From positions 1-58,380 of the forward strand of contig NZ_JARKOZ010000056.1 in the NCBI RefSeq assembly GCF_029978005.1: a DNA stretch of 58,380 nt, read 5' to 3'. The position numbers and the translations under genes are program-made. This document shows, one piece after another, positions 1 through 58,380 of this stretch (the stretch's first letter is position 1; every line of letters starts with the position of its first letter). A model generated the notes under the pieces. It saw only the letters and a program-made list of their open reading frames with translations. It ran no database searches and was not told where the DNA came from. Origin of the DNA: Solidesulfovibrio sp. Lineage in GTDB: Bacteria; Desulfobacterota; Desulfovibrionia; Desulfovibrionales; Desulfovibrionaceae.

Positions 1-112
1 CTCCTCCAACCTTGCGTTTATATTGCTTTTCATCGTCCCTCTTTGGCCTAGGGATCAAAGGCTCAACTATCTCCCAAAACGCGTCCGACACTTCCCATGA
101 TTTTATGCTCAT
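1..112 (-). CDS. IS5-family transposase, N-terminal part (cut by window edge)
   Basis: Reading leftward from an ATG at 112, the frame stays open to the window edge. It gives a peptide with VSDAFWEIVEPLIPRPKRD, the typical N-terminus of IS5-family (DUF4096-type) transposases. A good Shine-Dalgarno (ACGGAGGCAGG) lies just upstream on the minus strand. Only about 37 residues are visible, so it cannot be judged whether the element is intact. The IS end should lie within about the next 100 bases to the right, but I could not identify its inverted repeat. Confidence 0.7.
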   Translation of the reverse strand, partial: MSIKSWEVSDAFWEIVEPLIPRPKRDDEKQYKRKVGG

Positions 113-203
113 ATGCCTGCCTCCGTTGGAGAAAAGCATACCAAAATCTGAATCCAACAGCAACTTATTTATGGATAAGTCCTAATTTATCAACAGCAAT
201 CAT

Positions 204-244
204 CCCGCCCCGGCATGACAATAGAAAGGGTGCGCCGGGGCGGG
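204..244. repeat. 11-bp perfect inverted repeat
   Basis: CCCGCCCCGGC at 204-214 is exactly complementary to GCCGGGGCGGG at 234-244, with a 19-base spacer. There is no T-run on either side, so it is not a typical intrinsic terminator. It lies between the IS5-like gene and the next recognisable gene, and its function is unknown. Confidence 0.5.
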
Positions 245-889
245 GCACACTTTGTGTTACACATGGCATTCTCCTTTCGCCCAGATCCCTCTATGCTTTC
301 TTTTCTCGCATAACCCTAGACAGCACCCGCTTTAATTCCTCAAAATCTATGGGCGCGGCATAATTTACTCCATGTTCGTCACCTTTCGAAGGATATTCAG
401 TGAGTCATCTTGCGTGTCTATGTTTATGTAAGCCGTAAATGTTTAGGTCCCAAGTTCGTCTCCGTTCGTCCTAAACTGCCCGCCGCAGACAGTTCGGATT
501 TTTCGGCTTGTTGGCAGCATACTAATAGAAAGCAGTCCATACCGAAGTTGTTCATCGATCCGCCAACAGGTCTAGATTCATAACCAAATCGTCTTTCGAA
601 GGACAGGACCGAGTCGACATGTCGGCCCGAGGATATGATCGTGTCGACAGATACTGGGTTGGGAGATGCTTATCGACCATCGCATGCCTTCACCCGCGAC
701 CTGGAAGATGCCAAAAAAAACTGTCTCTTTGGAAAATATAAGTTGTAACTATCTGGGGATATTTGTTTTCAAGTGTGCTCGCCTGGATGTGAGGCCTTTA
801 TTTTCGCCCAGTAGTTCCCATAGCCGATATCCTGTGGTATGGCGTCGGCAAGGTCTTTCTTGTCCAAACCTCTAAACCGGGAGGGATCT
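245..889. other. Stretch without a convincing gene
   Basis: No frame here has both a start with ribosome binding site and recognisable protein character. On the minus strand, 291-404 encodes a short open stretch ending in DFEELKRVLSRVMREKKA. It resembles the last helix of a response-regulator receiver domain, but it lacks a start codon and is preceded by a stop, so it is at best a gene remnant. TTTCGAAGGA occurs twice (about 385 and 593). Composition is less GC-rich than the flanks, consistent with an IS/accessory scar. Confidence 0.35.
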
Positions 890-1132
890 ATGTCCGCCGA
901 TTTGCAGACATTTGTGAACATGCTCAAGAGCGCCATGCCTCACTGCATCAAGAGCGAGGACGACGCTAATCAGGTGATTACAATCATCGGTTCCGTCATC
1001 ACCAATGCTATCAAGAACAAGGACACCGTTTACCTAGAGGGTATCGGCGAATGGCGTAGTGAAGCAATCGCTGGCAAGAAGAACGTCATTTTTACCCCTG
1101 ACCGCATACTTATCGATGCAGCCAACGAGTAG
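890..1132 (+). CDS. Divergent HU/IHF-like DNA-binding protein
   Basis: 80-residue protein. The start at 890 is chosen because GGGAGG precedes it by six bases; an upstream in-frame start would add 17 residues with no similarity. The pattern TVYLEGIGEWRSE followed by VIFTPDRILIDAAN resembles the end of HU/IHF proteins (V-L-x-G-F-G-x-W, then F-x-P-x-x-x-L-x-x-A-x-N). The long DNA-binding arm seems almost absent: only AIAGKKN separates the two parts. HU proteins are usually about 90 residues, so this would be a shortened-arm variant. The family call rests on pattern recognition only. It may pair with the small gene that follows at 1207. Confidence 0.4.
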   Translation: MSADLQTFVNMLKSAMPHCIKSEDDANQVITIIGSVITNAIKNKDTVYLEGIGEWRSEAIAGKKNVIFTPDRILIDAANE

Positions 1133-1206
1133 CTCGGTATTATAGACGATGTAATTGAGGAGTCAGGATTGTTTTGACGCTGTGTGTAGCGATAAAGGAG
1201 TTTGTC

Positions 1207-1503
1207 ATGCCGGATAACATGCCGTCCACCCCAAGGAAAACGGATTTCGTGACCACAACGCCACTCATGCCGAGCAGTTTGGATATCAAATGCAAATGTG
1301 GGAAAATGCTCAGTGTTTCCCTTGACGACCCTCATCTCAAGGAGACCATCATGGCCCATCCTTGCTGCAACGAAGACGCGCCTCTCGAAGAGTTGAAGCA
1401 GACCATCGAGCTCTTCTCGCAGTACATAGAAGCCAGGGCGACGCTTGAGGGCCGGGGATGGGATGTCGAGCTGTACGCCCCCCCGTGGAATTGCAAGGCC
1501 TAG
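1207..1503 (+). CDS. Small hypothetical protein with Cys motif
   Basis: 98 residues, preceded by AAAGGAG seven bases before the ATG. It contains IKCKCGKML and, about 25 residues later, HPCCNED. The four Cys with neighbouring His could bind a metal, as a zinc-ribbon-like knuckle. The rest is acidic and helical (LEELKQTIELFSQYIEARATLE). I do not recognise a family. It follows the HU-like gene by 74 bases on the same strand. Confidence 0.5.
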   Translation: MPDNMPSTPRKTDFVTTTPLMPSSLDIKCKCGKMLSVSLDDPHLKETIMAHPCCNEDAPLEELKQTIELFSQYIEARATLEGRGWDVELYAPPWNCKA

Positions 1504-1551
1504 GAGAGGCGTTCTCGGAGAACGTGTCACGAATACGTGGGAAACCCGGCG

Positions 1552-1585
1552 GCTTCCTTCCCATGAAAGCTTCCTTCCCATGAAA
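1552..1585 (+). repeat. 17-bp perfect tandem duplication
   Basis: GCTTCCTTCCCATGAAA occurs twice without gap (1552-1568 and 1569-1585). It looks like a simple replication-slippage duplication just upstream of the weak ORF at 1590. Confidence 0.8.
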
Positions 1586-1589
1586 CTTG

Positions 1590-1817
1590 ATGAGAACGAT
1601 CATGGTGAGGCCACACCACAACCAGAGTAATACATGCATCAACGTTCTGGAGGATATCTCCTGGGGATTTATAAAGGCTGATGAGATGGCCGGCCGCATT
1701 CACAGTACGATCTTGTCCGTCGCGTTGGAGGTCCTGGAAAATTGGGATGCTGCCAAGATTCCGGGGCCGGTGCCACCAGGATCGATAAGCCAGGGGACGG
1801 ATGGACATTTTCTATGA
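1590..1817 (+). CDS. Short hypothetical ORF, doubtful
   Basis: 75 residues from ATG 1590; a further in-frame ATG lies at 1602. The central part (DEMAGRIHSTILSVALEVLE) could form helices, but the ribosome binding site is poor, no family is recognised and the C-terminus is low-information (PGPVPPGSISQG). It sits alone between two better-supported genes and may not be translated. Confidence 0.25.
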   Translation: MRTIMVRPHHNQSNTCINVLEDISWGFIKADEMAGRIHSTILSVALEVLENWDAAKIPGPVPPGSISQGTDGHFL

Positions 1818-1956
1818 GCTGAGTCTGGCTCTGCTTGAATGTGTCTCGAAGTAGTCCGGCGCCAGTGGACGCCCTGCCCGATCGATGAAGGCCAAGCTTC
1901 CTGTGTGGAAGTGGCGATACACCACCGGGCAGGGCTTCTAACCAATGGAGAACGCC

Positions 1957-2415
1957 ATGGATCCAGTTACCATCCTTTGGCCTACTGACCTTTCCAAAGG
2001 TTCGCTCAAGGCCACGAGCCAAGTGCTCACCCTAGCGGAAAAACTGAACGCCCGAGTGGTGGCCTTGTACGTTTCGTTGGATTTGTGTTCGCTTTTTCCG
2101 GCGTACGGCAACTATCCAAGCCCCGAGCGTGTCCAGGAATTCCAGAGCTGGGATTTGGAAGCCGCCAGGATCAATCTAGAAGACATCTGCAATAGTCTGC
2201 TAAATGGTTGTCCGAACCTTGACCTTCGACTGGTGCGCGGTGACGCAGTCGAACAAATTCTCAAGGTGGCCCAAGAGGAAAAAGCTTCCCTCGTTGTCAT
2301 GACCAGCCGGGGACAGAGCCTGGACAAGGACCCCGGCGCTGCGACTGGTCTTGGCAATGTTGCCAGGCAGGTGCTGGAGAAGTCCAGGGTGCCAGTGCAA
2401 ATAGTTTATCCGTAA
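1957..2415 (+). CDS. Universal stress protein (UspA family)
   Basis: 152 residues, a single Usp domain of normal length. It begins MDPVTILWPTDLSKGS, the usual first beta strand with Asp. It ends VVMTSRG...GLGNVARQVLEKSRVPVQIVYP, which corresponds to the Usp nucleotide-binding G-x2-G-x9-G(S/T) region and the final strand. The glycine motif is altered, with a short insertion, so ATP binding is uncertain. The start at 1957 is preferred over 1945 because GGAG lies seven bases upstream of it. Cytoplasmic stress-survival role by family; no operon partners are evident. Confidence 0.85.
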   Translation: MDPVTILWPTDLSKGSLKATSQVLTLAEKLNARVVALYVSLDLCSLFPAYGNYPSPERVQEFQSWDLEAARINLEDICNSLLNGCPNLDLRLVRGDAVEQILKVAQEEKASLVVMTSRGQSLDKDPGAATGLGNVARQVLEKSRVPVQIVYP

Positions 2416-2449
2416 TACCCCTCTCCACTCAAGATAAAGGAGAAGTGGC

Positions 2450-2935
2450 ATGGTGAGGCCAGAAATGATCACGATTTGCCTTTGGTTCGACCGCGACGCA
2501 GAAGATGCAGCGAGATTTTACGCCAAGACCTTTCCTAATTCGTCAGTTGGTGCAGTGCACCTCGCACCTGGAGACTATCCATCTGGAAAGAAAGGTGATG
2601 TGTTGACGGTCGAGTTCACAGTGATGGGAATTCCCTGCCTCGGATTAAATGGCGGCCCAGAAGTCAAGCATAATCTAGCTTTTTCGTTTCAGATCGCAAC
2701 CGCTGACCAAGCCGATACGGATCGCTACTGGAACGCTATCGTCAGCAATGGCGGCGAAGAGAGTGTCTGCGGCTGGTGCAAGGATAAATGGGGCCTGTCC
2801 TGGCAGATTACGCCACTGGCTCTGACGAGAGCGATTACCGATCCCGATCCAGCAGCCGCAAAGCGCGCATTTGATGCGATGATGCAGATGAAAAAGATCG
2901 ACATAGCTGTAATCGAAGCAGCACGACGCGGTTGA
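2450..2935 (+). CDS. PhnB/3-demethylubiquinone methyltransferase-like VOC protein
   Basis: 161 residues. ITICLWFDRDAEDAARFYAKTFPNS is the classic beginning of PhnB-like vicinal-oxygen-chelate proteins (pairs of beta-alpha-beta-beta-beta units). SVCGWCKDKWGLSWQITP is the equally characteristic late motif (C-G-x-x-x-D-x-W-G-x-x-W-Q). AAAGGAG lies eight bases before the ATG. The family includes unrelated enzymatic roles, so the substrate cannot be named. It stands alone between the Usp gene and an IS scar. Confidence 0.85.
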   Translation: MVRPEMITICLWFDRDAEDAARFYAKTFPNSSVGAVHLAPGDYPSGKKGDVLTVEFTVMGIPCLGLNGGPEVKHNLAFSFQIATADQADTDRYWNAIVSNGGEESVCGWCKDKWGLSWQITPLALTRAITDPDPAAAKRAFDAMMQMKKIDIAVIEAARRG

Positions 2936-3032
2936 AGCAGATTGCCGCTATCGTCGTCATAGGCTGGGGTTGTATTGGCCCAAAACGCAGTTCCCTGCAT
3001 TTTGGGGCTTCCCCTGAACCAGGAATTGCAGG

Positions 3033-3556
3033 TCACTCCCATGACAACGCCAACAGGGGCGCATCTTCGGCCTTGTCGTAGCGCGGTGGCCGCTTGGTCG
3101 GGGACTTGGACACGCGTTCGGCCAGACAAGAGCGCGCGAGCTCAATCGCTTCGGCGATGCGCTTCATAGAGTATCGCCCGCGAAGGGCAAGGGTGAGCAC
3201 AAGATCAGTTTTTTCTCACTCGATCTCGATGGCGTCCTTGAGGATTTCCACCTCCATCGTCTTCTTGCCCAAAAGCCGTTCGAGTTCACGAACCTGTTTA
3301 CGCAGAGTCCGAACTTCGGCTGCGCTCACCACCTCGTCGTCAGGGAAACCGCCTTTTTACCGCCCTCGCTCGTGAGCTTCCTCCAGCGGAAGAGAAGATT
3401 GGGCGCGACGCCATGCTTTCTGCCACAAACGAGACGCTCAGGCCTGGCAAAAGCGACTCCTCGACGATGCGCAACCTCGGCCAATGCCCAGCCCCGATGC
3501 TGGACCATCTGCGCCACCTCGACAGCTGGGAACTCGTTAGCGCTCTGTCTGGACAT
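3033..3556 (-). pseudogene. Decayed IS3-family element (orfA frameshifted, orfB truncated)
   Basis: Minus-strand reading gives an orfA start at 3556 with APNLLFRWRKLTSEGGKKAVSLT. The frame is then lost by one base near 3345. The next frame continues DDEVVSAAEVRTLRKQ, then VRELERLLGKKTMEVEILKD, ending at a stop at 3216; this is the leucine-zipper region of IS3 OrfA. orfB begins around ATG 3167 (MKRIAEAIELARSCLAERVSK) and stops after 44 residues at 3033, before any DDE catalytic residue. The element is therefore a dead remnant. Neither terminal repeat was found. Confidence 0.75.
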
Positions 3557-3691
3557 ACCTCCAGCACGACCTCCTAGGCTGGCGGACGTGTCCAGTCGAA
3601 ATGAGGGCTACTCTATCCGGCTCGCAATTTTGTTGTTTCCAGAAAGAAATATGCTATCCTCCGACTATGACTATAGCAAGGAGGCAACATC

Positions 3692-5266
3692 GTGCTCAGC
3701 AAAGCCTCAATGCCCCCCTGGCGGTCGATAAGCCTCGGTTTGGCGATCCTACCCCTGGTACTGCTCCTGGTCCAGCCAGTCCGAGCCGAAGAGGCTTTTT
3801 CCTTCGAGAAGCTCACCGCCATGGCCCGACAATTGGCGGTCACGCCTTATCAGGCCCCGGGTCAAATCCCCAAGCCTCTCGGCGGCATCAGCTACGACAC
3901 GTGGCGAAAAATCCGCTTCAAGCCTGAGGCCGCCTTGTGGCGCAAGGAGAATCTGCCTTTCGAGTTGCAATTTTTCCCTCCGGGATTCCTCTATGATCGC
4001 ACGGTCACGGTCAACATCGTATCCGGCGGCATGGCGAGTCCCCTGGCCCTGGGCACCGACAGCTTCGATTTGAGCCAAGTGGAGGATCTGGCGCAACAAC
4101 TTCCGTCCCGGATCGGCATTGCCGGCTTCCGAGTCCATACCGCTATCAACACCCCGACCTATCTTGACGAATTCCTCTTGTTTCTGGGTGCTTCCTATTT
4201 CCGGGCCGTGAGTCGGGGGGAAAACTACGGGCTGTCGGCCCGGGGATTGGCCGTGAACACCGCCTCACCCTCGGGCGAAGAATTCCCCTGGTTCCGGGAA
4301 TTCTGGATCGTCAAACCGGCCAAGACCGACAAGGCCATCCGGATTTTCGCCCTGCTCGACAGCCAGAACCTGACCGGCGCTTATGCCTTTGCGGCCACGC
4401 CGGGCCAGGAAACCATCATCGACGTCAACGCCCGGATTTTTTTGCGCCAACCAGTGGCCAAACTTGGCATTGCTCCCCTGACCAGCATGTTTTTTTACGG
4501 CGAAAACTCCTTGCCGGGAACGCGCCAGGACTGGCGTCCCGAGGTCCACGACTCCGACGGCCTGCTCGTCCACTTCCGAAACGGGGAATGGCTCTGGCGA
4601 CCGCTTGTCAATCCCGTCCATCTCCAGGGGAACTTGTTTACCGCTGGCCACGTCCGAGGCTTCGGCCTCCTGCAGCGGGATACGGACTTCGCCGACTACC
4701 AGGACCTGGAGGCCCGAATGGAAAACCGCCCCAGCGTATGGATCGAACCACAAGGAAACTGGGGAGACGGCGGGGTGGAGCTGGTGCTCATTCCCTCGGA
4801 CAAGGAAATCCACGACAACGTGGTGGTTTTTTTTCGGCCCAATACGACGCCCGAGCCTGGAAAGGCCCTGGAATTCGCCTATCGCATGCGCTGGGGCAAG
4901 GCCCCGGACGATTTGCCGCCCGGGCCCCGGGTCACGGCTACCCGGACATCCGTTCCGAATCCGGACCAGCGCCTATTCGTCGTGGATTTCGGGGGCAAGG
5001 CCCTAGCCAGGCTCAAACCGGACGCCGTTGTCCAGGGCATCGTCAGCGCCGGCTCCGGCGGTACTATTCTTGAGCACCAAGTCTATCGGAATCCGGTCAC
5101 TGGTGGGTGGCGTCTTACGTTTACCGCCGCCCTTGACAAGAGCGGCGCTCTGGCGGGCGTTTTGCCCGACAAGAGGCCGCCCGTGGAGTTGCGGGCCTTT
5201 CTAAAGCTTCCGGATGGACGCGTAAGTGAGACATGGAGCACTTCCATGACCCCGGTCGCTCCATGA
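3692..5266 (+). CDS. opgG: Periplasmic glucan biosynthesis protein OpgG (MdoG)
   Basis: 524 residues starting at GTG, with AAGGAGG seven bases upstream. A Sec signal peptide spans about residues 1-32 (hydrophobic core LAILPLVLLLVQP, cleavage near VRAEE). The mature part starts with FSFEKLTAMARQLA, as in OpgG/OpgD, and continues with the mutarotase-like beta-sandwich and a C-terminal Ig-like domain. In the periplasm it shapes or branches the beta-glucan backbone made by OpgH. Its TGA overlaps the ATG of opgH, so the two are translationally coupled. Full length, no damage seen. OpgD is the alternative, but the partnership with opgH favours OpgG. Confidence 0.93.
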   Translation: MLSKASMPPWRSISLGLAILPLVLLLVQPVRAEEAFSFEKLTAMARQLAVTPYQAPGQIPKPLGGISYDTWRKIRFKPEAALWRKENLPFELQFFPPGFLYDRTVTVNIVSGGMASPLALGTDSFDLSQVEDLAQQLPSRIGIAGFRVHTAINTPTYLDEFLLFLGASYFRAVSRGENYGLSARGLAVNTASPSGEEFPWFREFWIVKPAKTDKAIRIFALLDSQNLTGAYAFAATPGQETIIDVNARIFLRQPVAKLGIAPLTSMFFYGENSLPGTRQDWRPEVHDSDGLLVHFRNGEWLWRPLVNPVHLQGNLFTAGHVRGFGLLQRDTDFADYQDLEARMENRPSVWIEPQGNWGDGGVELVLIPSDKEIHDNVVVFFRPNTTPEPGKALEFAYRMRWGKAPDDLPPGPRVTATRTSVPNPDQRLFVVDFGGKALARLKPDAVVQGIVSAGSGGTILEHQVYRNPVTGGWRLTFTAALDKSGALAGVLPDKRPPVELRAFLKLPDGRVSETWSTSMTPVAP

Positions 5267-7713
5267 CGACAACAGTTGCCAATACGTCAGGCGCGGCCTC
5301 AAAGCACGCATCGCCGGCCGAAGCTGTGAGTCGCAGGTTGCTCGCCTATCTGCGCCGCCTGCCCATGGCCGAAGAACAGCGGTTGGAAACGGCCCAGGAG
5401 CTGACGCATGCGTTCTCGGCCGAGGGCAACGCTCCCGAGGACGCCGCGTCCCGGGCCATGGCCGCATTTTTTCGGCAGACCGGTGCTCCCGGGCCCCGAC
5501 AGGACGCTTGCCCCACCCCCCGGATCCAACGCACCCCCATGGCTCCGCGATTCGGACCCGCGACGGGCAGTCACTGGGCTGGTCCACGTTTCCGGCCTGG
5601 GTCTGCGTGTTCGGACATCCCCTTGGAACATCGCCACCGTTTATGGACCAGGGTGGCCAACCGGCGACGTCTATTCCTGGCATTTTTGATCGTCGCTCCC
5701 ACCCTGGCCGGGACCCTCCGCATGCGTGAGCTTTTCCCGAGCCAGGGACACACCGGCCTGGAAGTCGTTCTGTTGATCGCATTTTCGTTCCTGTTCGCCT
5801 GGATATCCATCGGCTTCTGGACGGCCATGGCCGGTTTCGTTCTCCTGGCCCGTGGCGTCGACCGTTTTGCCGCGACGACGGCAAGGGAGACCGACGCGAT
5901 GGTGCGACCCGGCGTGCGCACGGCAGTGGTCTTTCCGGTCTATGGCGAGGACATGGACCGGGTAGCTGCCGGCATCGAGGCGGTCGCCCGCTCTCTGGGC
6001 GGGGCTGCAGGCGGGAATTTCGATTTTTTCATCCTGAGCGACACCAGGGACCCCGACGCCTGGGTGGAGGAGGAGAGAGCCTTTGCCGCCCTGAGGAATA
6101 GATTGATCGGGGTCGTTCCGGTCTTCTACCGACGCCGGCGGGCGAACATCAAAAAGAAAAGCGGCAACATTGCCGATTTCTGCCGTGGGTTCGGGGCCGG
6201 ATACACCTACATGTTGGTCATGGACGCCGACAGCATCATGGCTGGAGAAACCATAAACCGCCTGGTGCAAATCATGGAGCGCCGCCGGGACGTGGGCATC
6301 CTCCAAACCATCCCTAGGCTCGTGGGAAAGGCCACGTTGCTGGCCCGGGTCCAGCAACTGGCGAGCAGCCTTTATGGTCCCATGTTCGCCGCCGGACTTC
6401 ATTACTGGCTTATGGGCAACGCGCTCTACATTGGCCACAATGCCCTCATCCGGCTGCGACCGTTTACGCGCTACTGCGCCCTGCCTAGGCTGCGGGGTTC
6501 TCCCCCTCTGGGCGGAGAGATATCGAGCCATGATTTCGTGGAAAGCGGCCTGATGCGGCGGGCCGGCTGGGGCGTCTGGATGGTCTATGATCTGCCCGGG
6601 AGCTACGAGGAAACCCCGACGAACGTTCTGGCTGAGCTTGAGCGCGACCGGCGCTGGTGTAAGGGAAATCTCCAGCACTTACGCTTGGTTTTCAGCAGCG
6701 CCGTGTTTCCCGCTTACCGAATGCTGTTTGTCAATGGTGTCATGGTGTACGGCGCGGCCCTGCTTTGGTTCATCTTCCTGGCAGTGTCTTCGGCCGAAGC
6801 CGTTTACGAATCCTTCACCCCTCTGACCTATTTCCCCCCGACCAGATCCCTCTTTCCGAACTGGCCGATCTGGGAGCCCTGGTGGGCGGTGGGCTTGCTT
6901 TTGACCACAGGCGGGCTGCTTTTTCTGCCGAAGCTCGCCGGCGTCCTGCTGGTGCTCCTCAAGGGCCGGGCCCACCTCTTCGGCGGTCTGGCAAAACTTC
7001 TCGTAGGAGTCGGGATCGAGATTGTGGTGTCGACCTTACTGGCTCCCGTCCGCATGTTGGCCCATAGCAAGTTCCTGGTCTTGACTCTGCTCGGCCGGGA
7101 TACCGGCTGGGGACGCCAAGTCCGGGAGGATAAGTCCCTCTCCCCGGGCGAAGCCGTCCGGCTGCATCTGGGCGGCACGATTCTGGCCACTTTGTGGGCC
7201 ATGGCCCTTTATCTCCTGAACCAGCGATTTTTCTGGTGGGTAAGCCCTATTTTTCTTCCACTCCTCCTGGCAGCTCCTCTGTCCATGGTGACGAGCTCTC
7301 CCGGGGTCGGGCGCTGGCTGCAACACTTGGGGCTGCTCCTCATTCCCGAGGAAGTCGAGCCCCCCCAGGTACTTTTGGATCTCGCCAAGCACCATCGCGC
7401 CAACCAGGAAGCCGACCGGCCTCTGGGCATTCCCAGAGACCAGGGCTTTGCCTTGGCCGTGGTCGATCCGGCAAGTTGCGGATTGCGCCTGGGCATGATC
7501 CACCGACCTAGCCGGACAGGGGCGGACAGGGAAGCACGGCGTGAGGCGCTCGTAGCCAAGGCTGTCGCTCTCGGCCCCCTCGGCCTGGATATTGGAGATA
7601 AAACCAAAGTGCTCGACGATTCGGCCGCTCTGATCGAGTTGCACCGTCAGATATGGAGGCTGCCCGCTAAGGAAGTCCGCCGCTCCTGGTTGGCCCAGAT
7701 CGATTGGCCGTGA
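5263..7713 (+). CDS. opgH: Membrane glucosyltransferase OpgH (MdoH)
   Basis: 816 residues. The start at 5263 is chosen because ATGA overlaps the opgG stop; an in-frame start 30 bases upstream exists. OpgH is an inner-membrane family-2 glycosyltransferase that polymerises glucose from UDP-glucose into periplasmic glucans. Visible features: an N-terminal cytoplasmic region, two transmembrane segments at about 130-200, and a GT2 domain beginning RTAVVFPVYGEDMDR. It also has the metal-binding MDADS (320-324), the RRW motif at 463-465, then several C-terminal membrane helices. Usual length is about 800-850. Glucans help in low-osmolarity envelopes. Confidence 0.94.
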   Translation: MTTTVANTSGAASKHASPAEAVSRRLLAYLRRLPMAEEQRLETAQELTHAFSAEGNAPEDAASRAMAAFFRQTGAPGPRQDACPTPRIQRTPMAPRFGPATGSHWAGPRFRPGSACSDIPLEHRHRLWTRVANRRRLFLAFLIVAPTLAGTLRMRELFPSQGHTGLEVVLLIAFSFLFAWISIGFWTAMAGFVLLARGVDRFAATTARETDAMVRPGVRTAVVFPVYGEDMDRVAAGIEAVARSLGGAAGGNFDFFILSDTRDPDAWVEEERAFAALRNRLIGVVPVFYRRRRANIKKKSGNIADFCRGFGAGYTYMLVMDADSIMAGETINRLVQIMERRRDVGILQTIPRLVGKATLLARVQQLASSLYGPMFAAGLHYWLMGNALYIGHNALIRLRPFTRYCALPRLRGSPPLGGEISSHDFVESGLMRRAGWGVWMVYDLPGSYEETPTNVLAELERDRRWCKGNLQHLRLVFSSAVFPAYRMLFVNGVMVYGAALLWFIFLAVSSAEAVYESFTPLTYFPPTRSLFPNWPIWEPWWAVGLLLTTGGLLFLPKLAGVLLVLLKGRAHLFGGLAKLLVGVGIEIVVSTLLAPVRMLAHSKFLVLTLLGRDTGWGRQVREDKSLSPGEAVRLHLGGTILATLWAMALYLLNQRFFWWVSPIFLPLLLAAPLSMVTSSPGVGRWLQHLGLLLIPEEVEPPQVLLDLAKHHRANQEADRPLGIPRDQGFALAVVDPASCGLRLGMIHRPSRTGADREARREALVAKAVALGPLGLDIGDKTKVLDDSAALIELHRQIWRLPAKEVRRSWLAQIDWP

Positions 7714-7801
7714 AGCCATCAGCGAGGGGGAGGTGAGAGCGATGCTGCTGCTGACTTATCTTCAAAAATTGGCATAGCACTTACTGCAATCCATCTGTCT
7801 G

Positions 7802-8083
7802 TCACGATGCATGACTACGAACACAAACCGTAATATTATTAACTTCCTCTCTAGTTGACGAAACCATCATGACGAGATGCTCAATCAAAAAATCTGAACC
7901 ATCATCTTTTATCGCCCTCCATTCTGGATCAAACGGCATTTCTCCAAGCAATTGTTCTTTCGTTAAACATAAGGTGTTCGATGATTTTGAATTTAAATCT
8001 ATTACATTGCCATCATAAGAATGGATATCTATTCCTGCCGGCAATAAGGCAAAAACATTCACCAGCTGTTCATATGTAAGCAT
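7802..8083 (-). CDS. Truncated PAS-domain protein
   Basis: 93 residues. It contains the first part of a PAS sensory domain: IDIHSYDGNVIDLNSKSS, then WRAIKDDGSDFLIEHLVMM, matching the W-x-x-x-x-x-D-G-S motif. No output domain (kinase, GGDEF or regulator) follows before the stop, so it is either a stand-alone PAS peptide or the stub of a longer sensor. GAGG lies upstream of the ATG at 8083. It is more AT-rich than the neighbours, suggesting recent acquisition or decay. Confidence 0.5.
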   Translation of the reverse strand: MLTYEQLVNVFALLPAGIDIHSYDGNVIDLNSKSSNTLCLTKEQLLGEMPFDPEWRAIKDDGSDFLIEHLVMMVSSTREEVNNITVCVRSHAS

Positions 8084-8189
8084 AAGAGCCTCTAAGCAAA
8101 AGGCTTTTTAAATATTATAGCTTCTTAGCACAAGAATACGATCAAATGAAAGAGATAAATTCAAAAATACAAAATAAACGACCAAGCAC

Positions 8190-8354
8190 TCAGCTTTGAT
8201 CGAGAAGCATATTCGGTTCGGCGTACAAACCCCTGAACACTGGAACGCCTAAGCCATCTTTAACTTTCGAACTCATTCCGCCTAGCATCTCGCTAGACAC
8301 CAAAACTTGGATTTTATCAATCTCAAAAAATCGACATACTATGACATACAAATC
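8190..8354 (-). pseudogene. Possible gene remnant in AT-rich gap
   Basis: A minus-strand frame is open from 8354 to a stop at 8190. It reads VLVSSEMLGGMSSKVKDGLG then VPVFRGLYAEPNMLL, which looks protein-like and vaguely like racemase-type C-termini, but has no good start. Otherwise the stretch 8084-8580 holds no gene that I can support. Confidence 0.2.
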
Positions 8355-8520
8355 TCATAAAAAATGATTTGCCTCACCCATTATTGCCAGGCAAAACAAA
8401 TAACTATATACTGATTTACGCCATAAAACCTGATCCGCTCAAGGGAAAATGGGGGCCGCAGACAAATCTCACCCGGCAACGGGATCAACAAAGGACTGAC
8501 TGTTGTTTTCCTCCCTATCC

Positions 8521-8548
8521 TTGCATGCGATCCGTATTCTGTTATGGT
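8521..8548 (+). promoter_or_regulatory. Possible sigma70-type promoter
   Basis: TTGCAT (8521-8526), 16 bases, then TATGGT (8543-8548), about 30 bases upstream of the ribosome binding site of the sugar dehydrogenase gene. A weak match to consensus. Confidence 0.3.
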
Positions 8549-8580
8549 TAGGCAAAGCCTGTTCTTCAAGGAGGCATACC

Positions 8581-9705
8581 ATGTCGCACCGTAATTCCAG
8601 CATGCCGGGACCAAGTCTGTGGTGTGTGATCACTCTGGTCGTGTTCGGAAACATGATGGCAGGACTCGGCCCCGCCTTTTGCGCCAAACCAGACATGGCG
8701 TCCATCAGTCTGCCGCCCGGATTTTCCATCCAGATTTATGCCGCAGTGCCTGGGGCGCGCTCCATGGCCCTTGGTGCAAAGGGCACGATCTTTGTCGGCA
8801 CTCGCGATGAGGGCAAGGTCTACGCCGTGTCCGGGAAAGACCCGGGGAATATCACTGTGCAGGTCATCGCTTCGGGACTGACCGAACCCAACGGCGTGGC
8901 TTTTCGGGACGGTGACCTCTATGTGGCCGACGTGGACAAGATTTTACGCTTTCATGATATCGAAAGTCATTTGAACGATCCCTCAATACCCGAACGCGTG
9001 CCTGCCAGTCTTCCAAGCGACAGGCACCACGGCTGGAGGTACATCGCCTTCGGACCGGACGGGAAACTATACATACCGGTCGGCGCGCCCTGTAATGCCT
9101 GCCGCCGCGACCCGCCTTACAACACCATCCAGCGGCTCGACATCGCAACCGGCCAGCAGGAGGTCTTTGCCCGGGGTATTCGCAACACCGTGGGTTTCGA
9201 CTGGCACCCCTTGACCGGCGAGCTCTGGTTTACGGAAAACGGCCGGGACTGGCTCGGTGACAACACCCCTCCCGACAGCCTCAACCGCGCGCCCGTCCCC
9301 GGCCTTGATTTCGGTTTTCCCTTCTGCAATGCCGGCCAGCCCGACCCGGAATTCGGCAAGGATGCGGACTGCTCGCGTTACGCCCCGAATGCAGCACACA
9401 TCCAGGCCCACAGCGCCGCCCTGGGCATGAAGTTCTACGCCGGCAACATGTTCCCCCAAGCGTACCGCAACAGTATTTTCATCGCCGAGCACGGATCCTG
9501 GAACCGCTCCACCCCGGTGGGCTACCGCGTGGCCGTGGCTACCATCAACACTGACGGCACGGCCCGCTACGAGCCTTTCGCTACAGGCTGGCTTCAAGGA
9601 AAATCCGCCTGGGGTCGACCGGTAGATGTGCTTGTCATGCCCGATGGCGCGCTGCTGGTCAGCGATGACCGAGCCGGCCTGCTCTATCGGATCACCTACA
9701 GGTAA
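8581..9705 (+). CDS. Secreted PQQ-dependent sugar dehydrogenase-like beta-propeller protein
   Basis: 374 residues from ATG 8581, with AAGGAGG eight bases upstream; longer in-frame starts lack a signal peptide at the right place. A signal peptide is seen (WCVITLVVFGNMMAGLG, cleavage near AFCA). The mature protein matches the soluble aldose/sorbosone dehydrogenase family: RHHGWRYIAFGPDGKLYIPV, GAPCNACRRDPP, FARGIRNTVGFDWHPLTGEL and AEHGSWNRSTPVGYRV. Such proteins are six-bladed propellers in the periplasm that oxidise sugars with PQQ; the cofactor here is inferred. The Cys pair CNAC is typical of this subgroup. Single gene, running toward the prophage. Confidence 0.85.
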   Translation: MSHRNSSMPGPSLWCVITLVVFGNMMAGLGPAFCAKPDMASISLPPGFSIQIYAAVPGARSMALGAKGTIFVGTRDEGKVYAVSGKDPGNITVQVIASGLTEPNGVAFRDGDLYVADVDKILRFHDIESHLNDPSIPERVPASLPSDRHHGWRYIAFGPDGKLYIPVGAPCNACRRDPPYNTIQRLDIATGQQEVFARGIRNTVGFDWHPLTGELWFTENGRDWLGDNTPPDSLNRAPVPGLDFGFPFCNAGQPDPEFGKDADCSRYAPNAAHIQAHSAALGMKFYAGNMFPQAYRNSIFIAEHGSWNRSTPVGYRVAVATINTDGTARYEPFATGWLQGKSAWGRPVDVLVMPDGALLVSDDRAGLLYRITYR

Positions 9706-9814
9706 TGTGTTTGAATGCAATTCTCCACCCCAGAGAAGGTAGTGATGAATGGTCCGAAAAGGCCCGGGCAGGTCAGAGCGGCCTTTGCAAAAGTTGAAAA
9801 TGAGGGTGGGCAAC

Positions 9815-9856
9815 AAAAAAGCCCGTGGGGCGCTGTGACAGCACATCCACGGGCTT
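9815..9856 (-). terminator. Intrinsic terminator facing leftward transcription
   Basis: AAGCCCGTGG (9819-9828) pairs perfectly with CCACGGGCTT (9847-9856). On the minus strand the hairpin is followed by TTTTTTG. It can stop transcripts coming from the prophage late operon or, before integration, from the tRNA operon. Confidence 0.75.
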
Positions 9857-9880
9857 CAGGAGGGGCGAAAAAACTGCGGA

Positions 9881-9930
9881 AGAAAAAGAGGAAGGCGTCA
9901 AGACCCCGCTATCGCGGGAACTTGACGCCT
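9881..9930 (-). terminator. Second hairpin terminator, adjacent to attL
   Basis: AGGCGTCAAG (9893-9902) pairs with CTTGACGCCT (9921-9930). A nested CCCGC/GCGGG stem lies inside. On the minus strand it is followed by the T-rich CCTCTTTTTCTT. It lies just downstream of the tRNA-Glu 3' remnant, so it is probably the original terminator of the tRNA-Gln/Glu transcript. Confidence 0.7.
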
Positions 9931-9939
9931 TTGAATTCG

Positions 9940-9986
9940 TTGGCGTCCCCAAGGGGATTTGAACCCCTGTTACCGGCGTGAAAGGC
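9940..9986 (-). other. attL core (3' part of tRNA-Glu)
   Basis: 47 bases identical to 51067-51113. It carries the tRNA-Glu 3' end (CCA, acceptor 3' strand, T-arm, variable loop, anticodon loop) but not the 5' half, so it is a displaced tRNA fragment left by site-specific integration. Confidence 0.95.
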
Positions 9987-10080
9987 TGCTGGCCCCTCTG
10001 GCTTCCACTCTGAAAATCCAGCAATCACGCCATTTTTATCCCATCATCCCCCATTTCTAAAAACTCTCTTCCACTACCAT

Positions 10081-10100
10081 CTTTACGGCCACATTTACGG
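10081..10100 (+). promoter_or_regulatory. Candidate integrase arm-type sites, left arm
   Basis: CTTTACGG (10081-10088) and ATTTACGG (10093-10100), spaced 12 bases apart, lie about 95 bases inside attL. The same octamer pair with the same 12-base period occurs inside attR (51021-51040), as expected for arm binding sites of a tyrosine integrase. Confidence 0.55.
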
Positions 10101-10116
10101 GGTATCCTGGAGTCCG

Positions 10117-10818
10117 CTAAGGCCACGCCACCCCGGATAAGACCTTATCCACGGCCACGGCATCGCCGGCAGCGTCAACCGCCGTCTGCGCCCTGGTGCA
10201 TGCCCGGTACAGGGCATCCGTCCAGAGAGCAATTTCCGCCGTGAGAGCCCGGAACGATTCCGACGTGTGCGCCACCGGATTCCCGCTGGCATCATCCCAG
10301 GTGAAGCCATTGGGGAGGGCCATGCCGCCGGCCAGCTTGGCTTCCAGTCCCGTCATCCAATCCCGGACGGTCTTGTTGACCTTGTAGACATGCCCTTGGC
10401 TGTCGGTGAAGGTGCCGAACATGCGGGCGTCGGTCCACCTGTCGAGCATGGCCCTGGCCGTGGCCTTGATCGCCTCCATGTCGTCAGCCGGGGGGGGAAC
10501 GGCCCTGTCCTGGCATCCCCAGCCAAGAGCGTCCGCCACCGTGACGCCGATCCTGGACAGACCTTCCCCTTGCCCGAGCATCCATTGGTCCAGGTGCCTG
10601 GCCGTGGGCGTGCCGGTCGCATCGTAATCCGTCCGGACACGATGCCCGGCAACAGTTTCGACCTGGGTGTTAAGGGGCAGGTCGCCCTGGGACGCCCACC
10701 CGTACCGCTCATCCAGCAGGGCCTGCACGAACGCAAGCGCCTGGCCGTGATACGCTGGGTCAGCCAGAAGGTTCAAAACATCCTGGCGAGAATTGATGAT
10801 CACGGGGAATCCGTTCAT
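10117..10818 (-). CDS. Phage tail-associated protein, DUF4376-like
   Basis: 233 residues, the last gene of the leftward late operon. GGAGGCC lies directly before the ATG. The C-terminal half (GTFTDSQGHVYKVNKTVRDW, then LTAEIALWTDALYRACTRAQ) resembles DUF4376, a domain found in proteins beside tail fibre genes and often linked to fibre assembly. Its position after the receptor-binding protein fits a tail-fibre accessory or chaperone role, which is an inference. It occupies the place where Avd and reverse transcriptase lie in BPP-1. Confidence 0.55.
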   Translation of the reverse strand: MNGFPVIINSRQDVLNLLADPAYHGQALAFVQALLDERYGWASQGDLPLNTQVETVAGHRVRTDYDATGTPTARHLDQWMLGQGEGLSRIGVTVADALGWGCQDRAVPPPADDMEAIKATARAMLDRWTDARMFGTFTDSQGHVYKVNKTVRDWMTGLEAKLAGGMALPNGFTWDDASGNPVAHTSESFRALTAEIALWTDALYRACTRAQTAVDAAGDAVAVDKVLSGVAWP

Positions 10819-10873
10819 ATGGCCTCCTTATGAAAGGGTGTAGTAACGATCTATCCGCTTCACGGTGGCGACG

Positions 10874-10951
10874 AGCGGACTGTTATTCCAATTCGAACTA
10901 CGTGAGCCGCAATTCGCACTGTTATTCCAATTGCCGCCCAAGATCGCACGG
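10874..10951 (-). repeat. DGR template repeat (TR)
   Basis: 78 bases homologous to the 3' part of the upstream tail gene (11057-11134). The 12 mismatches all fall on adenines of the minus strand (19 adenines in the segment). In the frame of the tail gene the TR reads GGNWNNSANCG and SRSSNWNNSP, with the AAY-rich codons typical of DGR templates. The open frame continues past the TR as VATVKRIDRYYTLS and stops 11 bases before the next gene. A stop codon just upstream (about 10963) prevents expression as part of the tail gene. Confidence 0.9.
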
Positions 10952-11001
10952 GAGACGCATCAGCCAAATATTCGCGGCGCGAGACGCGTTACGGAGCGTC
11001 G

Positions 11002-12603
11002 TTATGCGGCCAGCGGCTCCGCGACCCCGCGAGCCCCGTAACTCGCAATCAGACCCAGCGGACCGCTAGCCCAAGACGAACTACGTGAGCCGCAATTCGC
11101 ACCGCCAGTCCAATCGCCGCCCAAGAGCGCACGGTTGGGCGCTTGGTAGTGCTGACCAGCCACGCCCGAGTCATTGCCATCGAAGGCGTTGACCCAGGCC
11201 GCCGAGGACGCGCCGCCGCCGGCCTCCTCGCCCCACTGCCAGAGGTTGCCACAGCAGTCCTCACAGCCGACGTTGCTGATCATGCGCCGGCCGGCCGTGT
11301 CGGATTTCCCGCCCGTGGTGCCAGGGTCCGCACTACCAGTGATGTTGGTCCCCTGGTTACTGCCCAGGCTGGCGGCCACGAACTCGGTTTGGGTCAGCAT
11401 CCGCTTGCCGATCTGGCCGAGCCACTGGCTGAATTTGTACCAATGGAAGGCCGGGCTGCTGGTCCCGTCAGCGCAGGTGGCGTTGTAGGCCGACACGAGC
11501 TTGCCGCCGCTGACAGAGGCCAAGTAGATGTCCACCCATTTGCCGAGGCCATCCACGTACACCATGCCCTCGGGGGCGCAGACGGGCCGGAACTTCGCGT
11601 CCCACACCGATGCCGGCAGGATGTCCCCGGCCAGGTAGCCGGAAAGCGTGTGGCCGCTGATCGTGCCCACGGCCGCGCACAGGCAGTGGAAGCCGCCGAT
11701 CTTGCGGGAGGTCGTGGCATCAAAACCGCTGGGGTATGTGGCGTTGGCGGAAACCAGCAACTTCAGCGATCCAGCGTTGATGCAGGCGTAGACGTAGAAA
11801 TCCTTGCCCGCTCGAGCCGAGGCCACGGTGTAATCGGTGGTGACGCTGTCCCAGGTGGCGGCCAAGGACAGGTCCAGGACCTGCTGCGCGGTCAAGACCA
11901 GGTACGTGCCGTTGACATCAACCAGCATCCGGTTCGGGCTCAGGATTATGAGCCTGTCAGCCGCGACCGAAACGGTTTTGGCCGCAAAGCGGATATCCCT
12001 GGCGAAGATTCCCGGGACATTGCTGGTGGGCGTCGGCAGGTTGGCAGACGGGACCTTCCCGTCCGTGCCCAACGGGGCAACGCCGCTGGCGACACCCTTC
12101 GCGGAGATGGGGATTGCGCCGACGTCAGCCGAGTTCTGGATTCGGGTGGAATACCAAACTCGCACGAGGTTGGCCGTCAGCGTGTGTCCCGTGTCCATCG
12201 CAAGCGTGACGGTTTGGCCAGCGATCCCAGATACAAGACCGTACTTGATCCCATCCGTGCCGCAATCTGCCTTGATGCGCATGCCCACGGTCAGATTGGC
12301 GGCATCATCCGTGCTCACCAAAAAGGTGTTCTCGGTAGCATAGGTGGAGGCGACCGGCCCCTTCCATATCGTGGCGACAGCACTCAGACCGGCCGGGGTG
12401 ACGGCCCTGAGAGCGTCGGCCCCGGCCATGGCCTCTGCGATGGTGGAGAGTTCCACCAGCCCGGCGGCTGTTTCCGTGGCCGCGCCGGTGGAACTCACGG
12501 CCAATCCGTTGAGGTTCTGTAAGAAGGCATTGAGCCACCGCTTGGCGCTGGTCCCGATACCGCCTTCGCCGTTTGCCCGGGGAACAATGTTTTTGGTCGC
12601 CAT
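11002..12603 (-). CDS. Tail fibre / tropism determinant with C-type-lectin-like VR domain
   Basis: 533 residues. The N-terminal part has the tail-fibre phrase GADALRAVTPAGL. The C-terminal domain begins about residue 330 (CAPEGMVYVDGLGKWVDIYL) and continues MLTQTEFVAASLGSNQGTNI and RRMISNVGCEDCCGNLWQWG. It ends with LGGDW...SYGARGVAEP, the formylglycine-generating-enzyme/C-type-lectin fold used by DGR variable proteins such as Mtd of BPP-1. It should sit at the tail tip and bind the host surface. The VR covers residues about 490-516, so the ligand-binding face is the diversified part. Confidence 0.88.
   Translation of the reverse strand: MATKNIVPRANGEGGIGTSAKRWLNAFLQNLNGLAVSSTGAATETAAGLVELSTIAEAMAGADALRAVTPAGLSAVATIWKGPVASTYATENTFLVSTDDAANLTVGMRIKADCGTDGIKYGLVSGIAGQTVTLAMDTGHTLTANLVRVWYSTRIQNSADVGAIPISAKGVASGVAPLGTDGKVPSANLPTPTSNVPGIFARDIRFAAKTVSVAADRLIILSPNRMLVDVNGTYLVLTAQQVLDLSLAATWDSVTTDYTVASARAGKDFYVYACINAGSLKLLVSANATYPSGFDATTSRKIGGFHCLCAAVGTISGHTLSGYLAGDILPASVWDAKFRPVCAPEGMVYVDGLGKWVDIYLASVSGGKLVSAYNATCADGTSSPAFHWYKFSQWLGQIGKRMLTQTEFVAASLGSNQGTNITGSADPGTTGGKSDTAGRRMISNVGCEDCCGNLWQWGEEAGGGASSAAWVNAFDGNDSGVAGQHYQAPNRALLGGDWTGGANCGSRSSSWASGPLGLIASYGARGVAEPLAA
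11015..11035 (-). promoter_or_regulatory. Hairpin just downstream of VR
   Basis: GGCTC-c-GCG (11015-11023) pairs with CGC-GAGCC (11028-11035), leaving the tetraloop ACCC and one bulged base. In the BPP-1 DGR, an 8-bp stem with a 4-base loop shortly after VR stimulates retrohoming. This hairpin has similar size and place, 22 bases after the VR end. Functional equivalence is inference. Confidence 0.4.
11057..11134 (-). repeat. DGR variable repeat (VR) in tail-fibre gene
   Basis: Encodes residues about 490-516 of the 533-residue tail protein. Compared with the TR the coded changes are I to L, N to D, N to T, N to G, S to G, N to S, N to A, N to S and S to G. Every nucleotide change is at a TR adenine. 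The constant part (GCGAATTGCGGCTCACGT) is identical. Confidence 0.92.
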
Positions 12604-12612
12604 GGAATCTCC

Positions 12613-13530
12613 TTATCTGGGCTGAATGTCGCCATTGGCATCCAGGTCGAATTCGGCGCTGTAACCAGGGATAACGGCCGGCATCATGTCTCCGCTGTCA
12701 TCCAGGTCAAAAAAATCCGTCATGCGCGTGGTCAGCCTGACCCAATTGGCCGAGGTGTCCGGGGCTTCGCCTACGATGTCGGTGCCGATGCACCGGTAGG
12801 TATTGCCATCGGTGTATGCCGTGATGTCCGGGAAGCTGTACGATGTGCCCGCGTCCCACGGAGGTGCGGCGCTGTTGGCCTCGGCCGATGTGGCGTAGCC
12901 CTGGGCGGCGCTGGCCGCGGCGACGGCAACCCCTTTGGCCAATTCCGTGGCAGCGGCGTCGTCATCGCATGCGATCCTGTCAGCTGCGACCTGATCCGCA
13001 TCAGCCTTTGCCGATGCCGCGCTTTCGGCAGCCTGCTGCGCGGACGCCGTGGCGGTTGCCAGGTCTCCGACAGCATCAAGGATGTCCTCGGCCGACATCG
13101 GGGTGTCCGTGTTCGTCTCGGTGACCTTGATCGATCTGTCCAGCTGCTCCTGAATCTGCTGCGAGATGCAGACCAGACGGTCCAAGGCGGCTTCATGCGA
13201 TTCAGCCGGAAATGACCCGCCTTCGGTGTAGTCTGTCTCCTGTTTGAGCTGGAGGACACGTTTGAGCAAGATCTTCTCGCCGACAGGGGGAGGCCCCTTG
13301 CTGCCGGAAACGGCGTAATCGCCGATAAGGGTGACCATTCCTCCCCCAATGTCACCGACTCCGGAAACAGCGAAGTCCGTGTCCAGTGTGAGGGGAGTCT
13401 CAATGCCTTCGGCATCCAAGAGAATGACAACCATGTCGGAAGCATCGAAGACGCGAAAGGTGTACGGGAACGCCACCTGACCGCCAGTCCCTGAATACAG
13501 GACCTTGTTCGTCGTGGATTCGATGGTCAT
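12613..13530 (-). CDS. Tail fibre protein, T7 gp17 N-terminal-like
   Basis: 305 residues. The N-terminal 120 residues resemble the virion-attachment domain of T7-type fibres: GTGGQVAFPYTFRVFDASDM, a GGGMVTL segment, then ILLKRVLQLKQETDYTEGG and FPAESHEAALDRLVCISQQI. The middle is an Ala-rich coiled coil (about 150-215). A carbohydrate-binding-like WDAGTSYSFPDITAYTDGNTY segment follows. It probably links the tail to the lectin-like tip protein encoded immediately downstream. Confidence 0.8.
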   Translation of the reverse strand: MTIESTTNKVLYSGTGGQVAFPYTFRVFDASDMVVILLDAEGIETPLTLDTDFAVSGVGDIGGGMVTLIGDYAVSGSKGPPPVGEKILLKRVLQLKQETDYTEGGSFPAESHEAALDRLVCISQQIQEQLDRSIKVTETNTDTPMSAEDILDAVGDLATATASAQQAAESAASAKADADQVAADRIACDDDAAATELAKGVAVAAASAAQGYATSAEANSAAPPWDAGTSYSFPDITAYTDGNTYRCIGTDIVGEAPDTSANWVRLTTRMTDFFDLDDSGDMMPAVIPGYSAEFDLDANGDIQPR

Positions 13531-16500
13531 TTACTGGTTCCTTCCTTTTTCCCTGAGCCCAAGAGTCATCAGGGCCTGCAACCTGGGGTTCTCCTTCATG
13601 AGACGGATTTGCGCCGCTTGGCGGTAGACCTGGATTTCCCGCTGGATCGTCATTTTTTTCTGCTCATCATCCAGCTGCTTGTAGGCCCTGGTCCTGATGA
13701 TGTGCTCCAAGTCCGCCTTCATGGTGCGTCCAACGCCATCGTCACCAGGGTTGCGCATGACCTGGGTGGAAAGTTCAATGAACCGGTCATACTCCTGGGG
13801 GGTGAGCTCCAGGGGAACGCCCTGGAAGGATTGCGTTCGCCTCGGGATGGACGGTCCCCACTCCAGACGAAGCAACTCCTTGTCGATTTCGGACACGTCC
13901 CCGGTCTGCACCTTCAGGGGAGAAAGCCAGCCCAAATACAGCCCCTCGCCGGCAGCGTGGACTTGGTAGGGGTCGCCCCAGATATCCCGCTTCGGCGGCA
14001 GGCTGGAGGACAGGCCCGGGATGCGGGACTTCATGGCGTCCACCCATGACCAGACAGCCTTGACCTCTGGGTCTGTCTCCACCACCACGTCGCGCAAAAT
14101 CGAGGGCACGAAGCTGGAAGCGAATCCCTGGAGCATCCGAGGGCCTTTTGATTCCGGAAACGTGACGGCGTTCATGGCATCCGCCACGCCCTGCAGCCAT
14201 GTCTTACTGGTGATGGTTTTGGCCGTGGCCAGGGCCAGGGCCGTGAACAGGGTAGGCAAGTCGCGTTCCTGCCCCACCTGGTCCCATTCCTGGATGATCA
14301 TGCGGGCATTGGCCGCCATGGAAAATAGCGTGCCCACCGGTTCGGTGCGGTCGTAGGCCACCCACTGATCGCCAACCTTGACGCTGTTCGGCTGGTAGAC
14401 ACGCCGCCAAGCCTCGCGCTCTTTGGGTTCGCTGGGTCCGTCTCCGGTGATGAGGCCGGACGCGTTGGCCATGACGGCCAGGCCCATGATGGACGATCCC
14501 AACGCCACCCGGGCCAAGGCCAGATCACGCTTTGCCCCGCCAGACTGGAAGTCATCCCAAAAGGATTTCTTGATGAAGGCGATGGGGGTACGATCCAGGC
14601 TGTACTGCAGGATGTTGTAGGGCGTGGACACGAACGGCATGAGCAGCTTGAGGAACAGATTGGAATTCCTGAAGCGGTTGAGAGCCGACATGGTGGACCC
14701 CATGTCCTGGGTGAAAGTCTGGACCCTGGCGAAATCCAGGGCGGCCTTGGCCATGTCGGCCGGCGGCGCATCCATGAGCTCCTTGGCCCTGGCCGTGATG
14801 TCTTCCCCCTGCCGGCCTTCAATGGCGGCCTGACGGAAAGCCAGGCCGGCCAGGCCTTGGCGGTAGCCCAGGAACTTGAAATATTCGTCTTCCGCGCCAA
14901 GAGCGCGGCCAGGAATGCCGAGACCTGTCCAGATGGCGTCTGCAGCCTTGTTCCAGGACTCGGGGATGTTCTTGCCGATCCAGCCCGGAGCCCCCTGGCC
15001 GAACATGGGGGCATAGTCCTGCTTCTGCTGGCCGCCGAACTTGGATTCCCCGGTTTTCATGGCCTCCCAGGCCAGTTTGAGGGCATCGGTCTGGTTTTGG
15101 ACCAGGGCAAAGGCCATGGCCTTGGCTTCCAAAACACTCACGTCGCCGTCACCTTCGGATAGCCAGCCCCAGGGAAGACCGGTCGTGTCCCGGGCCGTCT
15201 TGAATCCCTTGCCGATGAGAGAGGCCACGGCCCGTTCCGGGATGGCCATGCCGGCCACCAGCATGTTGCCCATCATGTTCGCCACATGGGTCTTGGGCGA
15301 AGAGAGCATGCACATATAACGGTAGGCGAGAAACCAGTCCCCGAAGGTCCGCTGCCGTACATTATGGACTAAGGTGTCCACTTTGTGCATGGGGACAGGA
15401 CCTTGTTGGGCGGCATCGACCAGGGAATTCGCCGCCTCCTCGATGAGCCGTCGGCCGCCGGCCTGGTCGGTCAGCTTGGCCATGTCCTCGCCGGTCAGCT
15501 GGTTCATGAGCGCAGGGTCGAGGAATTGCGTGGAAGCAAGCATCTTCCATTGGTTGAGGGCGCGACCGGCCTCGGCCCGCAGCCCGGCCACGTGGGCCTG
15601 CAGCGCGGCGTGCACCTCCATGCGCCGGCGGAAGGCCAAAAGCGAAGCGTCGGAGTTGTCGCCGCCCTTGATGTCCCTGGCTCGGCGCATGAGGTCCTCG
15701 GCCGAGGCATTGAGGATCACCCTGGCCGCATAGGTCTTTTCCGCGTTCCAGCCTTCGCCGCGCATCCTGGCCAGCAAGTCGGCTTCGGTCATGCCGAGAT
15801 CGGAAGCGGCCTGGGCCGTGGTATCGTGGCTCCGTTCGTAGCGTCTGGCCGCATCGATGTCCGGGGCCAAGACGGTCTCGACCTTGTTGATGAGCCCGGC
15901 AATGTCCTCTTCCGAGTTGATTTTGCTGTAATTGATGCCCAGGGATTTGGCCTTGAGCGGCGGAGGAAGGTTGTTGTCGATGACGTCAGGCTCTATGGAC
16001 TGCAGCTTATCCTGGACCTCGAAAGGCACGTCCTTGTCGCCGAAGCCCCAGCGGCCGATTTCTTCCCAGTTCTTCGACTCGGAAACAGGCCGCACGCGGT
16101 CCTGCTCTCTCGGCCCCGGCGCGCCGATGCCCTTGAAGGTACGCCCTTCCTGCAGGGCCTGCTGCACCAGCTGATCGAAGTTTTGCGGCGCGCGGCTCTC
16201 GGGCAGGACGCCCAAGCGATCCAGCGTCCGGTCAAAGACACCCTTGACGCGGCCAACAAACTCACCCCAGGGAGTTTCGCCCTGACCCATGAACAAGCCC
16301 TGGCTGAGGTAGGACCGGGCCACCTCGTCCGCCCCGAATTCCGCGAAGTCCACCCCCCTGGCCTCGGCCCCGGAATCCTTCCAAAACTGCCGCAACTCCT
16401 GCTCGACCTGGGGGAACTGCGGCAGCAGGCGTTCCACGATGTTGTGACCGCCAATCTCATGCAGCAGGTCCACGGCCGGCATGTGGCCGTCGTAGAGCTT

Positions 16501-18438
16501 CACCAGATCACGGAACACGCCTGGCTCAACCTCCTGGTTGGGCGTGTGGCTGCCGACGATCTTGCCTTCTCCGGAAATGCCGTACTGGCTGGAAAGCTCT
16601 TTACTGGCCAACATGAGCGCCGGAACAACCTCGACCTGCACCCGATCCGACAGGCCGGGGATGTCCTTGACCAAGCGTTTGGCCACTTCATAGGTGGCCT
16701 GGTCCGTCTCCCCGTTCATCATGGCCCGGTGCAGGTTCATGATGTTGGCATCGCTCATGGCATCGTAATCAACACCAGGCAGGCGCTGGTTCCAGGGCGT
16801 GCGCGTCTGCGGCGTGGCGATGCCCATGCCCATGCCAACGCCGAAGGCTTCGGCCAGTTGGCCCGGGGCGGTGACACCCTCGGCCAGGGCCTGGCCAGAG
16901 AAGGCCGCCCCGGTCGTAGGCGCGCGCAAAGCCATGGGCAGGGCGTTCGTCGCGGCCAGGATGCCTTTCATAATGCCCCAGGTGGCGGCCGACTTGGCAG
17001 CCGTGGGCAAGCCGCCTTCGGTGTAGCCCTTGAGGCCGGCGAAGGCCGGACCCATGGCGAACTCCATCATGCCCGGGCCGCTCCCCAGGATGCCGCCGAC
17101 CACGTTGGTCATGTAGTCGTCGTATTTGACCTGCCCCAGGAAGTGCTTGGCCCAATAGTCGGACTGCTCCATGAGGGCCTGGAACACGCCGCCCTTGTCG
17201 GTCCCGGTTGCCGCGGCGACATCGCTGGAAAGATCGTCCAGAGTGCGGAAGAAACCGGCCATGCCGGCATAGGTGTTGCCCAGGGCCTTGGACCCGTAGT
17301 CCTTGGTTCGCTGCCAGGCCTCGGAGAAAATGTCTCCCGTGGCCTCCAGGGGGGTGCGCTGGTTTCTGGCTTGCACCACGGGGGCCTGACCGAATCCTGG
17401 AATGCCGCCAGTCCCATTGGAGCCACCAGAGTAGCCCGGGACCTTCAGCACGTCGGCAAGTTCCTGGTCATTCGAAGCGGTCAAGGCGGCTTTTCGGCCT
17501 GTTTCCACTCTGACCATGCTTTTCTGCAAGGCAAACAGCGTGTTCGGATCATGCAGGTCAAGCGGTTGATCGGGGCTGACCCCCATGTCCTTGGAAACGG
17601 TATTTATGTATTCCTGTGTCTTGTTCTCGTTCGGGGGAGCGTAGCGGCTCACGATCCCGGTGACAGTATTCAGGCCATGCTTGTCCTGGTAACGCAGCAA
17701 AAGGTCTTTCTGCGCTGAAAGGCCCTCTTCCATGGTCCCGTAGCTTTGAAAGCTGGTGCTGCTGGCCCGGATATTCCCCGGGTTGTTGTTCCTGAGCCAG
17801 ACAGGGGCCTTGCCGCCGGGGAATGAAATCGGGGAGGGTTGGGGCAGAGTCTTCCCGGCCGGGGCTGCGGTAGCGGTCGTGTCGGGAACGCCGGCCTGCC
17901 CGGATTCATCCTGGCCATACTGCTGTGCCTGCTTCTCGTGGAGTTGCTGCGCGTAGGCCGTGGCGTCCTCGGGCGTGGAAAACTTCCCCAGATGTTTCCC
18001 CGTCTGGTGGTACTGCTGAATGGCTTCATCGTCGGAGAGAATGCGGCTTCCGTCTTCGGCCGTGGTCGGAATGAGGATTTCCCCGTTCCCCTCATTAAAG
18101 GACATGGAACGGACCGTGGAAATGGTGCCATCGGCATTCTTGATGACAGGCCGATTGTTGAGGTCGATATTGCCGGCCTCTGTCGGCTTCGGCATGGCCG
18201 GCTCTTCGGCTGTCTTGTTGAAAGACTGCTGAAAAACGGAAAGTTTCGCCTTTTGCTCCTCCACCTTGGCGGCCACGTCCTGGCCCTCCGGAGACTGCGC
18301 CCAGGTCTGGAACGGATCAGGCGGCGGCGGCACGATCCCGGCGTCCACAAGGGAATGCTCGGCGTCCCGGATGATCCGGTCTTCAGCCTTCGTCTGGTAG
18401 GTGTCCCAGAAATTGTCCTGCTGCTGCTCGTCAAGCAT
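13531..18438 (-). CDS. Very large internal virion / peptidoglycan-processing protein
   Basis: 1635 residues. Start at 18438 is preferred because TAATG overlaps the stop of the upstream gene; a start 12 bases earlier is possible. Around residues 220-330 (WLRNNNPGNIRASS, then YGTMEEGLSAQKDLLLRYQ) it has the NPGN motif of phage murein-cleaving structural proteins. The rest is long and helical, with hydrophobic stretches near 430-560 and 1330-1400. This fits a T7 gp16-like internal protein ejected into the cell to pass DNA through wall and membrane. The specific enzymatic activity is inferred. Confidence 0.7.
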   Translation of the reverse strand: MLDEQQQDNFWDTYQTKAEDRIIRDAEHSLVDAGIVPPPPDPFQTWAQSPEGQDVAAKVEEQKAKLSVFQQSFNKTAEEPAMPKPTEAGNIDLNNRPVIKNADGTISTVRSMSFNEGNGEILIPTTAEDGSRILSDDEAIQQYHQTGKHLGKFSTPEDATAYAQQLHEKQAQQYGQDESGQAGVPDTTATAAPAGKTLPQPSPISFPGGKAPVWLRNNNPGNIRASSTSFQSYGTMEEGLSAQKDLLLRYQDKHGLNTVTGIVSRYAPPNENKTQEYINTVSKDMGVSPDQPLDLHDPNTLFALQKSMVRVETGRKAALTASNDQELADVLKVPGYSGGSNGTGGIPGFGQAPVVQARNQRTPLEATGDIFSEAWQRTKDYGSKALGNTYAGMAGFFRTLDDLSSDVAAATGTDKGGVFQALMEQSDYWAKHFLGQVKYDDYMTNVVGGILGSGPGMMEFAMGPAFAGLKGYTEGGLPTAAKSAATWGIMKGILAATNALPMALRAPTTGAAFSGQALAEGVTAPGQLAEAFGVGMGMGIATPQTRTPWNQRLPGVDYDAMSDANIMNLHRAMMNGETDQATYEVAKRLVKDIPGLSDRVQVEVVPALMLASKELSSQYGISGEGKIVGSHTPNQEVEPGVFRDLVKLYDGHMPAVDLLHEIGGHNIVERLLPQFPQVEQELRQFWKDSGAEARGVDFAEFGADEVARSYLSQGLFMGQGETPWGEFVGRVKGVFDRTLDRLGVLPESRAPQNFDQLVQQALQEGRTFKGIGAPGPREQDRVRPVSESKNWEEIGRWGFGDKDVPFEVQDKLQSIEPDVIDNNLPPPLKAKSLGINYSKINSEEDIAGLINKVETVLAPDIDAARRYERSHDTTAQAASDLGMTEADLLARMRGEGWNAEKTYAARVILNASAEDLMRRARDIKGGDNSDASLLAFRRRMEVHAALQAHVAGLRAEAGRALNQWKMLASTQFLDPALMNQLTGEDMAKLTDQAGGRRLIEEAANSLVDAAQQGPVPMHKVDTLVHNVRQRTFGDWFLAYRYMCMLSSPKTHVANMMGNMLVAGMAIPERAVASLIGKGFKTARDTTGLPWGWLSEGDGDVSVLEAKAMAFALVQNQTDALKLAWEAMKTGESKFGGQQKQDYAPMFGQGAPGWIGKNIPESWNKAADAIWTGLGIPGRALGAEDEYFKFLGYRQGLAGLAFRQAAIEGRQGEDITARAKELMDAPPADMAKAALDFARVQTFTQDMGSTMSALNRFRNSNLFLKLLMPFVSTPYNILQYSLDRTPIAFIKKSFWDDFQSGGAKRDLALARVALGSSIMGLAVMANASGLITGDGPSEPKEREAWRRVYQPNSVKVGDQWVAYDRTEPVGTLFSMAANARMIIQEWDQVGQERDLPTLFTALALATAKTITSKTWLQGVADAMNAVTFPESKGPRMLQGFASSFVPSILRDVVVETDPEVKAVWSWVDAMKSRIPGLSSSLPPKRDIWGDPYQVHAAGEGLYLGWLSPLKVQTGDVSEIDKELLRLEWGPSIPRRTQSFQGVPLELTPQEYDRFIELSTQVMRNPGDDGVGRTMKADLEHIIRTRAYKQLDDEQKKMTIQREIQVYRQAAQIRLMKENPRLQALMTLGLREKGRNQ

Positions 18439-19586
18439 TATGACCACCATTTGGCTTTGACGCCGCTGTTATAGACTGAGGTGACGCCACCCAATAAACT
18501 GGAACCGGCCTTGGCCAGGGAACCCCAATCCGTCGAATCCGCCTGGCTGGAATACTTCTCGGCCGCATTGGCCGAACTGGTGCCGCCGGTGACCTGATCC
18601 ATGATGTCGTATTGCAGCCCCCAGATTGTGTCCTGGGTGCTCTGGTCCAGCTTCCAGACCGTGCGCCAACCCTGTTCGCGGTACTGATCGGCGGTGCGTT
18701 CGGATTCCGTTTGCGTGACCAGGGTGTTGTATTCCAGCTTGGTATCAATGGCGTTCAGCTTGGTATCAAGCTGCTGCTGGTAGGCGTCGTTTTTGATCTG
18801 CGCTTCCTGAAGCAGGGATTCGCCCTTGTTCATGGCGTCGGTGACGACTTCCTGAGCCTGGATGTGTCCGGTCTGCCGGGTGGTGGCCGCATCATAGCCG
18901 GTCTGAAAGTCCACGTCGGCGATCTGGGAACCGGCCTTGAGTTTGAGGTAGGAGACCTTCTTGGCGTTGATGTCGTCTTGCTGCTGCATGACCTCGAGGG
19001 CGCTTCCGGTCATCTCCCGGCCCTGGGCCGCGATCTTGGCCGCCAGTTCCCCCTGCTGCTGCACGGCCTCATCGCGGAGTTGCCCCAGCTGGAAATCCCG
19101 TTCCGACTGGAGTTCCCTGACCTGGCCTTCACCCTTGGCTTCGGTGTACTTGGCCTTGGCCTCGGCCGTGGCATTGGCAATGTCGGCCTCCGTCAAGGCG
19201 GTCTTGAACAGGTTCCCGACCTGGGTCAGCGCCAGGTCAACGGAGAGTTTCGCGGAAGTGGATGCGTCCTGGATGGCAGAGAGCTTTTCCTGATTGGCAA
19301 AGAGCTTCCCGTAAGCCAGTTCCACGGGGGTCCACGCCTCCACCCATTGCGCCTCGCGGTCGTAGGTGAAGGCGGTGTATTCAGACTCCATGTCGGATTC
19401 GTTCTGAATCCGCACGGCATCAAGCACGTCCCGCTGCGCGTTGATGAAGGAAGCGTCAGCCTGCTTTTGGGCGGCATCAGCCTTGGCCGAAGCAGCATCC
19501 GACTTGCTGGTGTCGAAGAGGGAAGAACCGACCTGAACCCCGGTGCCAACGATGCCGGCCCCGGCGGCTACTCCTGCGGCAGACAT
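18438..19586 (-). CDS. Internal virion protein (T7 gp14-like position)
   Basis: 382 residues. A Gly/Ala-rich hydrophobic N-terminus (AAGVAAGAGIVGTGVQVGSS) is followed by a long Ala/Gln-rich helical region. Composition and gene position between two other internal virion genes fit the T7 gp14-type channel component. The C-terminus again is Gly-rich (AKAGSSLLGGVTSVYNSG), as in membrane-inserting ejection proteins. No enzymatic motif. The call rests on context more than on sequence. Confidence 0.55.
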   Translation of the reverse strand: MSAAGVAAGAGIVGTGVQVGSSLFDTSKSDAASAKADAAQKQADASFINAQRDVLDAVRIQNESDMESEYTAFTYDREAQWVEAWTPVELAYGKLFANQEKLSAIQDASTSAKLSVDLALTQVGNLFKTALTEADIANATAEAKAKYTEAKGEGQVRELQSERDFQLGQLRDEAVQQQGELAAKIAAQGREMTGSALEVMQQQDDINAKKVSYLKLKAGSQIADVDFQTGYDAATTRQTGHIQAQEVVTDAMNKGESLLQEAQIKNDAYQQQLDTKLNAIDTKLEYNTLVTQTESERTADQYREQGWRTVWKLDQSTQDTIWGLQYDIMDQVTGGTSSANAAEKYSSQADSTDWGSLAKAGSSLLGGVTSVYNSGVKAKWWS

Positions 19587-21194
19587 TTATTGGCCCCCTT
19601 GCTTGCCGAGGTTGAGACCGAACATGCGCTGGGCATCCTGCATCCGCCTCATCTTGGCCGCCAAAGCTTCCTGGGCATCCTTGAAGGACGTAGAAAGGGT
19701 GATGACCGTCTGCCGGTCTATTTTCCCAGCCCGGTAGTCTTCGATCATCTTGCTATACGCGCCGTTGATGACGTCGATATTGTCAGGCGTCTGGCCGCCG
19801 AAATAACCGGAAATGGCGTCGTCGATGGCCGGCGGTGCCTGGATATGCCGTTTGGCCACTTCCAAGGCGGCGTCCCTGGGCTTCAGGCCGTTTTGCACCA
19901 GGTCATCCACTTCCGTCGTGGCGGTGTTGAATTCCTGAAGCTGCTGGTCGTAGGCCATGGAACCAGATTTTGCCGTCAGCAAAAGCCCTTTGAGCTTGCT
20001 TTTGGCGTCCTTGATCTGGGGGTTCTCATCGCTTCGGTTCTTGCCCATCCAGTATTTGGCCTCTGATTCATCAATGCGTCCGTCAGCGAACGCCGAAATG
20101 ACGTCCTGGTCGCTCAAATCTCCCCCGGCGTACTTCTGCATGAGGTAGATTTGTGTATTTTTGTCAGGGGTGAACTTCTTTTCCGCACCGTTGATCTTAT
20201 CCAGCAGGGTGCGCCCCTGCTCAGGGCGAAGAATTCCCCGGTCAACAGCCTGGGAGACATCAGACTGGGCAAAGGTTCCTGTCCCGAGCTTGCTGTAAAA
20301 CTGGTAGAAGTTGTTGTCCTGGATGCCGGCAAGCTGCTTTTCAGCGTCAGCCTGCGCCCTGGCTTCATCCATGGTCATGGCGCTTTTGGCGGACAAGACC
20401 TGATGGGAAAGACGCTTCAGGCGTTCGGTGTCGAATTTGCCCACGAAGTCGCCAGCCTCCCACGCCTTAATCATCCATGGGCGTGTGGAAGGGTCGGTCA
20501 ACTGGCTGGTGACGTTGAGTTCCAGCGCATCCTGCTTGCTGGAAGTCGCGTTTTTCTGGGCAACATCCGGAGCCACGAAGCCAGAGGCCGCGGCCCCGGC
20601 CCAGTTCTTGTCGATTTCCCCCATGGCGGCCTGCAGGTCTTCCGGGGTCCTGGCTCGCTGGGCTTGCCCCTTGGCCTTCTGGTCCTGCTGCTCGGCCACG
20701 TCCAAGCCATACTGCTGGCGCACCTTCCAGGCCTGCACTTTGGCCCGTGTCATGATGCTGTTGGTGCTCTTGTCCAGCATGAGCGAAGTGTATTGCTGGG
20801 CATCCGCAGTAGGGGCTTTGGTCAATAAATCGGACTTCGCCTGATCCAGCTTCGTCTGCAGATCGGACAACTGCTGGTCGGTGTTTTCTCCCGTGACGTT
20901 TTGCGAGAAAGCCAAAAGGTGGTCATTGGCCGCCTTGTCGAAATCAACGTCCGTCTTGTTGGCATACAGGTATTCATCCTGACGAATCCGCTTGGCAGCG
21001 ATATTCGCCAGTTCATTGCCAACCGCCGACAGCGTGGCCCCGGCCTGGCCGAATTCCTGGGACTGCTGGCCCTCCTGCTGCGCGGCAAACAGGTCGGCTT
21101 CCGAACTGGCCAAAGGGGCTTGTTCGTGCTTGACCATCACCCGGGGCGTAGACGGCTGGTAGCCGCGGGCCAGGGCCGGAACATTCAGCGCCAT
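19587..21194 (-). CDS. Structural/internal virion protein, hypothetical
   Basis: 535 residues, almost wholly helical and charged, with many Gln/Ala (QQEGQQSQEFGQAGATLSAV). No recognised catalytic motif or membrane segment. It overlaps by 10 bases the GNAT-like gene before it and directly precedes the gp14-like gene. In T7-type phages this slot encodes gp15-like ejection proteins, a reasonable but unproven guess. Confidence 0.5.
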   Translation of the reverse strand: MALNVPALARGYQPSTPRVMVKHEQAPLASSEADLFAAQQEGQQSQEFGQAGATLSAVGNELANIAAKRIRQDEYLYANKTDVDFDKAANDHLLAFSQNVTGENTDQQLSDLQTKLDQAKSDLLTKAPTADAQQYTSLMLDKSTNSIMTRAKVQAWKVRQQYGLDVAEQQDQKAKGQAQRARTPEDLQAAMGEIDKNWAGAAASGFVAPDVAQKNATSSKQDALELNVTSQLTDPSTRPWMIKAWEAGDFVGKFDTERLKRLSHQVLSAKSAMTMDEARAQADAEKQLAGIQDNNFYQFYSKLGTGTFAQSDVSQAVDRGILRPEQGRTLLDKINGAEKKFTPDKNTQIYLMQKYAGGDLSDQDVISAFADGRIDESEAKYWMGKNRSDENPQIKDAKSKLKGLLLTAKSGSMAYDQQLQEFNTATTEVDDLVQNGLKPRDAALEVAKRHIQAPPAIDDAISGYFGGQTPDNIDVINGAYSKMIEDYRAGKIDRQTVITLSTSFKDAQEALAAKMRRMQDAQRMFGLNLGKQGGQ

Positions 21195-21637
21195 GCCTGC
21201 CTCCTGGAAAAAATGACGTAATCGGCTCCATCAGGGCCGAAGGCCTTCAGAATCCCTTCCCGCTCGAACCCCAAGTGCTCTGCCCACTTGATGGCCGGGG
21301 CATATCCCTGGCGCACGGTGCACTGCAGACGGCGCAAGTGCATCGCCTTGAAGGCGGCATTGAGAAATGTCCTGGTGGACTTGAGTACGGCCACGGGGAA
21401 GTTCTCGATAAGGGGACTGGTGCGCATCCAGGCTTCGCCCACGCCCGGCCAAAACAGGATGACCCCACCACAGCACACGACGTCAGGCCCGGACATGATG
21501 GTGATGGCCGGATGCCTGGACAGGTTCTGGGCAATGGCCCTGGAAAAGGTCCCCAGCCCCTCCACAAAGGCGGCATCGGCTTCCCGTAGCTGCATTGTCA
21601 TGGCGTGGTCAGGGTGAAAGACTTCGGTGCGCAACAT
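21185..21637 (-). CDS. GNAT-like internal virion protein (T7 gp13 type)
   Basis: 150 residues with an acetyltransferase-like end: RRLQCTVRQGYAPAIKWAEH then LGFEREGILKAFGPDGADYV. This matches the final strands of GNAT folds, where a residue moves after 'A-x-x-x-x-x-x-x-G-F'. Phages of this type carry such a protein (DUF2833, T7 gp13-like) needed for virion morphogenesis. Lies between tail tubular B and the large internal virion genes. Confidence 0.6.
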   Translation of the reverse strand: MLRTEVFHPDHAMTMQLREADAAFVEGLGTFSRAIAQNLSRHPAITIMSGPDVVCCGGVILFWPGVGEAWMRTSPLIENFPVAVLKSTRTFLNAAFKAMHLRRLQCTVRQGYAPAIKWAEHLGFEREGILKAFGPDGADYVIFSRRQAWR

Positions 21638-21644
21638 GACGGCC

Positions 21645-24008
21645 TCAGATCGTGTTGGTGGTCAACTCGTAGATGATGGCCAGGATGGTCATGGGCAACG
21701 GCTTGTCTTGGACGATCAGGAATTGGCCGTCCCGGCTGTAGTCGAGACCGGTCATGATGACCTTGTCACCCGTGAAGAGTGCCGGGGGAGAGCCCATGGG
21801 ATCGGATGGCGTGCGGAAGGGGACATCAACCAGGGCATCTTCATCCCGTCCAAACCGCAGCCCCAACGAGCGGAGCAACCGGACCGCGACCTTGGTGACG
21901 CGTTTCAGCTTACCCTGGGCGGTCCCATCGTCCCCGCCGGCCTCTATCCGCAGCGGCTGCAACACGGAATCGTAATGCAGGCCAACATGCACCGTGGAAC
22001 AGGCATGGGGTAGCTTGACCGCTCCGGAAGCCACGGTCTGCGTCGGCATGACCGCTCCGTCGCCCAAGATATCGACCGCCAGCCCTTCCAGATGTTCCAG
22101 GCCGGAAATCGTGGTGGCCTTATCCCCCTTGTAGGTCAGGCTGCAGTCCAGGAAAATACCGTCTTCCTGGTCCTGGTTGTCGAAGGGTGGGGTCATGAAT
22201 TCGATGTACCGCGCGGCCTGGCCATCAACCGTGCGTTCAACAACCAGCCAAAGCTGGTCATGGTCGCCGGCGGTGATGGAGCATACCGCCAGGGCCTTTC
22301 CGGCCATGGGATGCCGATGCCAGCCCACAACTTGCTCGGACCTATTGTAGGTGAAACCGATCAGAACCCCATCCCCCCGGACGCACCAGAGGATGGAATC
22401 CGGCTCTTGGACATAAGCCATATCCAGGATGCCGCCGGCGGTGATGTGCTCGGCCAGGATGGAAAGGTCCGCCGCCGTGAAACCGCCCTGGTTGTAGTCG
22501 TAAGCCATCTCTCGGAGCTTTCGGCCGGAACGTTGCACGAACAGCACCACGCCGCCGACCTGGGCGGGAGAAATGGCCGCCGATCCGTAGGTGGTTTCCT
22601 GTCGGGCGGTGGCCGAAGACGGGGTAAGGGCGGCATCCGAGTCCACGGACCCCATGCGCCATTCCCCGCCCATGGTCCCGATCAGCAAGACTCTACCCGA
22701 GCGCAGCCAACGGATGCTGTTGATCTGGGAAGAGGACAGTTCCACCACCACGGGATCGGCATCGTCAGCCCCTGGCGTGAAGTTCTCATAGTCGCTGCTG
22801 GCGCTGCCCCAGACGGTCTGAGGCTGATCAGCCGAACCGCCGAACCAAAGGCGGCCTTCGTGGAAGGTGACCGCCTCGGGATAGCCTCGGAAGTCGGACC
22901 ATGCCCCCTCGCGCCACGTGGATGTGGCGGTGGTCGCCCCCAGGGGCTCCAAGATCGTGGCCGCCGCGTGGGTGGGGTCGGTGAAGGACGTGATTTTGCA
23001 ATACCCGACCGTGCTGTTGTGGCGAATACGCCAAAGCGCCCCGACATGCTTGGCGTCAAAGAGGTCCTTGGACGCGACCAGGGTGCACGTCACGTTCGCC
23101 TGGGGGCAGGACACGGCATCGACCGCCATGGAGGCGTCGGCCGTATGGAAAAATCGCAAGTAGGCTGTTCCGCTGGCGGACGGCGTGAACTTGAAGGTTT
23201 GGTAGCCAGTGCCGCAGGCAGTCTGCGCGATGAGTTCCCCACCGCCGTCCGTCGTGCCCAGCATCATGGAGACCGGGCCGGCCTTGACGGTGAAGGTCAG
23301 GGGATATTCGGTTCCAGCGACTACGGGGAAACTCTGCTTGATGCCGGCAATATTGGTGCCGTCACCGATCAGGTTGCACCATCCGGACGAATCCCATTCG
23401 ATGGCGGAAGGGCTTGTGGATATGTCGGTCCAGCCGTTCAGGTTGGAGTCGAAACCGCCGTTGGTGATGAGTTCCCCGGTGGCTGATGGCGTCAGCGTGA
23501 TGGACGCATCTTTGTTTTCGTCCTGATAGGGTCCATCAACGAACTCCACGACATCAATGGACCAGTCCGTGTTCCCCTCGCGCGAAAGCTTCATAGGGGG
23601 GTGAGACTGGTGCACGATGTAAAGAACGTCTGCGGATTGCGCGAAAGACAGCCCGGCTAGGTCATCGGCCGCGTAGGGAGATTCGATCTCATAAGGGGCC
23701 GATCCCGTGTCATTAAGGACCTGCCCTTCATCGGCAAAGAACCGGATGTACTGGTCCCCGAATTCCAGCACATAGGTCTGGCTGGCGGAAAACTGGAAGG
23801 GGATGAGGCGCACCGCTTTGTCGCTGAACTTGGCAGCAGCCACAAAACGTGTGCCGGGCCGCCGCGTGATGCCGCCATGCGGCAACGTGATGAAATTTTC
23901 CAGACGGGCGGCTCCGGTCGCGTACTTCTCCAGGTCCGTCCGGCCTCCGAGCCGCGGACTGAATTCCCCGCCGGTCAGGCTGTTCTGGATGTAGGTGACC
24001 TTGCTCAT
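21645..24008 (-). CDS. Tail tubular protein B (T7 gp12-like) with CBM-like insert
   Basis: 787 residues. The start at 24008 (MSKVTYIQNSLTGGEFSPRL) overlaps the stop of the preceding gene as ATGA. LTGGEFSPRLGGRTDLEKY and GGITRRPGTRFVAAAKF are hallmark phrases of the gp12-like nozzle protein. Residues about 175-310 form a separate jelly-roll-like segment (ELITNGGFDSNLNGWTDIS, then GYQTFKFTPSASGTAYLRFF), like carbohydrate-binding modules of the CBM4/9 type. The rest continues the beta-propeller of the nozzle. Forms the distal short-tail tube. Confidence 0.85.
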   Translation of the reverse strand: MSKVTYIQNSLTGGEFSPRLGGRTDLEKYATGAARLENFITLPHGGITRRPGTRFVAAAKFSDKAVRLIPFQFSASQTYVLEFGDQYIRFFADEGQVLNDTGSAPYEIESPYAADDLAGLSFAQSADVLYIVHQSHPPMKLSREGNTDWSIDVVEFVDGPYQDENKDASITLTPSATGELITNGGFDSNLNGWTDISTSPSAIEWDSSGWCNLIGDGTNIAGIKQSFPVVAGTEYPLTFTVKAGPVSMMLGTTDGGGELIAQTACGTGYQTFKFTPSASGTAYLRFFHTADASMAVDAVSCPQANVTCTLVASKDLFDAKHVGALWRIRHNSTVGYCKITSFTDPTHAAATILEPLGATTATSTWREGAWSDFRGYPEAVTFHEGRLWFGGSADQPQTVWGSASSDYENFTPGADDADPVVVELSSSQINSIRWLRSGRVLLIGTMGGEWRMGSVDSDAALTPSSATARQETTYGSAAISPAQVGGVVLFVQRSGRKLREMAYDYNQGGFTAADLSILAEHITAGGILDMAYVQEPDSILWCVRGDGVLIGFTYNRSEQVVGWHRHPMAGKALAVCSITAGDHDQLWLVVERTVDGQAARYIEFMTPPFDNQDQEDGIFLDCSLTYKGDKATTISGLEHLEGLAVDILGDGAVMPTQTVASGAVKLPHACSTVHVGLHYDSVLQPLRIEAGGDDGTAQGKLKRVTKVAVRLLRSLGLRFGRDEDALVDVPFRTPSDPMGSPPALFTGDKVIMTGLDYSRDGQFLIVQDKPLPMTILAIIYELTTNTI

Positions 24009-24565
24009 CGGGCATCGGTCCAATAGGTGTTCACGCTCTGGTCTATCCTTTGTTCCTGGGCCGCCAAAAGCTTCTCATTGGCCAGGGCCGTCAGGTATTC
24101 CTTGTAGAAAAGCTCCTGTTGGGTGGCATTGCCCGATATGGCGTAGACCAGTTCCGAGGCGAGGCGCAGGGCCACGACTTCGGCCAAGGAGGCAGACAGC
24201 CTGTTCATGTCCGTCAGGTGGCGCACGTAGAGGATGGAAAGGGCTTCCAGGTCGGAAACGATGGTCGAGCCTTCGAGGCGATAGGACGCCGAAGCATCCC
24301 CATCCACCTCCACGACGCGCAGGCAGTCCGCCGGCAGCTGGTAGGCATAGCTGAAGCCCCATGCCGGCGCGTCCGCCAAGCGGGCCAGTGTGGCCCGGGC
24401 CAAGGCACAGGGCCAGGGATATTGCCGCAACACATCGTCCAGACACCGCGAAAAGGCCTCGTTGCACCTGGATGCCTGGGCCGATCCGTCCGTCAGGGAC
24501 AAGATGGACGCCGCGCCGATCTTGGCGAGAGCCGAGTTGCAAATGCCTATGACGGATGTGGCCAT
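24005..24565 (-). CDS. Tail tubular protein A (T7 gp11-like)
   Basis: 186 residues of typical length. GICNSALAKIGAASILSLTD, FSRCLDDVLRQYPWPCALAR and FSYAYQLPADCLRVVEVDGD are highly characteristic of gp11-like adaptors, which connect the portal to the nozzle. ATGA overlap couples it to tail tubular B. Confidence 0.88.
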   Translation of the reverse strand: MATSVIGICNSALAKIGAASILSLTDGSAQASRCNEAFSRCLDDVLRQYPWPCALARATLARLADAPAWGFSYAYQLPADCLRVVEVDGDASASYRLEGSTIVSDLEALSILYVRHLTDMNRLSASLAEVVALRLASELVYAISGNATQQELFYKEYLTALANEKLLAAQEQRIDQSVNTYWTDAR

Positions 24566-24610
24566 GTTTTCCCCGCGAAACGGGGCCGGCCGAAACCGGC
24601 CCCGGGTTTG

Positions 24611-24811
24611 TTATTCGTCCGGCGGATTCTCGCCGGTCTCGGGGTCTTCGGCCGGCTTGACTTTCTTGCCGCGCCGTTTCGGAGACAGCACCTCGAAATG
24701 ATCCAGCATGGGGTGATCCTCGGGCAGGTCCAAAACGGTTTCCTGGCCCTCGGCAAACAGCTGGTCATTCAGGTAGCATGGCCTCAGCGCCCGAACCTTC
24801 ATCTGGGGCAT
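24611..24811 (-). CDS. Small phage structural-cluster protein
   Basis: 66 residues, strong AAGGAGG before the ATG. MKVRALRPCYLNDQLFAEGQ resembles short proteins found beside capsid genes that begin with a conserved M-x-V-x-A-L-x-x-x-Y. The C-terminus is charged (KRRGKKVKPAEDPETG). Function unknown, possibly a head decoration or head-closure part. Confidence 0.6.
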   Translation of the reverse strand: MPQMKVRALRPCYLNDQLFAEGQETVLDLPEDHPMLDHFEVLSPKRRGKKVKPAEDPETGENPPDE

Positions 24812-24824
24812 GGTTCAGTCCTCC

Positions 24825-25217
24825 TTACGGATTGGCCTGGCGATCCAGGATGATGCCGGCCGTGATCTTGCCCGTGGTCGGCGCGGTGCCGGTCACGGTG
24901 AAGTAGAGCCGCACGTACCGCAGACAGCCCTGCGGCAGTTTGGCCTTGAAGATTTCCTTGTTCAGGGTCGTCAGGGCGGCCAAAAGGTCGGTCTCCTGCG
25001 CGGGGAGGTCCACCGGCGTGGTGAAGGCGGCGTCGGTGGCGGTCTGCAGCTTCACTCCCAAGCTGGTCAGGTTGTTGAAGGCCTCGGACACGCGGGCGAA
25101 GACCTCCATGCTCGACCGGCCGGCATCGGCGCTCCCCAGGTCGATGACGTTGGTGGAGGCGGCCGACGCCGTGACGGCCTGGTCCTCGGAGAACATCTGC
25201 TGTTTGTCCATGTACAT
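24825..25217 (-). CDS. Capsid cement protein, Bbp16 family
   Basis: 130 residues. Start chosen at 25217 (MYMDKQQMFSEDQAVTA) because GGAG lies seven bases upstream; a longer in-frame extension is low-complexity. The N-terminal phrase and NVIDLGS match the Bbp16-type cement protein that staples capsomers in BPP-1. It lies directly after the major capsid gene, as in that phage. Confidence 0.8.
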   Translation of the reverse strand: MYMDKQQMFSEDQAVTASAASTNVIDLGSADAGRSSMEVFARVSEAFNNLTSLGVKLQTATDAAFTTPVDLPAQETDLLAALTTLNKEIFKAKLPQGCLRYVRLYFTVTGTAPTTGKITAGIILDRQANP

Positions 25218-25266
25218 GGCGTTTCTCCAAGGGGCCGACTCGTGCCGGCCCCGGGGTTGGCGTGGT

Positions 25267-26262
25267 TTAGCTGACGGCCGATTCGGTGTTGAGAATGGCG
25301 TCACAGCGGTTGACCGGGATGCCGTCGAAAGAAACGACGTGCTTCCCGGAGACCTGCTCCATGGTCAGGGTGGAGGCGGCCACCTTGTTGGCGATCTGCC
25401 GGCGCAGGAAGCTGCGGACGGTGCGCGAGCAGTAGAAGACCGGCCGGCCCATCTTGATTTCGGGAAGCAGTTCGATGGCCTGGGTCATCAGGTCGATGAG
25501 ATCGGCACCGCTGGCGGCGTTTTTCGTGAGGGCGGTCACGTCGATGTTGGCGACACGCACGACGTACCGCCAGTCACGGACGGTCATGCCGATGTCCCAC
25601 TTGTAGTGGGTGCGGTAGCCCTGGTACTTGCCGCCGTTGGCATCCTCGAGGGTCACTTCGCCCAGGTCGTTGTGCTGCAGGCCGGCCTTGCTCCCCTTGG
25701 GGAAGATGCCGTGAATGGTGTTTTCGCCCCAGCAGACCAGCCAGACGCTGGTGTTGGTGCTGCCCGAGCCCGATCCGGACAGGACGTTGCCGGCGGACTG
25801 GGAACCGGACAGGGCGTTGTAGCGCGGGGCCAAGCCCAGGAAGCGTTCGGGGTTCACGGCCGTGTTGCCGTAGAACACGGTGGACGCCATGGCCTGGTTC
25901 ATGGCTTCGATGAAGGCTCGGTCCTCGGAGAGCCGAAAGGCCGACGTGTTGCCGTTGAGATCGGCCAGGGCCTTGTCCACCTCGGCATAGGCCTCGAGCA
26001 TGCCGCACGAGTCGGTGACCTGCGCGGTCGAGCTCTTGGACGGCTGCACGCCATAGTTGAGCATGCGCCAGGTGGCCGAGGGCAGGCCGGTGCGCACGGT
26101 GGTCTTGTGCCCGGTGGGCAGGTTGCCCTGGACGAAGGGCATATCGTCCAGGATGGGGTTGGTCAGATTGAGCAGTTCGGCCACGGCGTCGATTTTGCCG
26201 TCAGGGTCCAAACGCTTGGCCCAGTCGGCCAGGGTGATGAAGTTGCTGCCAAGGGTGGCCAT
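25267..26262 (-). CDS. Major capsid protein (BPP-1 Bbp17-like)
   Basis: 331 residues. Several near-invariant phrases of this HK97-fold subgroup are present: TLADWAKRLDPDGKIDAVAE, GNLPTGHKTTVRTGLP, WRMLNYGVQPSKSSTAQVTD, MASTVFYGNTAVNPERFLGL and HGIFPKGSKAGLQHNDLG. There is no separate protease gene nearby. A scaffold-like protein lies immediately upstream, as expected for shell assembly. Confidence 0.92.
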   Translation of the reverse strand: MATLGSNFITLADWAKRLDPDGKIDAVAELLNLTNPILDDMPFVQGNLPTGHKTTVRTGLPSATWRMLNYGVQPSKSSTAQVTDSCGMLEAYAEVDKALADLNGNTSAFRLSEDRAFIEAMNQAMASTVFYGNTAVNPERFLGLAPRYNALSGSQSAGNVLSGSGSGSTNTSVWLVCWGENTIHGIFPKGSKAGLQHNDLGEVTLEDANGGKYQGYRTHYKWDIGMTVRDWRYVVRVANIDVTALTKNAASGADLIDLMTQAIELLPEIKMGRPVFYCSRTVRSFLRRQIANKVAASTLTMEQVSGKHVVSFDGIPVNRCDAILNTESAVS

Positions 26263-26286
26263 GGTTCACCTCGTGATGGTTGACGG

Positions 26287-26940
26287 TTATTTGGACGGGT
26301 ACAGGATGTCGGCCACGTTCTTTTCAGCGGCCCCACCCGGAGCGCCTTTCCCCTTGGCCTTGTCCTCGGACACGGCCTTGCCGATCCGTTCGAACATCTT
26401 GACGATGGCCGGATGGAAGGCGGCCCCGGACTTCTCGAGGACGGCAAGGACGTCCTTATCCGCGAACGCTTCCAGCCCCTTCTTGGCCACGGCAATGCGG
26501 CTGTCGTAGTCGCCGCCCCATTCCTTGGCCAAAGACTCGACATTGGCCTGATTGGCGGCATCGAAGGCCTTGAAGGTCTCCTGGGTCTGGCGCGCATACA
26601 GTTCCAGGGAGGCCTGAAACTGCTTGGGAGTCATGCCCTGGGCCTTGGCGAACTGCCGGAAGCCTTCGATACCCTTCTCATCCAGGGGAACGGCTTTGAG
26701 GTCTTCCGGGGCTGTCCAGGTGTACTGCGGCTCCTGTCCCTGCTGCTGTCCCGTGCTATCACCGGCTTGGCCCGTCGCCGTACCTTGGGTCTGCTGCCCG
26801 CCGGACTGGGTCGTTTGGCCCTGGTCCGTCGTCTGTTGTCCCTGCTGCGGCGTCGTGGTCGAAGCGCCGGCCTGTTCCCCGCTCTGCGTCCCCGCTCCGG
26901 TGTCACCCTGCGGCGTGGTCAGCGTGTCGGTGTCAGCCAT
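26287..26940 (-). CDS. Probable capsid scaffolding protein
   Basis: 217 residues. The N-terminal 75 are low-complexity Gln/Gly/Thr (TTPQGDTGAGTQSGEQ) and the C-terminal part is helical and acidic (GIEGFRQFAKAQGMTPKQFQ, FKAFDAANQANVESLAKEWG). This is the usual make-up and place of scaffolding proteins just before the capsid gene. Confidence 0.7.
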   Translation of the reverse strand: MADTDTLTTPQGDTGAGTQSGEQAGASTTTPQQGQQTTDQGQTTQSGGQQTQGTATGQAGDSTGQQQGQEPQYTWTAPEDLKAVPLDEKGIEGFRQFAKAQGMTPKQFQASLELYARQTQETFKAFDAANQANVESLAKEWGGDYDSRIAVAKKGLEAFADKDVLAVLEKSGAAFHPAIVKMFERIGKAVSEDKAKGKGAPGGAAEKNVADILYPSK

Positions 26941-27319
26941 GTTGTTCTTCCTCTTCGATTTTCTGAGTTGCGGTTTTCAGATCGTCAGCCAAAAGCCGGC
27001 GCATTGCAGGGTCATGGATGGCCCCCCGCACAGCCGCCAGCATCATGCCTTCGGGCGTATTGATGCCGAGAGTTTCCAAAAGGTGCATGCCCACGGAACG
27101 ACGGCCCAAGGCGTAGATGTCCCTGGAGTTGCCATTGAACGCCGACCCAAGCACGGCCGTCACGCCAAGGAGGTCCTGGAGCACTCGCCAGCCATGAGGA
27201 GAACCGAGGAACGTGCGGTGGTAGTCCTCAAGACGCTGTCTCTCCTTGGTCTCTGCGGCTACATTGGCTTCCTTGGCCCGGCGCGCATCGTCAGCCAGCA
27301 CATCGCTTTCAAACGTCAT
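26933..27319 (-). CDS. Bbp19-like small structural-cluster protein
   Basis: 128 residues. The central part YHRTFLGSPHGWRVLQDLLG, then FNGNSRDIYALGRRSVGMHL, is the motif of Bbp19-type proteins that lie between portal and scaffold genes in BPP-1-like phages. Charged coiled ends. It overlaps the portal stop by ATGA and the scaffold start by eight bases, so the three are tightly coupled. Confidence 0.7.
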   Translation of the reverse strand: MTFESDVLADDARRAKEANVAAETKERQRLEDYHRTFLGSPHGWRVLQDLLGVTAVLGSAFNGNSRDIYALGRRSVGMHLLETLGINTPEGMMLAAVRGAIHDPAMRRLLADDLKTATQKIEEEEQHG

Positions 27320-29028
27320 TGCGGCGTCCCCTGTTGGCCCTGGCCCTGTTGCTGGGCCATCATGGCGGTCAGCGCATTGGGTTTGCTCATGTCCGCCTGG
27401 GCAAGTGTTTGGGCCGTTTCGGCCTGCTGTTGGGCGGCCAGGGCCTGCTGCTGCTCCTGCTGCGCCTGGGCCTGGGCCTGCCGTCGCTGCGCCACTTCAT
27501 CGTCAGGACGCACGATCTCGGCCGGCACGTTGTAGGCCGAAGCGTATTCGTCGATGGCCTTGTCAAGGTCGAGCTTATCCAGCACGCCGGGAGACATTTG
27601 GGCCATGGGGGACACGACCTGGAAGAACCGGTTCATGCCATCGGCCCCGGCCATGCGCTGGGCCTGGGACAGAAGGCCGATGTATTCGACCTTGATGGGG
27701 GCTCCCTGGATTTCCTGGGGAGGATCGGGAAGAACCACCTCGGACGGATTGACCACCGTGCCGTCCACGTTGCGGCCGCGATGCCAGAGGATGTCGAAGG
27801 TGCGGGAAATGGTCGGGTCGAGCAGTTCCGTCTGCTGGCGTTCGATGACCGGCCCGAGCATCAGAATCTTTTCTTCGCTGCGCTCCATGACCTCGGTGGC
27901 GGTCATGTTCGGCTGCTGCAGCAGCATCAGGAAGACGTCATTGAAAAACCCCTGGCCGATGCGCTCCTCAAGCTCCTTGATCTTGACGCCAGTGTTCTGC
28001 ACGTCGAAATTGACCTGATACAGCGGCCCCATCGCGTCCTTCCCGCCCTGGTCGGTATAGGTGACGCCAGAGGGGAAGGTGTTGATCCCGCCCATGCCCT
28101 TGAGCGTCGAAGGAGCCAAAAGGGGCGGGTCAGCCATCTTGTGCAGGGCCTTGAGCTGCGTCTTCTCCATCTCCTGGAGCATCTTGATGTCCGGAAGGAT
28201 GTCCTCGGCCTGTCCCCGGCCGTAGACCTCCGAACCGGTGGTGTCCCAGCGAGACACCATGTAGGGCATGACCCTGAATCCGCCTTCGGCCAGGATTTCC
28301 TGGTCATCATACGAAACCCAGACGGATTCGAATGGCATATCCTGGGCGGCCGCGCTGTTGGGATTCCTCTGCGCCCTGGGCTGTACGATATGGAGCACGC
28401 GGCTGTATTCGTAGGGCTGGGACTGGGCCAGGGTCCGCACGCGCTCGGGGCAAGCACTGTCCCATTCCTGGACCATGGACTTTGCCGTCCACCAGGTCAG
28501 ACGATTCACCGTGTCGATGTCGCCGTTTGGTCCGGCGGCCAGGAAGTATTCACCGATGGTGAACGGCCGGAAATTGATGAGGGTGGTGTCGGATTCTCCC
28601 TCGAACATGCACCCGTTTCCGAAGCAGCCGAGCTCGGCGAAGATGCTGTGCGCCGCGGCATAGAATCCGCCCTTGGCCAGAGCCATGTAGATGCGCTTCT
28701 CCACGGCCTGCAGCCAGGCTTTCACCGCCCCCAAGGCCGCAAGGTCAGCATCGGCCAGTGTCAGCCGGAACCAAGGCTGCATGGGGCTGGTCAAGCCGCT
28801 CTGCATGCCGGCCGCCAGCCGGCGCAAGGCAGTGGTGGCCGTGGAGTTGAAAATCTTGCTGGTGTCGTTCTTGGCGGCATCCGTGGGCTTGCTGGACGTG
28901 CTGCCGGTCATAAACCCCTTGCGAGGCATCACGTACGCAATCAGATCCTCCCACTTGGTTTCCCAGGTCTGGCGGTCGGCCTTGAGTTGCGCAAAGCGCT
29001 CGAGGTATTGCCTGGCCCGTTCGTCCAT
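27316..29028 (-). CDS. Portal (head-tail connector) protein
   Basis: 570 residues. WETKWEDLIAYVMPRKGF, LRRLAAGMQSGLTSPMQPWF and MLQEMEKTQLKALHKMADPP are typical of the T7/BPP-1 class of podoviral portals. The C-terminus is very Gln/Ala-rich (QAQAQQEQQQALAAQQQAE), also common in this class. Forms the dodecameric DNA channel at one capsid vertex. Confidence 0.9.
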   Translation of the reverse strand: MDERARQYLERFAQLKADRQTWETKWEDLIAYVMPRKGFMTGSTSSKPTDAAKNDTSKIFNSTATTALRRLAAGMQSGLTSPMQPWFRLTLADADLAALGAVKAWLQAVEKRIYMALAKGGFYAAAHSIFAELGCFGNGCMFEGESDTTLINFRPFTIGEYFLAAGPNGDIDTVNRLTWWTAKSMVQEWDSACPERVRTLAQSQPYEYSRVLHIVQPRAQRNPNSAAAQDMPFESVWVSYDDQEILAEGGFRVMPYMVSRWDTTGSEVYGRGQAEDILPDIKMLQEMEKTQLKALHKMADPPLLAPSTLKGMGGINTFPSGVTYTDQGGKDAMGPLYQVNFDVQNTGVKIKELEERIGQGFFNDVFLMLLQQPNMTATEVMERSEEKILMLGPVIERQQTELLDPTISRTFDILWHRGRNVDGTVVNPSEVVLPDPPQEIQGAPIKVEYIGLLSQAQRMAGADGMNRFFQVVSPMAQMSPGVLDKLDLDKAIDEYASAYNVPAEIVRPDDEVAQRRQAQAQAQQEQQQALAAQQQAETAQTLAQADMSKPNALTAMMAQQQGQGQQGTPQ

Positions 29029-29030
29029 GA

Positions 29031-29669
29031 CTACTGCCCCAGAAGGGTTTTGCGCCCCACGGTCGGCGTCCCCGTCGTGCCAAGGCCACTGGTCAGGATG
29101 GTGGCCTTGCGCCCGGCGGCCAGACGACGCCGTTTTTCGGCAGCCGCGGCGTTGGCGTCGGTGGTGGAATCCATGTTGTTGTACATGGCCGAAACCTTGT
29201 CCGACTTTTCCTGCTCGGCCGCCTGCTGCTCCAAGAGCGCCGTTTGCTTGGCCGCCTCGTCCGCAGCAGCCTGGGCCTCATCGGCCTGCTTCTGGGCCAT
29301 GGCCTGCATGTTGGCGTTCATATCGTCTATTTTCTTTTGCCGTGCGGCCGCCTCGGCGTTCGCTCGGGCCTGGGCATCATTCACAGCCTGTTCCAGCCGT
29401 GAATTCGCGCTGTTGGCACCTGAGGCAGCGGAAGCGGCGGCCGCACGCTGTTGCGCCGCTGTCTGGGATGCATCCGAAAGGTACGATTGCTGGCTACTGT
29501 ACTGTCCCGTTTGGGCGTCCTGCTGTTGAGCCGCCATGAGCACCATCATGCCCTGCGCCGCTGTCTGCGGGCTGGACATGAGGTAGGCCGCCACAGGCAT
29601 GACAGACTGAACGTTTTGTCCCTGGCTCGTGTCTTCCTGCGGGTACAGATAGGGCGACGATCCGGCCAT
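29031..29669 (-). CDS. Ala/Gln-rich phage protein, function unknown
   Basis: 212 residues, mostly a long Ala/Gln/Lys coiled coil (QKKIDDMNANMQAMAQKQAD). It ends GRKATILTSGLGTTGTPTVG then RKTLLGQ. The final T-x-L-L-G signature recurs at the end of the next protein too (YKTLLGGTS). Such endings are common in proteins beside podoviral portals. A minor head or connector protein is likely. Confidence 0.6.
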   Translation of the reverse strand: MAGSSPYLYPQEDTSQGQNVQSVMPVAAYLMSSPQTAAQGMMVLMAAQQQDAQTGQYSSQQSYLSDASQTAAQQRAAAASAASGANSANSRLEQAVNDAQARANAEAAARQKKIDDMNANMQAMAQKQADEAQAAADEAAKQTALLEQQAAEQEKSDKVSAMYNNMDSTTDANAAAAEKRRRLAAGRKATILTSGLGTTGTPTVGRKTLLGQ

Positions 29670-30157
29670 TACGAAGTGCCTCCAAGCAAGGTTTTGTAGA
29701 GGGAAAGCGTGCTGTCATCGCTGCTGAGCAGGGACGTGTTTCCTGTGTTTGTCTTGTTCTTGTAGCCCTTAACCAAGGTATCGTAGGCTGCCTTGTCTTG
29801 TTCGTGCTGATCGATGAAATCCATCTGCTCCCGGCTGGAATAGGACATGGGCTTGACAGAGACATATCCGCCATTGGGGTTGCTCGAGTCCGGGCCTGTC
29901 TCGTAGTATTGCGTTTCCAGCGGCATGTTCATCACGTAACGCATGGCCCGTTGAATCAAATCAGGGTCCATGTCGTTCGTGCCATCAGCGGCGGTATGGT
30001 CCGTCTGGTACGACTGCAGCGCGGAAGGGAGCGTGGTCACCGCCGTGTTGTAAGCAGTGGCCCTGGTCTGCCCGGCATAAAGCGGGTCCATGAGCCCATT
30101 GGCATCGCCCACGCTTCCGCCTGTCCCCATGCCCATATTCATCGTGCCACCTGCCAT
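29669..30157 (-). CDS. Phage hypothetical protein before portal cluster
   Basis: 162 residues from ATG 30157 (GAGGTGG upstream); a 4-residue longer start is possible. Gly/Met-rich start (AGGTMNMGMGTGGSVGD), later DPDLIQRAMRYVMNMPLETQ, C-terminal SLYKTLLGGTS like its neighbour. No known domain. The position between terminase and portal suggests a minor structural role. Confidence 0.6.
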   Translation of the reverse strand: MAGGTMNMGMGTGGSVGDANGLMDPLYAGQTRATAYNTAVTTLPSALQSYQTDHTAADGTNDMDPDLIQRAMRYVMNMPLETQYYETGPDSSNPNGGYVSVKPMSYSSREQMDFIDQHEQDKAAYDTLVKGYKNKTNTGNTSLLSSDDSTLSLYKTLLGGTS

Positions 30158-30165
30158 GTCCCACC

Positions 30166-31644
30166 TCACGAAAACATCTGGTATTCTGAATTTGCCCGGC
30201 CTACAGGAACGCCATCATTCCACTTTTTGGCAACCGGGGCGGCGAACGACAGGGCCAAGGAATCACCCCTGTTGGGAGATGGTAATCCTCGGTCCTTCAT
30301 ATCTTCCTTGCTCTCCAGCTGGATTTTCCCATCCATGCGGGGAACCGTTTCAGGCCCAATGATGTCGTCATAGAGAACTGCATCATGGGGATCGATAGCA
30401 CCGCCCGCCTTGAGCCAATTTCGCATTTCGCGCCACATGTAGGCTCGGAGATTGAGACAACCCTCGTCTGGTGATGTCCCTGAAAACCACACGAGCCTCC
30501 AGGAACGGCCAAGTGTAGTGCCGCCGCTGACGATGCCCGTGCCATATCCGGCATCAACGAAGACAGCGTCGGCTTTGTGCTCGTCTTCGAGGTACGCAAC
30601 GCGCTGGGCCACGGCCATGTCGTTGTCGTTTTTGGCCATGGTCTGAAGAACCTTGAAGTGCAGGCCCTGGCGCAACCCAATCACCAGTTCATCGTCACCG
30701 GACCATGCCGGATCGACGGTCAAAATCTTGGGAGCGAAATTGAACTGCTCAGGCCGAAGGACCCGGTTGCGGGCGGCGTCGGCGTCGTCGGAGGAGATGA
30801 ACTGGCGGGCCGACTGCGAGGGAAACTGGCCGCGAACGCGTACCTTGAAAAAGTCGCTGTCTTTGCCGTGATCTTCAAGCCACTGCTGGATTTTTTCTTT
30901 ATTGGTCCCAGGAACGGTGCGGCTGTCAATTTGCCAAGTCATCCAGCGGTGCCTATAGCGCCGGAAGCACTCACGGAATCTCCCGCTGTTCTGCGTCGGG
31001 TTCCCGAATACGAGCCAGAGGATGACCGTATCTTCGTCCGTCAGAGCGCCTTCAGCGACTTCCCAGACCTTGTCATGAATCTTAGAAGCCTCATCGAACA
31101 AGAGAACTATTATCTTGCCTTTGTTGTGCAGTCCGGCGAAGGCTTCGGTGTTGTTCTGGCTCCAGGGAACGAAATCCATGCGCCATGAGTCGGAATGTTC
31201 TGGGTCAACAGACTTGATGGACGTGGCCTGTGTGTCAAACCAATGGCCCGTAATGCTACGGCGAAACCATGTGCTTATCTCTGGAACAGTCTTGGTGCTC
31301 AACTGGTTCAGCGTGTTGGCCGTGCACACAATCTTGGCGTCATCCCAGCAACTCATGGCCCAATTGCTGATCTGGCCCATAAGTGCGGACTTGCCGATGC
31401 CATGGCCGGAAGCAACCGCGATCTGCACCGGCTGATAGCGCGTATCGAGGTTGGACAGGCGGTCGCTGATGGCGTGGTGGATATCGCGCTGCCATTCGCG
31501 CGGGCCGTCTGAGCCGGACAAATCGTCAAGACCCCAATCCCAAGCAAACTCGGCCCAGGAAAGGGGATCGTATTGGCACCGTGCGGCGTGCGCGATTATC
31601 TCGTTGTCCTGCTCAGCTACGTTCACCAGCACGTTCCTTTGCAC
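30166..31644 (-). CDS. Terminase large subunit
   Basis: 492 residues. ATPase: Walker A SGHGIGKS (79-86), Walker B IIVLLFDEA (178-186, D184/E185). Nuclease: VDPAWSGDD (D311), VFVDAGYG (D364) and late RGDSLALSF. Drives DNA packaging with the small subunit encoded just upstream, which overlaps it by 32 bases. Family-typical length. Confidence 0.93.
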   Translation of the reverse strand: MQRNVLVNVAEQDNEIIAHAARCQYDPLSWAEFAWDWGLDDLSGSDGPREWQRDIHHAISDRLSNLDTRYQPVQIAVASGHGIGKSALMGQISNWAMSCWDDAKIVCTANTLNQLSTKTVPEISTWFRRSITGHWFDTQATSIKSVDPEHSDSWRMDFVPWSQNNTEAFAGLHNKGKIIVLLFDEASKIHDKVWEVAEGALTDEDTVILWLVFGNPTQNSGRFRECFRRYRHRWMTWQIDSRTVPGTNKEKIQQWLEDHGKDSDFFKVRVRGQFPSQSARQFISSDDADAARNRVLRPEQFNFAPKILTVDPAWSGDDELVIGLRQGLHFKVLQTMAKNDNDMAVAQRVAYLEDEHKADAVFVDAGYGTGIVSGGTTLGRSWRLVWFSGTSPDEGCLNLRAYMWREMRNWLKAGGAIDPHDAVLYDDIIGPETVPRMDGKIQLESKEDMKDRGLPSPNRGDSLALSFAAPVAKKWNDGVPVGRANSEYQMFS

Positions 31645-32044
31645 GGCGAAGACGGTCAGCCAGACTCAAGTTGACGTTGACGGTCGATTCCGACCGATCC
31701 TTGTAGACCTCAGGACGTAGCGCCTTGAGGCGAAAAATCAGTAGGGTGTCCGAGAACTCGCGGATAGCCCCACACCGCTTCCCTTTATGGAACACTGGCC
31801 GAAGCGTGCCCTTGTAGGCCCGGCGGTCCGCCTCGGCTTCCAGGCGTTCGGTGTATTCGGCCAGGGCATCGTCCCACGCTTTATGGAAGGCTGGATCGTT
31901 GTCGTAGGTGTCCCTGGCGGTGTCCCGGTGGATTCCGGCGGCCTTGGCGGCCCTGGTCACAAAGCCGTACTGGGCGAGGTGCGCCAGGAACTTGGCCCGC
32001 TTGTCGGCCGTGAATTTTTCGGGGACACCCTTACGCCTGGCCAT
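31613..32044 (-). CDS. Terminase small subunit
   Basis: 143 residues. The N-terminal half has an HTH (FVTRAAKAAGIHRDTARDTY) followed by FHKAWDDALAEYTERLEAEA, standard for small terminases that recognise phage DNA. The rest (LIFRLKALRPEVYKDRSE) is the usual oligomerisation end. TAATG coupling with the upstream membrane-protein gene. Confidence 0.88.
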   Translation of the reverse strand: MARRKGVPEKFTADKRAKFLAHLAQYGFVTRAAKAAGIHRDTARDTYDNDPAFHKAWDDALAEYTERLEAEADRRAYKGTLRPVFHKGKRCGAIREFSDTLLIFRLKALRPEVYKDRSESTVNVNLSLADRLRRAKERAGERS

Positions 32045-32295
32045 TACTGCCCCTTGCGCTCCCGCACTGCGTCACGGATGTAATTGACGCTTGTCTCAAT
32101 GCTGGCGATGCGCTCGAGCCACCGTTGCTGTGCTTGGTCGCTGGCCTCAACGATGGCCAAGCGTCGGTCCAGTTCCGCTTGGTGCGCCTGGATGGAGCCA
32201 GACCAATAGCCGATGGCGATGAGGTTGATGACAACCGTCAAAGCCATGCCAATCCAGGGAGCCATCCATTTGTTTTTGCAAAGCGCCTCGCCCAC
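32044..32295 (-). CDS. Small membrane coiled-coil protein, lysis cluster
   Basis: 83 residues from GTG 32295, which follows the upstream stop as TAAGGTG with AAGGAGG in place. A longer frame without ribosome binding site is rejected. One transmembrane helix (MALTVVINLIAIGYWSG, residues 16-32), then a charged helical tail (LDRRLAIVEASDQAQQRWLE). The arrangement suggests an inner-membrane spanin or holin-like part of the lysis cassette; which one is undecided. Confidence 0.6.
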   Translation of the reverse strand: MGEALCKNKWMAPWIGMALTVVINLIAIGYWSGSIQAHQAELDRRLAIVEASDQAQQRWLERIASIETSVNYIRDAVRERKGQ

Positions 32296-32296
32296 C

Positions 32297-32836
32297 TTAG
32301 TCGGCCTCCTTACTGTATGGAGCCAACCTCCAAGGGGCCGGCAGTAACTCCCGCAACTCGCCGGGAGACAGCACCATATCCTGGGGCGGCAGCATGCCGT
32401 GCTTGCCAAGGATGTAGGCCACGGTCTGGGAGCAAATGGGCCGGCCCATCGTGACGCGGAATTTGCCCCAGATGCGGCGAACCAAAGACAGGTAGCCGTA
32501 ACGAAAGGACTTGCGCTGTGCGACCATTCGCAACGCCGTGACTTTGATGCGCAGCCCAAGCGCTTCACTGCATTCGATGGGGTGGATCAGGATTGTTCCG
32601 TCGTAGTCGTCGAATCGATCCGAAGCACGCTTGATATCGACACCCCATTCAAGGGCTTCGACCAGGAAAATGGAGTCGCAGATTTTAATGCCGAGGCTGG
32701 AATGCGATCCGCCCGGGGCGAAACGTCTTATCGCACGAGAGAGAAGCGAATCGCCGACCCACGTCACGGCAAACACGTCCAGGGACGGACGCAACTCCTC
32801 GTAAATAATGACACCACGGTCAGGAGGATAGGTCAT
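32297..32836 (-). CDS. Permuted papain-like cysteine amidase/peptidase (YiiX type)
   Basis: 179 residues. Circularly permuted papain-fold: His in PGGSHSSLGI (H45) comes before Cys in MGRPICSQTVAYIL (C135), the reverse of classical papain order. The YiiX/NlpC-permuted group cleaves amide or acyl bonds. In this lysis cluster it may cut peptidoglycan or modify the envelope (inference). Confidence 0.65.
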   Translation of the reverse strand: MTYPPDRGVIIYEELRPSLDVFAVTWVGDSLLSRAIRRFAPGGSHSSLGIKICDSIFLVEALEWGVDIKRASDRFDDYDGTILIHPIECSEALGLRIKVTALRMVAQRKSFRYGYLSLVRRIWGKFRVTMGRPICSQTVAYILGKHGMLPPQDMVLSPGELRELLPAPWRLAPYSKEAD

Positions 32837-33189
32837 TTTCCTACCACCTCCGCTATTGCCGTCACCCGATTTCTGGCCCTGGTGTACAGGTTGAGCGCCG
32901 CCATAAGGTCACCGCGACTGGCCACGGCCTCCAGGTCTACGATGTCGTTTTTAAGGTCCTCCAGCCCAGGTACAGCCCCTTTGGCCTGCAACGCCGTGTA
33001 GCTGTCCCACAGCCATTCGACGCCGGCTTTGATCCTGGCCGGTAGGGTGGACACGTCGGTGCTGGTCGCAACCCCGTCCGGCCCGAGGGAGGTGGAGGAC
33101 GAACCTCCCTCGGTGGACAGGATGGCGGGAACGCAGGCTGACAAGAAGCAGGTAGCGGCTATGATCAGGATGCCGAGAAACTTACACAT
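32833..33189 (-). CDS. Phage lipoprotein
   Basis: 118 residues. Signal IIAATCFLSAC with lipobox L-S-A-C at residues 16-19. The mature part (EWLWDSYTALQAKGAVPGLE, then IVDLEAVASRGDLMAALNLY) is helical. Could serve as the outer-membrane spanin partner. It overlaps the lysozyme gene by eight bases. Confidence 0.7.
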   Translation of the reverse strand: MCKFLGILIIAATCFLSACVPAILSTEGGSSSTSLGPDGVATSTDVSTLPARIKAGVEWLWDSYTALQAKGAVPGLEDLKNDIVDLEAVASRGDLMAALNLYTRARNRVTAIAEVVGK

Positions 33190-34027
33190 TGCGAGCCCCT
33201 ATAGGCTTGGCGGTCATGCGGCCCCATACGGCCAATGAGGCAAGAATGGTCGAGAGATACGGGGAGAGGTCGGGAACGGTGTAGATTTGGCCGCCGATGC
33301 GGATGGCTACGTCCCAGGCGTTGACGCCGAGCAGTTGCAGCCCGAGCATCCCGAGGACGCCGTAGATGGTCTTTGACTTGGCCAAGGCCTTGAGAATCAC
33401 GGTCAGCCGAGCAACATCCGGTAAATCCGCTCGTACCGCATCGCCCATCGTCGTGCCGTCGCCCGGCATATCCGGCAGTCGATCAACCGGCATTCGAGGT
33501 GCAGCGGGTTCAGCCGGTGCTGGAGCCACGACCTGAGCCGGCGGCGGATCGGTGAGAAATCGGACACCATTGACCTCCTCGGGCCATTGCCCCGTCCGGA
33601 TCATCTCGGCATTGCGCTTGACCCGGGCAGGCGTCTGCTTGGCCCAACGGGAGGCGAGCATTTGGGTGGCCGCCGTCTCCCAGTCACGGGACTGAATGGC
33701 GTGGATGGTGGCGAAGAACTTGGAAGCGCCCGGGGCTCCCAGCTGGTAGACGCTGGAGACGATGGCCGCTTGGCGAACCTCGTCGAGGTCGCGCCACTTC
33801 GGCCACCGGCGGTCGAGTTCGGCTAGAACGGCCTGAATCTCATCGGCAAGGGCAGCGTCGGCTTGCTCGGTGGTCCAAACCAACCCCTCACACTCCTCGG
33901 CCGAGTATCCATGGGCCTCGAGGTTGTAGCCGTCTCCGATGGTCCATATACCCCGGGGATCCTTGTAGGCGGTGAGCTTCCGGCCCTCTTCGAGTTGGAT
34001 AAGACGGGTGGTCTTCGCAAGCCCCAT
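33182..34027 (-). CDS. T4-type lysozyme (GH24 endolysin) with C-terminal membrane tail
   Basis: 281 residues. The catalytic triad spacing of T4-type lysozyme is exact: E14-8 aa-D23-5 aa-T29 (LEEGRKLTAYKDPRGIWTIG). The GH24 domain ends near 150. A Pro/Ala-rich linker (PPPAQVVAPAPAEPAAPRMP) is followed by two hydrophobic segments (about 220-245 and 256-275). Most GH24 endolysins are about 150-170 residues, so the membrane-spanning tail is an extra, perhaps a holin-like domain fused to the enzyme. Confidence 0.88.
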   Translation of the reverse strand: MGLAKTTRLIQLEEGRKLTAYKDPRGIWTIGDGYNLEAHGYSAEECEGLVWTTEQADAALADEIQAVLAELDRRWPKWRDLDEVRQAAIVSSVYQLGAPGASKFFATIHAIQSRDWETAATQMLASRWAKQTPARVKRNAEMIRTGQWPEEVNGVRFLTDPPPAQVVAPAPAEPAAPRMPVDRLPDMPGDGTTMGDAVRADLPDVARLTVILKALAKSKTIYGVLGMLGLQLLGVNAWDVAIRIGGQIYTVPDLSPYLSTILASLAVWGRMTAKPIGARNV

Positions 34028-34134
34028 GTCGGCCCCCTTCCCGGCGCGGGCCGGGGTGATGGGCCGAGGCTAAACCCACGTATTGGGCGGATGCAGAATT
34101 GGGCAGTTTTGTAGTCGAAATAAGCAGTTTTTGA
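34028..34134. other. Gap between lysis and replication genes
   Basis: About 105 bases with the lysozyme ribosome binding site (GGAAGGGGGCC on the minus strand) and an AT-rich patch at 34,110-34,140 that could hold a late promoter. I could not define clear -35/-10 boxes. Confidence 0.25.
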
Positions 34135-34335
34135 CTATTGACAGGGTTTCCTGTGCCGGCGCTCTTGGTCTTCTAGCCACCTGTCCAGAGACGCCGGCCG
34201 GGCTTTCCAGGGTCCACGCCCATCCGTTCGCCAAGCCGGAAGCCCTTCATGCTCCACCAGGGAGGGAATGGAATTACGACTCTCCCCGATGGCTCGAGCT
34301 ATGGCTTCCGCCCCCTTGATCAGCAACTCCCCCAC
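34135..34335 (-). CDS. Small HTH-like DNA-binding protein
   Basis: 66 residues from GTG 34335, 18 bases after the VRR-NUC stop and with AGGGGAAG upstream; a longer frame overlaps that gene and is less likely. LLIKGAEAIARAIGESRNSI, then LVEHEGLPAWRTDGRGPW resembles excisionase/AlpA-type helix-turn-helix proteins (helix, turn, 'G-L-P-A-x-x-x-x-G-x-W' wing). Could regulate late genes downstream. Confidence 0.55.
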   Translation of the reverse strand: MGELLIKGAEAIARAIGESRNSIPSLVEHEGLPAWRTDGRGPWKARPASLDRWLEDQERRHRKPCQ

Positions 34336-34352
34336 GTCTCTTCCCCTTTTTT

Positions 34353-34859
34353 CTAAGCGCGGAGCGTTTGGGCCAGGCCCAGGTATTCGCAAATGACTTG
34401 CCATGCTGCGTCAGCGCCAACACAAAGCTCCACGCGGTAGCCGTTGGAGCGCAGGGCGGCATGCCACTCCAGTTGCTCCGGGCTGGCCTTCCCGCCAACA
34501 GCCTTCATCTCGACGTAGAGGCCGTGCCAACCATCCATGGGCACAGGCAAGCACAGGTCCGGCACGCCCCGACGCACGCCTTCGGCTTTGAGCTTCCCTG
34601 CCGTGGCCTTAGTCCGGTGCCCTCCGTTCGGGATGGCGTGGAGAAGCCGAAGCGCCGGCACACTCGGGGCAAGGGCATCGGCCCTGGCGATCACAAGGGC
34701 CTGTTCGTCATGCTCGGACCTCTTTGCCGGCTTGGGCTTCTTGGGCTGCACAGGGGCCAGAATGGGGCGCGCACCCTCCGCGTGAAGCTGTCGAGCAAGC
34801 CACGGCTTCAGCCCCCCTGCCTCGCGGATTTCGGAGATGTGGACGCGCGCCTGGGGCAT
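34353..34859 (-). CDS. VRR-NUC domain nuclease
   Basis: 168 residues. The C-terminal half is a VRR-NUC fold (PD-(D/E)XK superfamily): HAIPNGGHRTKATAGKLKAE, GVRRGVPDLCLP (D101), LYVEMKAVGGKASPEQ (E117, K119). The N-terminal part is basic and Pro/Lys-rich. Phage VRR-NUC proteins often act as Holliday-junction or flap nucleases in replication. Confidence 0.88.
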   Translation of the reverse strand: MPQARVHISEIREAGGLKPWLARQLHAEGARPILAPVQPKKPKPAKRSEHDEQALVIARADALAPSVPALRLLHAIPNGGHRTKATAGKLKAEGVRRGVPDLCLPVPMDGWHGLYVEMKAVGGKASPEQLEWHAALRSNGYRVELCVGADAAWQVICEYLGLAQTLRA

Positions 34860-34860
34860 G

Positions 34861-35043
34861 CTACGGCCTCGCCTCGGCTTCGTCTTGCCTCGCGCAAAAA
34901 CTGGCGCGTTCTGGCCATTGGCATTCGTTCACCTGGGAAAGCGGCAAGGGCTTCACGGCTTTCCCCTCCCAGTACAGCTTGCCCCGGCAGACACCGCCAA
35001 AGGCGCAGCGGATGCCAGGGTGTTTGTCGCAGGGGCGGGTCAT
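34861..35043 (-). CDS. Small Cys-rich protein in replication operon
   Basis: 60 residues, start ATG overlaps the upstream stop as ATGA. Cys at CDKHPGIRCAFGGVCRGK and later NECQWPERASFCAR suggest a zinc-bound knuckle. No family recognised. Confidence 0.5.
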   Translation of the reverse strand: MTRPCDKHPGIRCAFGGVCRGKLYWEGKAVKPLPLSQVNECQWPERASFCARQDEAEARP

Positions 35044-35690
35044 TGCCGGACTTTCTCCGGCGAAGGCATCATGCGGGCCAGACCGTCCCCGATGGATAAC
35101 GGCTCCTCCCGGTGCAGCATGGACACACCCCCTGACGCGATAGCCGCGGCCTTGGCCTTGTCCCCGACAAGGGCTGGAGGTCCGAACCGGGAATTGTCAG
35201 CCGCCGCCATCAGCTCAAAGCGCCCTGGCAGGTGGCCAAAGACCTCGACGCGCTGCCGAGCGTAGGCGGCATACATCTTGGCGAAGTCCTTGCGAAACCA
35301 TTTCTCTTCGGCGGCGCTCAACTCCTCACACATCTTGGCCCATCCGCCAAAGCCCTGGGCAATAACCGCCTGCGTGACCGGATCGTCGAAGGCGACGGAC
35401 GTGTAGCCGCCATGTTGCTCAATGGCCCGGATGACCTTTCCAGCCTCGACCTCGGCCTTGTCGTCGCAGGACCCGCCCTGCAAGTGTTCCAAAAACTCGG
35501 CCACGGTCGGCATTTTTTGAAACTTCCGCGTGGCAAGGATGGCCATGGACGCCTGACGCACTTGGTCCAAGGAAAAAGCCTTCATGGCCTCAAAGCGCAT
35601 TTCCAGTCCGTTCGCCGAAAGCTCGGCCCCGAAGTTGTCGGCCAGGCCAAGCATAATGGCCACGAAGGGCTCAAAATCACGATCCTGCAT
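35040..35690 (-). CDS. Phage replication-associated protein (possible helicase loader)
   Basis: 216 residues, start at 35690 with TAGGAGG upstream. MQDRDFEPFVAIMLGLADNF and KMPTVAEFLEHLQGGSCDDK match a family that follows O-like replication proteins in phages (DUF6475-like). It later has EKWFRKDFAKMYAAYARQ. The position after an O-like protein suggests a loader role like lambda P, by inference only. Confidence 0.6.
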   Translation of the reverse strand: MQDRDFEPFVAIMLGLADNFGAELSANGLEMRFEAMKAFSLDQVRQASMAILATRKFQKMPTVAEFLEHLQGGSCDDKAEVEAGKVIRAIEQHGGYTSVAFDDPVTQAVIAQGFGGWAKMCEELSAAEEKWFRKDFAKMYAAYARQRVEVFGHLPGRFELMAAADNSRFGPPALVGDKAKAAAIASGGVSMLHREEPLSIGDGLARMMPSPEKVRQ

Positions 35691-36675
35691 GCTGCCTCCT
35701 ATTCGCAATAGCCATCTGCGCGGCCATGGCGTTGCGGTTCCCCAGGGATGACCCCGTGCGCGGTCCGCGATTGTCATACTGTCCGTTGAGGACTTTCCCG
35801 AGGTTGGCCCGTTTCACGAGCCACGAGAGGGTGGCGAAGAAAGGGCGTCCTTCCCTTCCGGCCACTTGCCCACAAAGGAAATCGCTGGCTTTGACGCGTT
35901 GGAAAAACGCGCCCCACCACGCAAGGCTTTGCCTTGTCCCGTCTTCTCGCCAGCGAGACTTGAGTTGGGCCTGATTGTCTGCGGCCCAGGACTCGACTCG
36001 GGGGAGTTCCGGAAGGGTCTCGTGAAAAAGCTCGATGATTTCCCGGTGAGGGCAGTCGTCAACCCGTGCCCGTTTTGGAGCGCTATCTTCCCTGGCCTGT
36101 CCCTGGCCTGTCTCGGGTTCAATCTGCACGGGGGTGTCGGTGAGGCCGCCGGAGGGCGGGCTTGCCGACAAACCTCCCTCGTCAGAGGGAGGTTCTCTTA
36201 AATCCTGTTCCTGCTCCTGCTCCTGCTCCTGATTAGGCATAGTCTTACGGAAGGTCTTCGGTAAGGCTTCGGCAAAGGCTTTCGGCATGTCTTTCAATAA
36301 ACAGTTAACATGCTGAATAAGTTCAACAACAAGACCACACTCAGGGAGCAATTCAAGGCTGTCGGCCCATGATTTGACTACATTCGGAGACTCGGGGCGA
36401 TTGTATTTGAGGAAGTTCGGAAGCCACACGAACGAAGCCTTTTCGTCGTGCTTGGCCATGCCCTTCGAGCAGGCTTCCAGAAAGGCTTTGCGGAAGGCTT
36501 CCAGTTCCCATTGAAGTTCCGCCGCCATTCCAGGGATGGAGTGGCGCATTGCCCCAAGGGCAGTCATGTTTGGGTGCGTGAGCAGGAAGAAAAAGACGAG
36601 TTTCCCGGCATCGGTCAGCGATGAAAACTTGGCATCGTTCCAGATGCGGGGATCAACCTTGCGATACCGGGCCAT
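35677..36675 (-). CDS. Phage replication initiator-like protein (O-like)
   Basis: 332 residues, starting MARYRKVDPRIWNDAKFSSL, the winged-helix start of many phage replication initiators (T-D-A-G-K-L-V-F-F-F-L-L-T-H-P). The linker holds a run of QE dipeptides (NQEQEQEQEQDL) from a hexanucleotide microsatellite. The C-terminal half (AWWGAFFQRVKASDFLCGQ, then GREGRPFFATLSWLVKRANL) is the usual DNA-binding end. The cluster with loader and MazG supports replication. Confidence 0.8.
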   Translation of the reverse strand: MARYRKVDPRIWNDAKFSSLTDAGKLVFFFLLTHPNMTALGAMRHSIPGMAAELQWELEAFRKAFLEACSKGMAKHDEKASFVWLPNFLKYNRPESPNVVKSWADSLELLPECGLVVELIQHVNCLLKDMPKAFAEALPKTFRKTMPNQEQEQEQEQDLREPPSDEGGLSASPPSGGLTDTPVQIEPETGQGQAREDSAPKRARVDDCPHREIIELFHETLPELPRVESWAADNQAQLKSRWREDGTRQSLAWWGAFFQRVKASDFLCGQVAGREGRPFFATLSWLVKRANLGKVLNGQYDNRGPRTGSSLGNRNAMAAQMAIANRRQHAGS

Positions 36676-36677
36676 AC

Positions 36678-36956
36678 TTACCCCTCTGCCCCTTCCAACC
36701 GTTTTTCGAGCCGAGCCAGCTTCTCGCACACCATCGTGTCCACGGCTTCCACGCCGATGAGCAGCCGCATCTGGTGCAGAACGATGATCGCGTCAGCAAT
36801 CTCTTCCGCCACATGCTCAGGCCGGCCACGCTTGCGATGCTGGAGCTCAACGGTCAGTTCGGCGCATTCTTCGATGCACTGGTCAATCTGGGCCTCAGCC
36901 CCCCAGGTATCGAGGGCGCGGCGGCAGATGGTGACAAGGGCGAATTGGTCGGTCAT
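36678..36956 (-). CDS. MazG-like nucleotide pyrophosphohydrolase
   Basis: 92 residues, start ATG overlapping the methyltransferase stop (ATGA). QCIEECAELTVELQHRKRGR then VAEEIADAIIVLHQMRLLIG shows the E-E-x-x-E ... E-x-x-D metal-binding pattern of MazG/dUTPase-like all-alpha pyrophosphatases. May clean dNTP pools or lower (p)ppGpp during infection. Confidence 0.82.
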   Translation of the reverse strand: MTDQFALVTICRRALDTWGAEAQIDQCIEECAELTVELQHRKRGRPEHVAEEIADAIIVLHQMRLLIGVEAVDTMVCEKLARLEKRLEGAEG

Positions 36957-38896
36957 GAGATGGTCTCCACGGCCAGCGCCGCCGCCACCGGAGCCACCCA
37001 CACGGGGGTGGAGCTCATCGAAAACGTCTCTCCGGACCAGGCCAGCAAAAGCGTGGTCCCCATCACCCCGGCGATGGCTGCGGCCGCCGGGGGAGGAACG
37101 GCGTTTCCAATTCTTTCTCTCCAGGCCTGATCCGACAGGCCGTCGAGCTCGAGGCTTTCCTCGGGGTCGACCAGCCCCTGCAGGGCGGCCAACTCCAAAT
37201 TCGTAAACGGCCTGTGCCACGTCCCATCGAGGGCGCGTATCACGGCAACCAGGCGGTCGGCCGGGGCAGGCAGGCCAATCGGGTCAGTTTGCGAAATTTC
37301 GCAAGTTCGGGTATCGGCCACGGACCAGGGACCGCGATCATGCTTGGCATGGCCAATAACGGCCGCGCTCGGCCCGTCCCAAGTCGTGACGCCGTAGTGG
37401 CCACCGCCGACATAGTGTTCCCGGCCCTCGCGCCAGACACGCGGGTCAGCCACCGCAAAGGCCCCGTTGCTGGGCATGGACTCGCCGATGACCGCTCCGG
37501 TGGGATCGGTCCACGTGCGGACGCCAAACGCCCCTTTGCGCATCTCCTGGCCACGAGGATCGGCGACGACGAGTCCACCGGCAGAAGGTCCGCCCCCGCC
37601 GGTCACAGCCGGAGAGGTTTCGTCGAAACGAACCACGCGAAACACGTTGTTGTGCCGGACCCCGCTTACCCGGGGATCGGCAACGGCGTAGCGTCCCCCG
37701 CCCGGAGCGCTCTGTCCGGACACGGCCCCCATGGACTCGGACCAGGGCAAGACGCCATACTGGCTATACTCGTGGCCTAGGGCGCAACGGGGGTCAGCGA
37801 CAGAAAAGCGGCCGTTGGTCGGAGTCCCCCGGCTGGTTACTGTGCCTGCCGGTGATTCAAACGGGATGACCCCGAGGAAGTCTCCTCGCATTTCGCGGCA
37901 GGCTCGAGGGTCTGCCACGGAATACCGGCCGCAGGTCGGGCCAGCGTTACCGGTGACGGTCCCGGCTGTCGCCGCCCAGGGCAACACGCCGAGGACGCCG
38001 TCCTGATAGCTCCGGTCCGGCACAATCCCGTAATCCGCCAACACGCCGTCCTGGACCCGCAGCTTCGACAGGGACCGCCAATCGGACCCGGCCTCGACAA
38101 ACGCCAGCCTCACCCACGTCTTCCATTGCAACGCCGGCATCCGGTGCATGGGGCCGGCCACCGCCGCCCCGGGCAAGGGCATCCGGCCCAGGACGTCGCC
38201 CACGGCCCGCAGCGGCCTCCGGTCCGGCTGATACAGGAACGGCGGCACTTTCTCCCGGTGCCGGGCAACCAGCAGGAACCGCTTGCGGCTTTGGGCCAGT
38301 CCGCCGAGCTCGCCGCAATCGTGCGTGGTCTCGGCCACGGCATAGCCGTAATGCCGCAGGAGCGCGCCTATCTGGTCGAGGAGGTGGCGGCCCCGGGTCG
38401 CGATACGGGGGACGTTCTCAAAAAGCACGAGCTCGGGCGGGTCATCGCTCCACGCTTCGAGCATGAGCCACACGCCGCGCACGGTCAGGCGGTTGAGGGC
38501 CTGATACCGGCCGGACTGGCTTTTTGTTTCGGAGAGCAGGCCGGAGAATCCCTTGCAGGGGGCCGAAAGAAAAACGATGTGCGGCCGCTCATTTCCCGCT
38601 GCGCGCCGGATGTCGTCGGGCCCGGCCTCGCGCCAGTCCGGCCCGGGCTCCCGACCGTGGAAATCCCGAAACTGGCCCCGGTCCATCAGGTCCAGACACG
38701 TGCCGGGCACACCGGACAGCCGCTCGAAATCGGCGATGGCCGCCGGGGACACGTCGATACCGCCGAGGCACCGGAAACGGGCGCGCATATTTCCGATGGC
38801 TGCCCGGCCCTTGTTGAACCCCTTCGCACCACCGCCCAAGCCACAGAACAGATGGAAGTGGGTGATTTCCCTTATTTCTATGGGGGATTGAATCAT
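36953..38896 (-). CDS. C5-cytosine DNA methyltransferase with six internal repeats
   Basis: 647 residues from ATG 38896 (TAATG with the upstream small gene). Motif I FHLFCGLGGG (14-23), catalytic PC in LSAPCKGFSG (C114), ENV (160-162), QSRKR (202-206), and C-terminal GNAVPP (597-602). Between about residues 290 and 545, where target recognition lies, six repeats of 38-44 residues occur. Each ends in VADPR or VADTR (starts near 327, 366, 405, 444, 482, 526) and has a G-x-V/I-x-G ... G-x-x-x core. Likely protects phage DNA from restriction. The repeats may be multiple recognition units. Confidence 0.9.
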   Translation of the reverse strand: MIQSPIEIREITHFHLFCGLGGGAKGFNKGRAAIGNMRARFRCLGGIDVSPAAIADFERLSGVPGTCLDLMDRGQFRDFHGREPGPDWREAGPDDIRRAAGNERPHIVFLSAPCKGFSGLLSETKSQSGRYQALNRLTVRGVWLMLEAWSDDPPELVLFENVPRIATRGRHLLDQIGALLRHYGYAVAETTHDCGELGGLAQSRKRFLLVARHREKVPPFLYQPDRRPLRAVGDVLGRMPLPGAAVAGPMHRMPALQWKTWVRLAFVEAGSDWRSLSKLRVQDGVLADYGIVPDRSYQDGVLGVLPWAATAGTVTGNAGPTCGRYSVADPRACREMRGDFLGVIPFESPAGTVTSRGTPTNGRFSVADPRCALGHEYSQYGVLPWSESMGAVSGQSAPGGGRYAVADPRVSGVRHNNVFRVVRFDETSPAVTGGGGPSAGGLVVADPRGQEMRKGAFGVRTWTDPTGAVIGESMPSNGAFAVADPRVWREGREHYVGGGHYGVTTWDGPSAAVIGHAKHDRGPWSVADTRTCEISQTDPIGLPAPADRLVAVIRALDGTWHRPFTNLELAALQGLVDPEESLELDGLSDQAWRERIGNAVPPPAAAAIAGVMGTTLLLAWSGETFSMSSTPVWVAPVAAALAVETIS

Positions 38897-39072
38897 TAAT
38901 GCGCCTTCCTGGCCCTGACCGCTTCCTTCCTCCTCGCCGCCACAAGCTGGCCCTGCCACTCCCCAACACCACAATGCAGACAAGGAATCGCCTCGATATC
39001 AAGGTTCGCCCGGCACAGGGCCGTGTCGGGGATCGGGGCGGATTGAGGACAAGACGGTGAACGCGTCGTCAT
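38896..39072 (-). CDS. Small Cys-rich protein (zinc-ribbon-like)
   Basis: 58 residues, shorter than most gene-finder limits. GAGG lies nine bases before the ATG and its TAA overlaps the methyltransferase ATG. CPQSAPIPDTALCRANL and IPCLHCGVGEWQ place four Cys and one His in a ribbon-like pattern. Basic C-terminus (ARRKEAVRARKAH). Probably a small DNA-binding or regulatory partner in the early operon. Confidence 0.55.
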   Translation of the reverse strand: MTTRSPSCPQSAPIPDTALCRANLDIEAIPCLHCGVGEWQGQLVAARRKEAVRARKAH

Positions 39073-39089
39073 GGTGATTTCCTCAATTT

Positions 39090-39374
39090 TCAGAAGGTTT
39101 CACGTGGTTCGGAAAGCAGCTTAAACGCCTTCCATATCCCCGCGTTCAGGGACGCTTCGTTGGCGGCAAGCCCCTGGAGCAGCAGGTTCTTGCAGAACAC
39201 GGACAAGGGGACGCCGGCAGCCGCGGCCCGGCGGTTCAAATGGGCCACAAGTTCCATGTCCAGAGCGTTAAGGGTGATGCTTTCGGTACCGCCTCGCACC
39301 GCATAGCGGGCGATGGGCTCCGGAAGAGTGGACGCCGCGTCCGGCTCGGGCTTGCGCTTAAACCAGTTCAGCAT
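39090..39374 (-). CDS. Ribbon-helix-helix-like phage protein
   Basis: 94 residues from ATG 39374 (GGAG upstream). The C-terminal half begins SITLNALDMELVAHLNRRAA and continues AGVPLSVFCKNLLLQGLAAN: a beta strand, helix, 'A-x-x-x-G-V-P-x-x-x-x-x' turn, helix, as in Arc/CopG-type folds. Probably a DNA-binding regulator of the early operon. Confidence 0.5.
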   Translation of the reverse strand: MLNWFKRKPEPDAASTLPEPIARYAVRGGTESITLNALDMELVAHLNRRAAAAGVPLSVFCKNLLLQGLAANEASLNAGIWKAFKLLSEPRETF

Positions 39375-39390
39375 GGGAGGCTCCGTGAAA

Positions 39391-39612
39391 ATGCTGCATG
39401 TGTCCGTCGAACAGGACGCTGACGGATTGCTGGTAACCATGGTGGTCGTGGACAAGGCCCTGGCCATGTTCCGGCGATTCCGCCGGCCGGTCGGGACCAC
39501 CTATGCCGCGGTCTGCCAGGATGCTGAGAGGATGGCGTTGGAGCGGTGGCCGGGCGGAATCCAGTACAGGATGGCCCTGCCAGTGGGGGATTGCGGGGAT
39601 ATTCACGGCTGA
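39391..39612 (+). CDS. Divergent small ORF, hypothetical
   Basis: 73 residues starting at ATG 39391 (GTG 39385 possible), with GGGAGG upstream. Protein-like: MLHVSVEQDADGLLVTMVVV, then YAAVCQDAERMALERWPGGI. It runs against the surrounding operon and its start is 16 bases from the divergent RHH-like start. The two ribosome binding sites share the palindrome GGAGGCTCC, so one of the two calls may be wrong. Confidence 0.35.
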   Translation: MLHVSVEQDADGLLVTMVVVDKALAMFRRFRRPVGTTYAAVCQDAERMALERWPGGIQYRMALPVGDCGDIHG

Positions 39613-39721
39613 CGCCTCCAAAATATCGCCCCCGCCAGAAGCCCAAGGAGAAACCCCAGGTAGATGGCGCACAAGGTCCACGCCGCCATCAACCAGCCGT
39701 TGGGAGCGCAAACAGGGGACA

Positions 39722-39955
39722 TCAGGCGGCTCCTGACTGGTCGGGTTGAGGGGCGGCGGGAAGGGGGGCTGGGCGTCGGTCTCCGTAGAGGAATGGCCAG
39801 AGCTTTTCGAGGTTTTTGGAATGCATCCCTTGGCGTTCACCCTTCTGGACTCGCGTTATGGCTTGAACGCTTTTGATCCCGGCCTCTCTGGCAAGGCGGC
39901 AAGCCGACCAGCCCGTTTCCTGAAAAAAAGTGGTGAGGTCTTCGGTAAGGTTCAT
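39722..39955 (-). CDS. Cro-like HTH regulator
   Basis: 77 residues. LTTFFQETGWSACRLAREAG, then KSVQAITRVQKGERQGMHSK, is a Cro/C1-type helix-turn-helix (recognition helix AGIKSVQAITRV). First gene of the leftward lytic operon. It is divergent to the S24 repressor and its promoter overlaps operator O1. Confidence 0.75.
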   Translation of the reverse strand: MNLTEDLTTFFQETGWSACRLAREAGIKSVQAITRVQKGERQGMHSKNLEKLWPFLYGDRRPAPLPAAPQPDQSGAA

Positions 39956-39961
39956 GAGGTC

Positions 39962-39989
39962 ATCATAGCTAATTAGCTATGCTCGTCAA
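39962..39989 (-). promoter_or_regulatory. Lytic leftward promoter (cro promoter)
   Basis: On the minus strand: TTGACG (39989-39984), 16 bases, TATGAT (39967-39962), very close to sigma70 consensus. The spacer contains the operator palindrome, so repressor binding would block RNA polymerase directly. Confidence 0.75.
39964..39981. promoter_or_regulatory. Operator O1 (perfect palindrome)
   Basis: CATAGCTAATTAGCTATG, an 18-bp perfect palindrome with core TAGC-taatta-GCTA. The same TAGC-N6-GCTA core occurs at 40012-40025, 42132-42145 (one mismatch) and 42164-42177. Confidence 0.75.
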
Positions 39990-40011
39990 GAAAGAATAAG
40001 CCAAACAGCCA

Positions 40012-40025
40012 TAGCCAAAGAGCTA
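40012..40025. promoter_or_regulatory. Operator O2
   Basis: TAGC-caaaga-GCTA, located just upstream of the repressor gene, where it could mediate autoregulation. Confidence 0.65.
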
Positions 40026-40031
40026 CACAAT

Positions 40032-40688
40032 ATGCATACTTCAGCCATGGGATTTGTTGAAAACTTTCTTGACGAGCTGAAGGCCGCGCGTGATTCGCGT
40101 TTTGGTGGCGTTAATCAGAAGATGGCCAAGGCGGCGGAATATGATCCTACCAATTTGGGAAGGATTTTGCGTGGCGAAAAGACCAGTTGGCTCAGTTCGT
40201 TGGGGAGGTTGGCCGATGCCGCTGGGTTGGTCGTAACTCAAAAAAACGCAGCGACTGGCGACGAGTACGCTTTCATCCAGATCGCCGAAGCCAAACCATC
40301 GGCTGGTGGCGGATCATTGGAAACCAGTGGAAAAACCGAAGGGTCTTTGGCGTTTCGTCGCGACTGGTTGGGCTCAAAGACCAGGACCAGCCCGGAGCGT
40401 CTTCGAGTGATGTTTGTGGCCGGGGATTCCATGAGCCCGACCATTTCCAACGGCGACGTCGTTTTAGTCGATGAAGGCGGCCAAGGGAAAGAGTTGCGTG
40501 AAGGAAAGGTCTACGTCATTCGTAAGGGTGATGAAATTTTTGTGAAGAGATACCGGCGCGGTGTTGGGAAGCAGTTATTCTTGGGAGATAACAGAGAAAC
40601 TTCCTACAACGATGTGGAAGTTTTTCCGGGGGATGAAGACGGATTTGAAGTTATTGGGAGGGTGATATGGGCTGGGAAAGAATTATAA
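40032..40688 (+). CDS. CI-like repressor (HTH + S24 peptidase)
   Basis: 218 residues. N-terminal HTH about 8-65 (VNQKMAKAAEYDPTNLGRIL). C-terminal S24/LexA-type domain: VAGDSMSPTISNGDVVLVD with Ser133 and FVKR with Lys172. An Ala-Gly pair (A91-G92) before the domain is a plausible RecA-stimulated cleavage site. So lysogeny is maintained by a repressor that DNA damage can inactivate. A start at 40047 is also possible; neither has a clear ribosome binding site. Confidence 0.88.
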   Translation: MHTSAMGFVENFLDELKAARDSRFGGVNQKMAKAAEYDPTNLGRILRGEKTSWLSSLGRLADAAGLVVTQKNAATGDEYAFIQIAEAKPSAGGGSLETSGKTEGSLAFRRDWLGSKTRTSPERLRVMFVAGDSMSPTISNGDVVLVDEGGQGKELREGKVYVIRKGDEIFVKRYRRGVGKQLFLGDNRETSYNDVEVFPGDEDGFEVIGRVIWAGKEL

Positions 40689-41071
40689 AAATATTCAAAA
40701 AAGAAAGATACATCCCTGATGAAAGTAAGTGGAGAGACGATTATAGGGACGGGTCTTTTGACTCGAAAGATGCAATAAATATAGCTTACGATTATAAGTT
40801 AGAAAGATACCTTACGTGGATGGATCCAAAATCATTAGCGGCGATGTCCAGGGAGATAGACAAAGCAAAACAAAAATTCTTTTCAAAATCAATCAAGTAT
40901 TTTGTAATTGCAATTTTTTTGTCGTGGCTTGTCGGATATGAGGATTGTAGATCGAGGGTTGAATATTTCTTTGAACCTGCGTCTATTGAATATTATTGTA
41001 AACTGTATGATGGAGTTGGAGCCTCTATGGAAATTTCGAAAGCAATCAAGAAATTTTTGTCTCCATTCTGA
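40667..41071 (+). CDS. AT-rich membrane protein (lysogenic cargo candidate)
   Basis: 134 residues, start inside the end of the repressor gene, GGGAGGG upstream. Much lower GC than all neighbours, rich in Lys/Ile/Tyr/Phe. One transmembrane segment near residues 76-90 (KYFVIAIFLSWLVGY). Unknown family. Expressed with the repressor, so active in the lysogen; a superinfection-exclusion or defence role is possible but not shown. Confidence 0.65.
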   Translation: MGWERIIKIFKKERYIPDESKWRDDYRDGSFDSKDAINIAYDYKLERYLTWMDPKSLAAMSREIDKAKQKFFSKSIKYFVIAIFLSWLVGYEDCRSRVEYFFEPASIEYYCKLYDGVGASMEISKAIKKFLSPF

Positions 41072-41598
41072 TGATAGTATCTCGCAACTTCCTTTTCCCG
41101 CTTTTTCTCATACTAGTGGCACTTCCTGTTCAGGCTTACGACCTTACCATCAAAGACGCCCCGGCCCAGGTTTACTTTTCGCCCAAGGGCGGAGGGCAAC
41201 AGGCCATCGTGGACGCCATCGGACAGGCTAAGGAGTCAATCTATGTCCAGGCCTACAGCTTCACGAGTGTGCCCATTGCCAAAGCCTTGGTTGACGCGGC
41301 CCGGCGCGGGGTGAAGGTAATCGCGATCCTGGATAAGTCGCAGCGATCCGAGCGATATACCGGCGCGACCTTTCTGCGAAACGAGGGTATTCCCGTCTGG
41401 ATCGACGCAGATCATGCCATCGCGCACAACAAAGTTATGGTCTTGGATGGGAATGTGGTGGTAACGGGATCATTCAATTTCACCCGCGCCGCCGAAGAGA
41501 AGAACGCGGAAAATCTGTTGATCATCCGGGACCAGAGGCTGGCCAAGCTCTACACAAATAACTGGCAGAAGCACCGGGAACACTCGAAAAACTACTGA
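41071..41598 (+). CDS. Secreted PLD-family nuclease (Nuc-like)
   Basis: 175 residues with signal peptide (LFPLFLILVALPVQA, cleavage after residue 22). One HKD motif: H119-N-K121-VMVL-D126 followed by GSFNFT (133-138), as in Nuc-type endonucleases that act as dimers. Start overlaps the previous stop (TGATG). Would act in the periplasm, where it could cut incoming DNA. Family function is known for relatives; the target here is inferred. Confidence 0.88.
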   Translation: MIVSRNFLFPLFLILVALPVQAYDLTIKDAPAQVYFSPKGGGQQAIVDAIGQAKESIYVQAYSFTSVPIAKALVDAARRGVKVIAILDKSQRSERYTGATFLRNEGIPVWIDADHAIAHNKVMVLDGNVVVTGSFNFTRAAEEKNAENLLIIRDQRLAKLYTNNWQKHREHSKNY

Positions 41599-41642
41599 TC
41601 ACGCGCCTTCCATTTTTCTGACCAATCCGCTATAAAATTGCG

Positions 41643-42068
41643 ATGAAACGCCATATCTACCTTGCCGGCCCCCTGTTCACTCACGCCGAACGCGCCTACC
41701 TCGCCGCGCTCCGTGACCGCCTGCGTCAGCTTCCAGGCGTCACGGTGACCTGGCCGGGCGATCTGTTCGAGTCTGACCACCTGGCCATGCTCGGCCCTAA
41801 GGCCAAGCAGTACATTTTCGAGGGGTGCCGCGATGCGATCCATGAGGCCACTCACGTAATTTCCCTGCTGGACGGCACTCAGGTGGACGACGGAACAGCT
41901 TGGGAGATCGGTTACGCCTACGCCCGGGGATTGCCTATCCTGGGGCTTCGGACAGATTTTCGACAGGCGGGGGACACAGCGCATTCGGTCGCCAACGCTA
42001 TGATAGAATGCTCCTGCCACGCGATTTACCGCTCAGCTGACGAGTTACTGGCAACCCTGGCTAAATAG
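41643..42068 (+). CDS. Nucleoside 2-deoxyribosyltransferase family protein
   Basis: 141 residues. IYLAGPLFTHAERAYLAALR and DDGTAWEIGYAYARGLPILG are diagnostic for the family (catalytic Glu in W-E-I-G). It moves deoxyribose between bases; phages may use it for nucleotide salvage, and the same fold occurs in NAD or nucleotide-depleting defence enzymes. Followed by a strong terminator. Confidence 0.85.
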   Translation: MKRHIYLAGPLFTHAERAYLAALRDRLRQLPGVTVTWPGDLFESDHLAMLGPKAKQYIFEGCRDAIHEATHVISLLDGTQVDDGTAWEIGYAYARGLPILGLRTDFRQAGDTAHSVANAMIECSCHAIYRSADELLATLAK

Positions 42069-42092
42069 CTGCCTTGTTATTCGCTTTCCAAC

Positions 42093-42120
42093 GTCCCCGC
42101 TCCGGCGGGGATTTTTTTTT
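42093..42120 (+). terminator. Intrinsic terminator of the repressor/cargo operon
   Basis: TCCCCGC-tcc-GGCGGGGA followed by nine T. It separates the lysogeny operon from the operator-controlled promoter just downstream. Confidence 0.92.
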
Positions 42121-42131
42121 GGAGCCTTCTA

Positions 42132-42145
42132 TAGCTAAACGGCTT
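42132..42145. promoter_or_regulatory. Operator O3 (imperfect)
   Basis: TAGC-taaacg-GCTT; one mismatch to the TAGC-N6-GCTA consensus. Lies 32 bases before O4. Confidence 0.55.
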
Positions 42146-42153
42146 GGGCTTGC

Positions 42154-42181
42154 TTGACGTCTCTAGCCATTTAGCTATTAT
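42154..42181 (+). promoter_or_regulatory. Rightward early promoter with operator O4
   Basis: TTGACG (42154-42159), 16 bases, TATTAT (42176-42181). O4, TAGC-cattta-GCTA, lies at 42164-42177 inside the spacer and -10 box. Same architecture as the cro promoter, so the repressor is expected to silence both arms. Confidence 0.75.
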
Positions 42182-42291
42182 CCCCCTCAACGAGCCCACA
42201 CCGCGAGACACCGCCGAACCCTGGAACGTTCGCGGCCCGGCAACGGAGCCCCAAAGGGGCAGTCACCGGGACCAGGGAGGAGGCGGACACG
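42182..42291 (+). other. 5' untranslated leader of rightward operon
   Basis: About 110 bases between promoter and first peptide. It holds the small hairpin GCCCC-AAA-GGGGC (42248-42260). No other feature seen. Confidence 0.35.
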
Positions 42292-42357
42292 ATGCGAGGG
42301 CGAAATTTCGAAAATTTCCAGGCTTACAACGGACACCAACCACAGGAGACACGATGA
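42292..42357 (+). CDS. 21-residue leader peptide
   Basis: ATG 42292 with a strong GGGAGGAGG upstream. It encodes MRGRNFENFQAYNGHQPQET-R and its TGA overlaps the ATG of the repeat protein (ATGA). Probably couples translation of the next gene. The peptide itself shows no domain. Confidence 0.4.
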   Translation: MRGRNFENFQAYNGHQPQETR

Positions 42358-42908
42358 AGATCAACCTCAAAATGCGCTTTGCGGCCGTCCTGACGCTGGG
42401 CGGAGACACGTCGAAACTGCCGCCGGAAGACCTTGTTTCCGCCGCCGCCTCCCCTGACTGGCGCGTCCGTCAGGCGGTCGCCCAGGCGGGGGCCAGCCGT
42501 ACCGACATCCCGGCCGAGACCCTGGTGGCCCTGGCCGCCGACGATGACTGCGACGTCCGTCAGGCGGTCGCCCAGGCGTTGGCCAGCCGTACCGACATCC
42601 CGGCCGAGACCCTGGTGGCCCTGGCCGCCTCCCCTGACTGGCGCGTCCGTCAGGCGGTCGCCCAGGCGTTGGCCAGCCGTACCGACATCCCGGCCGAGAC
42701 CCTGGTGGCCCTGGCCGCCGACGATGACTGCGACGTCCGTCAGGCGGTCGCCCAGGCGGGGGCCAGCCGTACCGACATCCCGGCCGAGACCCTGGTGGCC
42801 CTGGCCGCCGACGATGACTGCGACGTCCGTCAGGCGGTCGCCCAGGCGGGGGCCAGCCGCGGCCTCACGGAAGAGATGCTGCGCATGCTCATGGAGGCCG
42901 TCGCGTAG
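42354..42908 (+). CDS. HEAT/LRV-type repeat protein with near-identical DNA repeats
   Basis: 184 residues; CAGGAG lies before the ATG. Four and a half units of 30 residues: DIPAETLVALAA, then SPDWR or DDDCD, then VRQAVAQ, then AL or AG, then ASRT. The V-R-Q-A-V-A helix resembles HEAT or leucine-rich-variant repeats, which form protein-binding solenoids. No catalytic residues. First full-sized gene of the rightward operon. The partner is unknown; an anti-host-function or scaffold role is possible. Confidence 0.7.
   Translation: MKINLKMRFAAVLTLGGDTSKLPPEDLVSAAASPDWRVRQAVAQAGASRTDIPAETLVALAADDDCDVRQAVAQALASRTDIPAETLVALAASPDWRVRQAVAQALASRTDIPAETLVALAADDDCDVRQAVAQAGASRTDIPAETLVALAADDDCDVRQAVAQAGASRGLTEEMLRMLMEAVA
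42450..42860 (+). repeat. 90-bp tandem repeats, 4.5 copies
   Basis: Units begin at 42450, 42540, 42630, 42720 and 42810. They are identical except at two places: a 15-base block coding SPDWR or DDDCD, and two bases (GG or TT) coding AG or AL. Combinations are S-G, D-L, S-L, D-G, D-G. Confidence 0.92.
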
Positions 42909-42978
42909 CTGGAGAAGACGCGAAACACGGCCGCCGCCTGAATCCATCGGGACATGGCGGCGGCCAGGAGGAAAGGCC

Positions 42979-43179
42979 ATGTGCTACCACGATATGCCCA
43001 CCGAATTCCCGCCGCTTGGCTGGCACGACATCAAAGACGTGGCCAAGGTCGTAGTTCTGGCACTGGCCGCCATCTTCCTCATCTCCCTATTCGCTCCGCT
43101 GCAGCTTGGCCATTGGCGCGCCGTCGAACGGCACACGGAAATTGCGAGTGCGGCGGTCGAGCCGCGCGTGTGGAGGTAG
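42979..43179 (+). CDS. Small membrane protein
   Basis: 66 residues, AGGAGGAAAGGCC before the ATG. One transmembrane segment (VAKVVVLALAAIFLISLFAP). Unknown function in the early rightward operon. Confidence 0.6.
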   Translation: MCYHDMPTEFPPLGWHDIKDVAKVVVLALAAIFLISLFAPLQLGHWRAVERHTEIASAAVEPRVWR

Positions 43180-43182
43180 GTC

Positions 43183-43662
43183 ATGGAACCGCAAAACATC
43201 ACCCCGGATCAGGCTGTCATTTTCTCGCAGCACGTGGCGGCCGGCGTATTCCAGCCCGTGGCGACGTTCCCCGATGAGCCCGAGGCGGAAGCGTATTTCA
43301 AGCATTGGCGTGACGATTTTCAGCGCGAACACGGGAAGCTCCCGGCGCGCGGCGTGGACTATCGCATGGAATGGCGGCCGCTGGAATCGGAGCAGTTCAC
43401 GGCAGACTTCGCCAGGGTCGAGAGCGGGGCCTACAACATCCTTTCCGACATCCGGCAGGTGCTCAACGCCACGGACGGCAGCGAGAACCCGGAACTGGTG
43501 CGCCGCGTCTGGTATCTGCACGAGGCCATGGGCCGCATCAACGCCATCTGCGCGTCCATTGCGGACGGGGGGAAGCTCCCCTCCGGTCGGTCCCTGGCCG
43601 TGGAGATTGAAGGGATTTCTCGGCAGGCGCTGACGAAGGCATGCGTGGGGGAACGGCGATGA
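43183..43662 (+). CDS. Phage hypothetical protein
   Basis: 159 residues, GAGGTAGG before the ATG. Helical, acidic; contains FKHWRDDFQREHGKLPARG and RRVWYLHEAMGRINAICASI. No family recognised. Coupled to the next gene by ATGA. Confidence 0.6.
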   Translation: MEPQNITPDQAVIFSQHVAAGVFQPVATFPDEPEAEAYFKHWRDDFQREHGKLPARGVDYRMEWRPLESEQFTADFARVESGAYNILSDIRQVLNATDGSENPELVRRVWYLHEAMGRINAICASIADGGKLPSGRSLAVEIEGISRQALTKACVGERR

Positions 43663-43853
43663 CCACCCTCTCCATCGACCATCGTCATCCCCACGTGACG
43701 CGTGCCATTGACGCCATGCGATCGGGCGACCTGGAGCGCACGGGGATTTTCGCCACGCACCCGGAACTAGCTGTCAGGGTTGTTCGCCGGGTGTCCATGG
43801 ACATGGGCAACCGCATCGCGGCCAGGGCGCTTGGTTTGGAGGCAAGGGCATGA
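43659..43853 (+). CDS. Small phage hypothetical protein
   Basis: 64 residues, ATG overlaps the preceding TGA, and its own TGA overlaps the following ATG. MTTLSIDHRHPHVTRAIDAM, later RRVSMDMGNRIAARALGLEA. Function unknown; position just before the exonuclease. Confidence 0.55.
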   Translation: MTTLSIDHRHPHVTRAIDAMRSGDLERTGIFATHPELAVRVVRRVSMDMGNRIAARALGLEARA

Positions 43854-44401
43854 GTTGTCCGCAGGACCTCCCGAGCGTGACCACGATCCTTTCCCCGTGG
43901 TCAGACTTCAGTCGCGTCCCGGAAGAGGTCCTGGCGAATGCGGCAGAGCGGGGAACGCTCGTGCACCAGGCCTGTGCCTGCCGGCTGATCGGACTTTGGT
44001 CCTTCCCGGTGCCAGCCGAGATCAGGGGCTATCTGGATTCCTTCGAGAAATGGTTGCCCATCGTGGCTGACGTTGCCCTTTGCGAGGGAGAGCTTGCCGA
44101 CCATGATTACGGCTATATGGGCCATCCTGACCTGATTTGTCGTCTCCAGGGTGACGCATCCCTTGCCGTCATCGACTTCAAGACCCCCCTGGCAAAATCC
44201 AAATCTTGGCGGCCACAGCTTGCCGCTTACCGGGAACTGGCTGTCAAGCGCGGCCTCGACGTGCGCCGGGTGATGTCCGTGCGCCTCAAGAAAGACGGGG
44301 GCCGCCCCATCGTCAACGAGTCCACGGCTACGGTGGCGCATGACTTCGCGGTCTTCCGCAACGCCCTGGCCTGCTGGAAATACTTCAAGGGAGGAAACTG
44401 A
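43850..44401 (+). CDS. PD-(D/E)XK exonuclease (RecB/Cas4-like)
   Basis: 183 residues. H39 in GTLVHQ, D94 in GHPDL, D109-x-K111 in VIDFKT, and Q123-x3-Y127 in QLAAY are the full motif set of RecB-type nucleases. Lies two genes before recT, so it is the probable 5'-3' exonuclease partner of the annealing protein, like lambda Exo for Beta. Confidence 0.85.
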   Translation: MSCPQDLPSVTTILSPWSDFSRVPEEVLANAAERGTLVHQACACRLIGLWSFPVPAEIRGYLDSFEKWLPIVADVALCEGELADHDYGYMGHPDLICRLQGDASLAVIDFKTPLAKSKSWRPQLAAYRELAVKRGLDVRRVMSVRLKKDGGRPIVNESTATVAHDFAVFRNALACWKYFKGGN

Positions 44402-44403
44402 AC

Positions 44404-45141
44404 ATGACTGCTATCGATTTCGGCGCGGCGCTCCGCGAACCGACCCCCGGCATGCCGCCGACTGCTCCGGCTGTCTTCGAGATGCCGACGACAGCGCCGG
44501 CCCAGGCCAACCCCTACGACATGACTCCGGTCAAAGCGGCCCTCGCACCGTATACGGCCGAGATCGAAGCCATGCAGACCAAAGCTGCGGCTGTTGTCAT
44601 CGAATCCGACGAAACCAACACGCTGGCCATCGAAATGGGTCTGCAGGCCAAGAAGCTGGGGGGTGCCATCGAGAAGGCACGCAAGGCATTCGTGGCCGAT
44701 CCCAACGAGTACGTGCGCGGCATCAACGCCCTGGCCAAAAGCTTCGGCGAAAAGCTGGCCGCCATCGAATACGGCCTCAAGCGGAAGATCGGGGACTACC
44801 AGCAACGCAAGGAATTGGAGCGGCGTAAGGTCGAGGAAGAGGCGCGCCGGCAGACGGCCGAGCTCCAGGCCAAGCTGGATGCCGAGGCCAAGGCCGCCAA
44901 TGTGGAGCCGGTCAAGATCGAAGCCCCTGTCGTGCCCAAGGCTTCCGGTCCCGTGCGCACGGCGGAAGGGACGTCCTACCAGCACACGGAATGGCGTTTC
45001 GAAGTCCAGGACGATGCGGCCATTCCCCGAGAATACCTGATGCCGTGCGAAACCAGGATCAGGCAGGCGGTCAAGGACGGCGCGCGGAACATCCCCGGCG
45101 TTCGCATCTTCGAGCACACCGAAACCAGATTCAGGAGATAG
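44404..45141 (+). CDS. Phage recombination-associated coiled-coil protein
   Basis: 245 residues. N-terminal Pro-rich segment, then a long coiled coil (about 45-165; ERRKVEEEARRQTAELQAKL) and a C-terminal globular part (WRFEVQDDAAIPREYLMPCE). Such proteins often lie between exonuclease and RecT in phage recombination modules (DUF1351-like). Role unknown. Confidence 0.6.
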   Translation: MTAIDFGAALREPTPGMPPTAPAVFEMPTTAPAQANPYDMTPVKAALAPYTAEIEAMQTKAAAVVIESDETNTLAIEMGLQAKKLGGAIEKARKAFVADPNEYVRGINALAKSFGEKLAAIEYGLKRKIGDYQQRKELERRKVEEEARRQTAELQAKLDAEAKAANVEPVKIEAPVVPKASGPVRTAEGTSYQHTEWRFEVQDDAAIPREYLMPCETRIRQAVKDGARNIPGVRIFEHTETRFRR

Positions 45142-45144
45142 GTC

Positions 45145-46389
45145 ATGGCCACCACGTCCATCGATGTCTTCAGGGGCACCCTGAAGAAAATGGAAGGCGA
45201 ATTCGCCCTCGTCCTTCCCAAGGGTGTCACTCCCGAGACGTTTACCCGCGTCGTCATGACGGCCGTGCAGTCCGAACCGACGTTGATGCCGCATCTAAAC
45301 ACCGATCAGGGTCAACGATCCATGATCGCGGCCGCCATGAAGTGCGCCCAGGATGGCTTGATGCCTGACAAGCGGGAAGCCGCCTTCGTGGTCTACAAGG
45401 GGCAGCCCCAATACATGCCGATGATTGGCGGCGTGCGCAAAAAGCTCATGGCCACGGGACTGTTCAACGGCATCCCGGCGCACGTCGTCTACGAAAATGA
45501 TCACTTCGTCTACGAGCTCGGCGACAACGAGCGTCTGGAGCATCGGCCCGTCCTCAAGGACCGAGGAGAACCCATTGCCGTCTATGCCATCGCCATCTTC
45601 AAGGACGGTTACCGCGAGCGCGAGGTAATGACCGTCGAAGACATCGAGAAAGTCAGGGCCGTTTCGGCGGCGCAGAATGGTCCCTGGAAGACGTGGTGGG
45701 ACCAAATGGCCATCAAGACCGTTACCAAGCGGCTGGCGAAGCGGCTTCCGGTCAGCCGGGAGGTCGTGGAAGTCCTGGATGCCGACAGGGAAGAGTTCGA
45801 GGGCACCACATACGACGTAACGGCCTCACCCGTTGATGTTTCCGAGTTCGACCGGCTGGCCCAAGCACGCGGCGCGGACATGGGCGCGCTGTCCCGCTTC
45901 ACCGTGGCCACGGCCAGCATGAACAAGTGCCCGGTTGATGACGTGAAGGCCCAGGCCATTGCCAATTTCGACAGCTTTTGGGCCGCCTTCGAGACCTGGC
46001 AGACAAAGCAGCCGGCCGCGAACGGCAACGGCCAGAAGAAGCCCCGGGCCACGGCCTCCATGCGGGAAGGGGCCGCGAAGGCGGTTGTGGACGCGGGCCT
46101 GGACCTCGCCGCCATCGAAAAAGACTTCGGGGTTTACTCCAAGGACTGGAGCCACACCCAATGCGAGCAGGCCAAGAAGTTGGCGGCCGACGCCCTGTCC
46201 GCCGCTGGCGTGGTCCCCGATCCCGAGGCCGATGCTGATTCCGCCGACCAGGAGCAGCCCGCCGAGACACCCCAGGACCTCCCCGAAACCGTCGAGTGCC
46301 CGAACACGGGCAACGTCGTGCGCCTCGCCGTGGAGTGCGCCGCCTGCGGTCAGATGGGACTGTGCCCATCCACGGACGGGCAGGAGTAG
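45145..46389 (+). CDS. recT: RecT-family single-strand annealing protein with Cys-rich tail
   Basis: 414 residues. RecT core residues 10-230: AAAMKCAQDGLMPDKREAAF, VYKGQPQYMPMIGGVRKKLM, and WWDQMAIKTVTKRLAKRLPV are signature phrases. It anneals complementary strands in phage recombination with the nuclease encoded upstream. The C-terminal 120 residues are extra and end with CPNTGNVVRL...CAACGQMGLCP, which looks like a zinc ribbon. RecT proteins are usually about 270-330 residues. Confidence 0.92.
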   Translation: MATTSIDVFRGTLKKMEGEFALVLPKGVTPETFTRVVMTAVQSEPTLMPHLNTDQGQRSMIAAAMKCAQDGLMPDKREAAFVVYKGQPQYMPMIGGVRKKLMATGLFNGIPAHVVYENDHFVYELGDNERLEHRPVLKDRGEPIAVYAIAIFKDGYREREVMTVEDIEKVRAVSAAQNGPWKTWWDQMAIKTVTKRLAKRLPVSREVVEVLDADREEFEGTTYDVTASPVDVSEFDRLAQARGADMGALSRFTVATASMNKCPVDDVKAQAIANFDSFWAAFETWQTKQPAANGNGQKKPRATASMREGAAKAVVDAGLDLAAIEKDFGVYSKDWSHTQCEQAKKLAADALSAAGVVPDPEADADSADQEQPAETPQDLPETVECPNTGNVVRLAVECAACGQMGLCPSTDGQE

Positions 46390-46391
46390 CT

Positions 46392-46625
46392 ATGAGCACC
46401 TCAGACATCATGATTCTCCCGGGCGTCAAGATGGGCGTCAGCATCAATCTCGAGACCACCACGCGAAGCGGCCGGCAGATGACGGTTTATGTCCGTGACT
46501 TTGAAGCCCCGGTCATAACGGATCAAACCGGCATAGACGCCGCCATAGGCCGACTGGAACGCAACGTGCGCGAAGCCCTGGAATCCCTGATCTACGGCGT
46601 CAACGGACGATCACCACGGCCATAA
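46392..46625 (+). CDS. Small phage hypothetical protein
   Basis: 77 residues, AGGAG upstream. Contains VSINLETTTRSGRQMTVYVR then IDAAIGRLERNVREALESLI: a beta-rich start and a helix. No family recognised. Confidence 0.6.
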   Translation: MSTSDIMILPGVKMGVSINLETTTRSGRQMTVYVRDFEAPVITDQTGIDAAIGRLERNVREALESLIYGVNGRSPRP

Positions 46626-46690
46626 CCCCACTCGACCGCACCCCGGCGGTCGGGGTTTGGAACCGGCCGGGAATCCCTCAGCCCGGCCGG
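46624..46690 (+). terminator. Two consecutive hairpins
   Basis: Hairpin 1: AACCCC...GACCGC (46624-46639) with GCGGTC-GGGGTT (46646-46657), short T-run after it. Hairpin 2: CCGGCCGGG (46663-46671) with CCCGGCCGG (46682-46690). They fill the gap before the next gene and could attenuate transcription. Confidence 0.6.
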
Positions 46691-46724
46691 CATCCAAGCC
46701 AACAACTCAAGGAGGATATTTCCC

Positions 46725-47594
46725 ATGCCCGAGACCCTGCCCACCACAGAAACAGCCAAGGCCCCGCCGCTGCACTCCGTGCCGACGAAGGCCAAGTCCC
46801 GCAAGCTGGCCGATGGCGGGACCGTCCCCACCAAGTCCTCGCCTGCCCCGGTCGAAGCCGCGGTTACTGACGCCCCCCAGGAGCCAGCCCAGGACCTGTC
46901 CCTGGCCACGTTCGCCGCCGGCGTCATGACCACGATCCCCTATGAGCAGGACGTGGCCCTGGCCTACTGGCACGAGTCCGTCATGGACCGGGCCGAACGC
47001 GCCCGGGACCGTGACGGTCTTCTGGCCCGCATTGCCGAGCTCACCGATGAGGTTACCGCCTATGCCGACGAGATGGGCGAACTCCTGGACGACCTCAAGC
47101 GGGCCAATCTGCCCCCGGACCTGCACTGTAAAGCCAAGGACCTCTTGGTTCTCATCGAGATCGACAAAGGCATGACCGTGTCGGCTATCGCCAACGGGAT
47201 TCAGACGGTGGCTTACGACATGAAATCCCGGCTCATGGATAAGTACAAAGGCAAGGTGAAGACGGTCCTGACCTGCTCCCCGGACCCCACCGACTACGAT
47301 TCCATGATCATCACCGGGGAGGTCAGCCCCGAGATGCCGGCCCAGCCCACAGGCGGCCGGCTGACGCTGGCTTCGGACGGCACCGTGGTCACGCGGCGCG
47401 AGTCGGCGGCGGCCTTCCAACTCAAGCTCCAGGAACCGGAGCCCGATCCGCTGGCGGAGATGTTCGGCAAGGCGGACGGCGAAGCCTTCGGGGCTCTCCT
47501 GCGCGCTAAGGGGGTGAAGGAAATCACCCTGGGCGAGGGCGACAACAAGGTGAAGGTCCGGCTGGCCGGGAAGGAAACACAGAAAGCGGCGTAA
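46725..47594 (+). CDS. Phage hypothetical protein
   Basis: 289 residues, AAGGAGG before the ATG. Ala/Pro/Thr-rich N-terminus (1-60), helical middle (DRDGLLARIAELTDEVTAYA), and C-terminal LRAKGVKEITLGEGDNKVKV. No catalytic motif recognised. Confidence 0.6.
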   Translation: MPETLPTTETAKAPPLHSVPTKAKSRKLADGGTVPTKSSPAPVEAAVTDAPQEPAQDLSLATFAAGVMTTIPYEQDVALAYWHESVMDRAERARDRDGLLARIAELTDEVTAYADEMGELLDDLKRANLPPDLHCKAKDLLVLIEIDKGMTVSAIANGIQTVAYDMKSRLMDKYKGKVKTVLTCSPDPTDYDSMIITGEVSPEMPAQPTGGRLTLASDGTVVTRRESAAAFQLKLQEPEPDPLAEMFGKADGEAFGALLRAKGVKEITLGEGDNKVKVRLAGKETQKAA

Positions 47595-47606
47595 CCATTG
47601 GTACCA

Positions 47607-47622
47607 CTTGGAATAATCCAAG
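47607..47622. repeat. Small inverted repeat before gp49-like gene
   Basis: CTTGGA-ATAA-TCCAAG. Could be a protein-binding site or weak hairpin in front of the next gene's leader. Confidence 0.35.
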
Positions 47623-47652
47623 ACCAAAACTGGGAATAAAAAAGGAGCTGAT

Positions 47653-48066
47653 ATGACAAAGACCTACCTCGGCGTGAAGATGGTGACGGCCTGGGAACAG
47701 GAAAAGGACGGAAAACCCGGCTACGCGGTCAAGTATTCGGACGGCTACATTTCCTGGTCGCCCAAGGACGTGTTTGAGGCCGCTTACTTCTGCCTTGAGG
47801 ACGGCCACAACAACAAGATCGTCCAGAATGACGTTGACGCCTTCATCGGCAAGATCACGGACAGTCAGCTTGACGAGAAGACCACCATCGTTACGGCGGA
47901 AACTCTGACCGGATTCCGCCAGTACGAAGTTTCGAGCTGTGTCGATCCGGCCAACTACGACCACGCTCTCGGCGTCAGCATCGCCACCGAGCGCATCAAA
48001 GACCGCATCTGGCCAATGCTCGGCTTCGTGCTCCAGTGGGCCGTCAAGGGCTTGAAGGCGGCGTAG
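47653..48066 (+). CDS. Gp49-like phage protein
   Basis: 137 residues. YLGVKMVTAWEQEKDGKPGY then VKYSDGYISWSPKDVFEAAY and the C-terminal IATERIKDRIWPMLGFVLQW are typical of phage Gp49-family proteins of unknown function. AAAAGGAG before the ATG. Confidence 0.75.
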   Translation: MTKTYLGVKMVTAWEQEKDGKPGYAVKYSDGYISWSPKDVFEAAYFCLEDGHNNKIVQNDVDAFIGKITDSQLDEKTTIVTAETLTGFRQYEVSSCVDPANYDHALGVSIATERIKDRIWPMLGFVLQWAVKGLKAA

Positions 48067-48069
48067 GCC

Positions 48070-48267
48070 ATGGGACGAAACGACATGATTGAAGTGGAGG
48101 ACCTGGAGTTCCGGCGCGAGGCCGGGGCGGCCATCATCGTCGAGTACGACGGCGAGGAGGTCAGCCTTCCCCAAAGCCAGATTGAATGGCCCGAGGACGC
48201 GGCCTGCGGCGACCTCATCACCGTCACCATGCCCGAGTGGCTGGCCATGGACCGGGGGCTTATCTAG
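48070..48267 (+). CDS. Small phage protein
   Basis: 65 residues: IEVEDLEFRREAGAAIIVEY, then LPQSQIEWPEDAACGDLITV. Beta-rich, often found beside Gp49-type genes. Starts two bases after the preceding stop. Confidence 0.6.
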   Translation: MGRNDMIEVEDLEFRREAGAAIIVEYDGEEVSLPQSQIEWPEDAACGDLITVTMPEWLAMDRGLI

Positions 48268-48325
48268 CCCCCCGTCTCCAACCTGGCCTGTCCCGCGAGG
48301 GCCAGGAAATGAGGCGAAGGGGAGA

Positions 48326-48495
48326 GACGGTGCGGCGTGGTGGGAACACGCTGATGCGCGAGTTGAAAAGCACAGCGCGAACGGCCTCAAGACCTGTGGG
48401 GATTTCATCAGCGGGGGAGCGAGGTCCTTGCGACTAGCCCAGCTTCCTGCTTCCCGGCTGAATCAGGCAAAGCCGGTTCGAATCCGGCCACCGTC
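48326..48495 (+). ncRNA. Candidate tRNA-like structured RNA (about 170 nt)
   Basis: Gap with no gene. GACGGTG (48326-48332) pairs perfectly with CACCGTC (48489-48495). Two bases later a D-arm-like hairpin GCGTG-GTGGGAA-CACGC follows (48335-48351). Directly before the 3' strand sits a perfect T-arm GCCGG-TTCGAAT-CCGGC (48472-48488). In between, about 120 bases replace the anticodon arm. They include a strong stem CAAGACCT with AGGTCCTTG and a stem CCTG/CAGG. No CCA is encoded. Too long for a tRNA, too short for tmRNA or a group I intron. Another hairpin (48282-48306) lies upstream. Confidence 0.45.
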
Positions 48496-48514
48496 AAGAA
48501 AAATGGAGGAGAGC

Positions 48515-48676
48515 ATGAAAGACCCGGCGAAGAAGCCCAAGCAGAAGAACTTCCAGCGCATCAACTCGGTCAAAATGGGTGGCGGACCCCACGGTGGACG
48601 GTGCGCAAAGCACGCCTGCAAGGCCTGCGGGACGGTGCACGGGTTCAGGAAGTGTCCGTTCTGCGGGAAGAGGTAG
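48515..48676 (+). CDS. Small zinc-ribbon protein
   Basis: 53 residues, GGAGG lies before the ATG. Basic N-terminus (KDPAKKPKQKNFQRINSVK), then CAKHACKACGTVHGFRKCPF and CGKR: several C-x2-C-like pairs fit a zinc ribbon. Possibly RNA- or DNA-binding; it begins 20 bases after the tRNA-like element. Confidence 0.65.
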   Translation: MKDPAKKPKQKNFQRINSVKMGGGPHGGRCAKHACKACGTVHGFRKCPFCGKR

Positions 48677-48680
48677 GCCC

Positions 48681-49250
48681 ATGGTTGTCATTCTCGTCTG
48701 CGGTTTCGGGCGCTGTGGATCATCCATGGTCATGCAGATGCTGGCGGCCGGCGGCATGCCGGTGGTTGGCGAGCATCCAGCCTATGAGGACATGGATTGC
48801 AATCCGATCACGCTGCCCATGATTCCGCGCCTCGACGGCAAGGCTGTTAAGCTGCTTAATCCGCATCTTGATCCCATCCCGGTTGGGCCAAAATACCGGG
48901 CCGTCTGGCTCGACAGAAATCTAATGCAGCAGGCCAGGAGCACGGTCAAATTCCTGCGCGGCGTGGCTGGAATCCCGGTCAAGCCTCGTGACGTCAAACG
49001 GATCGCTCGGGCTGGCGAGAAGGACCGCCCCCGTGCGTTGGCGGCGCTACGCCAGGCACTCCACGGTGAGCCGCTGGTGCTGCGGTTTGAAGACATCCTG
49101 GCCGATCCGCTGGAGGCAGCGCAGCAGTTGGCCATGATTTGCCATCGGGCGATGGATGTGCAGGCCATGGCGCGCCGTGTTTTGCCGCGTTCGCCCCAAT
49201 GCCGGCCGGATATGCTGATCGAATCGATGTTGATGGAGGCACGTCCATGA
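48681..49250 (+). CDS. Sulfotransferase-like P-loop protein
   Basis: 189 residues. The N-terminal VVILVCGFGRCGSSMVMQML has the PAPS-binding loop of sulfotransferases (G-x-x-R-x-G-S-S). Mid-protein KYRAVWLDRNLMQQARSTVK and PLVLRFEDILADPLEAAQQL match the 3'-phosphate and dimer regions (the usual 'R-Y-E-D-L-x-x-x-P'). Substrate unknown. Rare in phages. ATGA with the next gene. Confidence 0.7.
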   Translation: MVVILVCGFGRCGSSMVMQMLAAGGMPVVGEHPAYEDMDCNPITLPMIPRLDGKAVKLLNPHLDPIPVGPKYRAVWLDRNLMQQARSTVKFLRGVAGIPVKPRDVKRIARAGEKDRPRALAALRQALHGEPLVLRFEDILADPLEAAQQLAMICHRAMDVQAMARRVLPRSPQCRPDMLIESMLMEARP

Positions 49251-49798
49251 CCTACCCACCCAAATCCCTGCGTCAGCAGGCCGCCCACGAACGCGGCACC
49301 GTCCAGATCAAGTTGACCTGCGTCGAAATCGCCCTGATGCAGCTTGAGCAGGTCTTTGCCCATGAGCCTGGGGCCATGGATCACCTGCGCAAAATCCGCC
49401 GCTGGTCCATGCGCTGCTGGGAGAGCACGGGAGCGCCGGCGCAAAAGCTGGTGGATGGCGTGTGGGTTCCTGACGGCAAAGGAAAGCCGCTTTCCGCCGC
49501 CATCCTGCGCCGGGCCGATGTCGAGTCAGCGGCCGTGGATGAGGCTCGTAAGTCGGTCATTGGAAAATGTGCGACCGTGGACACCTGGGCCGCGTGGCTC
49601 ATCTGCCTGGACGCGCTGATCCATGACGTCATCTGCACGTGGCATCCGGATGGCCTGCGGGCCTGCTGGCGGTATCTGGGTATGACATGGGAGACGCTGA
49701 CGCGTCGCTTCATGAGCCAGTGCGAGGACCAAGGGAAGGCGGAAGATGACGGCATGGCGATCTATCTGCTGATCGTCGAAAGGAACGGGTGGGCGTGA
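49247..49798 (+). CDS. Phage hypothetical protein
   Basis: 183 residues, start overlaps the previous stop by ATGA. Trp/Cys-rich helices (HLRKIRRWSMRCWESTGAPA, CLDALIHDVICTWHPDGLRA). Family unknown. Confidence 0.6.
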   Translation: MTYPPKSLRQQAAHERGTVQIKLTCVEIALMQLEQVFAHEPGAMDHLRKIRRWSMRCWESTGAPAQKLVDGVWVPDGKGKPLSAAILRRADVESAAVDEARKSVIGKCATVDTWAAWLICLDALIHDVICTWHPDGLRACWRYLGMTWETLTRRFMSQCEDQGKAEDDGMAIYLLIVERNGWA

Positions 49799-50118
49799 TG
49801 ATGACCGCCGCTCAGGTAGCCGAAAAGCTTGGCATGCACATCAACACGGTCTACAGGCTGAAGCGGAAGCTTGGAGGGGTCCAGCTTGTTGCCGGCGGAC
49901 GCCTGATGTTCTCTGAAAAACGGATAAACGAGATTCTGGAGCCATCCAATGCCCTATCCATTGAAGAACGGGAAGTGGAAAGCAACCCGTATGATAAACG
50001 GCAAGAGGAAGGAAAAAACGTGTGCAACAAAAAGGGAAGCTCTCACATGGGAAGCCGCCCAAACCGAGGAAGTATGGGACGCACGCCAGACGTGCATAAC
50101 GTGCTTGGAGTGGTGTAA
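49798..50118 (+). CDS. Excisionase/MerR-type HTH protein
   Basis: 106 residues; TGATG coupling. TAAQVAEKLGMHINTVYRLK then LVAGGRLMFSEKRINEILE is an excisionase-type winged HTH, complete by about residue 50. The remaining 55 residues are coded in the region that also encodes the integrase N-terminus in another frame, and read like a shadow. May be Xis, placed directly before int. Confidence 0.65.
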   Translation: MMTAAQVAEKLGMHINTVYRLKRKLGGVQLVAGGRLMFSEKRINEILEPSNALSIEEREVESNPYDKRQEEGKNVCNKKGSSHMGSRPNRGSMGRTPDVHNVLGVV

Positions 50119-50983
50119 CGCATACCTCTCCTATGCACAGGAGCGCTTTTCAAAAAAGACGTATGAAGAAAAACGCTTCGCCTTCCGCAACTTGATTCGC
50201 TTTGTCGAAAAAGACACTCCTGTCGAAGAAATACCCATGAAAAAAATCCTGGACGCTTTGCGAAACAGGGCCAAGTCCAGAAGCGGAAACGCGGCGAACA
50301 AGGACAGGAAGAACCTTGCAGCCGCATGGCATTGGGGAAGGAAGTACCTCGCCTTCAACGAGAAAAACCCGTTCTTGGCGGTTGACCGTTTTTCCCACGA
50401 TGAAAAGGGGCGTTACGTTCCGACGCCGGCCGATTTTGACAAGGCCATGGCAGCCGCTGGCCCTGAGGATCGCGTCTTCCTTCTTACGGCCCTCCATACC
50501 GGTGCGCGCCGCGGGGAGCTTTTTCGCCTGACGTGGCCGGACATCGACTTGGCGAATGGGACCATCCGGCTCGGGACACGTAAGACAGCCACCGGGGGAA
50601 TGGAGTATGCGGCCATCCCCATGACGCCGGAACTTCGGCAGGCCATGGCCGAGCACAGGAGGAAAGGCCCCCGCTCCATGACCGTCTTCACCACGGTTGA
50701 GGGAGACGACTTCACGAGCCGGCAGCATTACATGGCCAGGCTCTGCAAGCGGGCTTGCGTCAAGCCGTTCGGGTTCCACGCTATCCGGCATCTGTCAGCG
50801 GTAATGATGTACCATGCTGGCCAGCCGGTCAGCGTGATTCAAGCCATGCTCAGACACAAGAACGCGGGGACCACGGAACGATACCTGAAGAGGTTGGGCC
50901 TGGACCCTGAGAAGCTGCGCAAGGCGGTCGAGGCCGTCTTCTCGAAACCGCAGATTGACCATCTGTCTGAGGTAAAAAAATAG
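49949..50983 (+). CDS. int: Tyrosine-type site-specific integrase
   Basis: 344 residues. Arm-binding N-terminus (KNGKWKATRMINGKRKEKTC), core-binding domain about 50-150, and a catalytic domain with R187 (HTGARRGEL), K212, H277-x-x-R280 (FHAIRH), H303 and nucleophile Y312 (TTERYLK). All six catalytic positions are present. Lies 84 bases from attR, as usual. Its start lies inside the HTH gene in another frame. Confidence 0.93.
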   Translation: MPYPLKNGKWKATRMINGKRKEKTCATKREALTWEAAQTEEVWDARQTCITCLEWCNAYLSYAQERFSKKTYEEKRFAFRNLIRFVEKDTPVEEIPMKKILDALRNRAKSRSGNAANKDRKNLAAAWHWGRKYLAFNEKNPFLAVDRFSHDEKGRYVPTPADFDKAMAAAGPEDRVFLLTALHTGARRGELFRLTWPDIDLANGTIRLGTRKTATGGMEYAAIPMTPELRQAMAEHRRKGPRSMTVFTTVEGDDFTSRQHYMARLCKRACVKPFGFHAIRHLSAVMMYHAGQPVSVIQAMLRHKNAGTTERYLKRLGLDPEKLRKAVEAVFSKPQIDHLSEVKK

Positions 50984-51010
50984 CCCTCCCGGCTGCAACC
51001 TGGAGGGCTA
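50974..51010 (-). terminator. Terminator facing the tRNA operon
   Basis: TAGCCCTCC (50981-50989) pairs with GGAGGGCTA (51002-51010). On the minus strand it is followed by TTTTTTT. It would stop the leftward tRNA-Gln/Glu transcript before it runs antisense into int, and replaces the host terminator displaced 41 kb away. Confidence 0.8.
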
Positions 51011-51020
51011 TGGGAAGGTG

Positions 51021-51040
51021 ATTTACGGCGAAATTTACGG
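51021..51040 (+). promoter_or_regulatory. Candidate integrase arm-type sites, right arm
   Basis: ATTTACGG at 51021-51028 and at 51033-51040, 12-base period, matching the pair at 10081-10100 on the other side. Confidence 0.55.
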
Positions 51041-51066
51041 CGTCCGTAGATCAACCTTGGATTTGC

Positions 51067-51113
51067 TTGGCGTCCCCAAGGGGATTTGAACCCCTGTTAC
51101 CGGCGTGAAAGGC
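51067..51113 (-). other. attR core within tRNA-Glu
   Basis: 47 bases identical to 9940-9986. Here they form the 3' half of the intact tRNA-Glu. Confidence 0.95.
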
Positions 51114-51145
51114 CGATGTCCTGGACCAGGCTAGACGATGGGGAC
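51068..51145 (-). tRNA. tRNA-Glu (anticodon TTC)
   Basis: 78 bases including CCA. Acceptor GTCCCCA/TGGGGAC, anticodon loop CTTTCAC with TTC at 51109-51107, T-loop TTCAAAT. Function preserved by the phage, which supplies the 3' half from its att site. Confidence 0.96.
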
Positions 51146-51158
51146 GCAGATTGCAACT

Positions 51159-51232
51159 TGGCTGGGGGACTAGGATTCGAACCTAGGTTGATGGAGTCAG
51201 AGTCCATAGTCCTGCCGCTAGACGATCCCCCA
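51159..51232 (-). tRNA. tRNA-Gln (anticodon CTG)
   Basis: 74 bases including CCA. Acceptor TGGGGGA/TCCCCCA, anticodon loop CTCTGAC (CTG), T-loop TTCGAAT. Same operon as tRNA-Glu, 13 bases upstream. Confidence 0.96.
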
Positions 51233-51251
51233 GCAGGATCAAGAGCCAATC

Positions 51252-51280
51252 TCTTTACAGAAAATTCGGAGGACCGTCAA
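51252..51280 (-). promoter_or_regulatory. tRNA operon promoter
   Basis: On the minus strand TTGACG (51280-51275), 17 bases, TAAAGA (51257-51252), about 20 bases before the tRNA-Gln 5' end. Confidence 0.6.
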
Positions 51281-51298
51281 GAACTTTCTTGGCGGTCC
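51271..51298 (-). terminator. Hairpin after small Rho-N-like gene
   Basis: GGACCGTCAAG pairs with CTTGGCGGTCC (one wobble), loop AACTTT. Overlaps the -35 box of the tRNA promoter. Confidence 0.6.
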
Positions 51299-51304
51299 CG
51301 GAAA

Positions 51305-51652
51305 TCAGGACGCCTTGGCCAGACGCCGCGTCCGCTTCTTGAGCTTGTTGACCTGACGACGCAGAATTTCCTTCTGCTTGCGGCTGCCGTCGCCGGAAGC
51401 CTCGGCGCGCTTGGCGCGCAGTTCGCGCATCTTGCCCTTCATGGACAAAATCTTCGTCTTGTACGGAGAGACCTTCGGGCCTTCCTCGCCGCCGATGCCC
51501 AGCACTTCCTTGATCTGCACGAGCAGCTCTTCCTTGCCCAGGCCAGAAGCGCCCGTGATCTGCGGAATCTGCTTCAGCACCAGATCACGAAGTTCCTTGG
51601 CCGTCATCTTGTCCAGCGGCTTCTTCAGATCAAGCTGCAAACCTTCGCTCAT
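51305..51652 (-). CDS. Conserved hypothetical with Rho-N-like domain
   Basis: 115 residues, start 51652 with GGAGG upstream. MTAKELRDLVLKQIPQITGA then SGLGKEELLVQIKEVLG resembles the Rho N-terminal (SAP-like) helical domain. The C-terminus is a strongly basic coil (KILSMKGKMRELRAKRAEAS, LRRQVNKLKKRTRRLAK). Possibly nucleic-acid binding. Host gene. Confidence 0.65.
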   Translation of the reverse strand: MSEGLQLDLKKPLDKMTAKELRDLVLKQIPQITGASGLGKEELLVQIKEVLGIGGEEGPKVSPYKTKILSMKGKMRELRAKRAEASGDGSRKQKEILRRQVNKLKKRTRRLAKAS

Positions 51653-51696
51653 ATTCGCCTCCACGAGAAATGTATCGTTACGCCGTCTTCAGCCGC

Positions 51697-52191
51697 CTAG
51701 CCCGCCTTCTTGCGGCCGCCACGGCGAACCTTGCCGGACGGCTGCGGCCCGGCCTCGAAATACGCGACATACTTCGCATAGCAACGCCCGACCGGCGTCG
51801 CCGGATCGAACCTCCCCAACTGTCCGCCCAGATTCTCCGGCCTTTTCGCCGGCGGCGTGGAAAAACGGGGAGGCGCGGCCCGCAGCGCATCCAAGGAAAC
51901 TTGGTCTCCTAGCAAGTCGAACCGCACTCTGTCAAAGGCTTCGTGCCCCAACGCGGCATTGACCAGCGACAAAATTTCCGGCGCGGCGAAATGCATCTCC
52001 TGCATGACTACCGGGTCGTCCGCGCCAAGGAGCAGATCCCGGCGGCGATGCCCCAGCGGGCGCACCAATTCCGCCGTCTCCGGCCCCACGATCTCGGCCC
52101 AGCGCCGGCACACGGCCACGAAATCATGGCGGGCCGCCGCCTCCTTGCCGGAAACGAACCGGTCGATGGATTCGGACAGGCGGCGCAGCAT
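51697..52191 (-). CDS. DUF721 / DciA-like protein
   Basis: 164 residues. WAEIVGPETAELVRPLGHRR then LLLGADDPVVMQEMHFAAPE matches the KH-like DUF721 domain of DciA, which helps load the replicative helicase. The C-terminal 50 residues are basic and disordered. Follows metK. Confidence 0.75.
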   Translation of the reverse strand: MLRRLSESIDRFVSGKEAAARHDFVAVCRRWAEIVGPETAELVRPLGHRRRDLLLGADDPVVMQEMHFAAPEILSLVNAALGHEAFDRVRFDLLGDQVSLDALRAAPPRFSTPPAKRPENLGGQLGRFDPATPVGRCYAKYVAYFEAGPQPSGKVRRGGRKKAG

Positions 52192-52208
52192 GGGATGGGC
52201 TCGCGCCG

Positions 52209-52245
52209 GCCGGCGGCGTCCGGGGCGCGCCCGGACGCCGCCGGC
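52209..52245. terminator. 16-bp GC-rich hairpin between metK and DUF721 gene
   Basis: GCCGGCGGCGTCCGGG (52209-52224) pairs perfectly with CCCGGACGCCGCCGGC (52230-52245). No T-run, so it may attenuate or protect RNA ends rather than terminate. Confidence 0.55.
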
Positions 52246-52258
52246 GCGGCGAAGGGAA

Positions 52259-53428
52259 TTACAGCTTGAGCGCCGTCTTGATGTCGGCGGCGGCGTCGGT
52301 GCGTTCCCAGGTGAACTCGGGGCGCTCCCGGCCGAAGTGGCCGTAGCAGGAGGTCGGCTTGTAGATGGGGCGCTTGAGGTCCAGACGCTTGGAGATGTAA
52401 TAGGGGCGCAGATCGAAGACCTCGCGCACGGCCTTGGTCAGCTGCTCGTCGGGGATGTCGCTCGAACCCATGGAGGTGACCAGCACCGACAGGGGCTCGG
52501 CCACGCCGATGCAGTAGGCGATCTGGACTTCGCAACGGCTGGCCGCGCCGCTGGCCACCAGGTTTTTCGCCACGTACCGGGCCATGTACGCGCCCGAGCG
52601 GTCCACCTTGGACGGGTCCTTGCCCGAGAACGCGCCGCCGCCATGGTTGCCCATGCCGCCGTAGGTGTCCTGGATGATCTTGCGACCGGTCAGGCCGCAG
52701 TCGCCCATGGGACCGCCGATGACGAACCGGCCGGTGGTGTTGATGTAGACTTTGGTGTTCTTGTCCACCAGGGACTCGGGCAGGGTATGGAAGATGACTT
52801 CCTGGCGCACCGCGTCCACGAGGTCGGAGTAGGAAATGTTCTCGTCGTGCTGGCAGGCCACCACCACGTTGTCGATGCGCACCGGCTTGCCGTCGACGTA
52901 CTCCACGGCCACCTGCGTCTTGCCGTCGGGGCGCAGGAAGTCGAGGATCTTGTTCTTGCGCACATAGGAGAGCCGACGCGACAGCTTGTGGGCCCAGTAG
53001 ATGGGGGCGGGCATGAGGGTCTCGGTCTCGGTGCAGGCGAAGCCGAACATCATGCCCTGGTCGCCCGCGCCCTGCTCCTCGGGCTTCTCGCGGGAAACGC
53101 CCTGGGCGATGTCCACGGACTGTTTGTCCACCGAGGAGACGACGGCGCAGGTCTCCCAGTCGAAGCCCATGGCCGAGCTGTTGTAGCCGATCTCCTTGAC
53201 CGTCTCGCGCACGATGGAGGGGAAGTCGGCGTAGGCCTTGGTGGTGATCTCGCCGGCGATGAACGCCAGGCCGGTGGTGACCAGGGTCTCGCAAGCCACG
53301 TGGGCGTCGGGGTCCTGAGCCAGGATCGCGTCCAGGATGCCGTCGGAAATCTGATCGGCGACCTTGTCCGGGTGCCCTTCGGTCACGGATTCGGAACTGA
53401 ACAGGTACCGGCCCTTGGCATTGATCAT
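52259..53428 (-). CDS. metK: S-adenosylmethionine synthetase
   Basis: 389 residues, full length. Signatures: [53 protein letters not shown]. Makes SAM from methionine and ATP in the cytosol. GGAGG before the ATG lies inside the palindrome AGGATATCCT. Confidence 0.97.
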
Positions 53429-53510
53429 AAAGGATATCCTCCGTGTGCCAGCGGTCCGATCACGGCGGACATGGCGTTTTATTACAGTAAGACAGTAGAC
53501 GACGATTGAA

Positions 53511-53539
53511 ATTTAGTCCGATAGCCGGCGCGCCGTCAA
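53511..53539 (-). promoter_or_regulatory. Possible metK promoter
   Basis: On the minus strand TTGACG (53539-53534), 17 bases, CTAAAT (53516-53511). The 80-base leader shows no SAM riboswitch that I can recognise. Confidence 0.4.
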
Positions 53540-53572
53540 AAAGCAAGTTGCAAAGCCGCGACGCCATGCCGG

Positions 53573-54427
53573 CTATCCGGTGACGCCGGCCAGCCTGTTG
53601 TCGATCAGCCGCGCCCGGGAGAACTTCACCGCCGTGGCGAAAAGCGCCGGCCCGTCGATGACGTCCAGGGAATAAAGGCGCTGGGGATGCACGCAGGCAA
53701 GATAGTCCAGGGTCGCGGACGGCATTTCCCGGGCGAAATAGGCGGCGGTCTCCGCCAGCATGCGCCCGGCGTCCCTTTCCCCGGCCGCCACGCGCGCGGC
53801 GGCCAGGGCCAGTCCCTTATTGATGTGGGGGGCTTCGGCCCGCTCCTGCCGCGTCAGGTAGACGTTTCGCGAGGACAGGGCCAGGCCGTCGGCCTCGCGC
53901 ACGATGGGCGCGCCCACGATCTCCACGGGAAAGCCCAGATCGGCCGTCATGCGGCGCAGGATCGCCAACTGCTGCCAGTCCTTTTCCCCGAACACGGCCA
54001 GGCTCGGCTGGGCGAGCAGGAAAAGCTTGGACACCACGGTGCACACGCCCCGGAAGTGGGTCGGCCGCGAAGCGCCGCACAAATATCCCGCAAGCTCGGG
54101 CACCTCGACCCAGGTGGCCGCCTCGGGCGCGTACATGGCCTCGGGCGCGGGCGCGAACAGCACGTCCACGCCGGCCTCGCGCGCCAGGGCCGCGTCGCGG
54201 TCCAGGTCGCGGGGATAGGCGGCGAGGTCTTCGCCCGGTCCGAACTGGGTGGGGTTGACGAACACGCTCGCCACCACGCGCTCGGCGCGCTCCCGGGCCA
54301 GGCGCAAGAGGCTGGCGTGCCCGGCGTGCAGCGAGCCCATGGTGGGCACGAGTCCGGTCACGACGTCCCGGCGCAGCCAGTCGCGGCAGCGCGCACGCAA
54401 TTCCTGAGGGTCCTTGATGATGTCCAC
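53573..54427 (-). CDS. panC: Pantothenate synthetase
   Basis: 284 residues from GTG 54427 with GGGAGG upstream; an in-frame ATG further out is less likely. VPTMGSLHAGHASLLRLARE (nucleotide-binding HIGH-like motif), SVFVNPTQFGPGEDLAAYPR, FGEKDWQQLAILRRM and READGLALSSRNVYL are diagnostic. Joins pantoate and beta-alanine for CoA synthesis. Confidence 0.96.
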   Translation of the reverse strand: MDIIKDPQELRARCRDWLRRDVVTGLVPTMGSLHAGHASLLRLARERAERVVASVFVNPTQFGPGEDLAAYPRDLDRDAALAREAGVDVLFAPAPEAMYAPEAATWVEVPELAGYLCGASRPTHFRGVCTVVSKLFLLAQPSLAVFGEKDWQQLAILRRMTADLGFPVEIVGAPIVREADGLALSSRNVYLTRQERAEAPHINKGLALAAARVAAGERDAGRMLAETAAYFAREMPSATLDYLACVHPQRLYSLDVIDGPALFATAVKFSRARLIDNRLAGVTG

Positions 54428-54561
54428 GGCAAGCCTCCCGCAATTTCGCGGCCCTCTAATCCAAGCCGTGCCGACTGTAAAGTCGGCCATGACAAATACC
54501 GGGCGGACGCGTATGCACGGATGGCCGCGGGGCCGTAAACCATGCCCGCCTGGAGATCGCC

Positions 54562-55776
54562 ATGCTCTTCCGGTTCCTCATGCCGCTCCTTCTCGCCCTG
54601 GCCGCCGCGCTGCCCTCCGTGGCCGCGGCCGCGCCCAAGCAGGAACAGACCGAAACGCCGCCCGTCTTTTCCGCCAAGGCCCTCCTGCCGGAGAACATCC
54701 TGTCCGGCTCCAACTATTCCGTGGACGACAAGGTGGTCAACGACGGCTACATGAACACCTACGTCGTGCACACGCCCAAGGGCGACCTGCACGTGGAGTC
54801 CACCTCGCTCCTGTATGCCCGCATCAAGGAGATGCAGGCCGCCGCGGCCATGGACCAGGTCAACAAGGGCGCGGAGATCGGCAAGTCCATCGGCCAGTCC
54901 GGGGTCAACGCCGTCAAGGGCGTGTTCAACCTCATCACCAGCCCCGGCGAGACGCTGTCCAGCGTGGGCAAGTCCTTCTCCCGGGCCAGCGCCTCCTCCA
55001 AGGAACAGCGTCCCAGCGACGACAAGGGAACCGTGGGCGAACTGCTCGGCTACAACCGGGCCATGCGCGAATACGCCAAGGCCTACGGCGTGGACCCCTA
55101 CTCGAAAAACCCGGTCCTGCAGGAAAGCCTCAAGCGCCTGGCCGGGGCGGGCTTTTTCGGCTCGTTCACGGCCACGGCCGCCATCCCCGGCGGCGCGGCC
55201 CTGACCATGCTCTCCCGCACCGGCGCGCCCCAAAGCCCCGTGGACGTGAGCATCCCGCCCGAGGACCTGTTCGCGGCCAACCGCGAGCGCCTGAAATCCA
55301 TGGGAGCCACGTCCGACACGGCCGACATGCTCGTGGAAAACGTCCACTACACCCCCATCGAGCAGACCCGGCTCGTCCTGGCCCTGGATCGCATGCCCCA
55401 GACGGCGGACCGTACCATCTTCATCAATCTGAGCATCCTGGCCGACAACGACGACATCGCCTGGTTCCGCACCCGGCAGGCCGAGCTTTTTGCCAACGTA
55501 AGCGCCACCACGGACAAGCTGGCGCGCTTCGTCAAGGTCGGCAAGCACGTCGCCGCCATGACCGCCCAGGGCGGCCTGGTCCTGGTCTTTCCCCTGGACT
55601 ACCTGGCCTGGACCCCGACCATGGCCGACACCGCCCAGGCCATCGCCGCCTCCGCCGGCACGCTCAAGGCCAAGAGCAGGAAGCTCGTGGTCTCGGGCGA
55701 GGTGAGCCCGCTGGCGGCCACGAAGCTCAAGGCCGCCGGCTTCACGGTGGTGACGCTCCGCGAGGGCCTGCGATAA
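54562..55776 (+). CDS. Secreted hypothetical protein
   Basis: 404 residues. Signal peptide (LMPLLLALAAALPSVAAAA). Mature part: SGSNYSVDDKVVNDGYMNTY, an Ala-rich helical region (GAEIGKSIGQSGVNAVKGVF) and a C-terminal alpha/beta part (TRLVLALDRMPQTADRTIFI). No known domain. The neighbouring secreted proteins suggest an envelope role. Confidence 0.65.
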   Translation: MLFRFLMPLLLALAAALPSVAAAAPKQEQTETPPVFSAKALLPENILSGSNYSVDDKVVNDGYMNTYVVHTPKGDLHVESTSLLYARIKEMQAAAAMDQVNKGAEIGKSIGQSGVNAVKGVFNLITSPGETLSSVGKSFSRASASSKEQRPSDDKGTVGELLGYNRAMREYAKAYGVDPYSKNPVLQESLKRLAGAGFFGSFTATAAIPGGAALTMLSRTGAPQSPVDVSIPPEDLFAANRERLKSMGATSDTADMLVENVHYTPIEQTRLVLALDRMPQTADRTIFINLSILADNDDIAWFRTRQAELFANVSATTDKLARFVKVGKHVAAMTAQGGLVLVFPLDYLAWTPTMADTAQAIAASAGTLKAKSRKLVVSGEVSPLAATKLKAAGFTVVTLREGLR

Positions 55777-55832
55777 ACGATTCTCCATGAGGCGGCGCGA
55801 CCGCGCCCCTGGCCAAACGACCGGGAGACGCC

Positions 55833-56555
55833 ATGAACACCTGCTTTCATGCCCTGCTCTCGCGCATCGAGGAACGACTGGACGCCCTCGGCGATCCGGA
55901 GGTGCTCCAGGACGTCCTGGCCGACCTCGACGCGCCGCGCATGTCGCTGGAGACGCTGTGCCACATGCGCCTGTACGCCGAGACCCTGCCCCGGGCCGAG
56001 GACTGTCCGTTCACGCCGGCCCAGCGCCACCTGCACTTCCTGTGGGACGCCTTCGACAAGCTGCCGCTGTGCCTCGTCGTGCCCTTCGCCATCCCGTTTC
56101 GGCGGCTCATCGCCAAGCGGCTGTTCGGGGCCTGCGGCGAGGCCTTCACGGCCGAGGAAAACCTGCGCTTCAACTTCGGGCCGCTTCTGCGTGTGGGTTC
56201 GCGGGTGTTCGTCAACCGCAACGTCTACATCGACGCCAAGGGCGGCGTGAGCCTGGGCGACGGCGCGGCCATCGCCGAGGACGTGCGCATCTTCACCCAC
56301 ACCCACGGCGAGGCCTCGCACATCGAGCGCACCTATGCCCCGGTCGCGGTGGGCGAATACGCCAAGATCTATTCCGGCGCGGTGCTTCTGCCCGGCGTGA
56401 CCGTGGGCAGGCAGGCCATCGTGGCCGCCGGGGCGCTGGTCACCCACGACGTGCCGGACAACATGGTGGCCGCCGGCCGACCGGCCAAGGTGCTGCGCGA
56501 GCGGCGCACCGAGGGCCGCAGCGGCCCGGAGCTGGACCACATCTGGCTTTTCTGA
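55833..56555 (+). CDS. Hexapeptide-repeat acyltransferase
   Basis: 240 residues. The C-terminal left-handed beta-helix includes NRNVYIDAKGGVSLGDGAAI, the catalytic His region FTHTHGEASHIER, SGAVLLPGVTVGRQAIVAAG and VPDNMVAAGRPAKVL: a maltose/galactoside O-acetyltransferase type. The N-terminal 100 residues are helical and extra. Substrate unknown. Confidence 0.8.
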   Translation: MNTCFHALLSRIEERLDALGDPEVLQDVLADLDAPRMSLETLCHMRLYAETLPRAEDCPFTPAQRHLHFLWDAFDKLPLCLVVPFAIPFRRLIAKRLFGACGEAFTAEENLRFNFGPLLRVGSRVFVNRNVYIDAKGGVSLGDGAAIAEDVRIFTHTHGEASHIERTYAPVAVGEYAKIYSGAVLLPGVTVGRQAIVAAGALVTHDVPDNMVAAGRPAKVLRERRTEGRSGPELDHIWLF

Positions 56556-56577
56556 TCGGCGCGCCCTCCCCTTTCCC

Positions 56578-57414
56578 TCAGAAATTCCTTTCGTTGAAGG
56601 TGTCCAGGGCCGCCAGGCCCTTGCCCCGGGCCGTGAAGCGGCCCGAGGCCGGGTCGTGGCGGTAGGTTTCCCGCAGCGCCCCGGTCGGCAGCCCCGCCGG
56701 CCCCTTGCGGCAGCCCGGACCGGGCGAAAGCCGCACCACGGCCGTGACGTCCGGATAGACCGCTCCGGGACGCGGCGAGGTCTCCCAGTCCAGGCGCTCC
56801 TCGAAGGCCGCGTTGCACGCGCCCCGGACGCTCAGGGTCATCACCTGGGCGACGCGCCGCAGCCGGCTGGCCGTTACGTGGAAAAGGCCGGTGTCCAGGT
56901 AGCTTTGGTTGGAATTGAAGTGGTGGTTGCGGATGAAAAAGGCATGGTCCGGCCCGAGCGCCAGCAGCCGGCCGTCGGCGAGGTCGCAGTAAACGTCCGT
57001 GCCCACGCTGGCCACGTCCGCGGGGACGTCGGCGTCGCCCGGAAAGATGGCCAGCACGGCCGCGCCGCCGCCGGGATTTTCGGTCTCGGCCGCCAGGCTC
57101 CACAAGACGACCAGGTTCGCCTGCCCGTCGCCGCGCACGGCCAGGGCCTCGGCCCCGGTCAGGCGCGCCCCGGCCGGCAGGGTGAAGCGCTCCTTCGTCC
57201 CGGGTTGGCGCAGCACCTGGTCCCTGGTCGTGACCAAGGCGCCGTCTTCCTCGGCGATCCCCGGAAAAACCGCACGGACCAGGGCCAGGAAGGTGCGGCC
57301 GTCCCCGGGCAGGACCGGGTCGTCGAAACGGGAGGCGTCCACGGCCCCGGCCAGGCCCGGCAGGGTCAGCGACAAGGCCGCCCACAGCAGCAGCGATCGC
57401 ACGATCCGTCCCAT
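56578..57414 (-). CDS. Secreted hypothetical protein
   Basis: 278 residues. Signal peptide (RSLLLWAALSLTLPGLAGA). Mature part begins FDDPVLPGDGRTFLALVRAV and has FFIRNHHFNSNQSYLDTGLF. No family recognised. Co-directional with the next small secreted gene upstream (27-base gap). Confidence 0.65.
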   Translation of the reverse strand: MGRIVRSLLLWAALSLTLPGLAGAVDASRFDDPVLPGDGRTFLALVRAVFPGIAEEDGALVTTRDQVLRQPGTKERFTLPAGARLTGAEALAVRGDGQANLVVLWSLAAETENPGGGAAVLAIFPGDADVPADVASVGTDVYCDLADGRLLALGPDHAFFIRNHHFNSNQSYLDTGLFHVTASRLRRVAQVMTLSVRGACNAAFEERLDWETSPRPGAVYPDVTAVVRLSPGPGCRKGPAGLPTGALRETYRHDPASGRFTARGKGLAALDTFNERNF

Positions 57415-57441
57415 GTCAGGCCTCCTTCGCCGCCGCGCTTT

Positions 57442-57969
57442 TCACTCGGCCCCGGCCCCGAGGAAGAGGCGCGTCACGCGGCCTTCGGCCAAGGAAAACA
57501 CCAGGCCGCCGTAGATGGAACCCACGAGGAAGGTCCGGCCCGGCGCGGACAGTCCGTCCTCGTCCTTGAAACGGCCGTAGGCGGCCGCCACCGCCGCCTC
57601 GTCCGCCCCGACGCCGACGCCCCGGGAGGTGACCAGCCGGCACGGAGCCGTGGCCGTGACCGCAGCCACGGTCTTGGGCCCGCTCCGGCGCGGGCCGGAC
57701 ATCTTGATCGTCAGGCCGCAGTCGGGCAGACGCCATTCCTGCACGTATTCGCCCGTGGCCCCTTCGAGGCGCTCCCTGCCGACGACCGGACGGCAAGGCA
57801 GGTTCCTGGCCGCGTCCCGCGCCGCCATGCCCAGGCGCAACGGACCCAGGCGTTCGGCGCGCATGTCGTAGACGGAGCGCCCGCGCTGCGCTTGCGCCCG
57901 AACAGGCGCGGCCAGGCAGCCGCAGATCAGGACCAGCACGGCCAGGGGCAAGAGAAAACGGTTCGCCAT
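57442..57969 (-). CDS. Secreted hypothetical protein
   Basis: 175 residues from ATG 57969 (AGGAGG upstream). Signal MANRFLLPLAVLVLICGCLA; the C-G-C-L region could be a lipobox variant, cleavage more likely at VRAQA. Mature: LGPLRLGMAARDAARNLPCR. Unknown family. Confidence 0.6.
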   Translation of the reverse strand: MANRFLLPLAVLVLICGCLAAPVRAQAQRGRSVYDMRAERLGPLRLGMAARDAARNLPCRPVVGRERLEGATGEYVQEWRLPDCGLTIKMSGPRRSGPKTVAAVTATAPCRLVTSRGVGVGADEAAVAAAYGRFKDEDGLSAPGRTFLVGSIYGGLVFSLAEGRVTRLFLGAGAE

Positions 57970-57977
57970 GGAACCTC

Positions 57978-58379
57978 CTACGGATGGGACCGGGGGACGG
58001 GGAAGAAAAACGCGTCCACGCCCTCGCGCGGCGCGGCCCCGGGGTTTTCCCGGGGCGCGGTCTCGATCCAGTTGACTTTCCCGGCCAGGTGCTCGCGGGA
58101 AAGGACCTCGTGGAAGGCGGTCTGGCCGGCCCTGGGTTCCCCTTCCCGGCTGGCCCAGAGCATCTCGAAATAACGGGCGTAGGCGGCGAAGAGGCCGGGG
58201 CCCCGGGCGCGCTCCCCGCTCCAGGCCCCGCTGCCGGACCGCGCCGACAGGATGGTCCCGGCCTGCCACAGCCGGCCGCTGCCCGCGCCCGGCGTGTCGA
58301 GGTTGGAGGAGGTGACGTAGATGCGCCGCTGCTCCTCGTGGCCGGGCACGTCCAGGAGCATGAACTTGTTGTGCATGTC
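57978..58379 (-). CDS. PLD-domain protein, C-terminal part (cut by window edge)
   Basis: At least 133 residues. MHNKFMLLD is the H-x-K-x4-D half of an HKD motif, followed by YVTSSNLDTPGAGSG (the S-x-N strand). Phospholipase D/cardiolipin-synthase-like superfamily. The N-terminal part lies beyond the right edge. Confidence 0.75.
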   Translation of the reverse strand, partial: DMHNKFMLLDVPGHEEQRRIYVTSSNLDTPGAGSGRLWQAGTILSARSGSGAWSGERARGPGLFAAYARYFEMLWASREGEPRAGQTAFHEVLSREHLAGKVNWIETAPRENPGAAPREGVDAFFFPVPRSHP

Positions 58380-58380
58380 G

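What the first reader, a model, noticed from the sequence alone, without database searches (positions are those of the whole stretch)
10874..11134. DGR template and variable repeat with strictly adenine-specific differences
Seen directly: 78 aligned bases between 10874-10951 and 11057-11134 differ at 12 positions, and every one is a T on the plus strand of the TR, i.e. an adenine in the coding strand (19 available). Replacements include G, C and T. The VR lies in the ligand-binding end of a C-type-lectin-like tail protein. This is the defining signature of mutagenic retrohoming, known from BPP-1, whose capsid genes this prophage also resembles.
Basis: partly seen in the sequence, partly recalled or inferred. 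Interest (0 to 1): 0.93.

Follow-up and report, generated by a model that had tools for sequence, protein, structure and literature searches.

The report
Phage hypermutation cassette missing its engine
A bacterial virus carries the marks of a system that rapidly rewrites its host-recognition protein, but here the reverse-transcriptase engine has been cut out, although a near-identical sister virus with the same cut shows a different version of the rewritten segment.

Summary
In detail: TR 10874-10951 and VR 11057-11134 (coding strand minus) differ at 12 of 78 positions, all adenines of the TR. VR is the 3' end of an Mtd-like tail gene in a BPP-1-like prophage.

"This is a DGR" holds for its history, not as a working element. 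A relative (L011, 88-93% DNA identity) has a 118-nt TR, spacer, DGR RT and a small partner gene (ORF101). The window jumps from inside the TR to the end of ORF101: about 1.43 kb is missing, and no DGR RT was found in the draft genome.

A second assembly (L060 and contigs of the same MAG) has the same junction and an identical TR stub. Over the 34.95 of 41.2 kb of prophage it covers, it differs from the window in two divergent tracts and in VR only: 10 VR positions, all template adenines, three beyond the stub; 0 differences in the other 33.6 kb. So VR was written by a full-length cassette, and recently exchanged or rewritten; recombination with RT-bearing siblings or writing in trans are both open. 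Reads are needed.

RT loss recurs in this family: L018, L024, L034.

The parts
11057..11134 (-). VR, the part still matched by the TR stub; 3' end of the tail gene
   Evidence: 12 of 78 differences, all at TR adenines
11017..11056 (-). VR, 3' continuation (40 nt) whose template is gone from the window; recognised by alignment to the 118-nt TR of L011
   Evidence: three of the ten window/L060 VR differences (11054, 11049, 11048) lie here
10874..10951 (-). TR stub (78 nt; 115-134 nt in the relatives with a full repeat), identical in L060
10872..10874 (.). deletion junction: window 10874 = L011 7731, window 10872 = L011 9167; 1,435 nt of L011 absent
   Evidence: same junction in L060
10828..10872 (-). 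remnant (last 14 codons and stop) of ORF101, the small gene that follows the RT in relatives
11002..12603 (-). Mtd-like tail protein gene, DGR target (533 aa)
10117..10818 (-). downstream gene, DUF4376 / weak tail-fibre match; intact beyond the deletion
9940..9986 (.). att core, left end of prophage
   Evidence: same 47 nt at 51067-51113; the L060/L086 contig joins the two ends
51067..51113 (.). att core, right end of prophage, overlapping tRNA-Glu 51068-51145
49949..50983 (+). integrase
   Evidence: phrog_1
25267..26262 (-). major head protein, 66% identical to BPP-1

Best explanation
This is the remnant of a BPP-1/Mtd-type diversity-generating retroelement in a BPP-1-like prophage. A deletion of about 1.43 kb joined position 78 of the TR to the tail end of ORF101. 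It removed the last 40 nt of the TR, the spacer, the whole RT gene and most of ORF101, and left the tail gene with its VR and the downstream gene whole (shown by comparison with L011; that it was one event is inferred). Such a cassette cannot run mutagenic retrohoming by itself (inferred: in BPP-1 the spacer recruits the RT complex and primes cDNA). The VR it carries was written from a full-length TR of the window's own type (adenine-only differences in the 78 nt still covered, and two marker bases that VR shares with its own TR and not with L011's). VR was changed or exchanged very recently, because a sister assembly with the same deletion, and no other point differences over 33.6 kb outside two divergent tracts, carries a different VR. 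That this comes from RT-bearing siblings, and whether by phage-phage recombination or by writing in trans, is inferred and open.
For: Adenine-only TR/VR differences, 12 of 12. Window 18600-10874 aligns to L011 at 88.6% up to L011 7731 and resumes at 93.2% at 9167 through to the att end; the missing stretch holds the TR end, RT (349 aa, PF00078 E 2e-13, phrog_1423 E 3e-118) and ORF101. No match to that RT in the own genome at E up to 10; PF00078 finds two RTs there, in open frames of 709 and 666 aa, retrotransposon-like by my eye. The same query matched 2 of 7 other records, one of them L011's own, and 2 of 14 genus genomes at 26-27% identity, so it is not blind. L060 has the identical TR and junction and 10 VR differences, 10 of 10 at template adenines, against 0 in 33,570 other covered positions outside the tracts. 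VR has bases 49 and 52 of the window TR, where L011's TR has others. Spacer role: passages of PMC12875486.
Against: The genome is a draft (224 contigs, 96.3% complete), so an RT on an unassembled piece cannot be excluded; the same holds for L060's MAG, which leaves 6.2 of 41.2 kb of prophage uncovered. No RT-bearing sibling with the window's own TR was found in IMG/VR by three exact patterns and a downstream-gene search, so the writers are inferred. In the 40 nt beyond the stub, VR differs from L011's TR at two non-adenine positions as well (100, 103), which I take as divergence of the lost TR end but cannot show. The two VRs share the same changed base at 11 template adenines, so they may share part of an ancestral VR; three of these bases are also in L011's VR, so constraint is another reading. 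The VR-downstream hairpin required in BPP-1 was not found by my simple scan in window or L011.
Confidence: 0.85

Rival explanations
1. Recombination: RT-bearing siblings make the VR variety, and crossovers between coinfecting near-identical phages move VRs into the RT-less background, or move the deletion into new VR backgrounds. This is a sub-reading of the best explanation.
For: L060 and its sister contig L085 show two clustered divergent tracts against the window (64 differences in 12046-13055; 20 in 15799-16054), the look of exchange with relatives; a second related phage (81-91%) sits in the same MAG.
Against: Exchange of VR alone needs crossovers on both sides within identical sequence: 936 nt upstream (12045-11110) and everything downstream to the att core are identical. 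The tracts may instead be assembly joins; one lies at a contig end.
Confidence: 0.5
2. Trans writing: a full-length cassette with the same TR, in a coinfecting or co-resident RT-bearing sibling, reverse transcribes its own TR and homes into the VR of the RT-less phage, which lives as a non-autonomous user of another's DGR.
For: Two RT-less near-identical phages with different VRs, 10 of 10 differences at template adenines, 3 of them outside the stub so that a full-length TR is needed. [quoted passage not shown]
Against: No helper is seen in either genome. Recombination explains the same data. The 11 shared changed bases are not what two full rewritings would give without constraint.
Confidence: 0.3
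3. The deletion is an assembly artefact and the phage has a full DGR.
For: Both genomes are drafts; VR variety is said to complicate assembly of reads (PMC5883640, passage). In L060 VR and junction are 175 nt apart, so one 141-mer cannot phase them.
Against: The same junction is in two records, it joins sequence that is not repeated there, and three other members of the family show the same kind of loss against an RT-bearing relative. L060 runs through the junction unbroken.
Confidence: 0.1
4. The cassette still works with an RT encoded elsewhere in the same genome and reads the 78-nt stub.
For: DGRs with targets remote from the RT are mentioned in PMC8144416 (passage).
Against: No DGR RT found; the spacer that primes cDNA in BPP-1 is gone; 3 of 10 VR differences lie outside the stub.
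Confidence: 0.03

Closest known systems
Bordetella phage BPP-1 DGR (mtd, avd, TR, brt)
   Same: Same target family (Mtd), same adenine rule, cassette next to the att end, homologous head and adaptor proteins
   Different: BPP-1 has bbp7 (avd; name recalled) between mtd and TR, a 134-nt TR and brt; here no avd match, a 78-nt TR stub and no RT
L011, IMGVR_UViG_3300006428_000006
   Same: Nearest RT-bearing relative found, 88.6% upstream and 93.2% downstream; same att end
   Different: Complete cassette: TR 118 nt (19 of 19 differences at A), spacer, RT, ORF101
RT-less DGR fragments of DUSEL4 Nanoarchaeota (PMC4372165, passages)
   Same: VRs with adenine-directed change at sites without an RT gene; the authors name fossil or remote diversification as options
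   Different: Those are cellular, with complete DGRs in the same genome; here a phage, none found in the genome, and a sister phage with the same deletion and another VR
BPP-1 delta-ATR laboratory phage (PMC3240598, passages)
   Same: An Mtd phage without avd, TR and brt
   Different: Man-made; here a natural deletion that leaves a TR stub

Membership tests
Diversity-generating retroelement (Mtd type) | TR/VR pair that differs at TR adenines | tested here: met
   12 of 12
Diversity-generating retroelement (Mtd type) | VR at the 3' end of a ligand-binding (C-type-lectin-like) gene | tested here: met
   Mtd structures E 3e-31; mtd_2nd; the lectin-like fold of Mtd is recalled
Diversity-generating retroelement (Mtd type) | DGR reverse transcriptase in the cassette | tested here: not met
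   absent relative to L011; none found in the draft genome
Diversity-generating retroelement (Mtd type) | Full TR with IMH* end and spacer | tested here: not met
   last 40 nt of TR and the spacer absent relative to L011
Diversity-generating retroelement (Mtd type) | Accessory protein (Avd or another) | tested here: not met
   no match to BPP-1 bbp7 in window 8001-20000 (single-sequence tblastn, not a sensitive test); ORF101 reduced to its last 14 codons
Diversity-generating retroelement (Mtd type) | Hairpin downstream of VR | tested here: inconclusive
   11 sequences scanned for stems of 6 or more and loops of 3-8: none in window, L060, L011, L012 and 5 further loci; found in BPP-1; a 6-bp one inside the VR of L024
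Diversity-generating retroelement (Mtd type) | VR changes in populations | tested here: inconclusive
   window and L060 differ at 10 VR positions, but the route is unknown and reads are not at hand
BPP-1-like temperate phage | Homologous head, adaptor, tail and integrase genes | tested here: met
   8 of 21 window ORFs given match BPP-1 at E 1e-3; head protein 66%, integrase only weakly (24%, E 6e-4)

The most novel reading that the evidence does not exclude
A natural RT-less phage lineage keeps changing its receptor-binding VR by using the DGR of RT-bearing siblings in trans: a cheater or satellite relation at the level of hypermutation. RT loss between VR and the next gene is a recurring state in this Mtd family (window/L060, L018, L024, and L034 with another ORF in place of the RT).
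Probability: 0.3. Interest if true: 0.68.

Novelty: new variant of a known kind. Interest (0 to 1): 0.45.

Why it matters
Surveys that start from the RT cannot see such cassettes. Here the deletion can be set against a near-identical sister, and the VR differs although the RT is gone from both. That makes a question testable outside the laboratory: whether phages share hypermutation machinery in trans or by recombination, and whether losing the RT is a stable way of life. It also marks ORF101 as a likely partner of the RT in DGRs without a recognisable Avd.

Tried and rejected
Rejected: chance repeat. Rejected: the two RTs of the own genome as DGR RTs; open frames of 709 and 666 aa, retrotransposon-like by my reading, no further family scan made. 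Rejected: L011's TR as template of the window's VR, because VR shares bases 49 and 52 with its own TR. Rejected: the stub as sole template of the VR variety, because 3 of 10 differences lie outside it. Rejected: ORF101 as homologue of BPP-1 bbp4, which has the same place (no match). Led nowhere: junction 24-mer and VR-downstream 24-mer in IMG/VR, 0 matches each; 395 genomes of the phylum and 288 of the family, only the window's own genome matched; phages collection at near identity, no match; Rfam, only two tRNAs; RNA fold of L011's spacer, z -1.2, not striking; a paper naming the source of L060's MAG, not found. Same-genus loci L044-L046 have a tail relative, no TR pair within 1.5 kb, and their genomes G012, G004, G008 no match to L011's RT.

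Full report
Observation. The pair 10874-10951 / 11057-11134 is real and the only such pair in 8000-14000. Read on the minus strand, 12 of 78 positions differ, all at the 19 adenines of the TR copy; chance 1.2e-9 by the hypergeometric. The VR closes a 533-aa tail protein that matches the solved Mtd proteins of Bordetella phages (E 3e-31; all 6 distinct sequences listed are Mtd) and Pfam mtd_2nd. The prophage lies between 47-nt att cores at 9940 and 51067, the latter overlapping a tRNA-Glu gene, and is BPP-1-like: 8 of 21 window ORFs given match BPP-1, the major head protein at 66%.

What is missing. The nearest RT-bearing relative found, L011 (an IMG/VR contig), aligns with the window at 88.6% from 18600 down to 10874, the last base of the 78-nt TR; the alignment resumes at 10872 with a part of L011 1,435 nt further on, at 93.2%, up to the att end. 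In L011 the stretch between holds the rest of the TR, a spacer of 140 nt, an RT of 349 aa (PF00078 E 2e-13, phrog_1423 E 3e-118) and most of a 101-aa frame, ORF101. The window keeps the last 14 codons of ORF101 and the next gene. By eye the junction shows at most a few bases of microhomology. The own genome (draft, 224 contigs) gave no match to L011's RT at E up to 10; PF00078 gave two frames that look like other RT kinds. The same query matched 2 of 14 genus genomes at 26-27% identity, and 2 of 7 records (L011's own and G015), which shows that the search can ring.

Sister phage. A scan of one genome per species gave 4 loci. L060, a 6,509-nt contig of a MAG titled Geobacteraceae D180_maxbin.001, has the same junction and an identical TR stub. 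It runs from the tail gene through the att core into the integrase, so the prophage ends are joined there, as in an excised, circular form. Further contigs of that MAG match the window: L085 19,384 nt with 20 differences, all within 15799-16054; L073 4,844 with 0; L074 4,452 with 0; L086 (the L060 contig) 3,296 with 3 at the att edge and 3,280 with 78. The 78 are 64 in 12046-13055, 10 in VR and 4 at the att edge. Recounted over the prophage (9940-51113, 41,174 nt): 34,954 nt covered, 94 differences, namely 64 and 20 in the two tracts and 10 in VR; 0 in the other 33,570 nt; 13208-15647 and 39735-43514 are not covered. Neighbouring contigs overlap by 141 nt and the title says k141, as MEGAHIT contigs do (recalled). 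Whether the window's genome comes from the same site is not known to me; the identity suggests it.

VR comparison. The ten VR differences (window 11109, 11106, 11105, 11103, 11082, 11076, 11075, 11054, 11049, 11048) are all at template adenines: seven in the stub, three in the part of VR whose template only L011 still shows. At four L060 has the plain A and the window another base, at three the reverse, at three both are changed to different bases. At 11 further template adenines both VRs carry the same changed base; of seven of these checked, three (20, 27, 71) have that base in L011's VR too and four (8, 65, 66, 69) do not. So the VRs may share part of an ancestor, or be constrained. VR bases 49 and 52 are those of the window's TR, not of L011's; beyond the stub VR also differs from L011's TR at 100 and 103, which are not adenines there. 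My reading: both VRs descend from writing by a full-length TR of the window's own type. Since the deletion is shared and the phages are otherwise the same where compared, the change or exchange of VR is recent.

Mechanism. Shown: adenine-only writing; absence of RT, spacer and TR end; shared junction; different VRs. Inferred: the stub cannot serve, because in BPP-1 the spacer recruits the RT complex and primes cDNA (PMC12875486, passages). Inferred: siblings with RT exist or existed. Two routes are then open. Trans writing has a laboratory precedent (PMC3240598, passages). Recombination fits the two divergent tracts and the second, related phage in the same MAG. An unphased assembly of a mixed population could mimic both: VR and junction are 175 nt apart, more than one 141-mer. 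That L060 is unbroken at the junction suggests that the RT-bearing form is rare or absent there (inference from how such assemblers treat branches, recalled).

Recurrence. Of 32 IMG/VR tail-gene loci, 14 have an RT hit (two pairs among them, L020/L021 and L033/L035, look like duplicates), 8 have none although 1.3-6 kb follow the matched stretch, and 10 end too early to tell. Three RT-less ones can be set against an RT-bearing relative: L018 lacks about 1,450 nt of L019 (90% identical), that is TR, RT and the first two thirds of ORF101; L024 lacks about 1,495 nt of L025 (72% identical) and keeps a 52-nt TR stub with 7 of 7 adenine differences; L034, 99.4% identical to L033, has about 820 nt with a 249-aa frame without a Pfam match over the cut-off in place of about 1,450 nt, and keeps a 63-nt stub with 12 of 12 adenine differences (12 of 13 over 66 nt). 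In each the loss stops before the downstream gene. Five others (L013, L015, L023, L030, L037) show neither RT nor a clear TR and may never have had one in this place.

Family pattern. In the TR/VR scan, which keeps only pairs with at least 75% adenine (or thymine) bias, 20 of 32 loci given passed, besides the window; one, L037, is a thymine-type pair upstream of the matched stretch and is probably unrelated. The other full repeats are 115-134 nt; the stubs 78 (window, L060), 52 (L024) and 63-66 (L034). Not all full pairs are pure: for instance L017 11 of 14, L027 14 of 17, BPP-1 18 of 22 adenines.

Literature. RT-less fragments with adenine-directed change are known from Nanoarchaeota (PMC4372165, passages). 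[quoted passage not shown] its section 11 was read. I saw no title or abstract start on a natural RT-less phage DGR with changing VR in the listings (9 of 10 shown; 20 of 28; 15 of 60; none found; 10 of 11; 10 of 17); most subscription papers are not held. Passages only were seen of PMC5883640, PMC11792537 and PMC12135933.

Verdict. A real DGR signature, an element most likely dead in cis, and a VR difference between RT-less sisters. Kind known, state unusual; the bold reading (phages using a sibling's DGR in trans) is neither shown nor excluded.

Noticed in passing
L011 8906-9211; relatives in the 80 loci: ORF101, about 100 aa, goes with the DGR RT: of the 80 best of 155 IMG/VR loci, 79 have an RT on the same strand, in 78 ending within -52 to +509 nt of ORF101's start (one hit ends 1.6 kb past it); in the 80th, L154, ORF101 starts at 177 of the locus, too near its end. 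No match to BPP-1 bbp7 (avd) in any, by single-sequence tblastn. No Pfam, PHROGs or NCBIfam match. AlphaFold model pLDDT 87, mostly beta; PDB matches weak, none at E 0.001, some to RPA single-strand-binding domains. Candidate partner of the RT in Avd-less DGRs; also in ANMV-1 virus.
   Followed up: partly
L034 5699-6518: A 249-aa frame of unclear family stands where the near-identical L033 has TR end, RT and ORF101.
   Followed up: partly
G014 contigs C129 and C140 (L083, L084): A second related phage, 81-91% to the window over most matched stretches and 91% to L011's record over 1.8 kb, in the same MAG as the sister phage; no match of these contigs to the window's tail and DGR region.
   Followed up: partly
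G000 contigs C29 and C32 (L001, L002): Two retrotransposon-like RT frames (open frames 709 and 666 aa), by eye of eukaryotic type, perhaps contamination of the draft.
   Followed up: no
window 42444-42870: Tandem-like repeats: L083 and L084 match this stretch in several registers about 90 nt apart.
   Followed up: no

Follow-up and report, generated by a model that had tools for sequence, protein, structure and literature searches.

A homogenised HEAT/LRV repeat array with a recombining two-state site in a Solidesulfovibrio prophage as a candidate early binding adaptor

A prophage gene of Solidesulfovibrio sp. was found to encode a small solenoid protein whose full repeat units are identical to the base except at two sites, each of which occurs in two states. 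The explanation that we favour, at a probability a little above even, is that this protein is an early phage binding adaptor, in which a homogenised and capped HEAT/LRV scaffold carries a recombining two-state face. The structural and evolutionary parts of this explanation are well supported; its target, its binding and its early expression are parts that we infer.

The window analysed here is the whole stretch of 58,380 nucleotides from contig NZ_JARKOZ010000056.1 (positions 1 to 58,380, forward strand). It holds a prophage, with genes for a major head protein, a head-tail adaptor, tail proteins, an endolysin and an integrase. The major head protein (25270-26262) is 66% identical to its counterpart in Bordetella phage BPP-1. 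The array gene is divided as follows.

42354 to 42908, plus strand: array gene, encoding a 184-aa HEAT/LRV solenoid with 12 predicted helices (open reading frame, Pfam, AlphaFold2)
42354 to 42449, plus strand: N-cap with a conserved LGGDTSKL stretch (invariant columns of alignment A1, 5 sequences)
42450 to 42539, plus strand: unit 1, WR state, G (sequence comparison of units)
42540 to 42629, plus strand: unit 2, CD state, L (sequence comparison of units)
42630 to 42719, plus strand: unit 3, WR state, L (sequence comparison of units)
42720 to 42809, plus strand: unit 4, CD state, G (sequence comparison of units)
42810 to 42859, plus strand: partial unit 5, CD state, G (TRF and sequence comparison of units)
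42860 to 42908, plus strand: C-cap helix and stop (open reading frame, AlphaFold2)

The array (42450-42859) thus consists of four 90-bp units and half of a fifth in a single open frame, a copy number and unit order that rest on one assembly of 224 contigs. An earlier note on this DNA had given 4.5 units in the order S-G, D-L, S-L, D-G, D-G, and its coordinates and order proved exact. It had also held that the units differ solely by SPDWR/DDDCD and AL/AG. This was borne out: differences among full units were confined to unit positions 1, 2, 4, 5, 12, 13 and 14 (SPDWR/DDDCD) and 40 and 41 (TTG/GGG), and the remaining 24 codons showed 0 differences in 6 of 6 pairs. TRF analysis of the window returned a period of 90, 4.5 copies and a score of 722, the runner-up among 7 rows scoring 68. 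When charges were counted from the sequence, the net charge was 0 for a WR unit and -4 for a CD unit. A search of the source genome with the array protein at E<=1 gave a single match, the array gene itself, and silent donor copies were not found at that threshold; ordinary HEAT proteins, other than the array protein, are present in this genome.

By both its repeat profiles and its predicted solenoid, the array protein belongs to the HEAT/LRV repeat superfamily. Pfam matches were all above cut-off: HEAT_2 (5e-18, 65.6 bits, cut-off 27.7), HEAT (4e-9, 36.2 bits, cut-off 23.5) and LRV (9e-8, 32.4 bits, cut-off 21.6). The AlphaFold2 model is a helix-turn-helix solenoid of 12 helices (mean pLDDT 84.7), in which the second helix of unit 1 (helix 36-48) begins at the W of WR. 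Fold and consensus are shared with HEAT/LRV proteins (PF13646, PF02985, PF01816; 1lrv, MTH187 1te4). When solved structures were searched by sequence, the artificial alphaRep proteins matched best (4zv6, 1e-17), with 1lrv and MTH187 lower (1te4, 8e-4). Foldseek comparison with solved structures also placed chains with alphaReps best, at a TM by query of about 0.7-0.8 for the top matches. The excerpted text of PMC3754942 gives 18, 19, 22, 23, 26 and 30 as the positions varied by design in alphaRep. By our numbering of the printed alphaRep repeats, the WR/CD site, made up of the two residues directly before V-R, would correspond to positions 18-19. According to the same excerpts, alphaReps (3ltj, 4zv6, 6ft5) and the array have in common HEAT helix-turn-helix units, a constant scaffold, N- and C-caps, differing unit numbers and, on our reading of the register before V-R, a variable di-residue 18-19. 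They differ in that alphaReps are artificial and carry many residues at six variable positions, whereas the variation of the array is natural, mostly two-state and, among those six positions, limited in the window to 18-19; the AL/AG site coincides with a constant L in the printed alphaRep repeats. An alphaRep/MTH187-like HEAT subgroup is therefore indicated by the sequence match but not by variation at all six positions. The proposal in the earlier note that module order could change the binding face of the solenoid gains from the variable site falling, as we read it, on alphaRep variable positions, and loses from only 18-19 varying. The WR and CD states may also reflect folding instead of recognition.

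Relatives of the array fell into two phage groups. In the group of the window, L002 and L003 (MAG contigs labelled Geobacteraceae MAG D180) have a window-like neighbourhood with flank pieces 81-91% identical, and the array of each is cut at the contig end. Units two and three of L002 (6754-6933) are oddly diverged near that contig end, which could be an assembly error. Counting the partial last unit, arrays of this group contain 1 unit (G015, a partial one), 3 (L007), 5 (window) and 5 (G180, in the order WR, CD, WR, CD, WR). L022, a sister contig of L007, is 99.98% identical to it over 6272 bp and ends within the array, and L124 is an additional fragment of this group. Searches with relatives revealed the second group, with 29-aa units running like DDDWRVRQAAMNACNGKDVPIEIIERWLK; DUF5758 (PF19062) lies at the C-terminus of the scanned proteins P0007 and P0008, and is absent from the window protein by Pfam. 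The best segment of L008 is 45% identical to the window protein. In this second group the dipeptide is likewise mostly WR or CD, and the second two-state site is W or G in 74 of the 77 readable units (81 in total); linkage between dipeptide and second site was not seen there (p=0.18). The DUF5758-group query also found, at L055 (1-480), a C-terminus like that of this group on pentapeptide-like repeats, not HEAT units. One contig of 140,956 bases has array pieces at both ends (L012/L013), and a second, of 52,964 bases, probably has them too (L048/L140), as though a circular genome had been cut open inside the array.

In searches of host genomes, in which part of the first-look candidates were scored, the gene turned up, at E 1e-5, in 1 of the 14 genomes from the genus and in 3 of the 288 from the family, at E 1e-12 in 1 of 395 genomes from a phylum sample, and at E 1e-15 in 3 of 348 from the order; all matches come from the same three genomes. 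Named records gave no tblastn match: phages were searched with P0001 at E 1e-5 and with P0002 at E 1e-3, and plasmids with P0001 at E 1e-3.

The state of the dipeptide was then counted across both groups. Among 103 units of 32 loci from the two divergent phage groups, the dipeptide before V-R was WR or CD in 89; these loci are partly dependent (certain of them represent both ends of a single contig or a single MAG, and others are near-duplicates), and some of the query patterns by which loci were searched held WR or CD states, one of them in part, the N-cap, MNAC and DUF5758 patterns being without them. The count was 87 of 94 units when the non-homogenised L034 was left out, and 76 of 89 without five near-duplicate loci. 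The remaining 14 units had CN (4), WT (2) or one of eight single types. The census omits the repeat-contig loci L001, L010, L015, L016, L018, L021, L031, L032, L037-L039, L042-L045, L050, L052 and L054, as well as L055 (pentapeptide repeats), L056 (on the contig of L041), L057 (too short) and the later-found L101, L124, L131 and L140. As a control, 136 HEAT units from related genomes and from L004-L006 showed 61 dipeptides, with WR in 7 and CD in 0; these dipeptides were extracted by a regular expression that set the register, and L004-L006, found with a WR/CD-bearing pattern, are enriched for WR. The control arrays, with so many dipeptide types, are in this respect unlike the phage arrays. 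Of 56 units with W, 52 had R or K as its partner, and of 44 units with C, 43 had a non-basic partner, although units within one array are not independent, so that Fisher values overstate the case. Both W and C states were present in 20 of the 28 loci having at least two units. Because codons differ between phages, the amino acids at the dipeptide are what is kept. Alternation of the two states was rejected as a rule (55 runs versus 52.8 expected in 18 arrays, p=0.29). Nine diverged, non-homogenised units, with dipeptides including SK, CY, WK, CN, PN and CK, make up L034 (2647-3813), an old-looking array mostly outside the two-state rule and a useful outgroup. In IMG/VR, the motif DCDVRxAAxxA was found in 19 stretches, 16 of which belong to the family by contig name or translation (L089, L093 and L099 do not); of 48 stretches with DWRVRxA[AV]xxA, 23 are array loci, among them L131 with states WR and YD, and 25 are not.

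Sequence comparison shows that the units of most arrays are kept alike, through recombination or gene conversion. Between the window and L007, the unit bodies differ at 11 synonymous and 1 nonsynonymous codons of 24, yet there is no internal unit-body difference in either array (6 pairs in the window, 1 pair in L007). Of the earlier suggestion that the array is "young or homogenised", the second half thus stands and mere youth does not, since bodies that have diverged are internally uniform. Two of the four full units of G180 are diverged, so homogenisation is incomplete in places. Alignments that take in the array edges are 96% identical both for L008 and L011 (as L039; 2858 bp) and for L009 and L029 (1800 bp). 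Even so, the 4 units printed for L008 and L009 all have DDD, N, I, whereas the 6 printed for L011 and L029 all have DED, S, V. Judging from these printed units, unit versions are exchanged across whole arrays. Homogenisation by itself is also what one alternative would predict: unequal crossing-over alone would keep the units alike, and the two states would persist by common descent only. Tandem repeats can homogenise without selection, and the other dipeptides of old-looking L034 fit such neutrality. However, both states are kept as amino acids despite codon change across groups 45% identical (best segment of L008), W and C states occur together in most multi-unit loci, and array frames are mostly open, those of L028 (2974-3488) and L041 being broken. 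We consider this neutral explanation quite unlikely.

Array length and unit order also change, as the earlier note had anticipated; both differ among close relatives in comparisons between phages. L024 has 8 units and L026 and L035 have 2 each, with aligned flank pieces 82-99% identical. Over 6135 bp, L026 and L035 share 97% identity, yet the W/G state of unit 2 differs. All four combinations of the two variable sites are found in the window, in L008 and in L027, which supports the recombination between units proposed earlier, recurrent mutation being the sole alternative. Furthermore, units 2-4 and 5-7 of L131 form an exact three-unit duplication of 261 bp. A diversity-generating retroelement introduces substitutions limited to template adenines; the array was rejected as a target of one by codon comparison, in which the changes between TGGCGC and TGCGAC (G/C, C/G and G/A) are not limited to A.

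Unit number or order might instead have been created by collapse or misjoin of short reads. Assemblers often fail at this locus: 15 of 31 contigs end within the array versus 0.88 expected (from hand-entered end flags and a crude expectation), so any single copy number is to be distrusted, and the window itself comes from an assembly of 224 contigs. Against such an artefact, arrays with both flanks are present in separate assemblies (window, L007, G180, L024 and L040), and the WR and CD states recur across data sets and are therefore not the product of a misjoin. An assembly origin of the pattern is, in our judgement, very improbable.

The position of the array gene relative to the following elements bears on its expression.

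39965 to 40024, strand not assigned: operator-like motif lying immediately before the repressor gene (14-mer and 16-base palindrome searches)
40032 to 40688, plus strand: S24-family (CI/LexA-like) repressor (Peptidase_S24, 2e-17)
42093 to 42120, plus strand: site like an intrinsic terminator, ahead of the array gene (1 found; mean of 0.9 in shuffles)
42131 to 42178, strand not assigned: two operator-like half sites in inverted orientation, overlapping the promoter-like site (sequence and motif search)
42154 to 42181, plus strand: sigma-70-type promoter-like site, 10/12 (1 found; shuffles mean 0.3)

The terminator-like count is not above chance, given that shuffles had nearly as many. A 14-mer from the array promoter region, with up to 3 mismatches, gave 7 matches in the window versus 1.4 expected, and the 16-base palindrome at 39965 matched one further site, 42163, at 3 mismatches (expected for both: 0.02); here and in L002 the patterns were derived from the very sequences searched. 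Three of the 14-mer matches lie at 39965-40024 before the S24 repressor gene, two of them being one palindrome on both strands; three lie at 42057-42178 (one within the end of the preceding gene) and one elsewhere. In L002, a different 16-mer from the array upstream region matches there twice (6345-6392; exact and with 3 mismatches) and twice more at 4115-4187 (exact and with 2 mismatches; 0.03 expected), which, judged by eye, is the start of a repressor-like ORF. An 11-mer comparison of the stretches upstream of repressor and array gave 2 matches versus a control mean of 1.4, a result near control, so that the operator reading rests on the 14-mer and 16-mer searches. In both the window and L002, operator-like motifs link repressor and array promoter regions, with letters differing per phage, possibly as in a replaceable immunity region. 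Given this likeness to an immunity region, a repressor-controlled early operon probably begins with the array gene, whose position would imply early expression. The leader (42187-42353), about 170 bases before the array gene, is nearly unchanged in L002 by eye. It folded barely better than shuffles (z -1.6), and known RNA families were not found at gathering score within 38-50 kb of the window.

Downstream of the array, the following genes were identified.

42979 to 43179, plus strand: small protein containing a hydrophobic segment, encoded immediately after the array gene (sequence and ORF lists)
43850 to 45141, plus strand: nuclease/exonuclease-like genes (PDDEXK_1, 3e-4, 21.1 bits, under the cut-off of 22; phrog_10477 exonuclease, 2e-5)
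45145 to 46389, plus strand: RecT single-strand annealing protein (RecT, 6e-44; phrog_148)
49949 to 50983, plus strand: integrase (phrog_1, 1e-52)

The small protein adjoins the array also in L003 and, in diverged form, in L007, and is a possible partner of the array protein. The array had been described as lying beside a phage recombinase operon, which is fair, RecT beginning 2.2 kb downstream on the same strand. This setting suggests the main rival to the adaptor, namely an internal part of phage recombination or replication: the solenoid would scaffold RecT, exonuclease or replisome partners, WR and CD would be structural alternatives, and array length would drift by unequal recombination with no arms race. 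At 5 of 7 further loci, a neighbour matched RecT/PDDEXK, ERF, YqaJ, a phage ssDNA-binding domain or a DnaN-like clamp, in a scan whose ORFs were chosen by eye in a way that favours such matches and whose RecT and helicase matches were under cut-off. On the other hand, the scanned ORFs of L025 and L020 gave no family match, and the adjoining recombination genes differ in kind. We regard this internal scaffold as unlikely, if less so than neutral homogenisation.

The adaptor explanation, which we prefer, would run as follows. An early gene of a temperate phage would make a small capped HEAT/LRV solenoid that acts as a binding adaptor, probably produced from a repressor-controlled promoter. As the sequences show, recombination or gene conversion holds the scaffold units of most arrays identical or close to it, array length and unit order shift between close relatives, and variation is focused on the di-residue that starts the second helix, mostly WR or CD, and on one more two-state site. 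If the variable positions are the ligand-facing surface, as in artificial alphaRep binders, then the target would be set by the order in which WR (aromatic/basic) and CD (thiol/acidic) units follow one another. The partner might be a host or phage protein of DNA metabolism or defence, whose variation would favour reshuffling. A stricter version, which we hold only tentatively and think doubtful, is a two-letter combinatorial recognition code, in which homogenised HEAT units carrying WR or CD and a second W/G or L/G site would be reshuffled by recombination into a phage-specific pattern on the face of an early protein, its target changed by reordering of units and not by point mutation. Overall, the interpretation of the array in the earlier note is partly supported.

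Several kinds of element seen here are already known, namely HEAT repeats, concerted evolution and tandem-repeat prophage genes. Zhou et al. reportedly described, in 2011, hypervariable Liberibacter prophage genes with intragenic tandem repeats. Residues 35-166 of the array protein are matched by phrog_20647 (unknown function) at 6e-6, and all three BFVD matches at E<=0.001 (21-26% identical) are to 'Leucine rich repeat variant' proteins of phages. The closest parallel in mode of evolution is with the repeats of fungal NOD-like receptors, which, in the excerpted text of PMC4986451, have high internal conservation, length polymorphism, concerted evolution and few variable surface positions. The array is like them in its near-identical repeats, concerted evolution, length polymorphism and variation at few positions; so far as its sequences indicate, concerted evolution of the NLR type is a property of the phage arrays. 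As those excerpts describe them, the fungal repeats are of the WD, ANK or TPR type, are attached to NOD domains and have several positions that evolve under diversifying selection, whereas the array protein is a 184-aa phage protein with two main states and no NOD domain; in a Pfam scan of its 184 aa, neither NACHT nor NB-ARC was found and only repeat models were above cut-off. In a literature search of titles and abstract openings, with most subscription papers outside its scope, no homogenised phage HEAT array with a two-state di-residue was found, and a search on DUF5758 found nothing. What appears new here is a dipeptide that is mostly WR or CD, with changing codons, in two divergent phage groups, one of them fused to DUF5758.

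The two-state rule yields a simple prediction that can be tested. If the face binds, phages would own a natural counterpart of engineered repeat-protein libraries, and the array order of sequenced phages could be read against host genotype. In that case, the array would also let concerted evolution, unequal recombination and binding specificity be measured side by side in one compact system.
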